Assembly: GCA_021307325.1 (NCBI GenBank)
Contig: CP089931.1
Coordinates: 1,574,979 to 1,638,978, forward strand
Direction of reading: 5' to 3'
DNA length: 64,000 nucleotides
Source: Peptoniphilus sp. GNH
Lineage (GTDB): Bacteria > Bacillota > Clostridia > Tissierellales > Peptoniphilaceae
The notes beneath the pieces were generated by a model. The model saw only the letters and a list, made by a program, of their open reading frames with translations, was not told where the DNA came from and made no database searches. Of the stretch, positions 1 to 64,000 are shown one piece after another. How positions within the stretch are numbered: the first letter of the stretch is position 1; each line of letters begins with the position of its first letter. The translations under genes and the position numbers were made by a program.

Positions 1-1036
1 GATCTTTTGTCTTAGTTTTCAAGTCCTCAAAGAAATTTTTAGCAGATTTTTTTACTTTTGGTTTTCTAGGACTTCTTTTTCTTTCGTGGACTTGTGGTTT
101 TTCGTCTTTAAAGATACTTTCTTGTTTAAATTCAAAGCTTTTAGGCTCTTCTTCAAAAGGTTTGGAAATTTTTTCATCTAAGGAGAAGGCCTTAGTTTCA
201 TTTGAAGGTGTTTCTTCAAGAGGCATTTCTTCAAGTTCTTTTGGACTTGATTTTTTGTTTAAATCGGAAATCTCATCTTGAATTTGTTCTTCTTCTTTTT
301 GACGAGCATCATTTATCTCTTTAAGCTCATCTGTGAAGGCATTGCCTTTTTTTTCTGAATTTTTAATGTCTTCTAATTTGACATTTTCGTTTACTATATC
401 ATTTACAAGTTCGAGATCCTTATCTGCTGGGCCAGACTTGTTTAAATCTTTTAAATATAGCTCCACGCTTATTTTTTCTCTGTCATAAAGCTCTTTTATT
501 ATGCTATCGACATTGGGCGAATTTCTTCTCAAAAGAGTTTTTCTTATTTGAGATAAGATTTTGAACTTGTCCATATTGTATGAGTCGATGAGCCTTTGCA
601 AGTCATCGGTTATTTTATCTTCAAGCGGTGGATTGTTTAAGCCATCATAAAGGGCGATTGTGATTTCTCCATTAGTTATATAGTTGCCGATTTTGAAAGA
701 AGATGTGAAATCACCATCTGATCTCATATAGGCAATGCCAGATTTTCTTGCTCTCATTTCTAATGCGTCATTTAATTCTAGATTGTTGGTTGCTATTATT
801 ACATAGTCATAGGCGAAGAAAATAAAAGAGTCATTTACAATTTGTTGTTTTATAAAAATGCGATCAGGGTTGTCAATTTGGAGCTCTTTAATTTCTGGAG
901 AAATATCCTCTCCTATTATGTAAATCCTTGCTTGTGAATCCATCAATCTCAAAATTTTTTCATAGGCTGTCTTACCAGCTCCTATTACTAAAAAATTTTT
1001 ATTTTTTGTATCAATACTTACAGGTAAATATCTCAC
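1..1036 (-). CDS. Siroheme synthase-like (precorrin-2 dehydrogenase fold) protein, 3' end outside window
   Basis: Reading leftward from a GTG at 1036, preceded by AAGGAGG at 1044-1050, an open frame runs off the window edge (345 codons seen). The N-terminus has a Rossmann-type start (RYLPVSID, then VIGAGKTAYEKIL) and a later YVIIATNN strand. This is the order of the NAD-binding domain of siroheme synthase/precorrin-2 dehydrogenase (CysG-N/Met8p family), which oxidises precorrin-2 to sirohydrochlorin. From about residue 200 the protein becomes a highly charged, Lys/Glu/Pro-rich low-complexity tail ending in a basic stretch (RKRSPRKPKVKKSAKN), unusual for the family. The fold is supported by motif order. 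Enzymatic function is an inference, because the usual GGG loop is GAG here and no haem or cobalamin genes are adjacent. Confidence 0.6.
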   Translation of the reverse strand, partial: MRYLPVSIDTKNKNFLVIGAGKTAYEKILRLMDSQARIYIIGEDISPEIKELQIDNPDRIFIKQQIVNDSFIFFAYDYVIIATNNLELNDALEMRARKSGIAYMRSDGDFTSSFKIGNYITNGEITIALYDGLNNPPLEDKITDDLQRLIDSYNMDKFKILSQIRKTLLRRNSPNVDSIIKELYDREKISVELYLKDLNKSGPADKDLELVNDIVNENVKLEDIKNSEKKGNAFTDELKEINDARQKEEEQIQDEISDLNKKSSPKELEEMPLEETPSNETKAFSLDEKISKPFEEEPKSFEFKQESIFKDEKPQVHERKRSPRKPKVKKSAKNFFEDLKTKTKD

Positions 1037-1118
1037 GTGAATACCTCCTTAGTCAACTAAGAAAATTATATCATTAAATGAGGGATTGCAAAATGAAAAT
1101 TAAGTAAAAATACACAAT

Positions 1119-1163
1119 TGCAACTAACTTGTAATAAAATTAAAAACTTTGATATGTTATAAT
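1119..1163 (+). promoter_or_regulatory. WalR-like box and extended -10 promoter of SLH gene 1
   Basis: TGCAAC-N5-TGTAAT at 1119-1135 is one base from the WalR (YycF) consensus TGTWAH-N5-TGTWAH. A TGTTATAAT extended -10 lies at 1155-1163, and no good -35 is seen. The start codon is at 1186 with AGGAGG just upstream. Confidence 0.55.
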
Positions 1164-1185
1164 AAAAGAACTAGGAGGTAAGAAA

Positions 1186-3216
1186 ATGAAGAAAACTAAA
1201 AAAGCAGCAAGTCTTGTTTTAGCAGCCCTTTTGTTGGTTCCAGGAGCAGCTTTTGCAAAAAGCTTCCCAGACGTTCAAACAAACGCTGTGTGGGCCAAGG
1301 CATCTATTGAAAAATTGGCTGACAGGGGCATTATAAATGGCTACAACGACGGGAACTATTATCCAGGCAAGTACGTGTCTTTTGAAGAAACTGCTAGTTT
1401 ATTGAAGGGTTTACTAAATCCGACACAAGATGAAATCAGGAAAGCAAAAAGTCAATATGATGATATAGTAAGAAAATATGGGGTTAGCACTTGGGCAATA
1501 GAGCCTATATCTTATATGCTCTATAAGGAAATAATGAGTGAAAATGACCTTAAAAAGGCAGAAGCATCAAATTATTTCAAGACCAGGGAAGACAGAGCTT
1601 ATCCTGAAAGAAATGCGATTACAATCTATTATGCAAAAGCTTTGGGTCTTTCAGCAAATGGAGATCAAAATCTTTTAAAACACACAGACAAGAGTGATAT
1701 TCCATCTGCTACAAGAGGCTACTTAGCCTCTCTTGTAAAGGCGGATATCTTTGCAGCTACAGGAAGCAATGGAAAGTTTGAAGGAAGAAGACCTATAAGA
1801 AGATCAGAGATGGCTTTTATAACAGATAAGTCTTATGAATACGCCAAGGGCAAGACCAAAGTTGAATCAGAAGTGACTACCAACGGAAGAGTAATGACAG
1901 ATGTCAGCGAAGGCGCTACCACTATTTTGGTAAAATTGGATAGCAGATCTAATGCTGCTATATTTACAGTAAATGAAAAGACCAAGGTAGAATGCAAGGG
2001 CTATACAGCAAAACTTCAAGACCTCTATAAAGATCTACAAGTAAAGGTGACTTACAAGACAGAAGACACGGGTTCTGACAATTTGGGAACTGCTACAAAA
2101 ATTGAAATCATAGATTCCAATTACCAAGGCTCCAAGATTGTAGGCTATGCAAGAAATGTCAATGCAAGCTATGGTAGAATCACAATAGATTATAGGAAAA
2201 ACTACTCTAATTCAGATGAAGTGGCAACTTCTAGCTATCTGTCATCTTATGATACACAAGAATATGTGCTAGCAAGAGATGCAAAGATTTATAGAGTTGG
2301 AGATGTATATAATAACAATCTTGTAAATGTGCAAAATGGAGACAGAATTGAATACAAACTAAATTCTGCAAAAGAGATAACAGAAGCCTATGTTTATCCA
2401 AGAAATGCTAAAATCACAGGCGAAGTTGTAGAAACAAGTTCTAACTCGGGCATCAGCGGATATGCAAATTATGTAGTCTTGATGCAAAATGGAACAAAAT
2501 TCAAATTCTACATCCCAGATTCCATGAAAGATAAGCCGGTTTATTCATCTTTCGCAGTTTCAAGAACCTACTCAACCCTATCCAAGGGAGACAAGCCTAC
2601 ATTTGATATTAACTACAAAGTAATAGTTGGAGAAAATGGCTATGGTAACTACGACAGGAGAGGTAGAGTTACAAATTATTCAGATTATGGAAGAATTTAT
2701 GTAGATAATTATGAATACCAAATCCCAGTTGATAGAGATGGATATATAACTTGCCCAGTATATGATAAAAACAATGCTCAAATAAATGGATATGTAAAGC
2801 TAAGCTCTATCCTAGGCTACAATGTATCTTTATCAGTTAGAAACAATGGCAGTAGCAATGTCCCGAGTGTATATTACTTGAAAATCGAAGATTACTATAA
2901 CGGATCTGGTATACAAAGCGGAAGATACAATAGATCAGATGTAAGAGGAGAAGGCACTATATCACTAGATAGCAGTTACATGGATAACTATGGAAGACGA
3001 CTCTATAAGGTTTCTTTGACAACATTAATAGATAATCTAAATGGAAACATCTTGAATAATTATCTAAACTATGAGGGCTATGTAAGACTTACAGATGCTG
3101 AGTACAATAGTTGGAGGATTAACAATAATCGTATTTCAATCAAAGGAAGCACAGATTCATCAGGAAACTTCTCGCCAAATTATGGCTACAACATTAGCAG
3201 ATATAGAGATTGGTGA
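1186..3216 (+). CDS. SLH-domain surface (S-layer-type) protein
   Basis: A 676-aa protein with a cleavable signal peptide (MKKTKKAASLVLAALLLVPG, cleaved after AFA). It is followed by S-layer-homology segments across roughly residues 25-220 (for example SFPDVQTNAVWAKASIEKLA then GYNDGNYYPGKYVSFEE; a later segment contains GKFEGRRPIRRSEMAF). SLH domains bind secondary cell-wall polysaccharide, so the protein should be surface-anchored. The remaining ~450 residues are beta-rich and Tyr/Asn/Ser/Gly-rich, with no family I recognise. The ATG is well placed behind AGGAGG. It is monocistronic, with its own promoter and terminator, and its overall plan matches the SLH protein at 31152-33521. Specific function (S-layer subunit, adhesin) cannot be told from sequence. 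Confidence 0.85.
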   Translation: MKKTKKAASLVLAALLLVPGAAFAKSFPDVQTNAVWAKASIEKLADRGIINGYNDGNYYPGKYVSFEETASLLKGLLNPTQDEIRKAKSQYDDIVRKYGVSTWAIEPISYMLYKEIMSENDLKKAEASNYFKTREDRAYPERNAITIYYAKALGLSANGDQNLLKHTDKSDIPSATRGYLASLVKADIFAATGSNGKFEGRRPIRRSEMAFITDKSYEYAKGKTKVESEVTTNGRVMTDVSEGATTILVKLDSRSNAAIFTVNEKTKVECKGYTAKLQDLYKDLQVKVTYKTEDTGSDNLGTATKIEIIDSNYQGSKIVGYARNVNASYGRITIDYRKNYSNSDEVATSSYLSSYDTQEYVLARDAKIYRVGDVYNNNLVNVQNGDRIEYKLNSAKEITEAYVYPRNAKITGEVVETSSNSGISGYANYVVLMQNGTKFKFYIPDSMKDKPVYSSFAVSRTYSTLSKGDKPTFDINYKVIVGENGYGNYDRRGRVTNYSDYGRIYVDNYEYQIPVDRDGYITCPVYDKNNAQINGYVKLSSILGYNVSLSVRNNGSSNVPSVYYLKIEDYYNGSGIQSGRYNRSDVRGEGTISLDSSYMDNYGRRLYKVSLTTLIDNLNGNILNNYLNYEGYVRLTDAEYNSWRINNNRISIKGSTDSSGNFSPNYGYNISRYRDW

Positions 3217-3248
3217 CGATAAATTAAATAGTTTAAAATTATATTAGT

Positions 3249-3283
3249 AAACGGCAGAGGATATACTCCTTCTGCCGTTTTTT
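3249..3283 (+). terminator. Rho-independent terminator after SLH gene 1
   Basis: A stem AACGGCAGA/TCTGCCGTT is followed by a T run. It also lies just beyond the stop of the leftward M20 gene, so it may serve both strands. Confidence 0.85.
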
Positions 3284-3293
3284 AACTTAAAAC

Positions 3294-4442
3294 TTATTTG
3301 ACCATATTTAGGTGAAGATCGCATGCAGCCAAGAGGGCTCTTTCATCTATGTCAAAGAGCTGATGATGGTGAGGGTAGGCTGTTGTTTTTCCTGATTGGG
3401 AACCTACTCTTACAAAGACTGACTTCACCACTTGTGAATAGTCGGCGAAGTCTTCAGCTCCTAGTGATGGCTTGCCATTTGAAATTATGTTTTCGAAAGA
3501 AAAGATTTCAGAAGCTTTTGTCCTTGCGAGGTCAGCCATATCTTTGTCATTTACAAGCACAGATGCGGCATCGTAATTTGTAAAAGTTATTTTACAATCG
3601 TGAATTTCTCCTATAAGGCGGGCTAGGTTTTCTATTCTTTTCAAAAAATCCTTTCTCAAATCTTCGTCAAGACATCTGAGAGTGCCTTCGAGAAAGCCAG
3701 AGTCGGCTACTACATTATATCTTGTGCCTGCAGAAATTTTACCAACAGAGATTACACAAGCTTCTTGGGGATCTTTTTTTCTAGAAACCAGATTTTGTAG
3801 CTCGGTAAGGATATTTGCCAAGCAAAGTGCGGCGTCTTTTCCCAAGTGGGGAGAAGCGGCATGAGCTGCCTCTCCATAAACTTGTACTTTAAAGATGTCG
3901 CAAGAAGCATAAGAAGGGCCGTCCAAGATTTCACACTTGCCGAGTAAAATATCAGATGCTAAGTGGATGCCAAAGGCAAAATCCACATCCTTTAGATGGC
4001 CATCTCTTACAAAGATCCTAGCTCCGGCACCGATTTCTTCAGCTGCTTGAAAGGCTAGCTTTATTTTTCCTTTATACTTACTTTTATTTGCTGCTATTAT
4101 TTTTGCTGCGCCCAAAAGAGCGGCCGTATGACCATCATGACCACAGGCGTGAGCGAGCCCCTTGTTTTTTGATGAATAGGGGCAAGTTTTCTTATCTTCC
4201 AACTCCAGGGCATCCATATCAGCTCTTAAAAAAGCTGTGGGGCCTGGATTTTTTGTGTCAATTTCTGCTAGAAGTCCAGTTTCTCCGACTCTTATAGGTC
4301 TTAGACCCATTCCAGTTAATTCTTTTTCTACAAAATCTGCAGTCTTGTATTCTTTGAGGCTGGGTTCGGGATTTTCGTGCAAAAATCTCCTCGCGCCTAT
4401 TATATAGTCCTTTATCTCTAAGACTTCTTTACTATTTATCAT
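3294..4442 (-). CDS. M20D-family amidohydrolase (N-acyl amino acid / amidohydrolase type)
   Basis: A 382-aa protein of the M20D peptidase family (hippurate/IAA-amino-acid hydrolase type), a cytosolic dinuclear metal enzyme that removes acyl groups from N-acylated amino acids. Visible metal-binding motifs are ACGHDGH near residue 98 and AAEEIGAGA near 133. The dimerisation-domain pattern AHAASPH and a late GAEDFADY motif (metal ligand) also fit, and the length is normal. Its ATG overlaps the stop of metQ (TAATG), so it is the last gene of the methionine transporter operon under the T-box leader. The context suggests release of methionine from N-acyl- or N-formyl-methionine, but that substrate is an inference; the family is broad. 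Confidence 0.85.
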   Translation of the reverse strand: MINSKEVLEIKDYIIGARRFLHENPEPSLKEYKTADFVEKELTGMGLRPIRVGETGLLAEIDTKNPGPTAFLRADMDALELEDKKTCPYSSKNKGLAHACGHDGHTAALLGAAKIIAANKSKYKGKIKLAFQAAEEIGAGARIFVRDGHLKDVDFAFGIHLASDILLGKCEILDGPSYASCDIFKVQVYGEAAHAASPHLGKDAALCLANILTELQNLVSRKKDPQEACVISVGKISAGTRYNVVADSGFLEGTLRCLDEDLRKDFLKRIENLARLIGEIHDCKITFTNYDAASVLVNDKDMADLARTKASEIFSFENIISNGKPSLGAEDFADYSQVVKSVFVRVGSQSGKTTAYPHHHQLFDIDERALLAACDLHLNMVK

Positions 4443-5293
4443 TATTTTAAGTCTCCATCCCAGGCTGGTATAGATGCTCCCTTAGATGTTTCTTCTATAA
4501 CTTTCTTAGTGTCATCTGCTTGATAAGCCTTTACTATTTTTTTATAAATTTCATTGTCCTTGTCTTCTGGTCTTGCGACTATGATATTTATATAGGGCTT
4601 AGAATTTTCGTCAACAGGTTCCAAGAAAATGGAATCTTTTACTGGGTCAAAGCCTGCATCGACAGCGTAACCGTTGTTTATGCAAGAAGCTGCCACATCT
4701 TGAAGGTTTCTAGCAGTTTGGGAAGCATCCACAGTTATGATGTCTAGATTCTTTGGATTTTCTTTTATATCCTTGCTGGTTACAAGTTGTCCCGGCTTAG
4801 AATCTAGCTTTATAAGGTCTGCAGATTGCAAAAGTACCAAAGCCCTTGATTGGTTTGTAGGATCGACCGGTATAGCTATTTGAGCCTTGTCTGGTATTTG
4901 GTCTACGCTGTCATATTTTTGTGAAAATATTCCAAGTGGAGCCAAAACTGTGTCGCCAATTGATACGAGGTTGGCCTTCTTTTCTTGATTGAATTTGTCG
5001 AGGAAGGCTTGATGTTGAAAAGAGTTCAAATCAATTTCCTTATCGACCAAGGCAACATTTGGTTGATTGTAATCTGAGAATTCTACAAATTCTATCTTGA
5101 TACCTTCTTTTTCCAATTTGGATTTTACAAAATCCCACACATCGTGGTTAGCGCCCACTAGACCGATTTTTACACTAGTAGACTCATTAGCTTCAGATGT
5201 TTTTTTGTCAGCATTTTGTTTTGCTCCAGAACATCCCACCAGGCCAAGAGCCAATACACCAATTCCTACCAAGTTAAACAATTTCTTTTTCAT
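4442..5293 (-). CDS. metQ: Methionine ABC transporter substrate-binding lipoprotein
   Basis: A 283-aa lipoprotein of the NlpA/MetQ family. The signal ends in the lipobox LGLVGC, so the mature protein starts with a lipidated Cys on the outer face of the membrane. The body (VKIGLVGANHDVWDFVKSKL; PVDPTNQSRALVLLQ; DAGFDPVKDSIF) is typical of MetQ, which binds L- or D-methionine and delivers it to MetI/MetN. The start has GGAGG 7-8 nt upstream. It sits 11 nt after metI and overlaps the M20 gene. Substrate specificity follows from family plus the operon's methionine-type T-box. Confidence 0.92.
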   Translation of the reverse strand: MKKKLFNLVGIGVLALGLVGCSGAKQNADKKTSEANESTSVKIGLVGANHDVWDFVKSKLEKEGIKIEFVEFSDYNQPNVALVDKEIDLNSFQHQAFLDKFNQEKKANLVSIGDTVLAPLGIFSQKYDSVDQIPDKAQIAIPVDPTNQSRALVLLQSADLIKLDSKPGQLVTSKDIKENPKNLDIITVDASQTARNLQDVAASCINNGYAVDAGFDPVKDSIFLEPVDENSKPYINIIVARPEDKDNEIYKKIVKAYQADDTKKVIEETSKGASIPAWDGDLK

Positions 5294-5304
5294 TTTTTTT
5301 CCTC

Positions 5305-5970
5305 CTATTTTTCTACTTTTTTAATTAATATATTTGACACACCTTGAATGATAAAGACAATAATTAAAATAATTATAAGACACACCAAGGTGACATCATC
5401 TTGAAATCTTCCATAGCCTACATTTATGGCTATTTGTCCTAGGCCGCCAGCTCCGATCGCACCTGCCATGGCGGTAAGACCCACCAAGGAGATGAGAGTC
5501 AGGGAAGAAGCCCTTATAATATTTGCAAGTCCTTCTTTTAGATAGACTCGCAGAATTATATCAGCATTTGAATCGCCCATAGAAAGGGCGGCTTCTATCA
5601 CACCCTTATCCACATCTGCCAAAGCGGATTCTACCTGCTTGGCAAAAAAAGGAAAGGCTGCGAAAAAAAGAGGGACTATGGCCGCTCTTTGCCCTATACT
5701 TGTGCCTGCTATAAGCCTCGTAAGAGGAGCTATAAAGGTAAGCATTATTATAAAAGGCACGGACCTTAAAAGGTTTATTAGCTTATCCAAGAACGAATTT
5801 AAAAATTTGTTTTCTAAAATCGCACCGGGCCTTGTAGTTACTAGAATGACCCCCAAGATAAGACCTACAAGGCCTGCAAATATTGCAGTAAAAAAGGTCA
5901 TGTAGAGGGTGGATATACTTGCGCTTAAAAAATCATCTTTTATAGCCAAAGCATTTGCAAAATAATTCAT
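5305..5970 (-). CDS. metI: Methionine ABC transporter permease
   Basis: A 221-aa integral membrane protein with about five transmembrane helices and the binding-protein-dependent permease EAA loop (VESALADVDKGVIEAALSMG around residue 110-130). It ends in a short basic tail. It pairs with MetN and MetQ to import methionine. The start overlaps the metN stop by 4 nt, which indicates translational coupling. Length and motif layout are those of MetI. Confidence 0.92.
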   Translation of the reverse strand: MNYFANALAIKDDFLSASISTLYMTFFTAIFAGLVGLILGVILVTTRPGAILENKFLNSFLDKLINLLRSVPFIIMLTFIAPLTRLIAGTSIGQRAAIVPLFFAAFPFFAKQVESALADVDKGVIEAALSMGDSNADIILRVYLKEGLANIIRASSLTLISLVGLTAMAGAIGAGGLGQIAINVGYGRFQDDVTLVCLIIILIIVFIIQGVSNILIKKVEK

Positions 5971-7013
5971 ATAAACACCTCACTTAAATTTATATTAGAA
6001 AGTCTTACTCCTTCTTTTTCTAGAAAATGGAAGGCCGACTTGAGATTTTCTTCATCACCCTTTATTTTCACTATTAGAGTGCCCAAGGGGATATTTGAAA
6101 TAAATTCTATATTGCCCCAGAGAATGGAAGTCTTGACCTTGAATCGCTCGTATATTTCGACAATAAGAGGCTTTGTAGTTGAAGTGCCAAGATAGGATAG
6201 CTCCAAAATTCTCTCATCATCTTTAAGGGAAATAAGCTCCTTGTTGGCCCTTAAACTTTCCAGAACAGAGTCCAAATTGTTGGCGGTTTTTATAAATTCT
6301 TGGGTCAATTTTTGTTTAGGTTTAGAAAATATTTCAATAGCAGTGCCGACTTCTATGACTTTTCCATTTTCCATGACAGCCAATTTGTTGCAAATTTCTT
6401 TTACCACTTGCATTTCGTGAGTGATAATTACAATGGTGATGCCCAGTTTTTTGTTCAAATCCTTTAGCAAATTTAGAATCTGCAAAGTGGTTTGAGGGTC
6501 TAGGGCAGAGGTTGCTTCATCACAAAGTAGGATGTCAGGGTCGTTGGCAAGGGCTCTTGCTATGGCAACTCTTTGCTTTTGACCACCAGATAGTTCGCCG
6601 GGATAGGCCCCTTGTTTATCGACAATGCCGACAAGACTTAGGAGGTCTTTAGCTTTTTCTATCTTTTCTTTTTTTGAAAGCTTTGAGTGCTTTAGGGGAT
6701 AGATTACATTATCCAGTATCGTTCTACTCTTCATGAGATTAAAATGCTGAAAAATCATACCTATCTTTCTTCTCTTAGACCTCAAGTCTTTTGCCGACAT
6801 AGAAAGCAAATCTTTGCCATTCACAAGCACCCTGCCCTCATCTGGTCTTTGAAGAAGATTTATACATCTTACAAGAGTTGACTTTCCTGCACCAGAAAAT
6901 CCAACTATGCCGAATATATCCTTGTCCTCAATTTTTAAATTCACTCCATCAACAGCTTTTATAAGCTTATCTTTTTGTTTGAAACTAACTCTTATATTTT
7001 CAAGTTCTATCAA
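5967..7013 (-). CDS. metN: Methionine ABC transporter ATP-binding protein with NIL domain
   Basis: A 348-aa ATPase. It has Walker A GFSGAGKST, signature LSGGQKQR, Walker B ILLCDEATS and the switch His (ITHEM). A C-terminal ~80-residue NIL/ACT-like domain (from about residue 270) in this family binds cytosolic methionine and inhibits transport. I choose TTG 7013 as start because GGAGGT (7026-7021) sits 7 nt upstream. The first in-frame ATG (7034) lies directly against the T run of the leader terminator and has no ribosome site. It is the first gene of the T-box-controlled operon. Confidence 0.92.
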   Translation of the reverse strand: MIELENIRVSFKQKDKLIKAVDGVNLKIEDKDIFGIVGFSGAGKSTLVRCINLLQRPDEGRVLVNGKDLLSMSAKDLRSKRRKIGMIFQHFNLMKSRTILDNVIYPLKHSKLSKKEKIEKAKDLLSLVGIVDKQGAYPGELSGGQKQRVAIARALANDPDILLCDEATSALDPQTTLQILNLLKDLNKKLGITIVIITHEMQVVKEICNKLAVMENGKVIEVGTAIEIFSKPKQKLTQEFIKTANNLDSVLESLRANKELISLKDDERILELSYLGTSTTKPLIVEIYERFKVKTSILWGNIEFISNIPLGTLIVKIKGDEENLKSAFHFLEKEGVRLSNINLSEVFI

Positions 7014-7034
7014 ATTCACTACCTCCATAAACAT

Positions 7035-7293
7035 AAAAAAACGTCCTTCTTATCTAAAAAAGATAAAAAGGACGAAAAATTCCGCGTTACCACCTTATTT
7101 GCCTAAAAAATAGACCACCTTCAGGTACCATCATACCCTAACTCTGTAACGGGAGTTCCCGTATGAATCTAAATATCGACTCATCCCATCAAGGACCATG
7201 TTCAGTCACTCTTCTTTTGGCCACTCTCACCAATATGGCTTCTCTGTAAAAATATCATTGACTTACTCTTCCTCTTGTTTGGTTTTGCTGATG
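7035..7293 (-). promoter_or_regulatory. T-box riboswitch leader (probably methionine-specific) upstream of metNIQ
   Basis: On the minus strand, the T-box core AAGGTGGTAACGCGGA (within 7081-7100) is followed by a long intrinsic terminator. Its stem CGTCCTT...AAGGACG spans 7042-7074 and a run of Ts ends at the metN start region. The 5' half contains the stem I material expected of a T-box. In GAACATGGTCC the triplet ATG (7199-7197) is in a plausible specifier position, matching tRNA-Met and the downstream methionine transporter. Uncharged tRNA binding would favour the antiterminator and transcription of metN-metI-metQ-M20. T-box identity is strong; the specifier assignment is inferred. Confidence 0.85.
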
Positions 7294-7299
7294 AATGAT

Positions 7300-7328
7300 A
7301 TTTTACGAGAGGTGAAAAAGAATGTCAA
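7300..7328 (-). promoter_or_regulatory. Sigma-A promoter of the T-box/metNIQ operon
   Basis: TTGACA (7328-7323), a 17-nt spacer and TAAAAT (7305-7300) on the minus strand place transcription start just upstream of the T-box leader. Confidence 0.8.
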
Positions 7329-7399
7329 GGGTTAAATTAAAAAAATTTTAAAATATTAATGAATACTGTATAATAAGATAAACAAAAGGAGAGATGCAT

Positions 7400-8770
7400 A
7401 TGAAAAGATATATAAGAGAGGGAGTAGAAGCCCTAAAGGGGATTTCTTTCCAAATGCCTGGTCACAAACAGAGAAAATTTGAAGATGATTTTGATTTTAT
7501 AAAACACGATGTAACTGAAACATGGACAACTGACAACTTATTAAATCCGCAAGGCTGTATTAGAGAGTCCGAAAGAGAAATGGAGAGGATTTTTGAAACT
7601 AAAAGATCCTACTACATGGTCAATGGTTCATCAGGCTCTTTAATCTGCGCCATAGCTGCAGCAACAAAGCCTGGCGACAGAATTTTGGTACAAAGAAATT
7701 GTCACAAGTCGGTTTTTAATGCAGCTGTAATAGCAAGACTAAAGCTTTCCTATTTTCACGCCAACTATGACAAGAAGGAGAACCTTATAACAGATGCGGA
7801 CCCTAAGGTCATAGAAAAGGCCCTTGAAGAAAATGGGGACATAAGCTGTGTTGTGATAACTAGTCCAAATTATTTTGGAGTGACAAGCAGAGTAAAAGAG
7901 ATAGCAGATATTGTGCATGCTCATGGAGCTGTATTAATAGTTGATGAAGCTCATGGCCCCCACCTTCCCTTTTCAGCATATAGAGAAAAGTCTGCCCTAT
8001 TCCAAGATGCAGACCTTGTAATTCATTCTCCCCACAAGACTCTGCCTGCCTTGACTCAGACGTCACTTTTACACCTTGTAAGCAATCGAATTGATGAAAA
8101 AAGGCTTATGAAGACCATAATACTTTTCACAACGACATCCCCTTCTTATATCTTCACACAAAATATGGAAGGCGCTCTTGATTTTATGGAAACAAGGGGC
8201 GGGGAACTTTTGAGTGCGAATGAAGGCTATATAAAAGAGATGGAGGACAAGTTAAAAGGCAAGGTGATTTTTTACAAGCCTTCAAATGGAGTTTTCAAAG
8301 AGCCCATGAAGGTGCTGTTTAGGATTCCCGGGCTTACAGGCTTTGAGATTGTAAGGAGTTTGTATTTCGACTATAATATAAGGGTAGAAATGGCAGATTT
8401 TTACTATGTTCTTGCCATTGCCACAGTCATGAATACAAAAGAGGACTATGAAATCTTGACAAGGGCCTTGGCAGAAATTTCAGAAAAGGCCAGAAAAGAG
8501 ATAGACCTGCCCAAGTTTGAAGAAAAAAATCCTGAAAAGAAAATGGAAGCTTATGAAGCTTTTCATAAAAAATCTCTTCGCTTGCCTTATGAAAAGACAG
8601 AGGGCAGAGTTGCGGCGTCAATTGTCGCACCATATCCGCCGGGAGTTCCGATTCTTATACCTGGTGAGCTTGTAGATCGTGAAATTATTGAAACTCTAGG
8701 AGAATATTTAAAATATGGAGCCCATATTGTGGGAATAGAAGATGGCATGATGGAGGTAATAGATGAATAG
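7400..8770 (+). CDS. Orn/Lys/Arg decarboxylase-family PLP enzyme (YaaO type)
   Basis: A 456-aa fold-type I PLP enzyme of the Orn/Lys/Arg decarboxylase major-domain family, short form. Visible features are the substrate/PLP region GSSGSLICAIAA, the aspartate strand VDEAHGPHLPF, and the PLP-lysine motif HSPHKTLPALTQTS around residue 210. A C-terminal domain ends with VAPYPPGVPILIPGE. It would decarboxylate a basic amino acid to a polyamine or diamine; which one is unclear. ATG 7400 is preferred to ATG 7394 because AGGAG is then 8 nt away. It heads the tmk-holB operon, the same order as B. subtilis yaaO. A TATAAT at 7369-7374 is the likely -10. Confidence 0.88.
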   Translation: MKRYIREGVEALKGISFQMPGHKQRKFEDDFDFIKHDVTETWTTDNLLNPQGCIRESEREMERIFETKRSYYMVNGSSGSLICAIAAATKPGDRILVQRNCHKSVFNAAVIARLKLSYFHANYDKKENLITDADPKVIEKALEENGDISCVVITSPNYFGVTSRVKEIADIVHAHGAVLIVDEAHGPHLPFSAYREKSALFQDADLVIHSPHKTLPALTQTSLLHLVSNRIDEKRLMKTIILFTTTSPSYIFTQNMEGALDFMETRGGELLSANEGYIKEMEDKLKGKVIFYKPSNGVFKEPMKVLFRIPGLTGFEIVRSLYFDYNIRVEMADFYYVLAIATVMNTKEDYEILTRALAEISEKARKEIDLPKFEEKNPEKKMEAYEAFHKKSLRLPYEKTEGRVAASIVAPYPPGVPILIPGELVDREIIETLGEYLKYGAHIVGIEDGMMEVIDE

Positions 8771-9380
8771 GGGATTTTTTGTAGCCTTTGAAGGACCTGA
8801 TGGTTGCGGCAAATCCACAATTTCAAAAATGATTTTAGAAAAATTCACCCTGGATGGTCTTAAAGTTATAAGATCAAGAGAGCCGGGTGGCACCGATATA
8901 GGTGAAAAGATAAGAAATATAATCCTTGATAATGAAAATGTAGCCATGGATGCCAGAACAGAGGCCCTTTTGTATGCGGCATCCAGAGCCCAACATGTCC
9001 ATGAAAAAATTTTACCTGCCTTAAAAGAAGGATATCTGGTCTTGTCGGATAGATATGTTTTGTCATCTCTAATTTACCAAGGGCTTGTAAGAGGGCTTGG
9101 TTTTGATGAGGTTTCAAAAATAAATGATTTTGCCACAAGTTCTTTGAAGGCTGATTTGAGCATAATCCTTCTACCTAAAAAATCGACTTTTAAGAGAAAG
9201 GAAAAAGAAGGGCTGGATAGGCTGGAGAATGAGGGAGAAGATTTCCACAACAAAGTGCTAGAAGCCTATAAATCCTATGCAAAGACTACTAAGTCAGTAT
9301 TTATAGATGCCTCCATGAGTATAGATGAGGTCTTTAAGGCGACTTACATGGAGATAAAAAAAGCTATGGAGAATAAATAA
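8763..9380 (+). CDS. tmk: Thymidylate kinase
   Basis: A 205-aa cytosolic kinase that converts dTMP to dTDP with ATP. It shows the P-loop FEGPDGCGKST at residue 8, the DR[YF] motif (LSDRYVLSSLIYQG) near 97 and the arginine-rich LID that follows. The usual tmk motif SREPGGT is at about residue 39. It overlaps the decarboxylase end by 8 nt, with GGAGG just before the ATG. The length is standard. Confidence 0.95.
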   Translation: MNRGFFVAFEGPDGCGKSTISKMILEKFTLDGLKVIRSREPGGTDIGEKIRNIILDNENVAMDARTEALLYAASRAQHVHEKILPALKEGYLVLSDRYVLSSLIYQGLVRGLGFDEVSKINDFATSSLKADLSIILLPKKSTFKRKEKEGLDRLENEGEDFHNKVLEAYKSYAKTTKSVFIDASMSIDEVFKATYMEIKKAMENK

Positions 9381-9718
9381 TGAAACTTTTGATTACTATA
9401 GTTCAAGATTTTGACAGCGATTACTTAATTGAAAAGCTTACTGAAGAAAATTTTAGAGTGACCAAACTCTCGTCTAGTGGTGGGTTTTTAAAATCTGGCA
9501 ACACGACAATTTTTTCCGGAGTAGATGACGAGAGGCTGGAGGATTATTTGCAAATTATAAGAAAAAATTGCAAGACAAGAGAGCTTACCAAGACAATCCA
9601 AACCTCTGGTATGCCGGGTCAAATGTTTTCTTCATCTCTTATGTCTATGCCAATTCAAATTCAAGTGGGCGGGGCTACAGTTTTTATACTTGATATCTAT
9701 GATTTCAGGAGGTATTAA
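9380..9718 (+). CDS. darA: Cyclic-di-AMP receptor DarA/PstA-like, canonical copy
   Basis: A 112-aa PII-like protein (YaaQ/DarA/PstA family). It carries the signature NFRVTKL then SSGGFLKSGNTT, including Asn24, Arg26 and Thr28, which correspond to known c-di-AMP contacts of PstA. Residues ~73-95 form the long loop (rich in Ser/Met/Gly) typical of the family's B-loop. It is expected to form a trimer and sense c-di-AMP, with target unknown. The start overlaps the tmk stop. It sits in the conserved yaaQ position between tmk and holB. The potassium transport genes trkA/trkH, a usual c-di-AMP theme, lie ~11 kb away. Confidence 0.88.
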   Translation: MKLLITIVQDFDSDYLIEKLTEENFRVTKLSSSGGFLKSGNTTIFSGVDDERLEDYLQIIRKNCKTRELTKTIQTSGMPGQMFSSSLMSMPIQIQVGGATVFILDIYDFRRY

Positions 9719-9723
9719 AACTA

Positions 9724-10008
9724 TTGAAACTTATTATTGCCATTATCCAAGACCAGTATATAGAAAGAGTTCTAGCAAGGCTCGTTGAGGCTCGCATCAC
9801 CGTTACAAAACTTTCTTCTAGTGGAGGGTTTTTCAAGTCGGGCAACACCACACTTCTTATTGGGGTCATTGATGAAAAGATAGAGCTTGTAGATCAGATT
9901 ATGAAAGAAGTTTGCCACAAAAATCTGGTAGAAAAGGACGAAGAAAAGATAGAAGTATCGGGGGCAAGCTTATTTTTCGTGGATGTGAACAAGTGTCTGA
10001 GTATTTAA
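9724..10008 (+). CDS. Second DarA/YaaQ-like protein, short divergent paralogue
   Basis: A 94-aa tandem paralogue of the preceding gene. It starts at TTG 9724 with AGGAGG at 9708-9713. The family core TKLSSSGGFFKSGNTT is kept. However, positions 24 and 26 are Arg and Thr instead of the ligand-contacting Asn and Arg, and the long flexible loop is replaced by a short acidic KDEEKIE segment. It could form mixed trimers, bind a different ligand or be a ligand-free partner; these are inferences. Many relatives have one yaaQ gene here, so the duplication is notable. holB begins inside its last 16 nt. Confidence 0.8.
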   Translation: MKLIIAIIQDQYIERVLARLVEARITVTKLSSSGGFFKSGNTTLLIGVIDEKIELVDQIMKEVCHKNLVEKDEEKIEVSGASLFFVDVNKCLSI

Positions 10009-10889
10009 CATTTGAAAATCTTTTGGGAAATGAAAAGGCGAAAGAACTCCTATTAAAAGATTTGGAAGTGGGCAGCAATCACTCCTATCTTTTTTTGGGC
10101 AGAGAGGGCCTTGGTAAATTTCTTTTTGCTCAAGCTTTTGCCAGAAAAATTTTGCAGATAGATGAAATTTGCCATTCCGATCTCAAAATCATAGAAGATA
10201 AAATTTCCATAAAAAAATCTCAAATAGAAGAAGTGGTTGAAGATTCCTTTAGATTGCCCAGGTATAAGAAGTACAAGGTCTATATAATAAGGGACTTTGA
10301 CAAGGCTAGCAAGGAAGCTCAAAACGCTCTTTTAAAGACCTTAGAAGAACCCCTAGCTCATGTGAAATTAATCCTTGTGGCTTCAAATAATGAAAATATT
10401 TTGCCGACAATTTTATCAAGGGCAAAGCTTATAAAGTTCTATCCCCTAAGAGATGATGAAATAATGGGACATCTGCTTTTTATGGGTTATAATAAAATAA
10501 GAGCAGAAGATGCAATAAGATTTGCCAAGGGCTCGATAGGAAAAGCTCTTGAAATCTTAGCCGATGTGGATTTTTTTGATTTGAAGATAAAAACAGAGGC
10601 GGCTTTAAAAAGCCTTCTTACTTTTGGAGGATTCGAAGCTTATAGAACTTTTAAATTTTTTGAAGATAAAAAAGATGATATAGATATATTGCTCGAGATT
10701 AGCTACTATTATGTGAGAAATCTGGCTATCAACCCGACTTTGAGAAAAGACTTTGAGGGCTTGGAGCTTAGAAGAATTTTGAATATGTCTAGTCTTATAA
10801 TTGAGGCTAGAGAAAAATTGAACTTTAATGTGAATTTTAGAGCAGCACTTATGCCGCTTTTACTATATATAGGGGGAGAAGATGATTGA
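9993..10889 (+). CDS. holB: DNA polymerase III delta' subunit-like clamp-loader protein
   Basis: A 298-aa protein starting with SEYLTFENLLGNEKAKELL. It has the AAA+ layout of delta'/gamma clamp-loader subunits: FLGREGLGKFLFAQAFA in the Walker A position (GREGLGKF, degenerate at the last Ser/Thr), then KVYIIRDFDKASKEAQNALLKTLEEP and the sensor-1 region LVASNNENILPTILSRAKLIKF. It loads the sliding clamp during replication. No CxC zinc cluster was noticed. I prefer GTG 9993 over the upstream in-frame start, because the extra 27 residues are basic and lie inside darA2. The upstream ribosome site is weak, so translational coupling is likely. Confidence 0.9.
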   Translation: MSEYLTFENLLGNEKAKELLLKDLEVGSNHSYLFLGREGLGKFLFAQAFARKILQIDEICHSDLKIIEDKISIKKSQIEEVVEDSFRLPRYKKYKVYIIRDFDKASKEAQNALLKTLEEPLAHVKLILVASNNENILPTILSRAKLIKFYPLRDDEIMGHLLFMGYNKIRAEDAIRFAKGSIGKALEILADVDFFDLKIKTEAALKSLLTFGGFEAYRTFKFFEDKKDDIDILLEISYYYVRNLAINPTLRKDFEGLELRRILNMSSLIIEAREKLNFNVNFRAALMPLLLYIGGEDD

Positions 10890-11808
10890 TACAGCAGGCG
10901 TGAGATTTAAGCGCAACGGGAAAATATATTTTTTCGATATAAATGAAACGGGCGCTAAAATCGGAGACTCTGTAATTGTTGAAACGATTAGAGGAATTGA
11001 AATGGGATATGTTGCAAGTAAAAAGGCCATATCCGAAGATGAAGATTTTGCAAAAAATCTAAAACCCATTATAAGAATAGCTACTGATGAAGATAGAACC
11101 AAGCAAATAGATAACAGAAATAATGCCAAAGAGGCTGCCATAATATGCACTCAAAAGATAAAAGACCACAAGCTGGATATGAGATTAGTCGGAGCCGAAT
11201 ACACTTTCGACAAAAGCAAGCTCCTCTTTTATTTTATAGCAGATGAGAGAATAGATTTTAGAGAGCTAGTTAGAGATTTGGCTGCAATATTTAAAACGAG
11301 AATTGAGCTTAGGCAGATAGGAGTAAGAGATCAGGCCAAGATAGTGGGAGCCTTGGGCTGCTGTGGAAGGGAAACTTGCTGCTCTAAATTTTTGACAGAC
11401 TTTGCTCCGGTATCCATAAAGATGGCAAAAGATCAGGGTTTATCCCTAAATCCGACTAAGATTTCAGGCAGTTGTGGCAGGCTCATGTGCTGCCTAAAGT
11501 ATGAGCAAGAAGGATATGAGTGCATTTTAAAGAGGATGCCCCAAGTAGGCGAATGTGTCGAAACTAAAGATGGCAAGGGAGTCGTTGTGGAAACTTACAC
11601 CATTCAAGAATTGGTAAAGGTCAAATTCAAAGAAGATGACGACGAAGAATTGCAAATCTATGACATTAAAGATATAAAAAGAACAAAAAGATGCGGCAGA
11701 TTCAACAGAGAAAATGAAAAAGACAAAACAGCCAAGGACGAGGACTATTTTGAATCTGAAGATCCAGAACAAGGACTGACAGATGAAGAAAATTTTGAAG
11801 ATTTATAA
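10882..11808 (+). CDS. ricT: PSP1-domain protein RicT (YaaT)
   Basis: A 308-aa protein of the RicT/YaaT (PSP1) family. It starts VRFKRNGKIYFFD and has two conserved cysteine clusters, GCCGRETCCSKFL around residue 160 and CGRLMCCLKYE around 200. In B. subtilis RicT joins RicA/RicF in a complex that carries Fe-S clusters and steers RNase Y processing. The tail (from ~280) is acidic and variable. It overlaps holB by 8 nt, as in the conserved operon. No RicA/RicF homologue is visible in this window. Confidence 0.92.
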   Translation: MIDTAGVRFKRNGKIYFFDINETGAKIGDSVIVETIRGIEMGYVASKKAISEDEDFAKNLKPIIRIATDEDRTKQIDNRNNAKEAAIICTQKIKDHKLDMRLVGAEYTFDKSKLLFYFIADERIDFRELVRDLAAIFKTRIELRQIGVRDQAKIVGALGCCGRETCCSKFLTDFAPVSIKMAKDQGLSLNPTKISGSCGRLMCCLKYEQEGYECILKRMPQVGECVETKDGKGVVVETYTIQELVKVKFKEDDDEELQIYDIKDIKRTKRCGRFNRENEKDKTAKDEDYFESEDPEQGLTDEENFEDL

Positions 11809-13834
11809 AAATTTTAAAACTAAAACAAATAGAAGTTTGGATGAAATATTTTCCAAAAATACAAATTGGACAAGGGTATTGGGAGTGCTATGCCTTTGTC
11901 TTTTTATATTTTCTTTTATTTATGATTATATTTCAGACTTGAGATACAATTTTAAAACCTTGCTTGCCATATATATAGTGGTGTCTTTTGCTATATTTTT
12001 TCTGCTTTTTATTCTCTTGGAAAAAATTCATAAAAAAATCAAAAATCTAAATAGCAATTTTTTGGTCTTTGAAATACTTATAATTTTTGGCATTTATAAG
12101 ATAATAAGTGCCTGTCCAGATGATTTTTCAGATTTGCAATTGCTGGGACTTGCCTTTCTTTTAAGTCTACCCTTTTTATTTGCCTACATAGGTCTAAGGC
12201 TCTTGGCAGGAAGAAAAAAAGTCGGCTACTTATTTTTATTTCCCAATGTCTTAATTATTTCCATCTTATTATTTTTTCTTTTTAAAGATTCTTTTGGAGC
12301 CAGAAAGGATTTTAGTTTTGATGTCAAAAGGGGACCCTATCAAGTTATTTTCAAAGACTATGAGAGTGTTAAAAAGACCCTAGATTTAAGACCTTACGTC
12401 AAATATTCCAGCAGTTTTAAACCCAAGACAGCTAGAAAATTAAGAGATTTAATAAATGCTGATAAGCTATCTAATGCCAAGCTAAGAGGCAGGATAGCCT
12501 ATCCTAAGAATTTAGATAAAAAAGATTTAAAGACTGCCCCGCTTTTTGTACTTGTCCATGGCAACCATCAGATGACTACTGATTCTTATAGAGGCTATGA
12601 CTATCTTTTAGATTATCTCGCCTCTAAGGGTATGATTGCAGTTTCAGTTGATGAGAAAGTTTTAAATGGCTTTTATGAAATTTCACTTTCAGATGAGATG
12701 GGAGCAAGGGCTCTTATGCTACTTGAAAATATAAAATATCTCGTAGAAAATCCAGAAGGTTTAGATATCCCATCTATTTCAAATGACAATGCCATATATC
12801 TTGCTGGGCACTCCAGAGGAGCCGAGGCAATCATGACAGCCTACAACTTGAATGATTTAAATAAGTTTCCCAACAAGGGCAGCAAAAACCTAGACTTTAA
12901 ATTTAATATAAGGGGTCTTATTTCGATTGCAGGCACTCACAATCAGTATGACCTTGGCGGCAAGGAAATATTAGCATCAAATACAGATCTACTATTTGTC
13001 CACGGAAGTCATGACAGGGATTTGGAAGATTTTGAAGGCCTTAGAGCCTACAAGTATTCCAGCCTTGGCCCAGAAAATTTCAAGGCGGCAGTCTATTTAA
13101 GAGGGGCATCTCATGGTATGTTTAATCAGCTTTGGCAGGAAAAAGACCAAGACTATCCAGAAAAATTTTTTATTGATGGCGATGGCTTACTAAAAAGAAG
13201 AACTCAGGAAAATATTTTAAAGAGTTTAATTTTTGATTTTATCGAGTCCTCAAGATGTGGAAGGGGAGAAAATTTTGGCAAAAAACTTTTAAAGACATTA
13301 GACTCTAAAAAGGCATTTTGCCAATTTCAAAAGGGCCCTTCTAAAATAATAAATGACTATGAAGAAGATTATGACATTGAAACAGCTAGCATAGGTGGCC
13401 GCAACAAATTCAAGGGCTTTTCTTCTTATTACGAGTTTGAAAAAGAAGATCTGGGATCTGGTCTTTATCTGGAAGCCACAGCAAACTCAAGCTACGAAAC
13501 ATATCTTAAAAATCCAATAGAATTTAAAGAGTTATCTCTTGTGATAGAAAATTTGAGCCTAGACGGCATAGGGGCATCTTTGGAAGTTTCAGACATATAC
13601 GGAGAGAGTGCAAGGCTTGATCTACCTGATATAAAAGGGCCAGAGAAGTTTTACAGATCTAAAATTGCCTATCTTAAAGATGATTATGATTTAAAGTCCA
13701 TCCCCATAAGTCTTAGCTTTTCTTTTGAAGATTTTCAAAAGAAAAATCCGCTTTTAAAAGATGAAATCAGATATGTAAATTTAATTTTACATTTTGGAGA
13801 AATTTTTTTAGATGATATGGCTTATAAAAATTAA
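11783..13834 (+). CDS. Membrane protein with C-terminal alpha/beta hydrolase domain
   Basis: A 683-aa protein. Residues ~30-165 contain about five hydrophobic helices (for example VLGVLCLCLFIFSFIYDYI and ILIIFGIYKIISA). From ~245 an alpha/beta hydrolase domain follows: oxyanion-strand LFVLVHGNHQMTTDS, nucleophile elbow AGHSRGAEA near residue 350, and a late GASHGMF histidine region near 450. A ~170-residue C-terminal beta-rich extension is not recognised. The pattern resembles lipase/esterase or PAF-acetylhydrolase-like enzymes; the substrate is unknown. The hydrolase domain probably faces outside. The start overlaps ricT by 26 nt with a weak ribosome site, so it may be read through from the ricT operon. 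Confidence 0.75.
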   Translation: MKKILKIYKNFKTKTNRSLDEIFSKNTNWTRVLGVLCLCLFIFSFIYDYISDLRYNFKTLLAIYIVVSFAIFFLLFILLEKIHKKIKNLNSNFLVFEILIIFGIYKIISACPDDFSDLQLLGLAFLLSLPFLFAYIGLRLLAGRKKVGYLFLFPNVLIISILLFFLFKDSFGARKDFSFDVKRGPYQVIFKDYESVKKTLDLRPYVKYSSSFKPKTARKLRDLINADKLSNAKLRGRIAYPKNLDKKDLKTAPLFVLVHGNHQMTTDSYRGYDYLLDYLASKGMIAVSVDEKVLNGFYEISLSDEMGARALMLLENIKYLVENPEGLDIPSISNDNAIYLAGHSRGAEAIMTAYNLNDLNKFPNKGSKNLDFKFNIRGLISIAGTHNQYDLGGKEILASNTDLLFVHGSHDRDLEDFEGLRAYKYSSLGPENFKAAVYLRGASHGMFNQLWQEKDQDYPEKFFIDGDGLLKRRTQENILKSLIFDFIESSRCGRGENFGKKLLKTLDSKKAFCQFQKGPSKIINDYEEDYDIETASIGGRNKFKGFSSYYEFEKEDLGSGLYLEATANSSYETYLKNPIEFKELSLVIENLSLDGIGASLEVSDIYGESARLDLPDIKGPEKFYRSKIAYLKDDYDLKSIPISLSFSFEDFQKKNPLLKDEIRYVNLILHFGEIFLDDMAYKN

Positions 13835-13887
13835 AAATGGGTATGCTGTAAATTGTAAGATGTAAAATTATTAAGGAGGAATAAAAA

Positions 13888-14382
13888 ATGAAAATGTCAA
13901 AAAAATTAAGAAATGCACTTAATGATCAATTCAACTTTGAACTAGAAAGTGCCTATATTTACAAGGCAATGGAAGCCTACTTCACATCAGAAGACATGAG
14001 AGGATTTTCAAACTTCATGAAACATCAAGCTGACGAAGAAATCGAACATGCCAACAAGATCTATGACTTCCTCTTTGAAATGGACGAAAAACCAGAATAC
14101 GAAGCAATCCCAAAGCCAGAAACAAGCGGATTCAAAGGCTATACAGAAGTATTTAAACTAGCCTATGAACACGAAAAGGTCGTTACAGAAAGAATTCAAA
14201 AGATCTATGAACTGGCTAAGAAGGAAGGCAATGCCGAAGTTTCAATCTTTATGCAATGGTATGTAAAAGAACAAATTGAAGAAGAAGACAACTTCAGATA
14301 TATCATTACCAAGATGGAAAGAATTAAAGGCAACTGGGGCGGCTTATACATCTTTGACAACGAATTGGGACAAAGAAAGTAA
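13888..14382 (+). CDS. ftnA: Non-haem ferritin
   Basis: A 164-aa ferritin. The four-helix bundle carries the ferroxidase residues in NFELESAYIYKAMEAYF (Glu, Tyr), the helix-B motif ADEEIEHANKIYDF and a later VKEQIEEEDNFRYI. It stores iron as ferrihydrite in a 24-mer shell. AAGGAGG precedes the ATG. It is followed by a strong terminator and appears monocistronic, with TGTAA-rich DNA immediately upstream. Codon use is smooth and suggests high expression. Together with the P1B-6 ATPase locus at 55.4-57.8 kb this organism may have two iron-storage routes. Confidence 0.95.
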   Translation: MKMSKKLRNALNDQFNFELESAYIYKAMEAYFTSEDMRGFSNFMKHQADEEIEHANKIYDFLFEMDEKPEYEAIPKPETSGFKGYTEVFKLAYEHEKVVTERIQKIYELAKKEGNAEVSIFMQWYVKEQIEEEDNFRYIITKMERIKGNWGGLYIFDNELGQRK

Positions 14383-14400
14383 AAAGATGTCTTGAATGAA

Positions 14401-14433
14401 AAAGAGTCTACAAATCTTTGTAGGCTCTTTTTT
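14401..14433 (+). terminator. Terminator after ferritin
   Basis: AAAGAGTCTACAAA pairs with TTTGTAGGCTCTTT (one mismatch), followed by a T run. Confidence 0.9.
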
Positions 14434-14508
14434 GTATTTATTTTTAAAATACCCTTTTAAATTTGGCTATGCTCCTTTATCATATTGTTTATCTTTTCTT
14501 AGTTTTTA

Positions 14509-14539
14509 TTGTTTATAGAAAAAACATTTCACTTATAAT
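14509..14539 (+). promoter_or_regulatory. Probable promoter of the sigma-54 activator gene
   Basis: TTGTTT (14509-14514), a 19-nt spacer and TATAAT (14534-14539) lie 45 nt before the gene's ATG. The spacer is long, so confidence is moderate. Confidence 0.5.
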
Positions 14540-14584
14540 AAAAAATAAGAGATAAATTAAATGTATAAGAGGAGGAATTATCAT

Positions 14585-15949
14585 ATGATTTCTTATAAGG
14601 GACTCTTTGAATCAATGAAAGAGGGAGTGCTCATATGTGATCAAGACTCAAACATCATTTACTGCAACAAGGCCTACTTGAATTTCATAAATAAAAATTT
14701 CGAAGAAATAAAAGGTAAAAAAATTACAGAGATTAGAAAAGGAGCAAGACAACCTGGCGTCATAGAAAGTGGCAAGGCCCTTGTTGGTCTTGTCAGAAAG
14801 GAAGAAGAGGAAGAATATTTTGTAAATATCTATCCCATAGTAGAAGATAAAGAGGTAAGAGGTGGCATATCTCTTGTTACCTTTTTAAAGGATGCCGAAT
14901 TTATAAAAGATGGACTTTATGAAATAGAAAGAAGAAATAGATACTTAAAAGAGTGGATGAGGGAAAACAACGGGACTCGCTATACCTTTGATTCCATAGT
15001 GGCAGCAGATGAACCATCCATAGAAACAATGAAGCTTGCCAAAAAAATTGCTCATAGGGATGTCGATGTTTTGATACAGGGCGAATCTGGCACTGGCAAG
15101 GAGCTGTATGCCCAATCCATCCACAACGAATCAAAAAGAGGGGGCAAACCCTTCGTAGCTATAAATTGTTCTACCTTCCCCAAGGACCTCTTAGAAGCCG
15201 AACTCTTTGGATATGAGCAAGGAGCTTTCACGGGAGCTGCCAAGGGCGGGAAGACGGGGCTTTTTGAATCGGCAAGTGGCGGTACAATATTTTTTGATGA
15301 AATTTCTGAGATGGATTTGAGTTTACAGGCCAAACTTCTTAGAGTCCTCCAAGAAAAAAAGATTAGAAAAATCGGCGGGCGAGAGGAGCTTGACATAGAT
15401 GTGAGGATTATTTCCGCCTGCAATGTGGACTTATTAAAATATATAGCAGAAGGCAAATTCCGCAAAGACCTCTATTACAGAATAGCAGTAATCCCAATTG
15501 AGATAAGACCTCTAAGAGAGAGAAGAAAGGATATAGATAGTCTTGTAGACCATTTTTTAGGCAAGATGAACACCAGACTAAAGAAAAATTTTATTCTTAC
15601 AGAAGGAGCAAGAGAGCTGCTTAGAAGTTATAATTGGCCCGGCAATATAAGAGAACTAAAAAATGTCTTGGAATTTTCTGCGGTAATGACTGGCGATGAT
15701 ATCTTAGACGAGGACTCCTTTCCACCAAAAATGTTTGAAAACATTGAAAAAATAAAATCACAAGACAAAAAAGTTGGCAGAAGTTTAAAAGAAAGGACGC
15801 AGGATTTCGAACGCAAAGAAATTTTAAAAGAGCTTTCAGGCTTGGATGACACGACCAAAAATAGACAAATTGTCGCAAAAAGACTAGGAATTTCATTGGC
15901 ATCGCTCTACAATAAATTAAGCGATTCTAAAAAAATAGAAAAGCAATGA
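14585..15949 (+). CDS. Sigma-54-dependent transcriptional activator with PAS sensor domain
   Basis: A 454-aa bacterial enhancer-binding protein. Residues ~1-110 form a PAS-like sensor (LFESMKEGVLICDQDSNIIY). The AAA+ domain has Walker A GESGTGKE near 165, the sigma-54-contacting GAFTGA near 217, Walker B GGTIFFDEI and the RKDLYYRI arginine finger region. A C-terminal Fis-type helix-turn-helix (NRQIVAKRLGISLASLYNKL) completes it. ATG 14585 is chosen because GAGGAGG lies 8 nt upstream, whereas the first ATG has none. It lies directly before a perfect -24/-12 promoter driving the transporter/AtuA genes and almost certainly controls them. The PAS ligand is unknown. Confidence 0.92.
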   Translation: MISYKGLFESMKEGVLICDQDSNIIYCNKAYLNFINKNFEEIKGKKITEIRKGARQPGVIESGKALVGLVRKEEEEEYFVNIYPIVEDKEVRGGISLVTFLKDAEFIKDGLYEIERRNRYLKEWMRENNGTRYTFDSIVAADEPSIETMKLAKKIAHRDVDVLIQGESGTGKELYAQSIHNESKRGGKPFVAINCSTFPKDLLEAELFGYEQGAFTGAAKGGKTGLFESASGGTIFFDEISEMDLSLQAKLLRVLQEKKIRKIGGREELDIDVRIISACNVDLLKYIAEGKFRKDLYYRIAVIPIEIRPLRERRKDIDSLVDHFLGKMNTRLKKNFILTEGARELLRSYNWPGNIRELKNVLEFSAVMTGDDILDEDSFPPKMFENIEKIKSQDKKVGRSLKERTQDFERKEILKELSGLDDTTKNRQIVAKRLGISLASLYNKLSDSKKIEKQ

Positions 15950-16013
15950 CCGAACTTCTAAAAATTTAGAAAGATTAAGTAATGATTTATATTATCGTTA
16001 AACTTGATGAAAC

Positions 16014-16027
16014 GTTTGCCTGCAAAC
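16014..16027. promoter_or_regulatory. Candidate upstream activator site (inverted repeat) for the sigma-54 activator
   Basis: The perfect palindrome GTTTGC-CT-GCAAAC is extended by imperfect AA/TT flanks. It lies ~220 bp upstream of the -24/-12 promoter, a usual distance for enhancer sites bound by Fis-type activators. Assignment is by position and symmetry only. Confidence 0.5.
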
Positions 16028-16055
16028 TTTTAAAAATTGCAAAAAACAAATAAAA

Positions 16056-16108
16056 ATAAAAATCCTCAGATTTTTTCTAAAATGTTGGAAAAAAATGGGG
16101 ATTTTTTT
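16056..16108 (+). terminator. Probable terminator of the activator gene
   Basis: The AAAAATCC...ATTTTTTC arm pairs with GAAAAAAATGGGGATTTTT as a long imperfect stem followed by T residues. The rest of 15950-16248 is AT-rich with no gene seen. Confidence 0.5.
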
Positions 16109-16248
16109 AATTTTCACCTCCAAAAATTTTCTAAAAAAAATAAAATAAAAAATTTCCGCCTATGTTTTGGCTTACAAGACATCAAAAAACAGTCCTTTTA
16201 TAAAAAAATTTATAAAAAACTTTTTTATTTTTGAAAATTTTAGAGTTT

Positions 16249-16264
16249 TGGCACGAACCTTGCA
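16249..16264 (+). promoter_or_regulatory. Sigma-54 (-24/-12) promoter
   Basis: TGGCACG-N4-TTGCA matches the sigma-54 consensus (GG and GC elements correctly spaced) without mismatch. It lies 138 bp upstream of the CitMHS transporter start. Confidence 0.9.
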
Positions 16265-16401
16265 ATAATATTTTTTGCAATGATGCTTATTATTCAAGAG
16301 GAGTTTGAAATTTTCGCAATAAGTCCATAAATAAGCTAACAATAATTTGTTACATATTAGTGGGAATTTCATCCGACCTTAAAATCAAGGAGGAATTATT
16401 T

Positions 16402-17733
16402 ATGAATTTAGCATTGATAGGTCTTTTGACCATCCTAATCATGTTGGGATTGATTATGACCAAAAGACTCTCGACCCTCTTGGCTCTTATAATAGTGCCA
16501 ATTTTGGGATATCTTTTGGCAAGAGGACTCGACCTTATAACAGTAGAAGAGGCGACCCTCGGTAAGCTTATAACTAATGGATTAAAAAACATAGCCCCTA
16601 CGGGAGTAATGTTTATATTCGCAATTTTGTTTTTTGGAATCCTAACAGATGCCGGAACATTTGACCCTATAATCGAAAGAACTTTAAAAATTGTAGGAAA
16701 AGATCCGGTAAAAATTTGTCTTGGAACTACAATTCTTGCTTGCTTGGTTCACTTAGACGGCTCTGGAGCAGTTACCTTCCTAATCGTAATACCTGCCATG
16801 TTACCACTTTATGAAAAACTTGGCATGAGAAAGACAACACTTGCAACTTGTGCAGCTCTTGGAGCAGGTACTATGAACATGCTACCTTGGGGCGGCCCGA
16901 CAATTCGTGCCATAACAGCTCTAAACTCTACTGCAGCTGATGTCTTTACACCAATGTTGCCAGCTCTTGGAGCAGGTATAATCTTCATTCTTTTGGTATC
17001 TGTCTTTTTAGGAAAGAGAGAAAAAGCTAGAATAGGAAAATCTCTTGAAAATGTTGACTCTGTAAAAGAAGCGGCAAATGAAAAGAAAGACTCCGAATCA
17101 GAAGCAATGAAAAGACCTAAGCTTTTCCCTGTAAACGTGATTCTCATAATTGTAGCAATAGTAGTTCTTATAAAGAATATCTTGCCACCAGCAGCAGTAT
17201 TTATGATCGCAACTGCCCTAGCCATGATTATAAATTATCCAGACCAAAAACAACAAAGAAAGCTTGTAGACAAGCACGCTCCATCAGCTCTCATGATGGC
17301 AAGTATGCTTTTTGCGGCTGGTTCTTTTACAGGAATTGTAAAGGGTTCTGGCATGCTTGATGCCATGGCCCATGCTCTTGTGGAATTGATTCCAGTAGGC
17401 CTTGGAACAAAAATTCCAGTGATAACTGGTATTTTCTCAATGCCTCTATCCTTGGTATTTGACCCAGATTCATACTACTATGGAGTGCTTCCTGTAATAT
17501 CTACTGCAGTTCAAGCCTTTGGCGTAGACCCTGTAATGGTTGGTAGAGCGTCTATAATCGGACAAATGACAACCGGTTTTCCAATCTCTCCACTTACAGG
17601 AGCGACCTTCCTACTTACAGGTCTTGCAGGAATAGACTTGGGAGAACACCAAAAATCCACAATTCCATTTGCATTTTTAAATGCAATTGTAATGCTTATT
17701 GTGGCAGTTATTGTTGGAGCAATAGCTATCTAA
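16402..17733 (+). CDS. CitMHS-family carboxylate transporter
   Basis: A 443-aa membrane protein with ~12 hydrophobic segments. It belongs to the CitMHS (citrate-metal:H+ symporter) group of the ion-transporter superfamily. Characteristic stretches are FILFFGILTDAGTFDPI, HLDGSGAVTFLIVIPAMLPLY, the MNMLPWGGPTIRA loop and the DPDSYYYGVLPV region near residue 350. It imports a di- or tricarboxylate with cation or proton coupling. The substrate here may instead be the branched or aromatic acid handled by the adjacent AtuA proteins, which is an inference. ATG 16402 has AAGGAGG 8 nt upstream; the longer GTG start has no ribosome site. It is the first gene behind the sigma-54 promoter. Confidence 0.85.
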   Translation: MNLALIGLLTILIMLGLIMTKRLSTLLALIIVPILGYLLARGLDLITVEEATLGKLITNGLKNIAPTGVMFIFAILFFGILTDAGTFDPIIERTLKIVGKDPVKICLGTTILACLVHLDGSGAVTFLIVIPAMLPLYEKLGMRKTTLATCAALGAGTMNMLPWGGPTIRAITALNSTAADVFTPMLPALGAGIIFILLVSVFLGKREKARIGKSLENVDSVKEAANEKKDSESEAMKRPKLFPVNVILIIVAIVVLIKNILPPAAVFMIATALAMIINYPDQKQQRKLVDKHAPSALMMASMLFAAGSFTGIVKGSGMLDAMAHALVELIPVGLGTKIPVITGIFSMPLSLVFDPDSYYYGVLPVISTAVQAFGVDPVMVGRASIIGQMTTGFPISPLTGATFLLTGLAGIDLGEHQKSTIPFAFLNAIVMLIVAVIVGAIAI

Positions 17734-17755
17734 ATTAAACTGTTTTAAAAAGCCT

Positions 17756-17793
17756 CAGATATAGGGGCGGCTTGGACTGCCCCTTTGAATCTG
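17756..17793 (+). other. Intercistronic RNA hairpin between transporter and atuA-like gene
   Basis: CAGAT-AGGGGC...GCCCCT-ATCTG forms a stem without a T run, 20-odd nt before the next gene. It may protect or process the mRNA; it is not a terminator by sequence. Confidence 0.5.
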
Positions 17794-17815
17794 TGACTCT
17801 TGAAAGGAGATAAAG

Positions 17816-19168
17816 ATGAAAAAGATTAGAATTGGCAGCGGCGCAGGCTATGCCGGCGACAGGATTGAGCCTGCCGTAGAACTGATGGAAAAAGGAGATC
17901 TCGACTATATAATCTTCGAGTGCCTTGCAGAAAGAACAATAGCAATAGGACAAATGGACAAGTTAAAAGACCCTAAAAAGGGCTACAACCAATTGCTAGA
18001 ATACAGAATGGAAAGAATCCTTCCCCTTGTTAAGCAAAACAAGGTAAAAGTCATAACCAACATGGGTGCTGCAAATCCAGTAGAAGCAGCAAGGGTGACA
18101 GCAGAAATCGCCAAGAGATTAAATGTAAAAGGCATCAAGATAGCCTATGTGACAGGGGATGATATAGCAGATAGAATCTCTTCTTACTATGACAATAAGA
18201 TCTTGGAATTTGACAAAACTCTTGGAGAAATGAAAGACAAATTTATTTCAGCTAATGTCTACATGGGTGCAGATGGTATAATGGAAGCCCTTGAAAACGG
18301 AGCGGACATTGTAATCACAGGTCGTGTATCAGACCCAGCCCTTACAATTGGACCTCTTTGCTATGAATTTGGCTGGACTCTTGAAAAAAATAAAAAAGAA
18401 CTTGGCCAAGCGACTCTTGCAGGTCATCTTTTAGAGTGTGGAGGCCAAGCAACGGGTGGCTATTATGCTGATCCAGGCTATAAGGAAGTCCCCAATCTGG
18501 AAAGACTTGGTTTTCCGATTGTAGAGATAAAAGAAAATGGAGAATTTTTCGTAACTAAGGTTGAAGAAGCGGGAGGACTTGTAAGCCCGGATACCTTAAA
18601 AGAGCAAATGATTTACGAAATTCACAATCCAAAAATGTATATGACACCAGATGTAAATGCTGATTTTTCAAAGGTTGAATTTGAAGAAATTGGAAAAGAC
18701 AAGGTGGCAGTTAGAAATGCAGATTCCCATGACAAGCCTGAAACTTTAAAGGTAAGCATAGGCTACAATGATTGTTTCATAGGAGAAGGAGAAATTTCCT
18801 ACGGCGGAAGAAATTCTCTACAAAGAGCTAAGTTGGCAGCTGATGTTGTCTTAAAAAGACTTGAAATTGTCGGATGCAAATATGATGAAATCAAGGTTGA
18901 ATACCTTGGCTACAATTCTCTTTATGCAGATAAAATTTCCAGCCAATATGCTCCAGAAATCTTCCCAGAAATAAGATTGAGAATAGCAGCAAGGACTGAG
19001 GACAGAAAAAACGCAGCCCTGATTGGAAACGAAGTTGAGGCCCTTTATACAAATGGACCAGCTGGCGGTGGTGGAGCCACTAAAAAAGTTTCAGATGTAG
19101 TTTCGATTTGTTCAATCTTTGTGCCGAGAGAAGCGGTAAAGGCACAAGTAAATTATTTGGAGGTATAA
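17816..19168 (+). CDS. AtuA family protein (DUF1446, acyclic terpene utilisation type)
   Basis: A 450-aa protein matching the long N-terminal AtuA/DUF1446 domain: IRIGSGAGYAGDRIEPAVEL at the start, ITNMGAANPVEAA, NVYMGADGIMEALENGADIVITGRVSDPALT and a C-terminal GPAGGGGATKK. AtuA was named from citronellol/geraniol degradation in Pseudomonas, but its reaction is not established. In anaerobes such proteins occur with transporters and no terpene pathway. The companion ferredoxin-fold domain is a separate gene just downstream. Translation starts behind AAAGGAGAT. It is probably cytosolic, co-expressed with the CitMHS transporter under sigma-54. Substrate is unknown. Confidence 0.85.
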   Translation: MKKIRIGSGAGYAGDRIEPAVELMEKGDLDYIIFECLAERTIAIGQMDKLKDPKKGYNQLLEYRMERILPLVKQNKVKVITNMGAANPVEAARVTAEIAKRLNVKGIKIAYVTGDDIADRISSYYDNKILEFDKTLGEMKDKFISANVYMGADGIMEALENGADIVITGRVSDPALTIGPLCYEFGWTLEKNKKELGQATLAGHLLECGGQATGGYYADPGYKEVPNLERLGFPIVEIKENGEFFVTKVEEAGGLVSPDTLKEQMIYEIHNPKMYMTPDVNADFSKVEFEEIGKDKVAVRNADSHDKPETLKVSIGYNDCFIGEGEISYGGRNSLQRAKLAADVVLKRLEIVGCKYDEIKVEYLGYNSLYADKISSQYAPEIFPEIRLRIAARTEDRKNAALIGNEVEALYTNGPAGGGGATKKVSDVVSICSIFVPREAVKAQVNYLEV

Positions 19169-19169
19169 G

Positions 19170-19469
19170 ATGAGATTAAAAGACATAGCCCATTCAAGGA
19201 CAGGCGATAAGGGAGATATCTCAAACATATCTCTCATAGCCTACAAGAAAGAAGACTATCAAACCCTTAAAGACAAGGTTACAGCTCAAGTGGTAAAAGA
19301 ATACTTCAAGGAAATTTGCCATGGAGAAGTTGTAAGATATGAGCTTGACTCAGTTGGTGCTCTTAACTTTGTTCTAGACAAGACCTTGGGAGGAGGAGTT
19401 ACCAGATCCTTGTCCCTAGATAAGCACGGCAAGAGTTTGTCCATGGCACTTTTGGAAATGGAAATTTAA
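19170..19469 (+). CDS. AtuA-like C-terminal (ferredoxin-fold) subunit
   Basis: A 99-aa protein beginning LKDIAHSRTGDKGDISNISL, the hallmark of the AtuA-like C-terminal domain that is fused to the end of AtuA in pseudomonads. Here it is a separate polypeptide, one base after the preceding gene, with GGAGG in front. The pair most likely forms one complex. The function of this domain is unknown. A terminator follows, so the operon is transporter-AtuA large-AtuA small. Confidence 0.85.
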   Translation: MRLKDIAHSRTGDKGDISNISLIAYKKEDYQTLKDKVTAQVVKEYFKEICHGEVVRYELDSVGALNFVLDKTLGGGVTRSLSLDKHGKSLSMALLEMEI

Positions 19470-19517
19470 GACACACCAAAATTTTATTAATGAAACGTAT
19501 TATCCTCACAAACAAGA

Positions 19518-19551
19518 GAAGAAGAATTTTCTTAGTTCTTCTTCTTTTTTT
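19518..19551 (+). terminator. Terminator of the transporter/AtuA operon
   Basis: GAAGAAGAA/TTCTTCTTC stem followed by seven Ts. Confidence 0.85.
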
Positions 19552-19643
19552 GATATAATAAAAAAAGATTTATAGGAAATTTTAGAAATGACGGACTCGC
19601 TTCTTTATTGCCAATCCAAATTAAAATATAGGAGATGTTAAAC

Positions 19644-20927
19644 TTGCAAGAAGAAAAAAAGAAAATCCTCGGAGACATATCCATAAGAAACCTTTTTTTA
19701 TATGTTCTAACTGGTGTATTTGCCGGCCTTGTCGTATCCCTTTTCAAAAAAGGTATAGGCATATTTGCAGGACTTGCCTTTGAATTTTTAAAAGACTCAA
19801 ATAGGTCTTTTATTGGTTGGGCGACCTTCCTAGCCGCTTTTTTGGTCTTAGGAACTCTTATCTATCTACTTACCAAAAAAGACCAAAACACTAGAGGCTC
19901 TGGTATCCCAACCATCTATGGACTAATAGATGAAAAATGCCAAGTAAACTGGAAAATCACTCTGCCGCTTAGATTTATCACATCGATTATGACTGTTGGT
20001 TCGGGCCTTAGCCTTGGCAGGGAAGGCCCATCTGTCCAACTTGGTGGGCTAGTAGGCGAAGCTTTTTCATCCTTGGCAAAAGACAAAAAGGATAAAAAAT
20101 ACTTTTTAGGCTCTGGGGCGGGAGCAGGTCTTGCCGTTGCTTTTAATGCACCCATTTCAGGGATCCTTTTTGCAATCGAAGAGATGTTTAAAAAAACAGA
20201 TAGGAAGATTTTTCTCTCATCTGCTCTTACTGTCTTTTCTGCAGTTGTTTTTTCTAATGTAGTTTTTGGCAAACACTATGTGCTAAAAGAACTGCCGAGG
20301 ATGACTGGTTTGAGTAATAGTTTTTATGGCTATGTACTACTCTTTGCAATCCTTGCAGGCTTATCGGGTGTCTTTTTTAACTTCGTCGTAATAGGAGCCA
20401 AGGATGTCTTTAAAAAAATAAAAATAAATTCTTTTATAAAATTTTTGCTGCCATTTTTAATCACAGGTATCATCATCCTTGCAGATAGCAGGCTCTTTGC
20501 TGCTGGAGAAAATCTCATAGCCCTGCCCTTGGAGGACAACTTCTCCCTAGCGACCCTAATAGCCTTTTACTTTTTGAAAATATTTCTCTTGGCAATCTGT
20601 TTTGGAGTCAGCGTTCCCGGAGGCAGTCTAGTGCCCTTGGTAGTAATTGGCGCCCTTCTTGGAAACATATTCGGCTCTTTTCTTGCAAGCCTTGGCATCA
20701 TTGGAAATGAAATGATAATAGTCTTTACTGTACTTGGAATTTGTGGCCATTTTTCAGCCATAGTAAGATCTCCCATAACAGCAGTAATACTTATGGTAGA
20801 AATGACAGCAGGGGGCTTTGAATACTTGCTAGAACTTGGCATTGTCAGTTTAATAGCTTATTTGATTGCTGAATTTATGAACTCAAAACCCTTTTACGAA
20901 GACCTCTATGAAAGAATGTTCAAGTAA
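19644..20927 (+). CDS. ClC-family chloride channel/transporter
   Basis: A 427-aa multi-pass protein of the ClC family. It carries the selectivity motifs GSGLSLGREGPSVQLGG (GSG-x-P and GREGP region) near residue 117, GSGAGAGLAVAFNAPISGILFAIEE near 155, and GVSVPGGSLVPLVVIGA (GxFxP-like) near 320. The gating-glutamate position is in GREGP; whether it is a channel or Cl-/H+ exchanger is not decided. There is no CBS domain tail. TTG 19644 is preferred because AGGAG lies 9 nt upstream, while ATG 19635 abuts the ribosome site. Monocistronic. Confidence 0.93.
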   Translation: MQEEKKKILGDISIRNLFLYVLTGVFAGLVVSLFKKGIGIFAGLAFEFLKDSNRSFIGWATFLAAFLVLGTLIYLLTKKDQNTRGSGIPTIYGLIDEKCQVNWKITLPLRFITSIMTVGSGLSLGREGPSVQLGGLVGEAFSSLAKDKKDKKYFLGSGAGAGLAVAFNAPISGILFAIEEMFKKTDRKIFLSSALTVFSAVVFSNVVFGKHYVLKELPRMTGLSNSFYGYVLLFAILAGLSGVFFNFVVIGAKDVFKKIKINSFIKFLLPFLITGIIILADSRLFAAGENLIALPLEDNFSLATLIAFYFLKIFLLAICFGVSVPGGSLVPLVVIGALLGNIFGSFLASLGIIGNEMIIVFTVLGICGHFSAIVRSPITAVILMVEMTAGGFEYLLELGIVSLIAYLIAEFMNSKPFYEDLYERMFK

Positions 20928-20949
20928 ATTTTTTAAAATAAGAAAACTG

Positions 20950-20993
20950 AAATTATTAGCTGCTTAAAATTAGTTTGGGCAGCTAATAATTTT
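20950..20993 (+). terminator. Terminator after ClC gene
   Basis: AATTATTAGCTGC pairs exactly with GCAGCTAATAATT, followed by a short T stretch. Confidence 0.8.
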
Positions 20994-21040
20994 GCTTATA
21001 TGGCTATTTTTTGCTATCATTGCATTATGGAGGAAAGATA

Positions 21041-22393
21041 ATGAAAGTTGTAATTGTAGGCGGCGGAAAAGTTGGCGAGGCTCTGTGTATTGATCTTGCC
21101 AATTCTTGCGACGTCGTTTTAATTGATAAAAATCAAGCGGTTGTCGAAAATATTTTTGACCAGTGCGACATTCAAGCTGTGCTCGGAAATGGAACAGATG
21201 TAAATGTGCAGACAGAAGCCGGCGTCAAGGATGCCGACATTTTTTTGGCTGTCTCAGAATCTGACGAGTTAAATCTAGTGGCTTGTATCATAGCCAAAAA
21301 ACTCGGTGCTAGGCACACCATGGCAAGAGTAAGAAATCCACAATATTCAGAAAGTGTAGATTTTATAAAGCGATCTCTTGAAATAACAACAATCCTAAAC
21401 CCGGAAGAAGAAGCTGCCAAAACAATTTCTAGAAATTTGAAATTCCCGACAGCTCTTAATGTCGAATCCTTTGCAGGCGGCAAGCTAAACATAGTTGAAT
21501 TGGAGCTTGAGAAAGAATCAGTGATAAATGGCTTGAGCCTTACAGAAGTCGGCAAAAATTTGGGCAGTCCCCTCTTGGTTTGCATCATAGAAAGAGAGGG
21601 CAAAGTCTTTATCCCATCTGGCTCTTGCTGCCTCATGGCTGGAGACAAAATCCATGTCCTAGGCGACAACGAGGCCCTTGCGAAATTTTATTCTATGCTC
21701 GGCAAGAGCAAAAAGCCAATCTCATCAGCCATAATGATAGGAGGAGGTAGGGTAGCCTACTACTTGATTAAAAGACTTCTACAAAGAAAAGTTGACATAA
21801 AAATCATAGAAACCGATTTGGAAAGAGCCAAATTTTTGGCATCATCCTTTCCTGAAATCACCGTCATAAATGCCGATGGCACAGATCAAGACGTGCTTGA
21901 AGAAGAAGGAATAGGAAATTATGAAGCCTGTATAGCCTTGACGGGTATAGACGAAGAAAATGTAATCCTTTCAGTCTTTGCCAAGCACAGAGGTGTAAAT
22001 AAATCCATAGCCAAGGTATCTAGGACTTCCATGCTTAAAATTCTGGGACATTTTGGCATAGACTCAATAATCACCCCCAAGTCCATAGTATCAGATCAGA
22101 TTATAAGATTTGTAAGATCTATAATAGCAGCAGACAATTCACCGGTTGAAAAACTTTACAGACTCGCCGGCAGAAGGGTAGAAGCCATGCAGTTTTTAGC
22201 AGGCGATGACCTAAAAATCTTAGATACCAAGCTAAAAGATTTAAAGACAAAAGAAAATACCCTGATTGCCTCTATTCAAAGAGGTAGAGATTTGATTTTG
22301 CCAAATGGCGAAAGCAAAATTCTGCCTAAAGACCATGTCATCGTAGTCACAACTCAAGAAAATATAATATCCTTAGATGACATCTTGGTGTAA
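21041..22393 (+). CDS. trkA: Potassium uptake regulator TrkA (double RCK)
   Basis: A 450-aa cytosolic gating subunit with two tandem RCK_N/RCK_C units. The first NAD-binding motif is VVIVGGGKVGEALC at residue 2 and the second AIMIGGGRVAYYLIKRLL near 231. DADIFLAVSESDELNLV is the usual TrkA strand. It associates with TrkH to control K+ uptake. ATG 21041 is used because GGAGG lies upstream; the longer reading has no ribosome site. trkH follows after 2 nt, so the two are one operon. Confidence 0.93.
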   Translation: MKVVIVGGGKVGEALCIDLANSCDVVLIDKNQAVVENIFDQCDIQAVLGNGTDVNVQTEAGVKDADIFLAVSESDELNLVACIIAKKLGARHTMARVRNPQYSESVDFIKRSLEITTILNPEEEAAKTISRNLKFPTALNVESFAGGKLNIVELELEKESVINGLSLTEVGKNLGSPLLVCIIEREGKVFIPSGSCCLMAGDKIHVLGDNEALAKFYSMLGKSKKPISSAIMIGGGRVAYYLIKRLLQRKVDIKIIETDLERAKFLASSFPEITVINADGTDQDVLEEEGIGNYEACIALTGIDEENVILSVFAKHRGVNKSIAKVSRTSMLKILGHFGIDSIITPKSIVSDQIIRFVRSIIAADNSPVEKLYRLAGRRVEAMQFLAGDDLKILDTKLKDLKTKENTLIASIQRGRDLILPNGESKILPKDHVIVVTTQENIISLDDILV

Positions 22394-22395
22394 AT

Positions 22396-23856
22396 ATGAA
22401 TAAAAAATTAGTTATAAACACTCTAGGAAGAATATTAAAAATAGAGGGGCTTTTGCTTATCTTGCCCCTGGCCCTGTCCATCTATTATAGGGAAAATATA
22501 AAAGTGAGCCTTTCTCTTTTAAAGACCATAGTAATTTTACTCTTGGTAGGCATCCTATTTGCCCGAGTAAAACCCCAAAAATCCAGTTACAATCTCAAAG
22601 ACGGTTTTGGCATAGTAAGTCTAACTTGGTTTTTGATGTCATTTTTTGGTGCTCTGCCCTTTGTCTTTTCAGGCTATGTAGGCTCCCTCGTAGATGCCAT
22701 TTTCGAGACAGCATCCGGCTTTACAACAACTGGTGCCACCATCCTACAAGATGTGGAAGCCCTACCCAACTCACTTTTATTTTGGCGCTCCTTTACCCAC
22801 TTCATAGGCGGTATGGGGATTTTGATTTTTGCCCTTGCCATAGCCCCCAAGTCTGAGAACGACTCAAAAGGCTCTGTTTTCATAGCCAAGGCAGAAAGCC
22901 CGGGTCCCGTTTTTGGTAAACTCGTTTCCAAGATGTCAATAAGCGCAAAAATTTTATATAGAATTTATATAATCATGACCTTGGTTCTGATTTTGGTTTT
23001 GATTTTGGCAGGCATGAAGCCCTTTGATGCCATGATTCACGCCTTTGGAGCTGCCGGCACAGGAGGATTTTCCAACAAGCAGGCCTCCGTTGCCTACTTC
23101 CAAAACTCGACCATAGAATGGATTTTAGGAGTCGGCATGATAGTCTTTGGAGTCAACTTCAACCTCTACTTTCTCATGGTAAGGGGTAGGATAAGAGATG
23201 CCCTAAAAAGCGAAGAGCTAAAAGCTTTTTTAGCTATCATACTCGGGGCAGTATTTCTCATTTGCCTTAATATCCACACCCGCTATGACAGCTTTTTTGA
23301 TATGCTAAGAGATGCCTTTTTCTCGGTATCATCAATCATATCCACGACAGGCTATGCCACAATCGACTTTGGTATGTGGCCTTTGTTTTCCCATGTAGTC
23401 TTACTTCTACTCATGTTCATAGGCTCATGCGCTGGTTCTACCGCCGGAGGCATCAAGGTATCCAGAGTCCTCGTCCTCTTCAAATCGGCAGTAAATGAAA
23501 TCAAACTCTACCTAAACCCCAGAAGGGTCATAGCCATAAGAGATGGAGACAAGACCCTGGCAGAAGGACTTGTAAAAAGTGTGCTACTCTATCTTTCCAT
23601 TTATGTGGGAGTCTTTTCGGTGCTACTTCTCATAGTTTCCCTAGATTCGCCAGACTTTGTGACGGCATTTTCGGCAGTTGCAGCGACCTTAAACAATATC
23701 GGCCCTGGAGTCGGGGCAGTAGGTCCAAGTGGCAACTTTGCCTTTTATGGAAACATAAGTAAGCTTGCCCTCACAATCGGCATGATCATGGGTAGACTTG
23801 AGTTGTTCCCAGTCTTGGCAATCTTTATGCCAAACACTTGGAGCAAAAAGGCATAG
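22396..23856 (+). CDS. trkH: Potassium uptake membrane subunit TrkH
   Basis: A 486-aa membrane protein of the TrkH/KtrB superfamily with four K+-pore repeats: ETASGFTTTGAT near residue 110, HAFGAAGTGGFSNK near 215, SVSSIISTTGYATIDF near 310, and AATLNNIGPGVGAVGP near 430. The charged GSTAGGIKVSR loop after the third pore matches TrkH. It imports K+ with TrkA. No separate strong ribosome site is visible, so it is likely coupled to trkA. The DarA-type c-di-AMP sensors upstream fit a K+-homeostasis theme, although not linked by operon. Confidence 0.93.
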   Translation: MNKKLVINTLGRILKIEGLLLILPLALSIYYRENIKVSLSLLKTIVILLLVGILFARVKPQKSSYNLKDGFGIVSLTWFLMSFFGALPFVFSGYVGSLVDAIFETASGFTTTGATILQDVEALPNSLLFWRSFTHFIGGMGILIFALAIAPKSENDSKGSVFIAKAESPGPVFGKLVSKMSISAKILYRIYIIMTLVLILVLILAGMKPFDAMIHAFGAAGTGGFSNKQASVAYFQNSTIEWILGVGMIVFGVNFNLYFLMVRGRIRDALKSEELKAFLAIILGAVFLICLNIHTRYDSFFDMLRDAFFSVSSIISTTGYATIDFGMWPLFSHVVLLLLMFIGSCAGSTAGGIKVSRVLVLFKSAVNEIKLYLNPRRVIAIRDGDKTLAEGLVKSVLLYLSIYVGVFSVLLLIVSLDSPDFVTAFSAVAATLNNIGPGVGAVGPSGNFAFYGNISKLALTIGMIMGRLELFPVLAIFMPNTWSKKA

Positions 23857-23900
23857 ACAAATCCCCAAAAACCGAGATAAAAATATAGGAGTAATAAAGC

Positions 23901-25244
23901 ATGTCAAAAGATGAATATTTAATCACAGACCCACCCCTCAAAGCCTTGACAGTTTTCGCCATGCCCATGATTATCGGCAGCTTTTTTCAACAAGTATATA
24001 ATATGGCAGATTCGATAATAGTAGGTCAGTTTGTGGGCTCTTCTGCTCTTGCAGCTGTGGGCGCCTGCGCAGCCCTTACCAATGTCTTTATCTGTATAGC
24101 CCTAGGAGCGGGAGTGGGTGCTGGTGTACTGGTGAGTAGATATTTTGGAGCCAGAAATTACAATAGAATGAAAACAATTGTATCCACTTCCTTGATTAGC
24201 TTTTTGCTTTTAAGCATAGTCCTTGGGATATTTGGCTTTTGCCTGTCGAAATTTATGATGAGCCTATTAAAAACCCCGACAGATATAATGGATGATGCCG
24301 TCTTGTATCTTAGGATTTATTTTCTGGGCTTTCCATTTTTATTTATGTACAACATTCTCTCGACCATGTTTATCTCGATTGGCGAATCAAAAATTCCTCT
24401 GGCACTTTTGATTTTCTCATCAGTCTTAAATATTTTTATGGACATCTGGATGGTGGCAAGCCTGAGACTTGGAGTATTTGGGGCAGCCCTTGCAACTTTA
24501 ATTTCGCAAGGGATCTCGGCAGTGTTTTCGCTTTTAATTTTTCTTTATCGGATGCGGCACTTTAAAAGCGGCTTCAAGTACTTCGATAGGTATGAGTTGC
24601 ACTCCATGCTTAAAATTGCCATACCGTCAGTTCTCCAACAGTCCACCGTTTCAGTAGGCATGATGATTGTACAGGCAGTTGTAAACCCCTTTGGCACCCA
24701 GGCCCTTGCAGGTTACTCAGCCACGATGCGAGTAGAGAATGTCTTTTCGCTGATGTTTGTGTCAATTGGCAATTCCATCTCTGCCTATATTTCTCAAAAT
24801 TTTGGAGCAAATAAAATTGAAAGACTTAAAAAAGGCTACCATGCCGCACTCATCTTGGACTTATCTTTTGCAGTCCTAGCCTTTGTAGTCATAGAAGCCT
24901 TTCACTATAAAATATCTTCGCTATTTTTGGGTAAAGACGGAAGCACTCTAGCCTATCAAGTCTCGGGAGATTACATGAAATGGCTGGGATATTTCTTCAT
25001 CTTTATGGGCATCAAAATGGCAACAGATGGAGTCCTAAGAGGCCTCGGCATAATGCGGCCCTTCCTTATTGCAAATCTTGTAAATCTTGCCATACGCATG
25101 TCGGTTGCCTTGATTTTCGCTCCACGTTTTGGCATTGCCTTTGTCTGGCTCGCCGTACCATTAGGTTGGCTTGCAAACTTTTTGATATCTTACAAAGAGC
25201 TTAGAAAATCATGGCCCACTACCAAAATAGACAGAGAGTTATAA
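23901..25244 (+). CDS. MATE-family efflux transporter
   Basis: A 447-aa, 12-helix MATE (NorM/DinF-like) exporter, starting with LKALTVFAMPMIIGSFFQQVYNMADSIIVGQFVGSSALAAVG. It expels cationic drugs or metabolites in exchange for Na+ or H+; substrate is not predictable. AGGAGT lies upstream of the ATG, 44 nt after trkH, so it may be the last gene of that transcript. Its last ~73 codons are duplicated at 26882-27099 on the far side of msrAB. Confidence 0.92.
   Translation: MSKDEYLITDPPLKALTVFAMPMIIGSFFQQVYNMADSIIVGQFVGSSALAAVGACAALTNVFICIALGAGVGAGVLVSRYFGARNYNRMKTIVSTSLISFLLLSIVLGIFGFCLSKFMMSLLKTPTDIMDDAVLYLRIYFLGFPFLFMYNILSTMFISIGESKIPLALLIFSSVLNIFMDIWMVASLRLGVFGAALATLISQGISAVFSLLIFLYRMRHFKSGFKYFDRYELHSMLKIAIPSVLQQSTVSVGMMIVQAVVNPFGTQALAGYSATMRVENVFSLMFVSIGNSISAYISQNFGANKIERLKKGYHAALILDLSFAVLAFVVIEAFHYKISSLFLGKDGSTLAYQVSGDYMKWLGYFFIFMGIKMATDGVLRGLGIMRPFLIANLVNLAIRMSVALIFAPRFGIAFVWLAVPLGWLANFLISYKELRKSWPTTKIDREL
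25014..25231 (+). repeat. 218-bp direct repeat, copy 1 (inside MATE 3' end)
   Basis: It is identical to 26882-27099 except for one base (ATGCGGCCC here, ATGCGCCCC in copy 2). The copies are 1868 bp apart and flank msrAB. Confidence 0.97.
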
Positions 25245-25270
25245 TTATACCTTGTTAGGTATAATTATAA
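25239..25270. terminator. Perfect AT-rich inverted repeat at the MATE stop
   Basis: A 13-bp arm TTATAATTATACC, a 6-base loop and GGTATAATTATAA overlap the MATE stop codon. No T run follows, so terminator function is uncertain. Confidence 0.5.
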
Positions 25271-25379
25271 ATTATTAAAAATTGCAAGATCTGAATTAAA
25301 CAAAAATCAATTAAAAAAATAATTTGAAATGAGGTTTATAATTTAGACATATATCACAATTGTTTTTGTCTTTGATAAA

Positions 25380-25424
25380 AAATTATATATAATCTATGGT
25401 TTTATCATGGATTATATATAATTT
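25380..25424. repeat. Long AT-rich palindrome between MATE and msrAB
   Basis: AAATTATATATAATC pairs exactly with GATTATATATAATTT around a 15-base loop. The stretch 25245-25560 holds this hairpin, the previous one and the msrAB terminator, and no gene. Confidence 0.8.
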
Positions 25425-25483
25425 AAAGATTACGTACAATCAAGTAAAACCTTAGAATATAAAAATGAAAAAATAAAGAGAAA

Positions 25484-25540
25484 TAAAAAATGTATCAACA
25501 CTAAACCTTATATTATGATTTAAGTTGATACATTTTTTTA
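25484..25540 (-). terminator. Terminator of msrAB (bidirectional)
   Basis: ATGTATCAAC (25490-25499) pairs with GTTGATACAT (25524-25533), flanked by A and T runs on both sides. Confidence 0.75.
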
Positions 25541-25560
25541 TCAAAAGAAGTACTGGAAAA

Positions 25561-26637
25561 TTATTTAACCTTGTCTATATAGTCCCCATATCCTTGCTCT
25601 TCCATATCGCTTAATGGGACAAATCTCAAAGCAGCACCATTAATACAATATCTTGCACCGCCCTTATCCTTAGGACCATCGTCAAACACATGACCAAGAT
25701 GAGAATCTCCACTTTTACTTCTAACTTCAACCCTATTCATATTGAATGAACTATCGCTTTTATAATTTATATTTGAATCAATAGGTTTAGTAAAAGAAGG
25801 CCAGCCACAGCCGGCATCATACTTATCTTTTGAAGAGAATAAAGGCTCTCCACTGACAATATCAACATAGATTCCAGGCTCATTAAAATCATCATATTCA
25901 GAAGTAAACGCCCTTTCAGTAGCATTTTTTTGAGTTACACTATATTGCTCTTCAGTTAGTTTTGCTCTTAGCTCCTTTTCATTTTTCTTAATTAGTTTAT
26001 TTTTTGCTTGCAAAGGTTTATTAACTAACGAAAGATTTATGTGGCAGTATCCACCGGGGTTTTTATCCAAATAATCTTGATGATAATCTTCTCCACGAAC
26101 AAAATTATTCAAAGGCTCCACCTCAACAACAATTTTGCCATCATATTCATCTTGCTTTTGTCTTATAATCTCATCTATTACAAGCTTATCATTTCGATCA
26201 GTGTAATAAATGCCAGTCCTATATTGCCTACCCCTGTCATTTCCTTGTTTATTTATAGATGTAGGATCGATTATTCTAAAATAATGTTCCAAAAGCTCTT
26301 GAAGAGAAACCCTATCTCTATCATAATTTACTTTTACGGTCTCGCTGTGATCAGTCTCACTTATTTTTTTATAATCAGTATCTTTAGTTTTTCCATTAGC
26401 ATATCCTACAGTAGTATCAATAACACCGGGAATCTTTTTGAAATATCCTTCAATTCCCCAAAAACATCCTCCAGCCAAATAAATTACATTTTTATCTTTA
26501 ACATCAGTCATCTTATTATCAATCCTTTCTTTATCATTCTTGCTAGAAACTTCATTTAAATCTTTTTTTAGAAACTTAAAGCTCATAACAATTAAAGCGA
26601 TAAGCAAAAAAGAAATAAAAAGTTTATACTTACTCAT
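25561..26637 (-). CDS. msrAB: Membrane-anchored methionine sulfoxide reductase A/B fusion
   Basis: A 358-aa two-domain repair enzyme. Residues 5-25 are a single membrane anchor ([17 protein letters not shown]), so the catalytic part is extracytoplasmic. MsrA (~50-195) has the nucleophile motif GGCFWG and reduces Met-S-sulfoxide. MsrB (~215-350) has CGWPSF, the [10 protein letters not shown] strand and the catalytic [11 protein letters not shown] and reduces Met-R-sulfoxide. The fusion order A-B is common in host-associated Firmicutes. It stands alone, opposite to its neighbours, between two copies of the MATE 3' end, which suggests it was acquired as an insert. The membrane anchor would place repair at surface proteins. 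Confidence 0.93.
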
Positions 26638-26764
26638 AATATCACCTCACAAGATTTTTAGATTTTTAACCCAGTCAAAAGTGTTCTCAAACACGGTGTA
26701 GCCAAAATTATAATAAACGTTTGTGAAAGATTAGTGTATATTGTTTGTAATTCATTTGATAAAA

Positions 26765-26878
26765 ACCACTCGTAAACCAACCCAACAAGCAAACAATCTT
26801 AAACAATCTAGAACAAAAAAACATAAACACAAAGATCCAAATCAAAAATCAATCCGAAAGAAATCTCGCCCCCATCAT
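26765..26878. repeat. Degenerate copy of the C/A-rich tandem array
   Basis: Stretches such as AACCAACCCAACAAGCAAAC and CAATCCGAAAGAAATCTCGC resemble the arrays at 30-35 kb. It abuts the start of the duplicated MATE fragment. Confidence 0.5.
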
Positions 26879-26881
26879 GCA

Positions 26882-27112
26882 AAAATGGCAACAGATGGAG
26901 TCCTAAGAGGCCTCGGCATAATGCGCCCCTTCCTTATTGCAAATCTTGTAAATCTTGCCATACGCATGTCGGTTGCCTTGATTTTCGCTCCACGTTTTGG
27001 CATTGCCTTTGTCTGGCTCGCCGTACCATTAGGTTGGCTTGCAAACTTTTTGATATCTTACAAAGAGCTTAGAAAATCATGGCCCACTACCAAAATAGAT
27101 GTAGATGTATAA
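26882..27112 (+). pseudogene. Detached 3' fragment of the MATE gene (direct repeat copy 2)
   Basis: 218 bp (26882-27099) repeat the end of the MATE gene with one mismatch, then diverge into a different tail: codons ending D-V-D-V-stop instead of D-R-E-L-stop. An open frame from 26741 runs into it, but the added upstream residues come from repeat-like DNA and there is no good ribosome site. It is most likely a remnant, not a gene. Its different ending suggests it came from another allele of the same locus and marks the recombination boundary of the msrAB insert. Confidence 0.85.
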
Positions 27113-27230
27113 GGGGAATTTTTAAAATAAAACATGCCCTTTAAAAAATCCAAATAAAAAACTTTAACAAAAAACTCAAAAATAATATCTACTCATAAAA
27201 AGGGACACCATATTTACTTAGTTAGTTTTA

Positions 27231-27266
27231 GTGGATGCTAGCCTATACTTCGCAGGCGGCATCCAT
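27231..27266 (+). terminator. Terminator-like hairpin beyond the MATE remnant
   Basis: GTGGATGC and GCC arms pair with GGC and GCATCCAT, followed by a T-rich tract. It is possibly the original terminator of the MATE transcript. Confidence 0.7.
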
Positions 27267-27334
27267 TTTGTTTTATTTTAAATTTTTTCTTTATTGTAAT
27301 AATTTATATATTCATATAAAGCTTTTGAAAATTT

Positions 27335-27359
27335 ATAAAAAGAGCATGGCTCTTTTTAT
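27335..27359. terminator. Bidirectional hairpin upstream of alpha/beta hydrolase
   Basis: Perfect ATAAAAAGAGC / GCTCTTTTTAT inverted repeat with a 3-base loop. The rest of 27113-27639 is AT-rich, without a gene; a TATAAT lies at 27502-27507. Confidence 0.6.
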
Positions 27360-27639
27360 GGCCATAATAAAATTCGTCCTTCGAAATTCAGATAAATAAT
27401 TGAATATTATTTTTAAACTATCCTTAAAGAAAAATATACAAATATATATATGACGATGCCTTTAAACTCTAAAATACATCACCCCGACCGCCCAAGAGTG
27501 CTATAATATAAAACGATAAGAGCTATTGATACATAAACAGATTTTAAAGTCACAGGTCTTTAAGCTTAAAACTCACCAAAAACTAACTTACATAAATAAA
27601 TTACACAAAGACGGCACAAAATCACAAAAGAGGAATAAA

Positions 27640-28383
27640 ATGAAATTCACCACATATGGGGAAAGGGAAAACAAGTCCATCCTCTTTATCCATGGGCTTG
27701 CCTCGACAGCAGATCTCTGCTTCAAACCCCTCTTGCCCTACCTAAAAGACTACCATGTGATCTTTTGCGAGCTAGATGGCCATTGCGCTTATAAAAAAGG
27801 CGACATGACATCCCCTAAAGATAGCATGCTAGCAATAGAAAACTACATATTAAAAGAAATGGATAAAAGAGTCCATTGCATCTGTGGCTTCTCCATGGGA
27901 GCGACTCTGGCAGTAGATCTGATATCAAGAGGTAAAATCTCCACAGACAAAGTCCTATTAGATGCAGCCATCACAATAGAAATGGGCTGGATGGCCCTGC
28001 CCTTTACCCTAGCCTTTATCATCGGCACTCAAAGAATAAAAAATAAAAAACCCATCCCCGAGTTTTTGCTAGACAAAATCATGGGCAAGGGCAACAAGAG
28101 CATCATCGAAATGATGTATCCGCAAATCAGCAAAAAAACCATTCAAAATGCCTGCAAATACATCTACCATTACAAGATAAAAGACAATTTGAGAAACTTT
28201 AGAGGTCAAGTCCTCTTCATAAGAGGAAGCGAAGAGCCCCTGCCAGCAAGAGGACAAAAGCTCTTAAAAGCCTACCTTCCACAAATGAAAAGCCAAGTCT
28301 TTCAAGGCATGGGTCATGGACAATTCCTCCACGAACACCCCAGAGAATACGCCGAGAACTTGAAAAAATTTTTGCAAACCTAA
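27640..28383 (+). CDS. Alpha/beta hydrolase
   Basis: A 247-aa cytosolic alpha/beta-hydrolase fold enzyme. It has the oxyanion HG motif ILFIHGLASTADLC near residue 15, nucleophile elbow CGFSMGATLAVDL (Ser near 88), and the terminal histidine in QGMGHGQFLHEHP. A cap region lies between ~120 and 190. It could be an esterase, peptidase or lipase; the substrate is unknown. ATG 27640 is chosen because AGAGGAAT precedes it, and the upstream in-frame extension is basic, repetitive and lacks a ribosome site. Monocistronic, with no obvious partner. Confidence 0.8.
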   Translation: MKFTTYGERENKSILFIHGLASTADLCFKPLLPYLKDYHVIFCELDGHCAYKKGDMTSPKDSMLAIENYILKEMDKRVHCICGFSMGATLAVDLISRGKISTDKVLLDAAITIEMGWMALPFTLAFIIGTQRIKNKKPIPEFLLDKIMGKGNKSIIEMMYPQISKKTIQNACKYIYHYKIKDNLRNFRGQVLFIRGSEEPLPARGQKLLKAYLPQMKSQVFQGMGHGQFLHEHPREYAENLKKFLQT

Positions 28384-28441
28384 CTCCATAAAAAGCTTTA
28401 AATTAAAGCCGAGATTAAGAAAAATAAAAAATGAAAAAATT

Positions 28442-28471
28442 TTGACAAGACAAAAAAACTTGTGGTAAAAC
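28442..28471 (+). promoter_or_regulatory. Promoter of the DUF3137-lemA operon
   Basis: TTGACA (28442-28447), an 18-nt spacer and TAAAAC (28466-28471). Confidence 0.55.
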
Positions 28472-28539
28472 TATATTGTCAAAAGCTCATTGATTAACAT
28501 TATTAAATACATAAAAGACCCAGGAGGTGTTTTAGAAAA

Positions 28540-29484
28540 ATGAAGTCCAGAGAAATATTTTCGGACCCGGCAATTGTAGACGAGATTAAAAAAATCGAAA
28601 CCACACCGGAAGCCAAAAAAAGACTTGATGACATCAGAAAAGATATAAAAAATCGCATGACCGAATCCTACGTCTTTGGTCTTATAGGCATCATAGGAGG
28701 CCTTATCCTGTACTCCTTCATAAAAATATACGCCATAATAGTCATAGCCATTCTAATAAAATATTGGTCGAGCTACTCTGAGCGCAACAAAAACTACCTT
28801 GCCACAGCCTATGTAAACAACTTCTTAGACCCCATATTTAAAAAAATTTTACCCGGCACCAAAATCGACTACTTCGGCAGCATGGACCAAGCCGTTTTCG
28901 AAAATCTCCTGCATCGCTCCGACAGATACACATCAAGCTGTCATATAACATTCGCAGACGAATACAAGACGGAATTTTGTAACATGATAGCAGTCCATGA
29001 CGAAATACAAAATAAGGGCAAGACGGAAGAAGTGACAGACTTTAGAGGTCAAGTCCTCATGGCATCTGTAAACACAGGCATAAAAGGACACATAAGAGTA
29101 GTACCCTCAACCAAAAAGGCCCTCGGCAACAAAAGCAACGGAGCCTACGGAGGAAGAAGAGGCGAAGAAAAAGAAATCCAAACCGAGTCCATCGAGTTCA
29201 ACAACCTCTATTCTATTTTTTCGACAGACGACTTCTACACTCGTTTCATACTAGATGCCAGAATCTTGGAACTATTGACCGATATGCGCAAAAAAATGAA
29301 AGTCGCCATCTATATGAATGACGAGTACGTATCAATAGCCTTCCAATCGGGAAAACACATCCTAACCCTGCCGATAATACCCCAGCTAGTAGACAAAATT
29401 TCACTATCAAGCGAATACGAAGAAATAAGAACCAAGCTCGCAGATTTCTATACACTAATGAATCTTATAATGGAAAAATTTTAG
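28540..29484 (+). CDS. DUF3137 family membrane protein
   Basis: A 314-aa protein matching the DUF3137 family. It has a short charged N-terminus, two close transmembrane helices at about 47-80 (YVFGLIGIIGGLILYSFIKI and IVIAILIKYW), then a cytosolic domain with the family's FRGQVLMASVN stretch and a C-terminal half ending LYTLMNLIMEKF. Function is unknown in all members. It lies 10 nt before lemA; DUF3137 and LemA genes are frequently paired, suggesting a joint membrane-associated function. Confidence 0.8.
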   Translation: MKSREIFSDPAIVDEIKKIETTPEAKKRLDDIRKDIKNRMTESYVFGLIGIIGGLILYSFIKIYAIIVIAILIKYWSSYSERNKNYLATAYVNNFLDPIFKKILPGTKIDYFGSMDQAVFENLLHRSDRYTSSCHITFADEYKTEFCNMIAVHDEIQNKGKTEEVTDFRGQVLMASVNTGIKGHIRVVPSTKKALGNKSNGAYGGRRGEEKEIQTESIEFNNLYSIFSTDDFYTRFILDARILELLTDMRKKMKVAIYMNDEYVSIAFQSGKHILTLPIIPQLVDKISLSSEYEEIRTKLADFYTLMNLIMEKF

Positions 29485-29494
29485 AGGAGAATAT

Positions 29495-30043
29495 ATGGGA
29501 TATTTATTTATTATCATAGTAATATTAGTCGCTTTCTCTTGGTTTACATCGACATCCAATAGACTAAGAAGACACAAAATAGTCATAAAAGAATCCAAGA
29601 GAAACGTAGACATAGCCCTTGCCAAAAGATACGACACCATTTCACAAATGCTAAAAGTCGCCAAATCATTTGCCAAGCACGAGACGGACACCCTGACAGA
29701 AACCATAAAACTAAGACAAGAAGGCGGCATCACAGCAGCCAACATGACAATGAAAAGCCAAAACGATGCCATAAAAGGGATTTATGCTCTGGCAGAAGCC
29801 TATCCAGACTTGAAATCATCAGCCGAATTTGTAAACCTGCAAGACGAAATAGATGACGAAAACGAAAAATTGGCAGCAGCAAAAAGAATAGTAAACAGCA
29901 ACATCAGCCTCTACAACCAAGAACTAGTCACCTTCCCCACATCAATCATCGCAAGCATCAACAACATGAAAGAAATAGACTTCCTAACAGAAGAAGACCT
30001 AGAAAGAAAAAAATCCATAGACCAATTCGATTACGACATATAA
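29495..30043 (+). CDS. lemA: LemA family protein
   Basis: A 182-aa LemA family protein. It has a single N-terminal membrane anchor (YLFIIIVILVAFSWF), then a long helical bundle with the characteristic RNVDIALAKRYDTISQML motif, and a late FPTSIIAS segment. LemA proteins in Listeria were noted as antigen sources, but the biochemical role is unknown. GAGGAG precedes the ATG. It is second in the DUF3137 operon and is followed by a terminator. Confidence 0.9.
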   Translation: MGYLFIIIVILVAFSWFTSTSNRLRRHKIVIKESKRNVDIALAKRYDTISQMLKVAKSFAKHETDTLTETIKLRQEGGITAANMTMKSQNDAIKGIYALAEAYPDLKSSAEFVNLQDEIDDENEKLAAAKRIVNSNISLYNQELVTFPTSIIASINNMKEIDFLTEEDLERKKSIDQFDYDI

Positions 30044-30059
30044 CTCATACAAACACAAA

Positions 30060-30087
30060 AACACCAGCCAAGAGCTGGTATTTTTAT
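30060..30087 (+). terminator. Terminator after lemA
   Basis: ACCAGC/GCTGGT stem followed by ATTTTTAT. It is nearly identical in sequence to the hairpin at 34788-34816. Confidence 0.8.
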
Positions 30088-30290
30088 ATCCCAAACCCCA
30101 AAAAACACGAGAACCCAATCCCCACATCACCAACCCCATAAGCACAAAACCTCACAAAAAATCTAACCCTTCAATCCACACCCACCAACCCCACAAGCAC
30201 ATTCACCCGAAAAAACATGAGAACCCAATCCCCACACTCACAACCCACATATCCACATCAACCCGAAAAAACACGAGAACTCAACAACAA
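30088..30290. repeat. C/A-rich tandem array A (about 54-bp period)
   Basis: Degenerate units recur every ~52-55 bp with a core CCCGAAAAAACACGAGAAC (near 30100, 30207, 30262) or the variant CTCACAAAAAATCTAACC (30151). The intervening segments are also similar (CCCCACATCACCAACCCCAT type). The plus strand is almost free of G outside the core. No coding frame is seen. The gap 30044-31151 holds arrays A and B, two structured elements and the promoter of the next gene. Confidence 0.85.
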
Positions 30291-30469
30291 CACCAAAAAG
30301 AAAGAAAAAATCGACAAGCCGTAAAAGAAATTCAAATGTTTGAGCAAAGCGAGTTATTGAATTTCTAGGCTTGGAGATTTTTTCTGACAACCAGTAAGTA
30401 GGGTAGAGGGGAGGTCAAGGAGGGGGAAGGGGCATCGTCGCCCCTAGCCCCCTCCTTGCAAACAAAAAC
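30291..30469. repeat. 179-bp structured element, copy 1
   Basis: Nested stems: GAAAAAATC (30304) with GATTTTTTC (30376), AAGCC (30316) with GGCTT (30368), and AGAAATTCAA (30326) with TTGAATTTCT (30357) around a loop containing GAGCAAAGCGAGTT. Then comes a GC-rich hairpin AAGGAGGGGGAAGGGGC (30417) with GCCCCTAGCCCCCTCCTT (30440). It differs from copies 2 and 3 at several bases (ATGTTTGAG, GGTAGAGGGGAGG). Confidence 0.9.
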
Positions 30470-30684
30470 CCAAACCAAAAAACCAACCCACAAAAATACG
30501 AGAACAAACTCTCACCACATCACCAACACTATAAGCAAACCAACTCGAAAAAACACGAGAACAAAACCCCTACACCAACCAACCCTATAAGCAGATTAAC
30601 CTGAAAAAAATCTAGACCTCAATCCTCACACTCACAACCCCCATAAGCACAAAACCTCACAAAAAATCTAAACCTCAATCCCCA
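30470..30684. repeat. C/A-rich tandem array B
   Basis: About four units of the same family (cores near 30490, 30545, 30600 and 30652) as array A. Array plus element repeat as a ~394-bp higher-order unit. Confidence 0.8.
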
Positions 30685-30863
30685 CACCAAAAAGAAAGAA
30701 AAAATCGACAAGCCGTAAAAGAAATTCAAATGTCTGAGCAAAGCGAGTTATTGAATTTCTAGGCTTGGAGATTTTTTCTGACAACCAGTAAGTAGGGTGC
30801 AGGGGTGGTCAAGGAGGGGGAAGGGGCATCGTCGCCCCTAGCCCCCTCCTTACAAACAAAAAC
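30685..30863. repeat. 179-bp structured element, copy 2
   Basis: Same fold as copy 1. It is almost identical to copy 3 (34170-34348), with which it flanks the SLH gene in direct orientation. Confidence 0.9.
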
Positions 30864-30962
30864 AAAAAATAAAACCCATCTCCTCCACATTGCAAAATAA
30901 AAAAACTCCTATATAATATAAAAAGTCACCCCCCCAAACAAAATTACAACTTGACCATATTA

Positions 30963-31007
30963 TGTAACATACTTGTAATTTTATTTTGGCCCGGGCTGAT
31001 GTATAAT
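30963..31007 (+). promoter_or_regulatory. Perfect WalR box and -10 of SLH gene 2
   Basis: TGTAAC-N5-TGTAAT (30963-30979) fits TGTWAH-N5-TGTWAH exactly. A TATAAT lies at 31002-31007 without a clear -35, so activator dependence is plausible. A ~145-nt leader follows before AAGGAGG. Confidence 0.65.
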
Positions 31008-31151
31008 GATGACATAAGAGAACAATGACAACTAAATATTCCAAACAAAAGGAAATTTATTTGCCTTGCCTCTTATCCCATGAGAAAGACATGGGGCAAA
31101 AGTTTAAGACTTTTGTAGGTCTACAAAATTTTTAAGGAGGTCGAAAGACAA

Positions 31152-33521
31152 ATGAACAAAAGAATTCTTTCTCTAGTACTAGCACTAGTAATGGTACTAG
31201 GAACATTCGGATCTGTCTTCGCCGCTGAAGCAAAAGCAGAAGTTAAGGAAAAGACAAAAGAAGTTCCAAAATTAACTTCATCAGACGCTAAGATTCAATG
31301 GCTACAAGACGTAAAAATCGTTGAAGGTCGTAAAGTAAACGAAGACGAAAAGAACAACGATCTAGCACTTGACAAGACAATCCAAAGAGCAGAAGTAACA
31401 AAACTTTTAGTTTACGCTATTGGTAAACAAGACCTAGCAGAACAACTAAAAGGAGCAGTAAGACCATTCAAAGATGTAGAAGCAGGATACTGGGCTAACG
31501 GATTTATCACAGTTGGTTCAACTTCTCCATCTCCAGCAAATGGACTTCCATTCCTAAACGGATACCCAAGTGGCAAATTCGAAGGAAAATGGAACGTATC
31601 TTATGCAGAACTTGCAAAGATGCTTGTAGTGCTTGCAAAGAAAGACCTTACTAAGGATCTTCTAGTAAAAGCAAACGCTGACTGGCCATCACAATGGATG
31701 AGATATGCAGCAGAAATGGGCATTCTTGAAGGCGTAACAGTTGCAAACTCAAACGACAATGCAACAAGAAAAGACGCATTCACAATGATTTACAATGCAA
31801 TGTTTGCAATGAAAGAATGGAGACTTTACCCATCAAATGAAACTATCGGCGTAATCTCTAAGGCTACAAACGACAAGATCACTCTTGGTGGAATCGAAAA
31901 AGACGTTGAATTCAAAGTAAACGAAAAGACTAACTTCGTTCCTGCAGAAGCTAAGGATGCAACTACACCTTACCACCCAATCGGATGGATGACTTATGTA
32001 ACTTACGGATCAGGATACTATATCGGATCTCTAGTAAGAGTACTTGCAGACAAAGATGGTAATGTAACTCACATTATCCAACTTGGTAACCCAGAACACC
32101 TTGACCTTAAGACTCAAGGATGGGCACCAATAGCTGATGATCATGACAACGGAACAGTTGATCTTAGAAAAGCTAACCTAACTTTCAAAGAAGCTAAACT
32201 TGCTAAGATTGACACTGACTCTCATACTCGTTACTTTGTAGCAGATGTAAACAAGGGTAGAGTAAAAGAAGTTAAATCTATGTCAGATATCAGATCTTAC
32301 TTCAAATATGAAACTGAATTTGCTAATAGAGTATACCTAGGATTTGAAAAGGTAGAAGTATCAGGCAGAAGAATTGCAAGACTAGTTGTATTCAACCAAG
32401 TTGATAAGACAAACCTAAGAGGAGATCTTGTAAGAATTTCTAACCCTGTAATATCTAACTATTCAGTTCTTGCTCAAGAAGCTGGCGAAAAGGCTACTGA
32501 AGCAAAAGAATACAAACTTGGCGATTACAAGTACTATCCATATGCTTACAAGGCTGACAAGTACGATATCGTTAATCTAAATGGTTACAATGGAACAATT
32601 GAAACTGAAATTGACTATGATAAGACTCCAACTTTCAAAGTTGAAAAGATTTACACAAGAGGACAAAATGGTCTTCCATTTGTAAATGGTTACACAACAG
32701 CTATCAAGCTTTCTGATGGAAGAGGAGAACAAGTTTACGGTGTTGCAAGAGATATCGACACTTGGTTCGCAAACGAAATCAGAGAAGGCGCTTATGTACA
32801 AGTTAAATTTGGTGAAGCAAACAAGGAAATTACTCTAATTTCTGTAGTTCCAAAGAACAACGTTCCTGGAGATCTTCCAAACGGAATGGTTAAAGATGCT
32901 AAGACTGTTAAAGTTCTAAGTGTTGAAAAATTCAACGGAGTTAGTCTAGTAACTTATCTTGACGGAGCTTACAGAAATACTGTAGCTGTTACTGACAACG
33001 ACGTATTGAATGTTGCTCTTAATGATGAAATCAGAATTGAACCAGTATTCAGATATGTACAAGTTCAAAACTACTACGGAAAAGTTGAAAGCTTCGCAGT
33101 TTATAGAATAGCTCAAAACATCACTAAGGATACTAATGACGCAACAACAGCTGTAACAACTTTCGAAGGTGCTGTAAACGAAGCTAATCTTAATGCCGCT
33201 AAGGCAAAAGTAGCTGCACTTCCTGAAGGAACAACAAAAGCAGCTCTTGAAAAGAGAATTGAAGTTAAACTTGTTGCAGAAGCTAAGACTACAATTGGAA
33301 ATCCAGTTCAAATCACAGCTCCAGCAGCATTTACAGCAGAAGAACTTGTTAAAGCAGCAAATGCTAAACTTAATGCAACTGTAAACAAGCATTTTGCAGA
33401 TGTAAAGGTTTCAGCTTCTGAACTTACTGCTATCCCAGGAGAAGCAGACAAATACACTGCTAACATTACTTTAACTTATGGTAATGAATCAGTAGTTGTA
33501 CCTGTAAAGGTAGAAAGATAA
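31152..33521 (+). CDS. Abundant SLH-domain S-layer-type protein
   Basis: A 789-aa secreted protein with signal peptide MNKRILSLVLALVMVLGTFG, cleaved near VFA-A. Three SLH-like segments cover residues ~40-220 (for example RPFKDVEAGYWANGFITVG, LPFLNGYPSGKFEGKWNVSY, then MRYAAEMGILEGV). The central ~400 residues are beta-rich. The C-terminal ~130 residues (FEGAVNEANLNAAKAKVAAL) form a helical domain and an Ig-like end. The strong AAGGAGG site, long leader and smooth codon use suggest very high expression, so it is a candidate main S-layer protein. It is flanked by 179-bp direct repeats, so the cassette could be lost or exchanged by recombination. Confidence 0.85.
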   Translation: MNKRILSLVLALVMVLGTFGSVFAAEAKAEVKEKTKEVPKLTSSDAKIQWLQDVKIVEGRKVNEDEKNNDLALDKTIQRAEVTKLLVYAIGKQDLAEQLKGAVRPFKDVEAGYWANGFITVGSTSPSPANGLPFLNGYPSGKFEGKWNVSYAELAKMLVVLAKKDLTKDLLVKANADWPSQWMRYAAEMGILEGVTVANSNDNATRKDAFTMIYNAMFAMKEWRLYPSNETIGVISKATNDKITLGGIEKDVEFKVNEKTNFVPAEAKDATTPYHPIGWMTYVTYGSGYYIGSLVRVLADKDGNVTHIIQLGNPEHLDLKTQGWAPIADDHDNGTVDLRKANLTFKEAKLAKIDTDSHTRYFVADVNKGRVKEVKSMSDIRSYFKYETEFANRVYLGFEKVEVSGRRIARLVVFNQVDKTNLRGDLVRISNPVISNYSVLAQEAGEKATEAKEYKLGDYKYYPYAYKADKYDIVNLNGYNGTIETEIDYDKTPTFKVEKIYTRGQNGLPFVNGYTTAIKLSDGRGEQVYGVARDIDTWFANEIREGAYVQVKFGEANKEITLISVVPKNNVPGDLPNGMVKDAKTVKVLSVEKFNGVSLVTYLDGAYRNTVAVTDNDVLNVALNDEIRIEPVFRYVQVQNYYGKVESFAVYRIAQNITKDTNDATTAVTTFEGAVNEANLNAAKAKVAALPEGTTKAALEKRIEVKLVAEAKTTIGNPVQITAPAAFTAEELVKAANAKLNATVNKHFADVKVSASELTAIPGEADKYTANITLTYGNESVVVPVKVER

Positions 33522-33540
33522 GAAGTAATTCTTAAAATAA

Positions 33541-33572
33541 AAAGAAAGTCGAATATTCGACTTTCTTTTTTT
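33541..33572 (+). terminator. Terminator of SLH gene 2
   Basis: AAAGAAAGTCGAATATTCGACTTTCTTT is split as AAAGAAAGTCGAA/TTCGACTTTCTTT with following Ts. Confidence 0.9.
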
Positions 33573-33601
33573 ATACATAAAATCTATAATCATTTGCAAA
33601 C

Positions 33602-33624
33602 AAAAAGGGGCAGACATCTGCCCC
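33602..33624 (-). terminator. Terminator of the DUF1858 gene
   Basis: On the minus strand GGGGCAGA-TG-TCTGCCCC is followed by five Ts. It lies just inside or beyond the gene's stop. Confidence 0.8.
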
Positions 33625-33628
33625 GATT

Positions 33629-33826
33629 TTATTCAGCATCCACGCTTTCATTAAGAGCCTTCAAAAGCCCTTCCAGATCCATCCCATGTACCATGGCAGC
33701 CTCCTCGAGAGTCTCCATTTGGCTAGACGGACACATCACACAGCCCATGCCATACTCCATCAAAGTCCTGGCAGTTTGAGGGTGCTTGTGTATCATTTGA
33801 CCTATCAATAAATCTTTAGTAATCAT
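33629..33826 (-). CDS. DUF1858 domain protein
   Basis: A 65-aa protein consisting of one DUF1858 domain: LLIGQMIHKHPQTARTLMEYGMGCVMCPSSQMETLEEAA. The CxxC-like pair (CVMC) is the family's conserved cysteine site, thought to form a redox-active or disulfide centre. Such domains occur alone or fused to hybrid-cluster and DUF438 proteins in anaerobes. GGAGAT precedes the ATG. Its role is unknown; redox sensing or sulfur handling is a guess. Confidence 0.85.
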   Translation of the reverse strand: MITKDLLIGQMIHKHPQTARTLMEYGMGCVMCPSSQMETLEEAAMVHGMDLEGLLKALNESVDAE

Positions 33827-33890
33827 TTAAATCTCCTTTTTTAAATACTAGTATTTTACTCTATATATTATATCCATAAGTAAAAGCCAA

Positions 33891-34169
33891 GACAAGACCC
33901 AAATCACCCATCCCACCCGAAAAAACACGAGAACAAACTCTCACCACATCACCAACACTATAAGCAAACCAACCCGAAAAAAATCTAACCTCTTCAATTC
34001 AAACATCGCCAACCCCATAAGCACATTCACCCGAAAAAACACGAGAACCCAATCCCCACATCACCAACCCCATATCCACAGCAACCCGAAAAAAATCTCA
34101 CCCTCAACAACAACACCCACCAACCCCACAAGCATAAAACCTCACAAAAAATCTAACCCTCAATCCCCA
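33891..34169. repeat. C/A-rich tandem array C
   Basis: About five units with cores CCCGAAAAAACACGAGAAC or CCCGAAAAAAATCT (33916, 33972, 34030, 34086, 34140). The stretch 33827-35253 holds arrays C-E, element copy 3, the toxin-antitoxin locus and terminators. Confidence 0.85.
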
Positions 34170-34348
34170 CACCAAAAAGAAAGAAAAAATCGACAAGCCG
34201 TAAAAGAAATTCAAATGTCTGAGCAAAGCGAGTTATTGAATTTCTAGGCTTGGAGATTTTTTCTGACAACCAGTAAGTAGGGTGCAGGGGTGGTCAAGGA
34301 GGGGGAAGGGGCATCGTCGCCCCTAGCCCCCTCCTTGCAAACAAAAAC
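34170..34348. repeat. 179-bp structured element, copy 3
   Basis: Same nested stem and GC-rich 3' hairpin as copies 1 and 2. It differs from copy 2 at one visible site (CCTTGCAAAC versus CCTTACAAAC). Confidence 0.9.
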
Positions 34349-34435
34349 AAAACAAAAAACCAACCCGAAAAAACACGAGAACAAGACCCCCACACCCACA
34401 AACCCAATAGACACGAGAACCCGAAAAAAATCTCC
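34349..34435. repeat. C/A-rich tandem array D (short)
   Basis: One good unit (CCCGAAAAAACACGAGAAC near 34364) and one degenerate unit. Confidence 0.7.
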
Positions 34436-34519
34436 CTCTCCTTGAAATCAAAAAAGCCTAATTAAAGCAAAAACTCGCCCCAATTAAGCCTGAAAACTAT
34501 ACAAATTTAAAATTAATGA

Positions 34520-34616
34520 TATAATAGATATGTAAAGAGGACACCGTTAAAGACGGCTTGCTCCATTAAGTGTTAAAAAAACCTACCTAAAGATAGCAAA
34601 TACAGGTAGGTTTTTG
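34520..34616 (+). ncRNA. Candidate antitoxin RNA of a type I toxin-antitoxin pair
   Basis: A TATAAT at 34520-34525 would start an ~85-nt plus-strand RNA from about 34532 ending at the hairpin 34575-34615. The RNA converges on the toxin mRNA and shares its terminator, so the two 3' ends are complementary. This layout is known from Fst/par and TxpA/RatA systems. Its 5' part (GAGGACACCGTTAAAGACGG then CTTGCTCCA) resembles the toxin leader. The -35 is poor. Confidence 0.55.
34575..34615. terminator. Shared bidirectional terminator of the toxin-antitoxin pair
   Basis: AAAAACCTACCT pairs with AGGTAGGTTTTT, giving T runs on both strands. Confidence 0.85.
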
Positions 34617-34619
34617 ATT

Positions 34620-34706
34620 TTATTTCCTATTTTGAAATAGGGTAAATATAGCGACAACCAACATAAAAATCTTTATCATCAAAGGCAACAATTCATAATC
34701 AGTCAT
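34620..34706 (-). CDS. Holin-like type I toxin peptide (TxpA/Fst-like)
   Basis: A 28-aa peptide reading MTDYELLPLMIKIFMLVVAI then FTLFQNRK. A short polar N-terminus, one hydrophobic helix and a basic tail are the plan of the small holin-like toxins of Firmicutes, which often begin with an (Y/F)EAL(S)LMI-type motif. It would depolarise or damage the membrane when over-made. The start at 34706 has GGGGGTGA 4 nt upstream. The longer 84-aa reading extends into repeat DNA and is unlikely. A TATAAT at 34769-34764 on the minus strand is a possible -10. The shared terminator with an opposing RNA supports a toxin-antitoxin role; toxicity is inferred. Confidence 0.65.
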   Translation of the reverse strand: MTDYELLPLMIKIFMLVVAIFTLFQNRK

Positions 34707-34787
34707 GCCATCACCCCCAATCCTTAGAGATTGGAGCAAACCATCTGTATGTCCTCTAAGAAAATTATATAAAAAAAACAAAACAAA

Positions 34788-34816
34788 CACCAGCCACAGA
34801 GCTGGTATTTTTATGC
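34788..34816 (+). terminator. Orphan hairpin identical in core to the lemA terminator
   Basis: ACCAGCCACAGAGCTGGT followed by ATTTTTAT. It stands in front of array E, as the lemA terminator stands in front of array A. No plus-strand gene precedes it. Confidence 0.6.
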
Positions 34817-35086
34817 CAAAAATAAACCCGAAAAAACACGAGAACAAAAACCCCACACCCAAAACCCAAACCAAACACCAACCCTAAAAAACGCTAGAAA
34901 AAAAACACAAACACAAAAACCCAAACCAAACACCAACCCTCAAAAAATCTCACACCCAACAACAACACAAAAACCCCCACAAGCAAACCAACCCTCAAAA
35001 AATCTCACCCTCAACAACAACACAAAAACAAAACCCAAACACCAACCCGAAAAAACTCTAGAACAAAAAACAGAAACACAAAAAAA
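34817..35086. repeat. C/A-rich tandem array E
   Basis: About five degenerate units (cores near 34830, 34880, 34938, 34992 and 35045), alternating CCCGAAAAAACACGAGAAC and CCCTCAAAAAATCTCACC types. Confidence 0.8.
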
Positions 35087-35120
35087 ATAGCCAGACCCAC
35101 AAAACTCCAGCTATTTCACA
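35087..35120 (-). terminator. Probable terminator of the sigma factor/amidase operon
   Basis: AAATAGC pairs with GCTATTT on the minus strand, followed by eight Ts, ~135 nt after the amidase stop. Between the two (35121-35253) I see nothing else. Confidence 0.55.
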
Positions 35121-35253
35121 AAAAATATTTAATTTTATTCAAAATTTTCCCTTTCTAAGATCATAAGCCTTAGCTTAAAATCAGTTGCAATAGGCAATCT
35201 CCAAAACTTAAAAATACACACCCAAGTTTTATAAATTAAAATTGCCTAAAATA

Positions 35254-35739
35254 TCATGCTCTAAGAGCTTTTAATTTTGTTTTAAAAAGTCTCCAGCCTT
35301 CCCACTTGTCATAGGATAGAGAAAAGGGGCACATCTTGCGAGAAGCGTCAAAATGCCTTACAACATGGTCTAGGTCTATCTTGTGCTTGTCCATTAGATA
35401 GGATGTGAGCCTTAAAGTGGTCTCGAAGGTCTTGGAAAAGTCTGCTCCCTTGTTGACACACATTTCTACTCCGATAGAGTTGCGATTTAAAATGCCGAAC
35501 CTGCCCCGACCGTCGCCGACGTGCCAGGCTGAATTTGCGTCTTCGATTATTTGGATGATGCCATTTTCGTCTACAAAATAGTGGGCTGATGCACCTCTTT
35601 TTGAAGAGAAAAATCGAAAGTGATTATAGGCTGTGGCAGTTCTATTCACATTTGCGGTGTCATGGATGACAATGTAGCTTATGGGTGAGCCTTGACGGGA
35701 TGAGTAGTTGCACTTCACGAGCAGTTTTTGAATTTTCAT
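35254..35739 (-). CDS. N-acetylmuramoyl-L-alanine amidase (Amidase_2, endolysin-like, no signal peptide)
   Basis: A 161-aa zinc amidase of the Amidase_2/PGRP family that cuts the MurNAc-L-Ala bond of peptidoglycan. It has the zinc-site strand YIVIHDTANVN (first His), a central HYFVDENG segment, the IGVEMCVN strand (catalytic-side Glu) and the C-terminal RHFDASRKMCPF (second His and Cys zinc ligands). There is no signal peptide, membrane helix or cell-wall-binding domain, so it must be released by lysis or a holin-like pore, like a phage endolysin. The ATG overlaps the sigma-factor stop (GGAGG inside that gene), so the two are translationally coupled. Confidence 0.9.
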   Translation of the reverse strand: MKIQKLLVKCNYSSRQGSPISYIVIHDTANVNRTATAYNHFRFFSSKRGASAHYFVDENGIIQIIEDANSAWHVGDGRGRFGILNRNSIGVEMCVNKGADFSKTFETTLRLTSYLMDKHKIDLDHVVRHFDASRKMCPFSLSYDKWEGWRLFKTKLKALRA

Positions 35740-36365
35740 ATTAGATCCTCCTTTTCAAAATAGTTTCTCAAGGCCTTTATGGCGCTTGATTTTAGATTTC
35801 TTACTGTGTTTGGACTGATGGCTAGGGCATCTCCTATTGCCTTTATGGACATTTGTTTGTAATAGAAGAAAAATATGATTTGCCTTTGCCTTTTGGTCAG
35901 CTTTTTTAGAACGAAGTTCAAGAAATTGTCGTCAAAATTTCTAAAAAAATCGCCTTCGAGGTCTATCCCCGAGTCCAAGATTTCGTGCAGGTCGCCTTCG
36001 TCTCTTTTCTCGTCTAGGCTGATGGAGGGCCTGTTCTCTAGATATTTGCGAGTTTTTAAAAAATAAAAGCGCAAATAGGATGCCACATAGGCATCTAGGC
36101 TTATCCCTCTTTCTTTTTTGTAAGTGTCTAGGCAGTTTAAGGCGACTATGCAACCGTCTTGGAATAGGTCATCGAAGTCTTCAGGAAAGTAGCAATACTT
36201 TCTGATAGATGCCTTGATAAGTCCTTGAAAGTGCTGCAAAAACTCTTGACGAGAAAGTGCAAACAAGCTGTCATCACTTGACCTGACATGATTTGCTATG
36301 TCTTTGGAATCAGCTAATGAGTCTGCACTTTTAGCAGAGAAACAAGCGGTATCTTCTCTTGTCAT
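35736..36365 (-). CDS. Sigma-70-like alternative sigma factor
   Basis: A 209-aa sigma factor. Region 2 includes FPEDFDDLFQDGCIVALNCL and the -10-binding helix YVASYLRFYFLK (residues ~70-115). Region 4 has LTKRQRQIIFFFYYKQMSIK then AIGDALAISPNTVRNLKSSA, a clear helix-turn-helix. Its size and two-domain build resemble ECF or small group 3-5 sigma factors such as UviA/TcdR or SigO-type proteins. ATG 36365 has GAAGGTGA upstream; the longer reading lacks a site. It is co-transcribed with a cytosolic amidase and divergent from the DUF1659-DUF2922-YvrJ genes, which are likely targets. No anti-sigma factor is visible. Confidence 0.88.
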   Translation of the reverse strand: MTREDTACFSAKSADSLADSKDIANHVRSSDDSLFALSRQEFLQHFQGLIKASIRKYCYFPEDFDDLFQDGCIVALNCLDTYKKERGISLDAYVASYLRFYFLKTRKYLENRPSISLDEKRDEGDLHEILDSGIDLEGDFFRNFDDNFLNFVLKKLTKRQRQIIFFFYYKQMSIKAIGDALAISPNTVRNLKSSAIKALRNYFEKEDLI

Positions 36366-36409
36366 ATAATCACCTTCTTTCTTGCTAAGTGTGTTTACTT
36401 GCACTTATA

Positions 36410-36437
36410 ATTATAAATATTGCACGTATGAAGTCAA
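36410..36437 (-). promoter_or_regulatory. Sigma-A-type promoter of the sigma factor gene
   Basis: TTGACT (36437-36432), a 16-nt spacer and TATAAT (36415-36410) on the minus strand. Confidence 0.7.
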
Positions 36438-36505
36438 GGGCAATTTAAAAAAAGTTATAGTACATTTTTGCTTATCCGAGTATATATAAACAGGAGGTGA
36501 AAATG

Positions 36506-36709
36506 ATGAGCAGAAAGATAAGAATCGGTCTTGAAGATGGAAAAAATGGTTCTGGCGATGTCAAATACAAATATAAGACTTTCGCTAAAATCAACGACAA
36601 ATTGGGAAACGAAGATTGCGTTCTTGCTGCCAAGGCATTTGGAAATTGCTTTGATGGCAAGGTTTCGAAGGCTTTCAGGATTGATGAAGAAGAAATCACA
36701 CTTGGCTAA
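36506..36709 (+). CDS. DUF1659-like small protein
   Basis: A 67-aa protein starting MSRKIRIGLEDGKNGSGDVKY; ATG 36503 just before would add one Met. AGGAGGTGA (36492-36500) is a very strong ribosome site. The C-terminal half (FAKINDKLGNEDCVLAAKAF) matches the DUF1659 pattern of small conserved proteins of Firmicutes, which usually lie beside DUF2922 and YvrJ genes. It has no signal or membrane helix. Function is unknown; it is probably made together with the next two genes. Confidence 0.7.
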   Translation: MSRKIRIGLEDGKNGSGDVKYKYKTFAKINDKLGNEDCVLAAKAFGNCFDGKVSKAFRIDEEEITLG

Positions 36710-36756
36710 GGGATGCCAAGAGGGGAAGAGGTCGCATTTAGCTAAGGTATGCTAAG
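36701..36756 (+). other. Tandem covarying RNA hairpins between the DUF1659 and DUF2922 genes
   Basis: CTTGGC-TAAGGGAT-GCCAAG (36701-36720) and TTTAGC-TAAGGTAT-GCTAAG (36737-36756) share the loop but have different, still paired stems. The first overlaps the DUF1659 stop codon. Confidence 0.6.
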
Positions 36757-36776
36757 AGAGAAGAAAGGAGAAAGAT

Positions 36777-36983
36777 ATGAGAACTAGTCTGAGATTGGTA
36801 CTTGGAACAAAGTCTGGCAAGAAGGTAAACTACTCCATGCTTGGAGTGAAGGAAAACTTGCAAAAAGAAGATTTGACAGATCTTGAAAATTTGATAAATA
36901 ACAAGGGCTTGTTAAGTCTTGAGGACGAATTTAAGGCGATAGAAAAAAGAATACTAATCCAAGTTACTGAAAAAGAGCTTTGA
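36777..36983 (+). CDS. DUF2922 family small protein
   Basis: A 68-aa protein, RTSLRLVLGTKSGKKVNYSM at the N-terminus, then a predicted helix LTDLENLINNKGLL and a short strand. This is the DUF2922 pattern (beta-strand pair then helix), conserved in clostridia and bacilli next to DUF1659. AAAGGAG precedes the ATG. No transmembrane or catalytic motif is visible. Function is unknown. Confidence 0.75.
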   Translation: MRTSLRLVLGTKSGKKVNYSMLGVKENLQKEDLTDLENLINNKGLLSLEDEFKAIEKRILIQVTEKEL

Positions 36984-36995
36984 TGCTCTATAAGA

Positions 36996-37008
36996 GGCGA
37001 ATTTCGCC
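36996..37008 (+). other. Small palindromic hairpin before the yvrJ ribosome site
   Basis: GGCGAA-T-TTCGCC is followed by CTACATAAGGAGG. A closely similar block precedes folD (40567-40585). Confidence 0.5.
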
Positions 37009-37029
37009 CTACATAAGGAGGTGGATTAT

Positions 37030-37179
37030 ATGGACGAATTATTAGCAAGCATAGCCAACATAGGCTTTCCAATTGCGGTGGCTGCCTATCTTTTGGTTCG
37101 CATAGAGCAAAAGCTGGACAACTTGAGCATGAGTATAAAAGATTTGACTAATGTGCTTGGCAAAATGGAAGTCAAATAG
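37030..37179 (+). CDS. yvrJ: YvrJ family single-helix peptide
   Basis: A 49-aa peptide of the YvrJ family: a short N-terminus MDELLASIANIGFPIAVAAY, one hydrophobic helix (residues ~8-24), then the conserved RIEQKLDNL and an amphipathic tail. AAGGAGGTGG sits upstream. The plan (one helix plus charged helix) resembles holin-like UviB/BhlA peptides, and the nearby sigma factor and signal-less amidase make a pore-forming role attractive. That role is an inference; YvrJ has no proven function. It ends the three-gene run before a terminator. Confidence 0.8.
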   Translation: MDELLASIANIGFPIAVAAYLLVRIEQKLDNLSMSIKDLTNVLGKMEVK

Positions 37180-37246
37180 ACGGGGTATATTTTATGTCGC
37201 AAAAAAAGTGCAAAAGATTTCAAATAAAAAGATAAATCAATCTTAG

Positions 37247-37279
37247 AAGCCAACTCGCATAGGTGAGTCGGCTTTTTTT
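37247..37279 (+). terminator. Terminator after yvrJ
   Basis: AAGCC-ACTC and GAGT-GGCTT arms with seven Ts. Confidence 0.9.
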
Positions 37280-37325
37280 GTAAGGACGAATTGTAAAATC
37301 AAATGAAACACCTATTGTAAGAAAC

Positions 37326-37355
37326 CAAAAAAGCACCTGTAAAAAGAGGTGCTTA
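37326..37355 (-). terminator. Terminator of the helicase gene
   Basis: On the minus strand AAGCACCT...AGGTGCTT is followed by six Ts. Confidence 0.85.
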
Positions 37356-37358
37356 ATT

Positions 37359-39188
37359 TTAAAGTCCTTTTAGCTCTGTCAAGAATCTACTCATTTTTGT
37401 ATTTTCATATTCTATATAGCAAAGGCGCAGCTTGTACCTTGCCCTAGTCATGGCAACATACAAGAGCCTTCTTTCTTCTTCAAAAGGCTCTGCATTGCCA
37501 AGCGACAAGAAATCGATAGAGCTGCGGGAGGGCAGATTGTTTTCGTAAAGGTCAACGACGATGACCTTGTCAAATTCTAAGCCCTTGGCGCCATGGATCG
37601 TAGAAAGACTTATCCGACTTTTCTTATATTGGCTCTCTTTCAAGACAGAGTCCAGATATTTTAATCTGCCGAAAAAATCCGTCAAAGTCTTAGAATTTTT
37701 GGCGACATTTTTTAAAATATCTAAAAATTCATAAGTCGAGCCAGTTTGCTTTAAATATCTAAAATTCTCGTTTTTTAGATAGTCCTCATAGGATAAATCT
37801 TTTAAGATGTAAGAAAGAGCGTGGCGAGGATTAAGATACATAAGCGTATCCAGCATAGACGATAAATCTCTAAATCTTTTTATATAAAAGGGCTTGAGGC
37901 CGGGGAAATCTCTCAAATCCTCCAAAAGATTGGAAGACTTGACCCCGGCAAGGTATGCAAGCATAGGCCCTGTGATATAAGTTTTAATTTTAAAATAAAT
38001 TCTTGAAAAAGCCGCAAAGTCGCCCCTGTTTTTGGCAAAATTTAAAATGTCTTTTATGTCAAAGACCAGAGGATTGTTGTAAAAACTCATGCCCCGATCT
38101 CTAATCGTAAAATCAATATTATTTCTTTCCAAGATTTCACAGATGCTAAGAGAGGAGACGTTGTTTCTGTATAAAATCGCAGTGCTTTCTTCTTCTTTTA
38201 AGTCATCTAGCAAGTATTTTTCAAAAATCTGAGCCGAGGTAAATTTCAGAATTTTGATAGGCTCTTGGCTTTCTTTTTTGGCGAGAAAATCTTTCTCGTA
38301 TCTGGTCTTGTTTTGGCTTATAAAACTGCCGGCAAGCCTCACTATGTTATCGGAAGACCGGTAATTGGTAGAGAGCTTGTAGATTTTTAAATCTGGATAG
38401 ATAAGCTCCAAATCTTTCAAATTATCAGACCGAGCACCCCGAAAAGAATAGATATTTTGATCGTCATCTGCGACTATAAATAAATTTTTTTTGCGACTGG
38501 CAATGAGCCTTATTAATTTGAACTGAGAAATTGACGTATCTTGTCCCTCATCGAGCTGGATGAACTCGAAATTATCCAAGATACTTCTCAAAAGGTAGGC
38601 ATCCTCTTTCAAAATCTTGTAGGCCAAGGTGATCATATCATCAAAGTCAAAAAGGCCCATCTTCTCCTTAAAGGTCTCATATTCTTTGAAAATTTCATAA
38701 AAAAGAGGAGTCTGACAGGCCCTATCAGAGGCAAATTCTTTCGCATCCATACACATATTTTTTACATAGCCAATTTCAGTTAGTAAGACTGTAAGCTTTT
38801 CCTCTGTAAGGGGAGCAAGCCCCATTTTTTCCATGATCTTCTTTAGACTTAAAAGACTTCCGGGTGAGCCGTCAGCATCAATAAATTTCAAAGTCTTAGA
38901 TCTGAGCCGGCAGTAGTGCATGATTATGCCAAAGCAAAAGCTGTGAATAGTCGCAAACTTTATAGGAGCATAGGCTGGGTAATCTCTTTTGAATCTTTCC
39001 TGCATATTAAGAGCCGCAGCCTTTGAAAAGCTGATTGAAAGAATAGATTTTTTGTCAACGCCCCTATCTATTAAATTTTTGCACCGCTTCAAGATTAGAG
39101 TAGTCTTGCCTGCACCCGGCACAGCTAGGACTAGGGCAGGGCCAAGAAAGTGCTTAGAAGCGAGAATTTGTTCATCTGAAAATTTCAT
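37359..39188 (-). CDS. UvrD/Rep-type superfamily 1 DNA helicase
   Basis: A 609-aa SF1A helicase, shorter than PcrA/UvrD (about 720-740). Visible motifs are Walker A AVPGAGKTTLILKR near residue 24, motif Ia (SFSKAAALNMQERF), motif II QLDEGQDTS near 215, motif III VADDDQNIYSFRGA, motif IV STNYRSSDNIV, and motifs V-VI (STIHGAKGLEFDKVIVVDL, VAMTRARYKLRLCYIE). It should unwind DNA 3' to 5' during repair. Motif II reads DEGQD rather than the usual DExQD with exact PcrA spacing; this seems tolerated. It is monocistronic. No nuclease domain is visible. Confidence 0.9.
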   Translation of the reverse strand: MKFSDEQILASKHFLGPALVLAVPGAGKTTLILKRCKNLIDRGVDKKSILSISFSKAAALNMQERFKRDYPAYAPIKFATIHSFCFGIIMHYCRLRSKTLKFIDADGSPGSLLSLKKIMEKMGLAPLTEEKLTVLLTEIGYVKNMCMDAKEFASDRACQTPLFYEIFKEYETFKEKMGLFDFDDMITLAYKILKEDAYLLRSILDNFEFIQLDEGQDTSISQFKLIRLIASRKKNLFIVADDDQNIYSFRGARSDNLKDLELIYPDLKIYKLSTNYRSSDNIVRLAGSFISQNKTRYEKDFLAKKESQEPIKILKFTSAQIFEKYLLDDLKEEESTAILYRNNVSSLSICEILERNNIDFTIRDRGMSFYNNPLVFDIKDILNFAKNRGDFAAFSRIYFKIKTYITGPMLAYLAGVKSSNLLEDLRDFPGLKPFYIKRFRDLSSMLDTLMYLNPRHALSYILKDLSYEDYLKNENFRYLKQTGSTYEFLDILKNVAKNSKTLTDFFGRLKYLDSVLKESQYKKSRISLSTIHGAKGLEFDKVIVVDLYENNLPSRSSIDFLSLGNAEPFEEERRLLYVAMTRARYKLRLCYIEYENTKMSRFLTELKGL

Positions 39189-39317
39189 AAAACCGCTCTC
39201 TTTTTTTAAAGTCTAGGCTAATTATATCAAAAATTGCCCCGATAAATAAAAAAAAGCTCTTTCAAGGCTTGCATTTTTGGGCTATAAAGCGTAGATTTTT
39301 AGAAATATTAAAAGATT

Positions 39318-39369
39318 CGTAACTAATTTGTAACTTTTTATTGATTTCTTAAAAATCATTTGTTATAAT
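39318..39369 (+). promoter_or_regulatory. WalR-like box and extended -10 of the NlpC/P60 gene
   Basis: CGTAAC-N5-TGTAAC (39318-39334) is one base from the WalR consensus. TGTTATAAT (39361-39369) is an extended -10, 50 nt before the TTG start. Confidence 0.6.
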
Positions 39370-39418
39370 TTACAAGACGATGAAGAAATATCTAGGATAA
39401 CTTAAGGAGTGTATTCAT

Positions 39419-40531
39419 TTGTTTAATATAAAAAAAGTTTTTCCGCTGGGACTTGCGACTTTAGCCGTGGCGTCCTTTGTCGGAATGAAAGATGCTGGAG
39501 TTTTTCTAAACCCACATCAGACAGTTACATACAGTGGCAAAAAGATAGAATTTAAAGTAGGTGAAAGGGTCTCCATCAAAGAGACCAAGGGGTCTTCTTT
39601 CATAGTGGCAAAGGGAGAAGCAAGACTAAATGTCCCCAAAGAAAAGATCCTTTTGACTGAAACCAACATAAAGTTATTTAGAGTTGTAAAAAATACCGGC
39701 ATTAAAAACAATGGTAAGACGGTTAGAAATCTTTTCTTAGGAGAAGAATTGAGACTTTTAGAAGATAAAGATGCGACAGCTCTTGTAATTGCAGAAGACG
39801 GAGTAAAGGGACTTGTAAGCAAGTCATCACTTGAAGCCATATCCAACTCCCAAAGATTTGTAACATCGACAGAAGCCAAAAAAGACTTCAGCCTAAAAGA
39901 CGGACAAAAGACTATCCTTTTCAAAAAAGGCGATAGGCTGGATGTGGTTGACTTTGTAGATGGACTCTTTGTCATTCTAAAGGATGGTAATGAATACAGA
40001 GTTGCTGGAGACTGTGTAAGCCTAAATAGCCTACCCAACAACGTATCAAGCAATGAAGCGGCAGAAATGGCTGAAGCAGGAATAGAAGTCGTACCAGAAG
40101 AATTTAGAAACAAGCTCGGCACAGTCGAAAGACCAAGCTTCGTAGCAGACAATAGCAAGGTTTCAAATATAATTTCCTCAGCCCTAGATAAGCTTGGCAC
40201 ACCTTATGTCTATGCGACAGCTGGCCCAGAATCTTACGATTGCAGCGGCTTTGTGTATGCAGTTTATACAAATGAATTCGGCATCAAATTGCCAAGGTCA
40301 TCGAGAGACCAATCTGAAGTCGGCATAAAAATCGAAAAAGAAGATTTAGCAGCAGGAGATTTGGTATTCTTTGACACACTTAGCAGAGGATATGTTTCCC
40401 ATGTAGGCATCTATATAGGAAATGGAGAATTTGTTCACGCATCATCAGGTCAAGGCAGAGTAATAGTATCCAAGTTGGATCAAGGCTATTACAGCACCAG
40501 ATATGTAAGTGCATCCAGAGTTATAAAATAA
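39419..40531 (+). CDS. Secreted NlpC/P60 peptidoglycan endopeptidase
   Basis: A 370-aa exported protein starting at TTG 39419 behind AAGGAG. Residues ~1-28 are a signal-like segment (VFPLGLATLAVASFVGM). Residues ~40-215 form bacterial SH3-like repeats. The C-terminal NlpC/P60 domain (~245-370) has the catalytic Cys in ESYDCSGFVYAVY, His in SHVGIYIGNGEFVHAS, and the preceding DKLGTPYVYATAGP. Such enzymes cut D-Glu/mDAP-type bonds in peptide stems during wall turnover. The WalR-like box upstream fits the usual control of such hydrolases. It is followed by a terminator, then folD. Confidence 0.92.
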   Translation: MFNIKKVFPLGLATLAVASFVGMKDAGVFLNPHQTVTYSGKKIEFKVGERVSIKETKGSSFIVAKGEARLNVPKEKILLTETNIKLFRVVKNTGIKNNGKTVRNLFLGEELRLLEDKDATALVIAEDGVKGLVSKSSLEAISNSQRFVTSTEAKKDFSLKDGQKTILFKKGDRLDVVDFVDGLFVILKDGNEYRVAGDCVSLNSLPNNVSSNEAAEMAEAGIEVVPEEFRNKLGTVERPSFVADNSKVSNIISSALDKLGTPYVYATAGPESYDCSGFVYAVYTNEFGIKLPRSSRDQSEVGIKIEKEDLAAGDLVFFDTLSRGYVSHVGIYIGNGEFVHASSGQGRVIVSKLDQGYYSTRYVSASRVIK

Positions 40532-40540
40532 TAAGACACA

Positions 40541-40567
40541 AGTGCGGCTTAGGCTGCACTTTTTTTA
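40541..40567 (+). terminator. Terminator after the NlpC/P60 gene
   Basis: AGTGCGGC...GCTGCACT stem (imperfect) followed by seven Ts. Confidence 0.85.
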
Positions 40568-40598
40568 TGGGCAAATTTCGCCCATACAAGGAGGAAGT

Positions 40599-41426
40599 AT
40601 GTCAAAAATCCTATCAGGCAAAGAAGTGAGAAGCTTCTTAAAGACAAAACTAGAAAAAGAAATAAAAAATTTAAACAACCCACCAGAACTTGGTCTCATA
40701 AGGCTGGGTCAAAATCCTCAAGACCTCTCCTACGAAAGAGCCCTTGAAAAAACTGCAAAAGAACTCGGCATAAAAGTCGAAAACAAAAACCTCGCACAAG
40801 ACGCAGACCCATCCGATTTAAAAGACGCCATAAAGGCCTACAATCAAAACGAAAAAATAGGTGGAGTCCTCATCTTTAGACCCCTGCCTTCCCATATCAA
40901 AGAAGACGAAATAAAAGATTTTTTAGATCCTAAAAAAGACCTTGACGCCATGACATCTAAAAATTTGGCAAGAGCCTTCACAGGAGATGAAAGTGGACAC
41001 TTTCCCATCACTGCTCAGGCGGCAGTCATGATCTTGGACTACTATGGCTATGAGCTTGAAGGCAAAAAGGCACTCGTGATAAATAGGTCCTCGGTTGTGG
41101 GCAGACCCCTTTGCTCCCTGCTTTTGAATAAAAATGCCACAGTGACCCTAGCCCACTCCAAAACAGCCGACTTGAAAGCAGAAATAAGACAGGCAGACTT
41201 TGTATTTCTTGCTACGGGAAGGGCCGAAAAATTTACAAAAGACTACTTCACAGACAAGCAAGTGGTGATAGATATATCCATCAACTTCAACGCTGAGGGC
41301 AAGATTTGTGGGGATCTGCATCCATCTGCTTTTGACAGAGTGGCAGCTTATAGCCCGGTGCCGGGTGGAGTCGGCAGTCTTACCAACCTGCTTTTATTTA
41401 AAGAACTTTTGAAAAATAAAAGATGA
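40599..41426 (+). CDS. folD: Bifunctional methylene-THF dehydrogenase/cyclohydrolase FolD
   Basis: A 275-aa one-carbon enzyme interconverting 5,10-methylene-, methenyl- and 10-formyl-THF. Motifs are GLIRLGQNPQDLSYERA (catalytic-site Tyr and Lys region), GVLIFRPLPSHIKEDE, the NADP-binding NRSSVVGRPLCSLL and the terminal PVPGGVGSLTNLLL. PGGVG near the end is standard (often PGGVGPMT). ATG 40599 is chosen for AGGAGGAAGT directly upstream; the longer reading crosses the preceding terminator. Length is normal. No folate neighbours are visible. Confidence 0.95.
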   Translation: MSKILSGKEVRSFLKTKLEKEIKNLNNPPELGLIRLGQNPQDLSYERALEKTAKELGIKVENKNLAQDADPSDLKDAIKAYNQNEKIGGVLIFRPLPSHIKEDEIKDFLDPKKDLDAMTSKNLARAFTGDESGHFPITAQAAVMILDYYGYELEGKKALVINRSSVVGRPLCSLLLNKNATVTLAHSKTADLKAEIRQADFVFLATGRAEKFTKDYFTDKQVVIDISINFNAEGKICGDLHPSAFDRVAAYSPVPGGVGSLTNLLLFKELLKNKR

Positions 41427-41491
41427 AATCTATAATTTTATAAGTGTATTTTTAAATTCATTTTACAAAAAGATTAGAGAAGCAAAAAAAC

Positions 41492-41553
41492 TTTTAAAGC
41501 ATAAAACAAAGCGACAAAAAAATAATTTAAAGTATAAAACAAAGCGACAAAAA
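41492..41553. repeat. Short direct repeats downstream of folD
   Basis: TTTAAAG[C/T]ATAAAACAAAGCGACAAAAA occurs twice, about 32 bp apart. The gap 41427-41860 otherwise holds a terminator and a promoter. Confidence 0.7.
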
Positions 41554-41568
41554 TTAAATAGAATCATA

Positions 41569-41615
41569 AATAGGAAAAGACAAGGAGACCATGAGCCTTG
41601 TCTTTTCCTATTTTT
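41569..41615 (+). terminator. Strong terminator of folD
   Basis: AATAGGAAAAGACAAGG pairs exactly with CCTTGTCTTTTCCTATT, followed by Ts. Confidence 0.9.
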
Positions 41616-41767
41616 GCTTTCAAAAAAATTTTTTTGCGGTCAAAAATAGAAGCAGTACACTTTTAAAACGAGCATAAGTGAGTTTTAATCAAAAAAATCT
41701 ACATATTCACAAAAAGAATGTGAAGAAAAAAATACAATGTAGAGCCTAGACATAGCCTGATGCCTAC

Positions 41768-41795
41768 TTGAGATATAGATATAGATATATATAAT
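41768..41795 (+). promoter_or_regulatory. Promoter of the giant surface protein gene
   Basis: TTGAGA, 16-nt GATATA-repeat spacer and TATAAT, 65 nt before the start codon. Confidence 0.6.
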
Positions 41796-41860
41796 TACAA
41801 TCAGACTAGAATTGTATCTTTGTATCAAAATCTCAACAAGGATAAGAAGGAGTGAAAGTT

Positions 41861-44800
41861 TTGAAAGAAAAATACGAAAAGAAAAAAGAAAAAATATTTG
41901 AAGCAAGAAGGCTATGGAGCATACTTCTGGCCCTTATTATGCTAATAGGAGTCTTTCCATTTTCAGCCTTTGCCCGATCATATTCAGGGATAGTAGATAT
42001 TAGAGACCGTTGGACTAAAGACCGATTGGAATTTAAAGGAAATCCGGACATAACATGTGTATTGATTAAAGATCCGGGTCCGCGAAGAGATCAATATGAA
42101 GATGGGGGACCTAAAACTATACTTACGATATGGGCAAAAAATGGCGATTATTATGATGAGGAAAGTTATGAATATAACAATTTAATAAGTCTTTATATTA
42201 ATCGAATTATCTTTGAATTTAAAGCAAGCCAAGGAGAGCTTCCCGATGCCCTAAAAAAGATAGCCCCCAAGCCTTATGGAATATATGTTAGGGAAAGTCC
42301 TAATGGTTGGGAAAAAGGACCTATGTATAGCCCAAAAGGGCCACAAGACCCCACCCCTACCAAATGGAAAGACCCTAGCAATGGAAATGAATGGAAATTT
42401 AAAGGTTGGGAACAAAACCCAAGGGATAAATGGTATTTAGGAAGAAGCCTCCCAAACTATAGCCCTGATGACCTACAGGAACGTTGGAATTATGTTCGTT
42501 TCGTCGGCACCTGGTATATGCTTTCGAAAAAGCAAGAGTTAGATAAAGCCATTAAAGCTGCAGACGCTTTAACCAAGGCAGATGTCATCGCCAATAATGG
42601 GGAGAATGTCCCTGTCTTTAGAACTTGGGTAACAAAAAGTGTCGATGAGACCCTTAAAAGCACTTTAAAGACGGCAAAAGAAAAGTTTAATAATGATGAA
42701 GTTTCCCAAGGTGAGGTGGATGCAGCTGCCAATGCCTTAAAGACCGCTGTAGCCGCTTACAAACCCCAAAAAGGGCAAAAGGTATACGACAAAAACCCAA
42801 CATATGCTCAACCACAAGATGCCCACAAGGTGACCTTTGCCAAGGGGAGTGGCGTGGACATGGAGGGAGAAAACACCTTCTTCTATGTAAAAAATGGCAC
42901 AAGCCTACCGGCAGGAGAATTCCCAAAAGCCACTGCCCAAAACGGATTCGGCACCAAAATTTATTGGACACCGGAACAAGACACAGCCATTACCAAAGAC
43001 GAAACCTTTACTGCCAGCGCCAAAGCCGTGAATAAGGCAGACCTTGCAGCGAAAATTCAAGAAGCGGAAGGCTTGCTTGAAAAAGACAAGACCTCCGATC
43101 CTGCCCTGGCATTAAAGACCAAGGTAGATGAAGCCAAGGCCGTGGTAGGAGCCATAGACAATGGCACACAACGAGATCAAGACCAAGTGGATGGCAAGGC
43201 CAATGAACTGACCCAAGCCATCCAAGCCTTAAAAGACTTAAATAGCAAAAAAGAAGAAACAAAAAACGCCATCGCAGGCATCGAGGGCTTAAAACAAGGT
43301 GACATCACCGCCCTTCAAGGAGAGGTAGACAGCGCCAAAAACGCAGATGCAGTTGAAGCCGTCAAAGCAAAAGCGACGGCTCAAGGAAAAGCCAATAAGG
43401 CACTAGAAGAAGCAACAGCAGCAGTAGGAGCAGCAGAACAAGCAAAGACACAAGAAAAATATGGTGAAGCCAAGGCAAAAGTAGACGCTCTAGAAAATGG
43501 ACAAGCAAAAACAGATCTAGAAAATCGCTTAGCAGAAGTAGACAAATACATCAAAGCAGACAAAGCTATCAAAGACCTTGCAGGCAAAAATATAGCAGAC
43601 GTAACACCAAGCGACATAAGCAGCGCAGAAGATCTAATAAAAGCAGTAAAACAAGACTGGAAACAAAGCCTAACAGAACGTCTAAACACCATAAAAACAA
43701 ATAAAACAGCCTACGAAAAACTAACAGAAGCAACAGCATTGGTAGAAGCAGCAGAACAAGCAAAGACACAAGACAAATACGACCAAGCCAAGGCAAAAGT
43801 CGAAGCCCTAACACAAGGTCAAGACAAAACAAAATTACAAAATCGTCTAGCAGAAGTAGACAAATACATCAAAGCAGACAATAAATTAAAAGAAATTGAA
43901 GGCAAGAGCATAGCAGGAGTAAGTAACGACGACATAAGCAGTGCAGAAGGTCTAATAAACGCAGTAAAAGAAGACTGGCAACAAAGCCTAACAGAACGTC
44001 TAAACACCATAAAAACAAATAAAACAGCCTACGAAAAACTAACAGAAGCAACAGCATTGGTAGTAGCAGCAGAAAATGCCAAGACACAAGAAAAATACGA
44101 CCAAGCCAAGGCAAAAGTAGACGCTCTAGAAAATGGACAAGCCAAAACAGATCTAGAAAATCGCTTAGCAGAAGTAGACAAATACATCAAGGCAGACAAT
44201 AAATTAAAAGAAATCGAAGGCAAGAGCATAGAAGGAGTAACTAACGACGACATAAGCAATGCAGAAGGTCTAATAAATACAGTAAAACAAGACTGGAAAC
44301 AAAGCCTAACAGATCGTCTAAACACCATAAAAGAAAAAGTGGCAGAAGCAGCAGTTACCGCCCTTGAAGGCAAAAAAGGAAACGTAACAGACAAAGAAAT
44401 ACAAGCTGCTCAAGAAAAAATAGACAAGGTAACAGACAACAACAAGAAAACTGCCCTAGAAGGACGTCTAGACCAAGTAAAAGAAGCGAAAAAGGCAAAA
44501 GAAAAAGAAGATAAGGCCCAAGGCGAAGCTCAAAAAGCTCTAGATAAACTAACAGGCGATGGCATCACAGACGAAAACATCAAAAAGGCTCAAGACGAAA
44601 TAAATAAAGTTACAGATCCTAGCAAAAAACAAGAACTTCAAGAAAAACTAAATCAAATCATAGCAGAAAAAGCAGTAAAAGAGCTTGAAGACAAAAAAGG
44701 AAACGTAACAGACGGAGAAATAACAAAAGCCAAAGAAAAAATAAACAAAGTCACCGATGAAGGAAAGAAAAATGACTTAAATCGTCGCATAGGTGAAGTG

Positions 44801-47800
44801 GAAAAAGCCAAGGGACTACAAGACGAAGCAGAAAAAGCAGTCTCCGATCTTGAAAAACCAAATGCCAATGTCACCGATGATGCAATACAAGAAGCCAAAG
44901 AAAAAATAGACAAGGTAACTAACGCAGACAAAAAACAAAACTTGAATGATCGCCTTGAAAAAGTAAAAACAGACAAAAAAGAAAAAGACGCTCAAGGCGA
45001 AGCCCAAAAAGCTCTAGACAAACTAACAGGCGATGGCATCACAGACGAAAACATCAAAAAGGCTCAAGAAGAAATAGATAAAGTTACAGATCCTAACAAA
45101 AAGCAAGAACTGCAAGAAAAACTAAATCAAATCATAGCAGAAAAAGCAGTAAAAGAGCTTGAAGACAAAAAAGGAAACGTAACAGACGGAGAAATACAAG
45201 CTGCTCAAGCAAAGGTAGAAAAGGTAACAGACACCGGCAAGAAAACTGAACTGAATAATCGTCTAGACAAGGTTAAAAAACTAAACGAAGCAAAAACCGA
45301 AGCAGAAAAAGCCATAAACAAATTAGAAAAGCTAGACACTACAGAAAAAGATGGCTTCAAGACAAGGGTAAAAGACGCAAGCACAATTGATGATGTAGAC
45401 AAGATAGTTCTAGAAGCTCAAAAAGAAAATGCCAAGAAAAAAATTGATGACATGAACAACTTATCAAAAGAAGATAAGAAAAAAGCAAAAGAAGGCATCG
45501 AAAATGCAGGCGATAAAGATGAAATAGACACAAAAGTATCGGATGCACAAAATAAAGACAATAAAGAAGCGGCAAAAAAACTAGAATCAGCAAAAAGAAA
45601 AGCGGAAGAAACCATAAATAACTTGGACAAGCTAAGCCCGACAGAAAAAGATGGTTTCAAAAAGAAGGTAACAGATGCCAACACTATTGATGATGTCAAT
45701 AAAGTGGTCCTAGATGCAGCAAAAGAAAACGCCAAGAAAAAAATAGCTGAAATGGATAAGTTAACACCAAAAGAGAAAAAAGATTTTAATAAATCCATAG
45801 AAGAATCATCAAATGCAAGCGACATAGAAGACGTAGTAAACAGAGCTCAGGGACAACAAAATCAAAGGCTGGGAGCAGAAGTTCAAGAAGCAACAAGTTT
45901 AGTTGAAAAAGCGGAAGAAACAAAAACGGAAGCCAACTACAATACAGCCAAGACAGCAGTAGACAAGCTAGGAGATAGCAAGGAAAAAACAAATCTACAA
46001 AACCGTCTAGCAGAAGTAGAAAAATACATCCAAGCAGACAAGGAATTAAAAGTCCTAGAAGGAAAAGACGTAGCAAGTCTAACACCAAGTGATATAAGCA
46101 AGGTAGAAGACTTAATAGGAAAGGTAAAAGATGCTTGGAAGCAAGACCTTACAAACCGTCTAGACCAAGTAAAACAAAAGATACAAGCAAAAGAACAACT
46201 GGAAAAAGATAAAAAAGCAGCAAAGGCTAAGGTGGAGGCACTAGACAAGCTAGACCGAAATGAAAAAGACGCCTACGAAGGAAGAATAGACGGGGCAGCA
46301 GACAAGGCTCAAGTAGATGGCATAGTCCTTGAAGCTCAAAAAGAAAATGCTAAAAAGAAAATAGCTGAGATGGACAAGCTAACACCAACAGAGAAAGAAA
46401 ATGCCAATAATGCAATAGACCAGTCACAAAATGAAGACGGAGTAAATACGGTAGTAGACAATGCCCAAGCAGATCAAGATCAAAGACGAAGCCTAGAAGA
46501 AAAAAAGGTGCAAGCAAAGGCTAAGGTAGAAGCACTAAAAGAGTTAAACCAAGATGAAAAATCACCCTTCATAGCAAGAATAGAAGGGGCGCAAAACGAA
46601 AACGACATCAATAGTGCAGTTCTAGACGCTCAAAAAGCAAATGCTAAAAAGAAAATAGCCGCTATGGACAAGCTAGAAGACGGAGAACGTCAAGCAGCAG
46701 ATGAAGCAATAAATCAAGCCCAAGATGAAAATGCAATAAATGCAGCAGTAGAAGATGCCAATACAAAGCAAACTGAAAGAAAAAGTCTAATAGAATACAA
46801 AGACGAAGCAAAACGAAAAATAGAAGCCCTAGACAAGCTAGACCAAAACAAAAAAGATGACTACGAAAGAAGAGTAGACGGGGCAGCAGACAAGGCACAA
46901 GTAGATGGCATAGTTCTAGAAGCACAAAAAGAAAACGCCAAGAAAAAAATCTCAGACCTCAACAACCTAAGTCCAGAACAAAGACAAGAAGCAGAAAGAA
47001 ACATAGACAATGCGAGAAACGAAAACGAAATAACAAACATTGTAGCAGAAGCTTCAGGAAGAAATCAAAACGCACAAGAAAACTCTGTAAACAATAGCTA
47101 CTCAAGACAACTTCAATTTGGCATAATAATAAGACCGGCAAAAGAAGAAGAAAAGAAAGTAGAAAAGACAGAAGAAAAGAAGGTCGAATTAAGACACAAA
47201 GAAGCCTACATCAAAGGATATCCAGACGGAAGCTTCAGACCAAATGGAAAAATAACAAGAGCAGAAGCAGCCTCAATGATAGCAAAACTAGCAGGACTAG
47301 ACCTAAGCAATAGCAAAAACCCAGGTCTAAAAGACACCAAAGATGCATGGTACAACTCAGCGATAAACGCCATGATAAAGAAAAACCTCATGGAAACAGA
47401 CGAAAATGGAAACTTCAGACCAGACGAAGCCATAACAAGAGCAGAATTCGCAAGAGCCCTCTTCTATCTAGACAAAGACAACAAAAAAACAACTAACATG
47501 AAAGACATAAGAGGACACAAGTATCAAGAAGCCATAGAAAGAGCCTATGCAAACGGCCACATCAAAGGCTACCCAGACGGAAGCTTTAGACCAGATGCAG
47601 CCATAACAAGAGCAGAAGCAGTAAAAATCTTAAATCACTTCGACAAAAGAAAAGTTAAGGAAAATAGCTTAGGAAAAGTAAAGAGTGAAATAAAAGGCTT
47701 CACAGACTTAAAAGAAAGCCATTGGGCTTACTTTGAAATACTTGTAGCAAGCACATCCTACTCCTATCTATACGATCTAGAAGGATATGCTCTAATATCT

Positions 47801-47815
47801 AATATAGACAGATAG
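41861..47815 (+). CDS. Giant SLH-anchored surface protein with FIVAR, helical and GA-type albumin-binding repeats
   Basis: A 1984-aa exported protein. TTG 41861 has AGGAG 8 nt upstream. A long basic N-region then LLALIMLIGVFPFSAFA forms the signal. Residues ~40-225 are a unique globular domain. FIVAR modules lie at ~230-305 and ~395-465, and a Listeria/Bacteroides-type beta repeat between. About 95-105-aa helical repeats with LAEVDKYIKAD start near 43430, 43745, 44045 and 45895. About 70-aa repeats with GNVTDGEI lie at 44340-45280, and GA modules (AEKAINKLEKLDTTEKDGF type, also EAQKENAKKKI) at 45290-47060. Three SLH domains (GYPDGSFRPNGKITRAEA) lie at 47200-47650. GA modules in Finegoldia/Streptococcus bind serum albumin; binding here is inferred. 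The gene's DNA repeats make slippage or recombination likely. Confidence 0.9.
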   Translation: MKEKYEKKKEKIFEARRLWSILLALIMLIGVFPFSAFARSYSGIVDIRDRWTKDRLEFKGNPDITCVLIKDPGPRRDQYEDGGPKTILTIWAKNGDYYDEESYEYNNLISLYINRIIFEFKASQGELPDALKKIAPKPYGIYVRESPNGWEKGPMYSPKGPQDPTPTKWKDPSNGNEWKFKGWEQNPRDKWYLGRSLPNYSPDDLQERWNYVRFVGTWYMLSKKQELDKAIKAADALTKADVIANNGENVPVFRTWVTKSVDETLKSTLKTAKEKFNNDEVSQGEVDAAANALKTAVAAYKPQKGQKVYDKNPTYAQPQDAHKVTFAKGSGVDMEGENTFFYVKNGTSLPAGEFPKATAQNGFGTKIYWTPEQDTAITKDETFTASAKAVNKADLAAKIQEAEGLLEKDKTSDPALALKTKVDEAKAVVGAIDNGTQRDQDQVDGKANELTQAIQALKDLNSKKEETKNAIAGIEGLKQGDITALQGEVDSAKNADAVEAVKAKATAQGKANKALEEATAAVGAAEQAKTQEKYGEAKAKVDALENGQAKTDLENRLAEVDKYIKADKAIKDLAGKNIADVTPSDISSAEDLIKAVKQDWKQSLTERLNTIKTNKTAYEKLTEATALVEAAEQAKTQDKYDQAKAKVEALTQGQDKTKLQNRLAEVDKYIKADNKLKEIEGKSIAGVSNDDISSAEGLINAVKEDWQQSLTERLNTIKTNKTAYEKLTEATALVVAAENAKTQEKYDQAKAKVDALENGQAKTDLENRLAEVDKYIKADNKLKEIEGKSIEGVTNDDISNAEGLINTVKQDWKQSLTDRLNTIKEKVAEAAVTALEGKKGNVTDKEIQAAQEKIDKVTDNNKKTALEGRLDQVKEAKKAKEKEDKAQGEAQKALDKLTGDGITDENIKKAQDEINKVTDPSKKQELQEKLNQIIAEKAVKELEDKKGNVTDGEITKAKEKINKVTDEGKKNDLNRRIGEVEKAKGLQDEAEKAVSDLEKPNANVTDDAIQEAKEKIDKVTNADKKQNLNDRLEKVKTDKKEKDAQGEAQKALDKLTGDGITDENIKKAQEEIDKVTDPNKKQELQEKLNQIIAEKAVKELEDKKGNVTDGEIQAAQAKVEKVTDTGKKTELNNRLDKVKKLNEAKTEAEKAINKLEKLDTTEKDGFKTRVKDASTIDDVDKIVLEAQKENAKKKIDDMNNLSKEDKKKAKEGIENAGDKDEIDTKVSDAQNKDNKEAAKKLESAKRKAEETINNLDKLSPTEKDGFKKKVTDANTIDDVNKVVLDAAKENAKKKIAEMDKLTPKEKKDFNKSIEESSNASDIEDVVNRAQGQQNQRLGAEVQEATSLVEKAEETKTEANYNTAKTAVDKLGDSKEKTNLQNRLAEVEKYIQADKELKVLEGKDVASLTPSDISKVEDLIGKVKDAWKQDLTNRLDQVKQKIQAKEQLEKDKKAAKAKVEALDKLDRNEKDAYEGRIDGAADKAQVDGIVLEAQKENAKKKIAEMDKLTPTEKENANNAIDQSQNEDGVNTVVDNAQADQDQRRSLEEKKVQAKAKVEALKELNQDEKSPFIARIEGAQNENDINSAVLDAQKANAKKKIAAMDKLEDGERQAADEAINQAQDENAINAAVEDANTKQTERKSLIEYKDEAKRKIEALDKLDQNKKDDYERRVDGAADKAQVDGIVLEAQKENAKKKISDLNNLSPEQRQEAERNIDNARNENEITNIVAEASGRNQNAQENSVNNSYSRQLQFGIIIRPAKEEEKKVEKTEEKKVELRHKEAYIKGYPDGSFRPNGKITRAEAASMIAKLAGLDLSNSKNPGLKDTKDAWYNSAINAMIKKNLMETDENGNFRPDEAITRAEFARALFYLDKDNKKTTNMKDIRGHKYQEAIERAYANGHIKGYPDGSFRPDAAITRAEAVKILNHFDKRKVKENSLGKVKSEIKGFTDLKESHWAYFEILVASTSYSYLYDLEGYALISNIDR

Positions 47816-47852
47816 GCTTAGCTTAAAACTAAATACGAGCCGAGGGGCTTAC

Positions 47853-47888
47853 AAAAAAACTGTTGGAAATAAAATCCAACAGTTTTTT
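47853..47888. terminator. Bidirectional terminator between the giant gene and nrdB
   Basis: AAAAACTGTTGG pairs with CCAACAGTTTTT; A/T runs on both sides serve both convergent genes. Confidence 0.9.
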
Positions 47889-47907
47889 GTATTTAGATTA
47901 TTAAATT

Positions 47908-48951
47908 TTAAAGGTCATCTTCTATGGCGCTTGATTTGGTATAGGCTGATGGTTTTGCTTCAAAGAAGTCTGTTTTTATGGCATTTGGATCTGAGTATTC
48001 GCTGACCCATTCCATGGATTTTGGCTCCTTGTCATAGCCTGGATAGAGTTCTTCAAAGCCCAAATTTTTGGCTCGGAGATTGCCCAAGTATTTTATATAG
48101 TCGCTTACCATTTCAAGGCTTAGGCCTTGGATATTGTCTCCTATGACATAGGCTGCCCAGGAGAGTTCTTCTTGGACACCTTTTTTTAGCATTTGCCTAT
48201 AAAATTCTACTTTGTCATCTGTAAAAAGCTCGGGGCTTTCTTTTTTGAGGTCTATAATTATGGATCTAAAGAGCCAGAGGTGGGTGTTTTCGTCTCTATT
48301 TATATATCTTATTTCTTGGACTGTGCCTGGCATCTTGCCCATGCGACCTAAATTGTAAAAGAACATAAAGCCGGAGTAGAAGTAGATTCCTTCTAAGATA
48401 TAGTTGGCTATTAGGGCCTTCATGAAAGTGAAGGTGTTTTTTTCTTCTAGGAAGTCATTGTATTGGTCGCCTATGAATTTGTTTCTCTCGAGCAAGACCT
48501 TGTCTTCCTTCCATTGGTAGAGGATTTTTGTTCTTTCTTCTGGCGAACAAATGGTATCCAAAATATAGGAGTAGGATTGGGAATGGATGGATTCTTGGTA
48601 GGCCTGGATTGAGAGGCAGAGGTTTATCTCGTTTGCAGTTATATAGGCTTGCAGGTTTGGCAACTGGGCTGTTTGCAGGGAGTCCAGATAGGTTAGGAAG
48701 GAGATTATTTTGTCGTATGCCGTCTTTTCGTATTGGTCCAGAAGTCTATAGTCTTTTATGTCTTGGTTTAGATTTATTTCTTCTGGTATCCAAAAGTTAT
48801 TCATGGCTTGTCTATACCAGTCTGATGTCCAGAGGTATTTTAAATTGTTAAAATCGTTTAAATTGGTTGTGTTTCCGTTAAAAATCTTTCTCTTTGATAA
48901 TTCTATGTCTCCATCTTCGTTGAAGAGACCACGTTTTTTTAATTCTGTCAT
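47908..48951 (-). CDS. nrdB: Class I ribonucleotide reductase beta subunit
   Basis: A 347-aa R2 protein that houses the metal-tyrosyl radical. Ligands are visible in order: TYLDSLQ (Asp), QESIHSQSY (Glu, His and the radical Tyr four residues after His), ILEGIYFYSGF (Glu) and RDENTHLWLF (Glu, His). The conserved Tyr is present, so a Tyr-radical class is likely. It makes deoxyribonucleotides with NrdA under aerobic or microaerobic conditions. The start has AGGAGG upstream, and it lies 9 nt after nrdA in the same operon. The C-terminus is acidic as needed for NrdA docking. Confidence 0.93.
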   Translation of the reverse strand: MTELKKRGLFNEDGDIELSKRKIFNGNTTNLNDFNNLKYLWTSDWYRQAMNNFWIPEEINLNQDIKDYRLLDQYEKTAYDKIISFLTYLDSLQTAQLPNLQAYITANEINLCLSIQAYQESIHSQSYSYILDTICSPEERTKILYQWKEDKVLLERNKFIGDQYNDFLEEKNTFTFMKALIANYILEGIYFYSGFMFFYNLGRMGKMPGTVQEIRYINRDENTHLWLFRSIIIDLKKESPELFTDDKVEFYRQMLKKGVQEELSWAAYVIGDNIQGLSLEMVSDYIKYLGNLRAKNLGFEELYPGYDKEPKSMEWVSEYSDPNAIKTDFFEAKPSAYTKSSAIEDDL

Positions 48952-48960
48952 TTTTTCCTC

Positions 48961-51489
48961 CTAACTTGCACAATAATCACATTCTTCGACTTCAAGCGAC
49001 TTGCTTCTCACATAGTAAATGGATTTTACTCCGACTTCCCAGGCTCTTATATAGAGGTTTAAAAGTCCTCTCATGGTGATGTCTGTTGTGATGTAAAAGT
49101 TCATAGATTGACCTTGGTCGATGTGCCTTTGGCGGATACCGGCAACTTCGGCTGCAATTAATTGGTCAATTTCGTGGGCGTTTTCATAAATCCAAAAGCT
49201 TTGAGCGTTTAGATCGGGGGCGACTCTGGGGATTATGGAACCCTTTTTTTCTTCGAGAAAGTATCTTTTCATAAGTGGATCTACGCCTGCTGTTGTGCCT
49301 GCTAGTATGGATGTTGAGCCTGTGGGTGCTATTGCCATTATATAGGCATTTCTAAGTCCATTTTCTTTTATGTCTTCTTGTAGCTCTAGCCATCTCTTGG
49401 AGTAGTAGTCCCTTCTTTCAAAGTATTTTCCACTTTGCCATTCGCTGCCTTCAAAAAGACCATAGGAGCCTTTTTCTTTGGCTATTTGCATGGAGGCCTT
49501 GATGGCAAAATAATTGATATCTTCAAAAACTCTGTTGGCCCATTTTTTGTGGTCTTCCAAATCCGAGAAGGCTATCTTGTCTTTTACTAGAGCGTGGTGG
49601 TAGCCACTCACACCCAGACCTATGGCTCTATATTTTCTATTTGTAATCTTGGCATAGGGTAGGGGGTAGTAGTTTAGGTCAATTACATTATCAAGGCCTC
49701 TTACAGCTGTTTGGATGATGTCTTCGAGCTTATTTTTGTCATCTAGGTCTATGTTGCCGAGCACAAGCGATGCCAGATTGCAGACTACGAAGTCGCCTGG
49801 TCTTGTGGTATTTACTACTACGGTGTCTCCGTCTTTTGTCTTTATTTCTGTTGAGATTGTTTCTATGGGAGACATGTTTTGCATGATTTCAGTGCAGAGA
49901 TTTGATGAATATATCATGCCAGCGTGCTTGTTGGGATTCATTTCGTTTACATGGTCTCTGTTGAAGGTGAAGGGAGTGCCGGTTTCAGTCATGGATTTTA
50001 AAATCAAACGAACCATATCTTTTACCGTCAAAATCCTCTTTGAGATTGTGGGGTCATAGGCACAATCCCAGTAGCGCTCTTCCCATTCTTTTCCGTAAAA
50101 ATCTTCTAGACAGTAGCCTTTTTTTGCCATTATTTCATGAGGGTCAAACATATACCAATTGGCATTTATGTTTTCTTTTGCCAATTTCCAAAAGAGATTG
50201 GGATAGCAAACGGCAGGGAAGATGTCGTGGGCCTTCATCCTGTCATCGCCATTGTTGGTTCTCAGTTGTAAAAACTCGGGTATATCCTTGTGCCAAACAT
50301 CGAGATAGCAGGCGACAGAACCTTGTCTGACACCGAGTTGGTCTACTGCCACTGCTGTGTCATTTGCTAGTTTTATCCATCTTATAACTCCTCCGGCAGC
50401 TCCTTTGAAACCGCGGATGTCTGATCCGTTGGCTCTGACCTTGCCGAAATAAAGACCCATGCCGCCGCCATGCTTGGACACTTGGGCGAAGTTGTCTATG
50501 GATCTGTAAATGCCTTCAAGGCTATCTGGCACTGTGTCTATAAAGCAAGATGAAAGTTGATGGAAGGGCTTTCTGGCATTGGACATGGTAGGGGTTGCGA
50601 CTGTTATTTGTAGCTTGCTCAGGATGTCATAAGATTTTTTGACCCACTTTAGGCGGTCTTTTTCTTTTAACATGAGGTGCATGGCAATTCCCATATACAT
50701 TTCTTGGGGCGACTCTAAAATTTTGCCATCGTGAGTTCTTATAAGATATCTTTTTATGAGAAGATCCAAGGCAGAATATGTCAGAAGCTCGCATCTACTC
50801 TTGTCCATATAGGTTTCTAGTTGGTCTATTTCTTCTTTTGTGTAGGAGTCTAAAATGTATTTGCCATAGAGGCCGAGATTTTCCATGTATTTAATTTTGT
50901 CGTAAAAAGAGGAGGAATTTAGCTCTTTTAAATTTTCTTCTAGATCTAGCTTTAAGTCCAAATTCAAGAGCCTGCCAGCTATATATTCCCACTTGGGAGC
51001 TTCCTTGCTTGTGAGTTCGGCAGCTGCTCTAGTTAGAAGACCGAGAGCTTCCTTATCTTTTGTGGTGGCCTTTGTGAAGGATTGAAATTTTAAGAAGAGA
51101 GATTCGAGGTCATATCTTTTGCTGTCGAAATCTTTTCTGATTTTTCTTAAAATCTGTTCTATGTCTATATTTGGCATATAAGATTTGAAAGATTCGAAAA
51201 TTTTGCGGTCTCTAGAGTGGATTTGCCTATATAGGATAAAGGACTTCACCACATCTATGTGTTTGAAATCAATGAGCGTAAGCTCTACTAAATCTTGAAT
51301 CTCTTCTACGCCTGGATTGTGTTTTCCACTAAAATTTTTTTGTAGTTTTTCTTCGATTAGGTCTGTCATTTTTTCTATTTCTCCATCTGCGGGAGTTTTA
51401 TTTATTGAATCGAAGGCCTTTTTCATGGCTATTGAAATTTTATTTTTGTCGAAAGGTGCCAAGTTCCCCTTTCTCTTTTTGATTTGCAT
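48961..51489 (-). CDS. nrdA: Class I ribonucleotide reductase alpha subunit with ATP-cone
   Basis: An 842-aa catalytic subunit. Residues 1-95 form an ATP-cone (LAPFDKNKISIAMKKAFDSI), the dATP switch of the enzyme. The core contains ATPTMSNARKPFHQLSSCF (active-site Cys), GGGMGLYFGKVR, and NLCTEIMQNM with the N-x-C-x-E radical triad. The carboxyl end VEECDYCAS carries the thioredoxin-reducible CxxC. The subunit reduces ribonucleoside diphosphates. GGTGAT precedes the ATG. It is the first gene of the nrdAB operon, with an NrdR-like box in the leader. Confidence 0.95.
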   Translation of the reverse strand: MQIKKRKGNLAPFDKNKISIAMKKAFDSINKTPADGEIEKMTDLIEEKLQKNFSGKHNPGVEEIQDLVELTLIDFKHIDVVKSFILYRQIHSRDRKIFESFKSYMPNIDIEQILRKIRKDFDSKRYDLESLFLKFQSFTKATTKDKEALGLLTRAAAELTSKEAPKWEYIAGRLLNLDLKLDLEENLKELNSSSFYDKIKYMENLGLYGKYILDSYTKEEIDQLETYMDKSRCELLTYSALDLLIKRYLIRTHDGKILESPQEMYMGIAMHLMLKEKDRLKWVKKSYDILSKLQITVATPTMSNARKPFHQLSSCFIDTVPDSLEGIYRSIDNFAQVSKHGGGMGLYFGKVRANGSDIRGFKGAAGGVIRWIKLANDTAVAVDQLGVRQGSVACYLDVWHKDIPEFLQLRTNNGDDRMKAHDIFPAVCYPNLFWKLAKENINANWYMFDPHEIMAKKGYCLEDFYGKEWEERYWDCAYDPTISKRILTVKDMVRLILKSMTETGTPFTFNRDHVNEMNPNKHAGMIYSSNLCTEIMQNMSPIETISTEIKTKDGDTVVVNTTRPGDFVVCNLASLVLGNIDLDDKNKLEDIIQTAVRGLDNVIDLNYYPLPYAKITNRKYRAIGLGVSGYHHALVKDKIAFSDLEDHKKWANRVFEDINYFAIKASMQIAKEKGSYGLFEGSEWQSGKYFERRDYYSKRWLELQEDIKENGLRNAYIMAIAPTGSTSILAGTTAGVDPLMKRYFLEEKKGSIIPRVAPDLNAQSFWIYENAHEIDQLIAAEVAGIRQRHIDQGQSMNFYITTDITMRGLLNLYIRAWEVGVKSIYYVRSKSLEVEECDYCAS

Positions 51490-51499
51490 TTGATCACCA

Positions 51500-51515
51500 T
51501 CTCTATATATTGTGT
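51500..51515. promoter_or_regulatory. NrdR-like box before nrdA
   Basis: On the minus strand ACACAATATATAGAGA matches the NrdR consensus (ACACWATATATWGTGT) at 14 of 16 positions. A second box at the usual spacing was not found. Confidence 0.5.
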
Positions 51516-51574
51516 TTAATTTTTTAATACCTTAATCATCATACCATAACTTGTTAGATATGGGGGCATAAATA

Positions 51575-51608
51575 ATAAAAAAATAGCACCCCTTGCTGGG
51601 TGCTATTA
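51575..51608 (-). terminator. Terminator of hpf
   Basis: AATAGCACCC...GGGTGCTATT on the minus strand, followed by seven Ts. Confidence 0.85.
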
Positions 51609-51624
51609 ATTCACATGATAGAGT

Positions 51625-52161
51625 TTATTTTAGCTTGGCTTCTATTATGCCGTAGTCTCCGTCTTCACGCTTGTAGACTATGTTTACTTCTTCTGTATTG
51701 CCATTTAGAAAGACGAAGAAGTTGTGGTTTAGAAGTTCCATTTGAAGGACTGCTTCTTCTTCCATCATAGGTTTTAGATCGAAAGATTTTCTCCTTACGA
51801 TTGTATTTTCATCTTCATCTTCATGTTCTATTGGGCTTTCTACTTCTTCAAATTTTATAGAAGTGTTGTCCTTGTATCTTTTCTTGAGTCTTGTTTTATA
51901 TTTTTTTATTTGTCTTTCCAGAGAGTTTTGTACCTTGTCTATTGATGAGTACATGTCGGAAGACGAATCCTCAGCTCTTAAAATTGTGCCAGGCAAAAAG
52001 ATGGTTACCTCGATTTTTTGGTTGCCCTTGGTCGAGGAGAGAGTTGCTCTTGCCAAGATTTCGTCGGAGAAATACTTGTCAAGTTTGGATAGCTTGTCTT
52101 CAACTTTTGATTTTAGGCTTTCTGTCAAAGAGATATTTTTACCAACTAATTCTAATTTCAT
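51625..52161 (-). CDS. hpf: Long-form ribosome hibernation promoting factor
   Basis: A 178-aa protein. The N-terminal ribosome-binding domain (1-100) begins KLELVGKNISLTESLKSKVE, then VEDKLSKLDKYF. The C-terminal dimerisation domain (~125-178) has the RRKSFDLKPMMEEEAVLQME pattern. It is the long form that joins two 70S ribosomes into inactive 100S particles during stress. AAGGAGG is upstream. Monocistronic, with its own terminator. Confidence 0.95.
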   Translation of the reverse strand: MKLELVGKNISLTESLKSKVEDKLSKLDKYFSDEILARATLSSTKGNQKIEVTIFLPGTILRAEDSSSDMYSSIDKVQNSLERQIKKYKTRLKKRYKDNTSIKFEEVESPIEHEDEDENTIVRRKSFDLKPMMEEEAVLQMELLNHNFFVFLNGNTEEVNIVYKREDGDYGIIEAKLK

Positions 52162-52279
52162 ATTAAGTCCTCCTTTTTATATATTATACCCATTAAGATC
52201 AAAATATAAAATCGTTTTCAAATAATACTCATACAATAAAATTTTCCCCAATCTGTTATACTAAGACTAGAGGTAAAGT

Positions 52280-53221
52280 ATGAATTATTATGAGTTAAAA
52301 CATTTTGTGGGCATGAGGGCCATCAAGACTGCCATAGCTGTTTGCCTTGGTATGTACTTGGCCATGCTTTTTAAAATACATTATCCTGTTTTTGTTGCGA
52401 TTGCTGCCATAACATCTATGCAACCGACTTTTGCCGAGTCTTTTCAAAGTATATGGAATCGGGCTTTTACAGCTGTTCTGGGTGTTATTTTGGGAACGAG
52501 CTTTGCGTATTTGTTTCCAAGTCCGTATCTAAGACCGATTGCAGGTGGGGTAGGCATACTTATAATTATTAAGCTGCTTTTGATTTTAAAGGCGGAAAAG
52601 TCTATTAGTCTTTCGACTATTGTCTTTATGGCGTGTTTGGCAACTACTGCCAAGAGTACGTTTGTGTACGGACTGGATAGGATTTATGGCACCTTGCTTG
52701 GTGTTGCTGTTGGATTTCTTGTAAATCTTTTGATTTTCACACCCAATACTCATGGCAACTTCATCAAGGATGCCGAGGCTATATATAAAAATATAAAGGA
52801 CCTTTATTTGAACCATATCATCAATGGCAGACCTGATGATGTGCATAAGTTTGATTCTAAGATTAATCATTTAAAGCAAATGCACGGGCATATGAAGTCT
52901 GAATCCAATCACTTCTTTATGCCTAAGATTGACCTCAAAAGATGCGACAAGATAAATGATTTGCTTCTGGAATTGGATTTGAGGATGAAGATTTTGTGGG
53001 AGTATGGCAATGATGGCAAGATAGATATAAAAAATGTGGAAAAAATTTCCAGAATTTATAAATACTCTATTTTTGACCATACTATGAGATCTAATAATGA
53101 GCCTGATTTAGTATATAATTATCAACTTTCCATGGCTCTAGATAGTATGGAGGAAGTGTATAGACTTATAAAGAAAGAGGAGGAAACTGCTTATGACAGA
53201 AAAAAATTTGGACATTCTTGA
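52280..53221 (+). CDS. Aromatic acid exporter (ArAE_1/FUSC)-family membrane protein
   Basis: A 313-aa protein with about five to six N-terminal transmembrane segments (RAIKTAIAVCLGMYLAMLF, VFVAIAAITSMQPTFAESF and later) and a ~150-residue C-terminal helical soluble domain. The ITSMQPTFAESFQSIWNRAF stretch matches the ArAE_1/DUF939-type subgroup of FUSC proteins. Their transport substrate is not established in Firmicutes. AGAGGTAAAG lies before the ATG. The next gene starts inside its last 29 nt, so the two are expressed together. Confidence 0.75.
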   Translation: MNYYELKHFVGMRAIKTAIAVCLGMYLAMLFKIHYPVFVAIAAITSMQPTFAESFQSIWNRAFTAVLGVILGTSFAYLFPSPYLRPIAGGVGILIIIKLLLILKAEKSISLSTIVFMACLATTAKSTFVYGLDRIYGTLLGVAVGFLVNLLIFTPNTHGNFIKDAEAIYKNIKDLYLNHIINGRPDDVHKFDSKINHLKQMHGHMKSESNHFFMPKIDLKRCDKINDLLLELDLRMKILWEYGNDGKIDIKNVEKISRIYKYSIFDHTMRSNNEPDLVYNYQLSMALDSMEEVYRLIKKEEETAYDRKKFGHS

Positions 53222-54845
53222 TAGAGCAGTGAGCTTGGGCAAGAAGGCGAGAGCTATTTTTGAATCAAATACCGGTTATGACAATGTGAGATTTGAATCT
53301 GCTGAATTTGAAGACACAGTGAAGTCTTTGATAAAATACGAAGATTTTGCCTCTTATATACTTTTTGATACAGAAGAAGGCAGGGAGAATTTAGATAGAC
53401 TTTTTAGGATGAATTTTGTAAGAGGCAAGGAGAGCGGACAAGACCTTTTAAAAATACATGATATCTTGTGTGAGTCCTATTACAGTCTTTATAGACTTTA
53501 CGATGAGGACGAAACTTTCTTTTATTTTGAAGATGTCATTTTAAATGAAAAATTGAAGATGAAGAAGATATATTTTTCTGATTTCTTTTTTAAGAACTCC
53601 CTGGTGCTTTTTGGTCGATTTTTAATAAAAGATGGAGAGGGCATACCCTTTAGCATAATTTCTGACATAGAGGAGGGTTTTCTCGATCAGATAAAGAGTG
53701 AGGTCTTTTATATTTTAAGACAGGCAAACCAAGGTATGCTCGATAGAGAAAAGATTGTGTATAGCTTGAAGAACTTTGCTCCAGATTTTTTTTACGGAGT
53801 CAGTTCTACTGTTGTTAGGATTGTGGCAGACCAGGCTGAAGAGGAAATTTTTTCAATGGTAGCTGAGATTGAAAATCTATATTTTGATGACAGGCTGGAT
53901 TTGCAAAAATTCATAGCCAAGTATTCTTATAACTTGGATAAGGTCTGCAATGCCTTGGATAACATTTTTTATTTTAGCCTAGAAGATAGGGGCGAGAATT
54001 TTATCTCGGCAAGAAATTTGCGAGAATACTTGAAAGAGGGAGTCAAGGAAGGCAGATTTTACAGCCTAAAAGATTTCAACTACACTTTAGGACTGCTTAT
54101 TAATATTTATGAATTTATAGACGCTAAAGAATTTGCTGAAAAAATTTCAAATTTAGAAAGTTTGAAGGGTGAGCTCATCAACATAAAAAATTTATTATCA
54201 AGAGATGAAGTCCATTATTTTGATGAGCAAATCGTAGAAAAGTTAAGAGCCTTGAAGATGGGTAGTCTAAAAATTGCCTACGAATTTTCTGACTTTAGGG
54301 ATTTTTTCTATGAGAATGAGGTGGCTGTTTTAAATGACAAAAGCGGGCTTTATCAAAAAAGCCTTCTTGGATTGGCTGACCATCTAAATCTAGAGCCTAC
54401 AAATCAAGTACAGACTTTTAAGATTAGACATTTTCCAGAGCTTCAAATTTTTTATGATTTAGTTTTGGAGAAGAAATTTTTTGTGCTTCACAAGATGGAC
54501 GTATTGTATTTGGAAGAGGATCTTCGCATCTTGATTTATGATAGGATGGACGAATTTGAAAAGGGCGCTTTTTTGATAACGAGGTTTATAAGTTATGTCA
54601 AAAATCAAAATGCAAGATTTAGAAATACTTTCGAAAAATTTTTGGACACTATCTTACAAAAAGGCGTGACAGACGAGTCAAATAGAAAATTCGGCTATTA
54701 TCTTTTGCTTATGTGCAAGTTTGGACTTTTAAGGCCAGGGGAAAAGCTGAACTCTTATGACTTTATTCTCACTGATTTGGGTAGATTTATTTTCAAAAAG
54801 TATTTTAGAAGTGAATCAAGTCTTATAAAAATTTCAAATAATTAA
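53193..54845 (+). CDS. Unrecognised 550-aa protein
   Basis: I do not recognise this family. The 550-aa product is acidic, predominantly helical by eye and rich in Phe/Tyr/Leu/Asp/Glu. It has no signal peptide, no clear membrane helix and no catalytic motif I can name. A late stretch (FILTDLGRFIFKKYF) resembles the wing end of a winged-helix domain, which could be chance. GAGGAGG is upstream of the ATG. The start overlaps the FUSC-type gene by 29 nt and a terminator follows, so it is the second and last gene of that operon. A cytosolic partner or regulator of the membrane protein is a reasonable guess only. Confidence 0.85.
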   Translation: MTEKNLDILDRAVSLGKKARAIFESNTGYDNVRFESAEFEDTVKSLIKYEDFASYILFDTEEGRENLDRLFRMNFVRGKESGQDLLKIHDILCESYYSLYRLYDEDETFFYFEDVILNEKLKMKKIYFSDFFFKNSLVLFGRFLIKDGEGIPFSIISDIEEGFLDQIKSEVFYILRQANQGMLDREKIVYSLKNFAPDFFYGVSSTVVRIVADQAEEEIFSMVAEIENLYFDDRLDLQKFIAKYSYNLDKVCNALDNIFYFSLEDRGENFISARNLREYLKEGVKEGRFYSLKDFNYTLGLLINIYEFIDAKEFAEKISNLESLKGELINIKNLLSRDEVHYFDEQIVEKLRALKMGSLKIAYEFSDFRDFFYENEVAVLNDKSGLYQKSLLGLADHLNLEPTNQVQTFKIRHFPELQIFYDLVLEKKFFVLHKMDVLYLEEDLRILIYDRMDEFEKGAFLITRFISYVKNQNARFRNTFEKFLDTILQKGVTDESNRKFGYYLLLMCKFGLLRPGEKLNSYDFILTDLGRFIFKKYFRSESSLIKISNN

Positions 54846-54847
54846 AA

Positions 54848-54888
54848 AACCGACTAGAGAGGTCATCTCAAGTCGGCTTTATTTTTTT
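54848..54888 (+). terminator. Terminator after the 550-aa gene
   Basis: AACCGACT...AGTCGGCTT followed by ATTTTTTT. Confidence 0.9.
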
Positions 54889-55301
54889 AAAAACTTTTTG
54901 GCTTTTTCGTGAATTTGCCTATTTTCATCGGTGATTTCAAGCTCTAAACCATGGGGCAGGGGTCTGGTGTTTTCGTCGACATTTACATAGCTTATGAAGC
55001 CTTCCACCTTGATTTCTTGGTCTACTTTAAAAGAGATGTAAACTATAAATGAAGTTTTGCCAAGATATGCCATTTGACCTGTGCATTCTATAAGAGAACC
55101 AAGCTTTATGGGTTTATAAAAGGACATTTGGTCTATGTTTACAAGGACTATTTGATCGGCTGGCACATAGGAGCAGGTCGTCATAAGTCCCGTTTCAACA
55201 AACCATTCAGCGGCCCGTCCTGCAAAGAGGGTGCCATGGTGATTGAGGTCTTCACTTTTTACAAATCGCCAAGTTTTTAATTTGTCTGAGTTTGCTTTCA
55301 T
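54879..55301 (-). CDS. Hotdog-fold acyl-CoA thioesterase
   Basis: A 140-aa hotdog protein of the acyl-CoA hydrolase group (YciA/BACH-like). Visible features are the DLNHHGTLFAGRAAEWFVET helix with its Asn-His-x-Gly start, and the VNIDQMSFYKPIKLGSLIEC strand. It hydrolyses acyl-CoA to free acid and CoA as a hexamer. GGAGG is upstream. Its end overlaps the opposing terminator. Substrate chain length is unknown. Confidence 0.9.
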   Translation of the reverse strand: MKANSDKLKTWRFVKSEDLNHHGTLFAGRAAEWFVETGLMTTCSYVPADQIVLVNIDQMSFYKPIKLGSLIECTGQMAYLGKTSFIVYISFKVDQEIKVEGFISYVNVDENTRPLPHGLELEITDENRQIHEKAKKFLKK

Positions 55302-55445
55302 ATCATAAGTCCTCCTTTATTTAAATCAATCTCTTATCTGGATTTTACCCCCAATGAAAAGTTTCTGCAATGGACTTATTTTTTAAAACAAAAAAGACTG
55401 GAGAAATATATCTTCAGTCTTTTTAACTTCAAAAAGTTTTCAAAT

Positions 55446-57521
55446 TCAAATATTGTATTCCTTCATATTTTCAAGCGCAATTGATACGGTTGATGAATTG
55501 TGAAGAAGGGATGAAGTTGTGTTTGAAATCACTTGGAAATAACCAAGGGCAATTAGTAGAGAGTTAAAGGAGATTATTTGATTGTAATCAGATTTTATTC
55601 TCTTTTGCAGGCCCTTTGCAATTTTAACAAGTTTTACAATTGATTTTAGATCATCTGAGCCTATTGCTATATCGGCAATTTCTCTTGCTATGTCTGCTCC
55701 CTTGTGCATTGCTATACCAACATCAGCACCAGAAAGAGCCACAGAGTCGTTTATTCCATCGCCTATCATTACGACTTTTCTGCCAAGGGCTTTTTGCTCT
55801 CTGACATAAGCTGCCTTATCTTCGGGCAGAACTTGCGACTTGTAGTAGTCTAAATTCAATTGCTTTGCAACATAGGAAGCGGAGTTCTCTGCATCACCTG
55901 TTAGCATAGCTATATTGGTAAAGCCGAGTTCTCTTAGCTCGTCTATGGTTTCTTTTGCATCTTCTCTTATGGGGTCGCTTATACATAAAACTGCTATGAG
56001 CTTTTTGTTGTAGGCCAGATAGAGAAGGGAATAATTTTCCTTTAGACTTTCAACAAGAGCTTCTTTCTTGGCGGATATTTTTACTCCTTCATCTTCAAAG
56101 ATGAAGTGGGCAGATCCTATAAGGGCAGTCTTGCCGTCAATCTTGGAAGAAATCCCATGAGCTACGATATATTCTGTTTCCGAGTGCATTTCTTCGTGTT
56201 TCAAATTCTTTTTGATTGCAGCATCCACAACCGCATTGGCTATGGAGTGAGGGAAGTGTTCTTCCAAGCAGGCTGCAATTCTCAAACATTCATCTTCTGA
56301 ATGACCATCAAAGGCGATTATTTTTTCTACACTTGGTGTAGATTTTGTAAGAGTACCGGTCTTGTCAAATACAATAGTGTCGGCTAGAGCGAGATTTTCT
56401 AGATATCTGCCGCCCTTTACCAAGATGTCATTTTGACCAGCTTGGCTCATAGCCTTCATAACTGCTATTGGAATGGTAAGTTTCAAAGCGCAAGAGAAAT
56501 CCACCATTAAAAAGGCCTTAGCTCTATTTATAGACCTTGTGAAGAGATAGGAGAGGGCAGCGCCTATGAAGGAGTACTTCACTAGGGAGTCGGCCATATT
56601 TTCCGCCTTCTTCTGTGCCAAGGACTTATTCTTTTCGTTTTCTCCAATTAATTTTATTATATTGTTGATCCTAGAGTCGTCATGAAGCTTTTCGGTTTCG
56701 ATAAGAAGCATGCCTTCTTCCAAAACTGTACCGGCAAATACACTCTTGCCTTCTTCTTTCTTTACTGGGATGCTTTCGCCTGTAAAGGAAGATTGGTTTA
56801 CCATGCCTACGCCTTTTACAACCTTGCCGTCTACTGGGATTGTAGTACCCATGCTGACTTCGACAATGTCTCCAATTTGTACATCTCTAAGATTCTTAAT
56901 TACTTTTTCTTTGCCTTCTAGGACAAAGACCTTATCTACATTTAGTTCTAAGGTTCTGGCTAGATCGCCTTGAGACTTTTTAAGTGTCCAATCTTCAAGA
57001 CTTTCGCCCAAGTCTAGTAGGAACATTATAGAAGAAGCTGCGCCAAAATCATTTGTAGCCAAAGATACGCCTATGGCTGTGGCATCAAGCACCTCTACGT
57101 TTAGTTTCCTATTGTAAAGAGACACAAGACCCTTTTTAATAAATCTGGCCGCCCTCAAAAGTATGACGATGCTGCCGAATGGAGCAGGGATGAAATTTTT
57201 CATCACAAATCTCACTTCGAAAGCATCTCTTATTATGTGAAAGAGTTCCTTTTCTTCAAGCGGTATATATGACTTGTCTTCGATTTCAAATGTATCCAAA
57301 TAGGAAGGGTCGAAATCTAAAATAAATCTACATACTCTGCCAAGAGCTTCCTCATCATAATTTACAATAATACTGCCTGTAATTGTGGACACCTTGGCAT
57401 AACTTACTCCGTCTATTTTTTCCAACAAGTATTTGAGCTTGTTGGCACGAGAGTAAGAGAAGATATGATCACAGGAAAACCTGATTCTACCAAGAGTCCT
57501 ATGAGAAATTTTTGCCTTCAT
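55446..57521 (-). CDS. P1B-6-like heavy-metal P-type ATPase (FezB-like)
   Basis: A 691-aa transport ATPase. Residues ~1-75 resemble an HMA2-type domain (LEKIDGVSYAKVSTITGSII). The core has the actuator GES, phosphorylation site DKTGTLTKS near residue 385, HP motif (EHFPHSIANAV) and the hinge GDGINDSVALSGADVG. In place of the CPC metal motif there is SCALK near residue 343. An SCA motif marks subclass P1B-6, whose members include FezB of ferrosome (iron granule) clusters. It starts 3 nt after the DUF6110 gene with no strong site of its own. Iron as substrate is an inference from subclass, Fur-like motifs upstream and partner gene. Confidence 0.82.
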   Translation of the reverse strand: MKAKISHRTLGRIRFSCDHIFSYSRANKLKYLLEKIDGVSYAKVSTITGSIIVNYDEEALGRVCRFILDFDPSYLDTFEIEDKSYIPLEEKELFHIIRDAFEVRFVMKNFIPAPFGSIVILLRAARFIKKGLVSLYNRKLNVEVLDATAIGVSLATNDFGAASSIMFLLDLGESLEDWTLKKSQGDLARTLELNVDKVFVLEGKEKVIKNLRDVQIGDIVEVSMGTTIPVDGKVVKGVGMVNQSSFTGESIPVKKEEGKSVFAGTVLEEGMLLIETEKLHDDSRINNIIKLIGENEKNKSLAQKKAENMADSLVKYSFIGAALSYLFTRSINRAKAFLMVDFSCALKLTIPIAVMKAMSQAGQNDILVKGGRYLENLALADTIVFDKTGTLTKSTPSVEKIIAFDGHSEDECLRIAACLEEHFPHSIANAVVDAAIKKNLKHEEMHSETEYIVAHGISSKIDGKTALIGSAHFIFEDEGVKISAKKEALVESLKENYSLLYLAYNKKLIAVLCISDPIREDAKETIDELRELGFTNIAMLTGDAENSASYVAKQLNLDYYKSQVLPEDKAAYVREQKALGRKVVMIGDGINDSVALSGADVGIAMHKGADIAREIADIAIGSDDLKSIVKLVKIAKGLQKRIKSDYNQIISFNSLLIALGYFQVISNTTSSLLHNSSTVSIALENMKEYNI

Positions 57522-57524
57522 AGA

Positions 57525-57794
57525 TTATAGAATTTCTTCTTCGGCTAGATTTTCTACTGATTCTTCTGCTACTTTAGCCTTAGCTTCTTCAGCTTTTTTA
57601 ACTTTAGCTTCTGCAACGATGTCTTCAGCATTTTCTTTTACTTTTTCTATTGTCTTGTCAATGCCTTCTTTTACCTTTAAGCCGCCAGCTACAGTAGATA
57701 CTGCAAGTTTCTTTACTGCATTTGATTTAATTATTTGTTCTCCTAAAAATCCTAATACAACACCTGCACCAATACCTAATAATCTTTTTTTCAT
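57525..57794 (-). CDS. DUF6110 family small membrane protein
   Basis: An 89-aa protein. A glycine-rich hydrophobic N-terminus (LLGIGAGVVLGFLGEQIIKS) is followed by a family-typical KKLAVSTVAGGLKVKEGIDK and a long charged helix with KVKENAEDIVAEAK. ATG 57794 is preferred because GAGGTGAAAA lies upstream; the longer start lacks a site. DUF6110 genes are commonly found next to P1B-type ATPases in clostridia. Small glycine-rich membrane proteins of fez clusters are thought to shape the ferrosome membrane, so this is a candidate FezA-type partner (inference). Confidence 0.75.
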   Translation of the reverse strand: MKKRLLGIGAGVVLGFLGEQIIKSNAVKKLAVSTVAGGLKVKEGIDKTIEKVKENAEDIVAEAKVKKAEEAKAKVAEESVENLAEEEIL

Positions 57795-57858
57795 TTTTTT
57801 CACCTCATAAATTTTTTTAAGTAGTAACACTACGTTTTCTATAGACTATATTAGCACT

Positions 57859-58038
57859 ATCATTATCATTTATCAATAAGTATTTTGAAAAAAATTAAAA
57901 AAATTTTTAATTTTTTAAAATTTGGCTGAATTTCAAATATTCTATCGAATGATTTATCTTGATATACGAGTAATACCGAGGGAACTTATTGATAATCATT
58001 AGTGAAATTTAATCGGCATAAGTGATAAATGATAACGA
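57859..58038. promoter_or_regulatory. Fur-like GATAAT motifs upstream of the P1B-6 operon
   Basis: TGATAAATGATAATGATAG on the minus strand (57877-57859) is echoed by TGATAAATGATAACGAGA on the plus strand (58023-58040). Between them is TTGATAATCATTAG (57999-58012), whose TGATAAT half fits the 7-1-7 Fur box. The 57795-58263 gap has no gene; it also holds the flippase terminator and a small ATGCCT/AGGCAT hairpin. Confidence 0.55.
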
Positions 58039-58203
58039 GATGCCTATAAGCCTAAAGGCATTATTGGAGAAAGTCTCTTCAACTAATAGTCTACATCATT
58101 TACATGAAAATTAAAACAATTATCAATTTTTAAAAGGTCTTATAAAAATACAAAATAAATTTAAAATATTAAAAATTTTAAAATATCAATTTTTGCAAAT
58201 AAA

Positions 58204-58254
58204 AATCCTTTCGAGTAGATTCTAATTTTACTTAGCTTCTATTCGAAAGGACAG
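58204..58254 (-). terminator. Terminator of the glycosyltransferase-deacetylase-flippase operon
   Basis: TCCTTTCGA-TAGA pairs with TCTA-TCGAAAGGA on the minus strand, then TTTTTATTTG. Confidence 0.8.
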
Positions 58255-58263
58255 GATTGAGTT

Positions 58264-59340
58264 TTATTTGTGTTTAATTTTATTTTTTATTCTTTCTACA
58301 AATTTGCCCGACCTTTTTACTTTGTTTGCTTGTAAAAAGAGGGATGTGAAGGCGCCTACTGATAGAAAGAGGTAGAAGGTCAGGCCTCTTGTGATAAGCA
58401 TGGCGGCTGCTAGATTATCGTGGCCATAAATAGGCTCAAAGATGCTTAGAAATCCTCTCTCGGCTATGCCGACACCGCTTGGAAGGGGGAGGGCTTCGAA
58501 GGTCATTGTAAAGATGCCTTGGAGGCAGACCATTTCTATCAAGCTAGGTGAAGTGGAGCCTAGAGCCTTGGCAACCCAAAAGCCGACGCTGTAATATAAA
58601 AATATATGAAGGAGGCCTATGGGGATGAGTTTTAAAACTAAAAAGGGATTTTCTTTTATCCAATTCGCCCCAAGTCTATACTCATCGAGCATATAATTTA
58701 GTCTAGTGCTCAAATTTTTCTTTCTAAAAAAGGCGAACAATTCCAATTTGCTTACCAAGGCGCCGAGAATCTTGGGCATCAACTTTTTTGAAAATATTAA
58801 AAGACAAAAAAGTGATACTAAAAAGATTTGGGCCATAAGACCAAACAAAAACAAGTATTGAAAAACTGGCTGTTTAGAAAAAAAGCTGGTTACTATGTTC
58901 GGTTTTATAATGGATGAAATCAACAAGACCCCCACTACTGAAAAATGGTAAATACCATTAAAAATCAACATGACTAAGGAAGACGAACCCACGTCTATGC
59001 CGTCTCTTCTCATAAAAAATATTTCTGCTGGTTGACCGCCTATGGCGCCGGGTGTGATGGCTGAAAAGTAATAGTCAATAAGAGTATATGCCATGGTTCT
59101 GCTGCGCTTTATTGGAAACCCAAGGCTTGACAAGAGAATCTTTACCGCTTGGGCTTGGCAGAGAAAGAAGAGAAAGATTGATACGATAATGGCCGCTATA
59201 TATTTTATAGGTACTTGTTTTAAGACTGAAGGCAGCATTATCACTTCGTCTTTTTTTATGGTAAATGTCAAGGTGATGATTATTAGTAAAATTGTAATGG
59301 CTAAGTGGAGCCAATATTTTTTTAAGTAATTAGTGTTCAT
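58264..59340 (-). CDS. Flippase-like LPG_synthase_TM (YbhN/UPF0104) membrane protein
   Basis: A 358-aa membrane protein with ~8-9 helices of the lysylphosphatidylglycerol synthase TM region family. Typical segments are YFSAITPGAIGGQPAEIFFMRR near residue 90 and ALPLPSGVGIAERGFLSIF near 295. There is no cytosolic aminoacyl-transfer domain, so it is not a full MprF. Such stand-alone proteins are considered flippases or glycolipid handlers. ATG 59340 has TTAGGAG upstream, while the longer start does not. It overlaps the deacetylase gene and is the last gene of the operon. Confidence 0.82.
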   Translation of the reverse strand: MNTNYLKKYWLHLAITILLIIITLTFTIKKDEVIMLPSVLKQVPIKYIAAIIVSIFLFFLCQAQAVKILLSSLGFPIKRSRTMAYTLIDYYFSAITPGAIGGQPAEIFFMRRDGIDVGSSSLVMLIFNGIYHFSVVGVLLISSIIKPNIVTSFFSKQPVFQYLFLFGLMAQIFLVSLFCLLIFSKKLMPKILGALVSKLELFAFFRKKNLSTRLNYMLDEYRLGANWIKENPFLVLKLIPIGLLHIFLYYSVGFWVAKALGSTSPSLIEMVCLQGIFTMTFEALPLPSGVGIAERGFLSIFEPIYGHDNLAAAMLITRGLTFYLFLSVGAFTSLFLQANKVKRSGKFVERIKNKIKHK

Positions 59341-59354
59341 CAATTCTCCTAAGA

Positions 59355-59996
59355 TCAAAGGGATTTTTTTAAAGCGTAAAGAGTATTTAACGGGGCCTTT
59401 GAAGTGGAAATCATCTTGTGATTGGAGTCGTGAAGTAAAATAAGACCACCATCTTTTATAGCTTTTTTTAAATCATGGGCAAGTTTGTCTTTTGGTAAAT
59501 TCTCGTCCCAATCGCCAAGTATATGATTCCAAAGCACGAGGCTTAGCTTAAATTTCTTTATATAGTATAACATGGCAAGGTTAACCCAGCCATGAGGAGG
59601 TCTAAAATATTTCACGTCTATGCCGAGATTTTCAAATTCTCTAAGGCAGGCTTGCATCTGCATTTTTGTTTTTCTGATTGACCAAAAGGCTGGATGACTG
59701 TGCCTGTAACAATGTAGTCCAAACTCGTGGCCATCTTTTTTTATAAGCTCTACAATATCTGGATAGGCCTTGATTTTTTCGCCGACCAGAAAGAAGATGG
59801 CCCTTTGATTTTTGGATTTTAGAAGTTTTAAAAATTCTTTTGTAAAATCTTTGTTGGGGCCATCATCAAAGCTCAGTATTAAATTATCTTTTCCCAATCT
59901 TTCCTTGCGTATATATTTGAAATACAGACAGGGCAGGGGAGAATATATGGCATATATAGTAATGAGAAAAAGAAGGACGAGAAAGATATTTTTCAT
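59355..59996 (-). CDS. Polysaccharide deacetylase (NodB family)
   Basis: A 213-aa carbohydrate esterase family 4 enzyme. It has an N-terminal membrane anchor (IFLVLLFLITIYAIYSPLP), motif 1 LILSFDDGPN (catalytic Asp and metal Asp), motif 2 HEFGLHCYRHSHPAF (His metal ligands), motif 3 FRPPHG and motif 5 ILLHDSN. It removes N-acetyl groups from a sugar chain outside the membrane. The gene start touches the glycosyltransferase stop and its end overlaps the flippase gene, so substrate is probably the glycan or glycolipid made there. Confidence 0.92.
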   Translation of the reverse strand: MKNIFLVLLFLITIYAIYSPLPCLYFKYIRKERLGKDNLILSFDDGPNKDFTKEFLKLLKSKNQRAIFFLVGEKIKAYPDIVELIKKDGHEFGLHCYRHSHPAFWSIRKTKMQMQACLREFENLGIDVKYFRPPHGWVNLAMLYYIKKFKLSLVLWNHILGDWDENLPKDKLAHDLKKAIKDGGLILLHDSNHKMISTSKAPLNTLYALKKSL

Positions 59997-61087
59997 CAGG
60001 ACACCCGCCTTTTTTCGCTCTTTAAAAGTTCGATTAGGACAGAAGAATCTATGGAAGATTTCAAATTGCAGGCGGAAGTTCTCATAAATTCAAGGCTTCT
60101 TTGGTCACTTGCAAGAGAGCTTATGAGGGAGTAGTCAGTTTTGCCGCTGAAGGGATCTTTTGCAAGACTCATGGCAAGACCTCTTGATTTTAAAAAGTTT
60201 GCATTAAAAATTTCTTGACCCAGTTTTACTGGCAAAAGCAGCAAGGGTGTTTCGGAGTAGATGGCTTCGAAACTTGTCACACCACCGGGTTTTGCAATCA
60301 AGAGTTGGGCTTGTCTCATCAAATCGGGCATATTATCTACAAAGCCTAGAGATTTTAGCTTGGGAAAATGAGTTCTCAAATATTTGAGTAAGTGTTCATT
60401 TTTCCCACATATTACATAGACGGGGGCAGATTCTATTTTTTCAAGTTCTCTATAAAAATTGGGGTCTTTTGGCAAAATTCCAAGTCCACCACCCGAAACC
60501 AAAATCTTGTCCTTTTTTATATTGGAACTAAAATTTTTGAATTTTAAATCGACGGGTATGCCGGCGGTATAGATTTTATTTGCCGGCACACCACTTTTTA
60601 TAAGGTCATTTTTACCGTCTTCACCAGCTACGAAATAGTAGTTGGTATATTCATTTATCCATCCGTAGTGAGGTTTTACATCTGTAATCCAAGTAAGAAG
60701 TGGAATGGAGGACTTGTATTTTTCTTTGTAAGAAGCTACAAGTGAGCTTGCTTGAGAAAAGGTTGAGATTATCAAATCGGGATTTTCTCTTTCTATTAAA
60801 TTTTTAAATCTACCCAAGCCCTTTGAGTGGAGCTCTTCGAACTTAGATTGGGGATGGGTGGATTTTAATTTTTTATTGTAAAGATAATTGTAGAGATGAT
60901 TTCCCTTGTTAACCACAAGTGAGTAGGCCCTATAAAAGATGGGAGCCAGTTTTTTCATCAAGAAATCATACAAATCTAAATATTTTACTTCGCTTATAAA
61001 ATTACATTTTTCCAAATCTTCACCGATGGCAAGAGCGGACTTATAATGACCCATGCCACATTTTGAAGTAATTATTAAAACTTTCAT
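59996..61087 (-). CDS. UgtP/MGDG-synthase-like glycosyltransferase
   Basis: A 363-aa GT28-type glycosyltransferase. The N-terminal MGDG-synthase domain begins KVLIITSKCGMGHYKSALAI, and the C-terminal donor domain has VSGGGLGILPKDPNFY, YVICGKNEHLLKYL and AKPGGVTSFEAIYSETPLLLL (nucleotide-sugar site). Relatives add sugars to diacylglycerol at the inner membrane face. The product may be a glycolipid that the adjacent flippase turns over and the deacetylase modifies (inference). AGGAGGCGAC is upstream, with TATAAT further up. Confidence 0.85.
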   Translation of the reverse strand: MKVLIITSKCGMGHYKSALAIGEDLEKCNFISEVKYLDLYDFLMKKLAPIFYRAYSLVVNKGNHLYNYLYNKKLKSTHPQSKFEELHSKGLGRFKNLIERENPDLIISTFSQASSLVASYKEKYKSSIPLLTWITDVKPHYGWINEYTNYYFVAGEDGKNDLIKSGVPANKIYTAGIPVDLKFKNFSSNIKKDKILVSGGGLGILPKDPNFYRELEKIESAPVYVICGKNEHLLKYLRTHFPKLKSLGFVDNMPDLMRQAQLLIAKPGGVTSFEAIYSETPLLLLPVKLGQEIFNANFLKSRGLAMSLAKDPFSGKTDYSLISSLASDQRSLEFMRTSACNLKSSIDSSVLIELLKSEKRRVS

Positions 61088-61210
61088 TAAAGTCGCCTCC
61101 TAAAAGATTTAACTATAAATATTATAAAATATGTGGCTTAAACTATGTGTTAAGTTTTTTCTAAAAAAAGTCTAAGTTTAGTTAAACAAAAAGTTTCACT
61201 AGTCTTAAAG

Positions 61211-61930
61211 TCACTTATTACCTTTCAAATCTTGTGTCATTATTGAATAGCAAGAGATGGCTAAAAGCACGACAATTTGAAGAATAATAAGAATATAATT
61301 TCCTTTTGGCATACTGAGAATAAAATCTCCAAAGATTCTTATGCCGGTTATAAATTGAAATAGCAAGATGTTAGTAAGGATAAAAAAGCCACAAAGAGCT
61401 ATCCAAAACTTTCCACCAAAACGATAATTTAAAGCCGCAAAGAAGCGAGCATAGGAAAGCCATAGGATGTAGTAAAGAGCCATTTCAACATAGGGTATAC
61501 CCTTAAAAAACTCGGACAAATTATGATTGAATTTGCTTAAATCTCCAACAGCTACAAAAAGAGCTATCAAAAGGCAGATAAAGGCAATAAGAGCATTGGC
61601 AAGCTCAAGTAGTATTTCTGAAAATATGAAATTTCTCCTTGAATTTTGAAGTCTTACAAGTGTTTCAAATCGGTTGTACATGCCAGTATAGGAATTGACC
61701 CAAGGCATTAAAACCAAACATGTGATTGCGAAGGTTACAAGTGTTGAAACGATTATATAAGAAACATATCCCAGCTTAACCATGGCAAGAGGGGCTTCTG
61801 TAATCTGAATTCCAAAGCTGCCTGGCCTATTTAAAAGGACACTTAAAAGAATTATAAATAAAATGGTTAAAAATCCCCAGGCATTGTTAGCCAGTCCTTC
61901 TTTCAAATCATATTTTATACTTTTATTCAT
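61211..61930 (-). CDS. ABC-2 type permease
   Basis: A 239-aa membrane protein with about six helices (GFLTILFIILLSVLLNRPG; YIIVSTLVTFAITCLVLMPW). It is the transmembrane partner of the preceding ATPase. Start at ATG 61930 follows GGAGGAG. It is the last gene of the GntR-ATPase-permease operon. Substrate is unknown; the layout resembles YtrABC-type cell-wall-stress transporters. Confidence 0.75.
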   Translation of the reverse strand: MNKSIKYDLKEGLANNAWGFLTILFIILLSVLLNRPGSFGIQITEAPLAMVKLGYVSYIIVSTLVTFAITCLVLMPWVNSYTGMYNRFETLVRLQNSRRNFIFSEILLELANALIAFICLLIALFVAVGDLSKFNHNLSEFFKGIPYVEMALYYILWLSYARFFAALNYRFGGKFWIALCGFFILTNILLFQFITGIRIFGDFILSMPKGNYILIILQIVVLLAISCYSIMTQDLKGNK

Positions 61931-62783
61931 AATGTGCTCCTCCAATCATTGCTATAAAAAATTTTTGTAAATCAATTTTTTCAAATTCGACACCGTCATC
62001 TTGCATCTTTAAAAGTTCATCGCCTGTGAAATTGTCATAGACAAAGTAAAAGGTTGAACCAGCAACAGATTCTTTTGCCAAGATATTTTTGCCTTCAGGC
62101 TTGTGGTCTTTGAATTTATAAGCCTTATCCTGAACATTTTCGACTTCATCCTCTAGGATGAAGCGACCCTTATGGATTATCTTGAGGTCTGTAAGATAAT
62201 TTTCAATCTCGCCAATTATATGGGTTGAGATTATTACTGTGCGAGGATATTTTTCTATATCTTCCATGAGTAGACTATAGAATTTGTATCTATTTACTGC
62301 GTCAAGACCAGATGAAGGCTCATCGAAAATAGATATGGGACTTCTAAGAGCAAGACCTATTATAAGTTCGACTATGGTTTTGTTTCCTGTTGAAAGCTTT
62401 TTGTATTTTAAGTTTTTAGAAAGAGAAAATTTTTCTAAAAGCTCATTTGCATATTCTGAGTCGAATTCAGGTCTTAGGCTTTTAACATTTTTAAAAATAT
62501 TTTTTATGCCGCAGTTAAGAGAGGAGTTCGATTTAGAAAATCCATCTCCAACATAGGAGATTTTTTCCAAAACAGATGTGTCGTTTGCAATCTTTTTTCC
62601 ATCTAGCAAAACTTCACCCTGATATTTTCTAATATGGTTTGCGATAATTTTCATAAGAGTGGTCTTGCCAGATCCATTTTGCCCTATAAGGCCATAAATT
62701 TTTCCGTCTTCAAAAACGGAGTTGATATTTTCAAGTACCTCAGTTTTACCATAGGACTTGGATAAATTTTTTAATTCAATCAT
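61923..62783 (-). CDS. ABC transporter ATP-binding protein
   Basis: A 286-aa ATPase: Walker A GLIGQNGSGKTTLMKII, signature-like KLSTGNKTIVELIIGLA (degenerate relative to LSGGQ), Walker B ISIFDEPSSGLDAV and switch His in VIISTHIIGEIENYL. A C-terminal ~70-residue tail follows. The LSTGNK signature is common in the YtrB/BcrA-like group. It drives export through the partner permease. It overlaps both neighbours by a few bases. Confidence 0.9.
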   Translation of the reverse strand: MIELKNLSKSYGKTEVLENINSVFEDGKIYGLIGQNGSGKTTLMKIIANHIRKYQGEVLLDGKKIANDTSVLEKISYVGDGFSKSNSSLNCGIKNIFKNVKSLRPEFDSEYANELLEKFSLSKNLKYKKLSTGNKTIVELIIGLALRSPISIFDEPSSGLDAVNRYKFYSLLMEDIEKYPRTVIISTHIIGEIENYLTDLKIIHKGRFILEDEVENVQDKAYKFKDHKPEGKNILAKESVAGSTFYFVYDNFTGDELLKMQDDGVEFEKIDLQKFFIAMIGGAHYE

Positions 62784-63132
62784 TGGTTAGCTCCTTTAGT
62801 TTTTTTACTAATTCGTCCAAGCTAATGCCCAAGCTTTTCATCTCTTTAGATAAAAAGGGCAGATAGCTTTCATAAAAATCATTTTTCTTTATTTCCAGAG
62901 CAAGTGCCTTGCCATTATCAGAAACGACCATGCCGATGCCTCTTTTTTTGTAGACGATATTTTCATCAACTAAAATATTAAGACCCTTGCCTGCCGTTGC
63001 GGGATTTATATTAAAAAGCTTTGACAACTCATTTGTAGATGGACAAAGACTACCCGGTTTAAATTTACCGGAAATTATTTCTCCCTTGATGTAATTTGCA
63101 ACTTGCACGTAAATTGGAAGACTATTTTCCAC
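62776..63132 (-). CDS. GntR-family (YtrA subfamily) repressor
   Basis: A 118-aa regulator. A winged HTH at 10-70 (LPIYVQVANYIKGEIISGKF, SKLFNINPATAGKGLNIL) with a short ~45-residue dimer tail is typical of the YtrA subgroup. It likely represses its own operon until wall stress or a ligand appears. It starts at GTG 63132 with GGAGGTGG upstream. The operator candidate is at 63149-63172. Confidence 0.88.
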   Translation of the reverse strand: MENSLPIYVQVANYIKGEIISGKFKPGSLCPSTNELSKLFNINPATAGKGLNILVDENIVYKKRGIGMVVSDNGKALALEIKKNDFYESYLPFLSKEMKSLGISLDELVKKLKELTND

Positions 63133-63148
63133 ATAACCACCTCCGAGG

Positions 63149-63172
63149 TTAACTACATGACTAATGTAATTA
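63149..63172. promoter_or_regulatory. Candidate GntR operator
   Basis: TTAACTACAT-GACTA-ATGTAATTA is an imperfect inverted repeat (TACAT/ATGTA core) just before the regulator's ribosome site. Confidence 0.5.
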
Positions 63173-63310
63173 TAACAAAGAATTTTTTACTTGCAAGTGT
63201 TTTTAAAAAAATTTTAAAAAAATCTTAAAAGACAAAAAAATTTGCTATAAATAGCTAAGGCAAGTTTTTATTTGCAAGCACTTGTGATAAGATTTTGGAA
63301 GGAGGTTTAT

Positions 63311-63814
63311 ATGAAGAAAAAAGATTTTGCGATTATACTGCTGGCGTGTGGCCTTGCCATACTGATACGCAGTTTTATTTTTAATATTTCCATAGTAAGA
63401 CAATCAAGCATGTATCCGACATTACAAAGCGGGAATTTACTCTTTGTATCTAAACTTGGAGTAAGGCAAAATATAAAGAAAGGCTCAATAGTGATTTTAA
63501 AATCTCCTGCTGAAGACAAACTCTTGATAAAGAGAGTTTTAGCTTTGCCGGGTCAAGTTGTGGATATAGAAGATGGCAAGGTAATTGTAGACGGAGAAGC
63601 TCAAGAAGAGCCATACACATCTGAGCCAGAAACTTCGCCAGTCGGAGAGACTTCTCATTGGGAACTCTCAGATGATCAAGTATTTGTCCTGGGAGACAAT
63701 AGGCCCAACTCAATAGATTCTAGGATACTTGGACCGATAAAAATGAAAGATGTAAAAGGAATTGTGAAATTCAGAATTTATCCTTTTGAGAAATTGGTAA
63801 ATTATGAAAAGTAA
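63311..63814 (+). CDS. lepB: Signal peptidase I
   Basis: A 167-aa S26 signal peptidase with one N-terminal anchor (AIILLACGLAILIRSFIFN). The catalytic Ser33 lies in QSSMYPT. The general-base Lys is in LLIKRVLALPGQ, and the GDNRPNSIDSR box follows. It cleaves signal peptides at the outer membrane face, fitting the many exported SLH proteins here. ATG 63311 has AAGGAGG upstream; the longer reading lacks one. The next gene starts inside its last codons. Confidence 0.93.
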   Translation: MKKKDFAIILLACGLAILIRSFIFNISIVRQSSMYPTLQSGNLLFVSKLGVRQNIKKGSIVILKSPAEDKLLIKRVLALPGQVVDIEDGKVIVDGEAQEEPYTSEPETSPVGETSHWELSDDQVFVLGDNRPNSIDSRILGPIKMKDVKGIVKFRIYPFEKLVNYEK

Positions 63815-64000
63815 CAAGATGTTTAATGACTTATTGAAATTATCTTTTCCCACCATGATGGCCATGGTTTTACAGTCTGTTTATGATATAGTCGACATGG
63901 CTTGGGTGGGGAAGATTTCTTCTGAGGCCTTGGCTGGAGTCACTCTGTTTTCGACCATAATGGCAATTTTTTTATTTTTAAATGAAATAATCGGAGCATC
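63804..64000 (+). CDS. MATE-family transporter, 5' part (runs off window)
   Basis: An open frame from ATG 63804 continues to the window end (65 codons). The start (KLSFPTMMAMVLQSVYDIVDMAWVGKISSEALAGV) is the first helix pair of MATE exporters, with the conserved D-x-x-W/V-G pattern. It overlaps lepB by 11 nt and has no clear ribosome site, so coupling is likely. It differs in sequence from the MATE gene at 23901. Confidence 0.85.
   Translation, partial: MKSNKMFNDLLKLSFPTMMAMVLQSVYDIVDMAWVGKISSEALAGVTLFSTIMAIFLFLNEIIGA

Follow-up and report, generated by a model that had tools for sequence, protein, structure and literature searches.

Does the pair of adjoining genes that encodes a small membrane protein and a P-type ATPase in Peptoniphilus sp. 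GNH constitute a ferrosome locus of the kind known from Clostridioides? In C. difficile, ferrosomes require both FezA and FezB, and both are repressed by Fur (PMC12574912). The two proteins are encoded by the pair CD630_05910-05920 (PMC11651100); low iron and mutation of fur each raise the expression of both genes, and CD630_05920 has a Fur box (PMC6311696). The original prediction had proposed a compact two-gene fez locus in the window, by which we mean the whole stretch of 64,000 nucleotides analysed here.

The features of the locus are given in Table 1. The two genes are separated by 3 bases, and an intergenic region of 469 bases (57795-58263) lies upstream of the fezA-like gene; an in-frame GTG at 57830, upstream of the fezA-like start, would add 12 residues to the protein. 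The inverted repeat behind the ATPase gene is followed by a T-run and is probably a transcription terminator, although it was not among the output of the consensus scan. With this terminator-like repeat on the 3′ side and a promoter-like site upstream, the pair looks like a compact two-gene operon. Its neighbours encode a thioesterase, an LPG-synthase-TM protein, a polysaccharide deacetylase and an MGDG-synthase-type glycosyltransferase; no gene for FezC (a DUF4405-like cytochrome) was found among the neighbouring genes. A search for a fezX candidate gave no same-strand ORF of at least 40 aa between 57830 and 58264 and was equally empty at the Clostridioides fezA, where the fez strand holds no ORF of at least 35 aa in the preceding 1 kb (L058). 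Chance ORFs as a reading of the gene pair are ruled out by the Pfam matches and by recurrence of the pair in genomes of the host family.

Table 1. Positions (in the window) of the features of the fezAB-like locus.
Feature	Position	Strand	Details
fezA-like gene	57525..57794	-	89-aa DUF6110 protein
fezB-like gene	55446..57521	-	691-aa P1B-6 ATPase; HMA_2, SCA in TM4, DKTGT, HN..ST in TM6
SCA metal motif codons TCT TGC GCT	56487..56495	-	sequence; pattern place G000:C1:1631459-1631484
HN pair, TM6 metal site	55497..55502	-	alignments; invariant in aligned relatives
Predicted promoter TTGATA-17-TAATAT, TG before -10	57848..57876	-	promoter scan; overlapped by Fur-like array
TATCATTATCATT within predicted promoter	57858-57870		13-mer
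Fur-like elements	57985..58038	.	TGATAATCATTAGTG 57990-58004; TGATAAATGATAACGA 58023-58038
Inverted repeat AAAAAGACTG..CAGTCTTTTT	55391..55424	-	directly 3′ of fezB; read from sequence

The ATPase carries the Pfam domains E1-E2_ATPase, Hydrolase (HAD) and an N-terminal HMA_2, and scores 492 bits against TIGR01525. Its TM4 reads LMVDFSCALKLTIP, with SCA replacing CPC as first noted, and its TM6 reads LLHNSSTVS. An alignment of 24 relatives shows no variation at the cysteine of the TM4 motif or at H, N and T of TM6, and very little at the S and A of SCA; the SCA ATPase of G022 reads SCALR at the motif. As the original prediction had proposed, the protein was placed by a tree, here a quick one built with IQ-TREE from 83 P1B ATPases. 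In it, 44 sequences that carry SCA, or in the same context its variants CCA or SCV, group together with an SH-aLRT of 100, and the window ATPase lies with Clostridioides FezB inside a starred subclade of 31 rows within this SCA (P1B-6) clade. CopA, ZntA and CoaT, along with the host's three other P1B pumps, fall on the opposite side of a branch with support 100, and membership of P1B-1, P1B-2 or P1B-4 is rejected by this placement and by the absence of CPC or SPC from TM4. The SCA motif alone is not diagnostic, since an unrelated SCA motif (L147) is placed elsewhere in the tree.

The small protein matches Pfam DUF6110 (PF19605) with an E-value of 1.4e-10 and 41.6 bits against a cut-off of 26. 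It has one N-terminal TM helix with a GxxxGxxG pattern (GVVLGFLG), followed by a charged helix rich in Ala, Glu and Lys, and it contains neither His nor Cys. The hydrophobic segment, GIGAGVVLGFLG, is rich in glycine, in agreement with its earlier description as a small glycine-rich membrane protein of the DUF6110 type. Profile searches of the host genome found a single DUF6110 gene and a single Fur, and four P1B ATPases scored over the family cut-off.

For comparison with Clostridioides we used genome G350, which appears to be C. difficile, or at least very closely related to it, because the only phage matches of its prophages are Clostridioides phages. Here the only DUF6110 gene precedes the only P1B pump of the SCA type, the other two clear P1B pumps being CPC. 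With this FezB the window ATPase shares 46% identity, and the small protein is 48% identical over 64 aa (BLASTP) to this FezA, which is itself a DUF6110 protein (E 1.2e-20); the suggested comparison with FezA-type proteins hence places both in one family. In both the window locus and fezAB of C. difficile (CD630_05910-05920), an SCA P1B-6 FezB directly follows a DUF6110 FezA, and Fur-like sites lie upstream. The window locus differs in the shorter tail of FezA (a protein of 89 aa against 133 aa in Clostridioides), in having no strong Fur box and no visible FezX, and in that the organism also retains a ferritin in the same 64-kb window. Fez clusters of the Desulfovibrio type likewise have FezB as the putative ferrous iron transporter of the ferrosome, but are multi-gene and include FezC, which is absent from the window.

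Iron-related neighbours were counted by searching for FeoA, FeoB and ferritin within 5 kb of SCA loci and of control P1B loci with CPC or SPC. Such genes were found at 11 of 53 SCA loci and at 0 of 54 controls (Fisher P = 0.00025), the controls covering a broader taxonomic range and giving 0/29 when confined to Bacillota. In the window itself no Feo or ferritin gene adjoins the pair. The ferritin at 13.9 kb to which the original prediction referred is real (Pfam Ferritin E 3.8e-36), and since the genome carries both this ferritin and a Dps, a further iron store is not obviously needed.

The intergenic region contains six copies of TGATAA/TTATCA (57795-58263) against 0.8 expected, and none of 1000 simulated sequences matched to its dinucleotide make-up scored as high. 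Furthermore, TGATAAATGATAACGA is an inverted copy of 57860-57875. The Fur-like motifs reported in this region are thus real and enriched, but they include no canonical strong box: the best 7-1-7 Fur box match upstream of the fezA-like gene is 11/14, which is within chance (P = 0.22). A better Fur-type box, TGATATAAATTATCA, can be read about 390 bases before the Clostridioides fezA, and a clear Fur-like box is absent upstream of the pair in most relatives in the family, where the host genus is represented by a single genome. The genome has just three copies of the 13-mer TATCATTATCATT: one in the fezA promoter, one in front of a Dps gene at a distance of 14 bases, and one in a mobile-element-like place. 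At other places in the genome, strong Fur-type boxes stand before Dps, before a gene with a weak match to the NEAT domain, before an ABC/AraC pair and before a DUF3793 gene. Fur control of the fezAB-like operon is plausible on this evidence, against which stand the lack of a strong canonical box and the absence of such repeats from most relatives.

Taken together, gene content and phylogeny point to a probable Clostridioides-type fezAB, in a new host. We put at roughly 70% the full reading of a putative Fur-repressed, ferrosome-forming two-gene operon with an Fe(II)-pumping FezB and a FezA scaffold. It draws on the position of the ATPase in one supported clade with the only SCA ATPase of the Clostridioides genome, on the adjacent homologue of Clostridioides FezA, on the enrichment of Feo and ferritin genes around SCA loci, on the published requirement, Fur repression and low-iron induction of fezAB in C. 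difficile, and on the 13-mer common to the dps promoter together with strong Fur boxes at the Dps, NEAT-like and ABC/AraC genes. Against it stand the missing canonical 7-1-7 box here and the scarcity of boxes in relatives, the lack of a FezC- or FezX-like neighbour, and the presence of ferritin and Dps. In the model, FezB would pump ferrous iron out of the cytoplasm across a membrane, presumably into vesicles, through a transport site formed by the TM4 cysteine and the His, Asn and Thr of TM6. FezA, as a small single-pass scaffold, would cluster FezB through its glycine-zipper helix and organise a membrane patch that may become an iron-phosphate granule, the ferrosome. The operon would probably be repressed by the single Fur of the genome and come on when iron is short.

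The same two proteins could instead make up an efflux platform in the plasma membrane, comparable to the PacL-Ctp effluxosome of mycobacteria; FezA would cluster the pump, which would expel Fe(II), Zn(II) or another metal from the cell, and no organelle would form. The PacL-CtpC zinc effluxosome of M. tuberculosis resembles the window locus: its P1B pump also has HN in TM6, and the gene upstream encodes a small GxxG protein that crosses the membrane once. FezA and PacL (DUF1490) prove homologous by profile comparison (hhalign probability 92, E 5e-7), most of the FezA-like proteins tested match DUF1490, one of them above the Pfam cut-off, and the GxxG motif of PacL is present in 37 of 44 FezA-like proteins. 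DUF6110 proteins have been termed PacL-like (PMC13043812), and membrane platforms were proposed for DUF6110-P1B6 pairs by Boudehen et al. (PMC9374683), a paper from which the word ferrosome is absent. In PacL two glycines are required for cluster assembly and a C-terminal His/Asp tail binds metal (PMC13043812, PMC9374683); the window FezA has no such tail. CtpC is a zinc-exporting, P1B6-like pump with CPC, and CtpC-like CPC pumps, including a Mycobacteriaceae pump, form a separate clade outside the SCA clade. Direct membership of the PacL-Ctp effluxosomes is not borne out, the window protein reaching only 24 bits against DUF1490 (PF07371; cut-off 28.4) and its pump carrying SCA. Moreover, Fur-type promoter elements and the low-iron induction of the C. 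difficile homologue fit poorly with an efflux pump responsive to excess metal, and we consider this reading unlikely. Least probable is that the P1B pump handles a different metal and has nothing to do with ferrosomes, its Fur-like motifs having arisen from an AT-rich intergenic region: the chance-level 7-1-7 match, the indirect assignment of Fe(II) to FezB and an NCBIfam name that specifies only a general heavy-metal or cadmium-family ATPase would allow it, but the Feo/ferritin enrichment, the tree placement with FezB, the TGATAA excess and the 13-mer of the dps promoter speak against it.

Under the fezAB reading the homology with PacL bears on what FezA does. From the lack of His and Cys, the glycine zipper, the relation to PacL and the retention of GxxG we infer that FezA is a scaffold rather than a metal chaperone. 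More tentatively, FezA and PacL might belong to a single superfamily of single-pass scaffolds with GxxG that accompanied P1B-6-type pumps, the same clustering principle giving an export patch in one branch and an iron organelle in the other, in which case the two-gene locus could be the minimal self-sufficient organelle-forming version. The homology connects two membrane assemblies that have been studied separately and suggests a testable rule, that a glycine-zipper helix clusters the pump. We found no paper that treats 'ferrosome' and 'DUF6110' together, so that the FezA-PacL link to ferrosomes is new relative to the literature searched; the primary ferrosome papers lay outside this search and may already report it.

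DUF6110 was present in 10 of 37 genomes sampled in the host family (own genome included), and in all 10 family loci the gene lies directly before an SCA ATPase. Class-wide it occurs in 29 of 391 genomes, and 28 of 30 places adjoin such an ATPase by reading. Two DUF6110 genes have no adjoining ATPase, L028 (G094:C7) and L024 (G404:C20); G094 also has a paired copy. Named genomes that also carry the pair include those of Faecalibacterium prausnitzii, Blautia, Anaerotignum, Methanobrevibacter, Mailhella and Deinococcus. That DUF6110 is typically encoded with P1B6 pumps across Firmicutes, exactly the pairing in the window, was already noted by Boudehen et al. in 2022 (PMC9374683). The statement that no description was known may hence be true of the organism, but not of the gene pair. 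With both this pairing and C. difficile fezAB published, we are likely dealing with a new host for a known system. An anaerobe with a small genome is thereby added to the organisms that have a probable ferrosome locus, in a family where such pairs are patchily spread.

Whereas the other copies of the host family do not, those of two genomes, L011 (G028) and L012 (G016), group with Lachnospiraceae in the tree; this suggests horizontal transfer of fezAB in these genomes. An Anaerosolibacter locus (L116) has two adjacent P1B-like pumps (2277-4854 and 5091-7770), each after a small PacL-like protein; one has CPKPA replacing CPCAL and sits on a very long branch. SCA pumps that follow a small protein annotated as YtxH were seen on an Azospirillum plasmid (L200, 3721-7707), alongside HMA2-domain genes, and on an Arcobacter plasmid (L201, 2704-6773), alongside a DUF2202 gene; these are possible proteobacterial fez clusters.

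Elsewhere in the window, the 789-aa product of 31152-33521 (+) matches no Pfam family at E 0.001. A 1987-aa protein with a GTG start (41852-47815, +) contains ten albumin-binding GA modules and, at its C-terminus, three SLH domains, and is probably a surface protein that binds host albumin.
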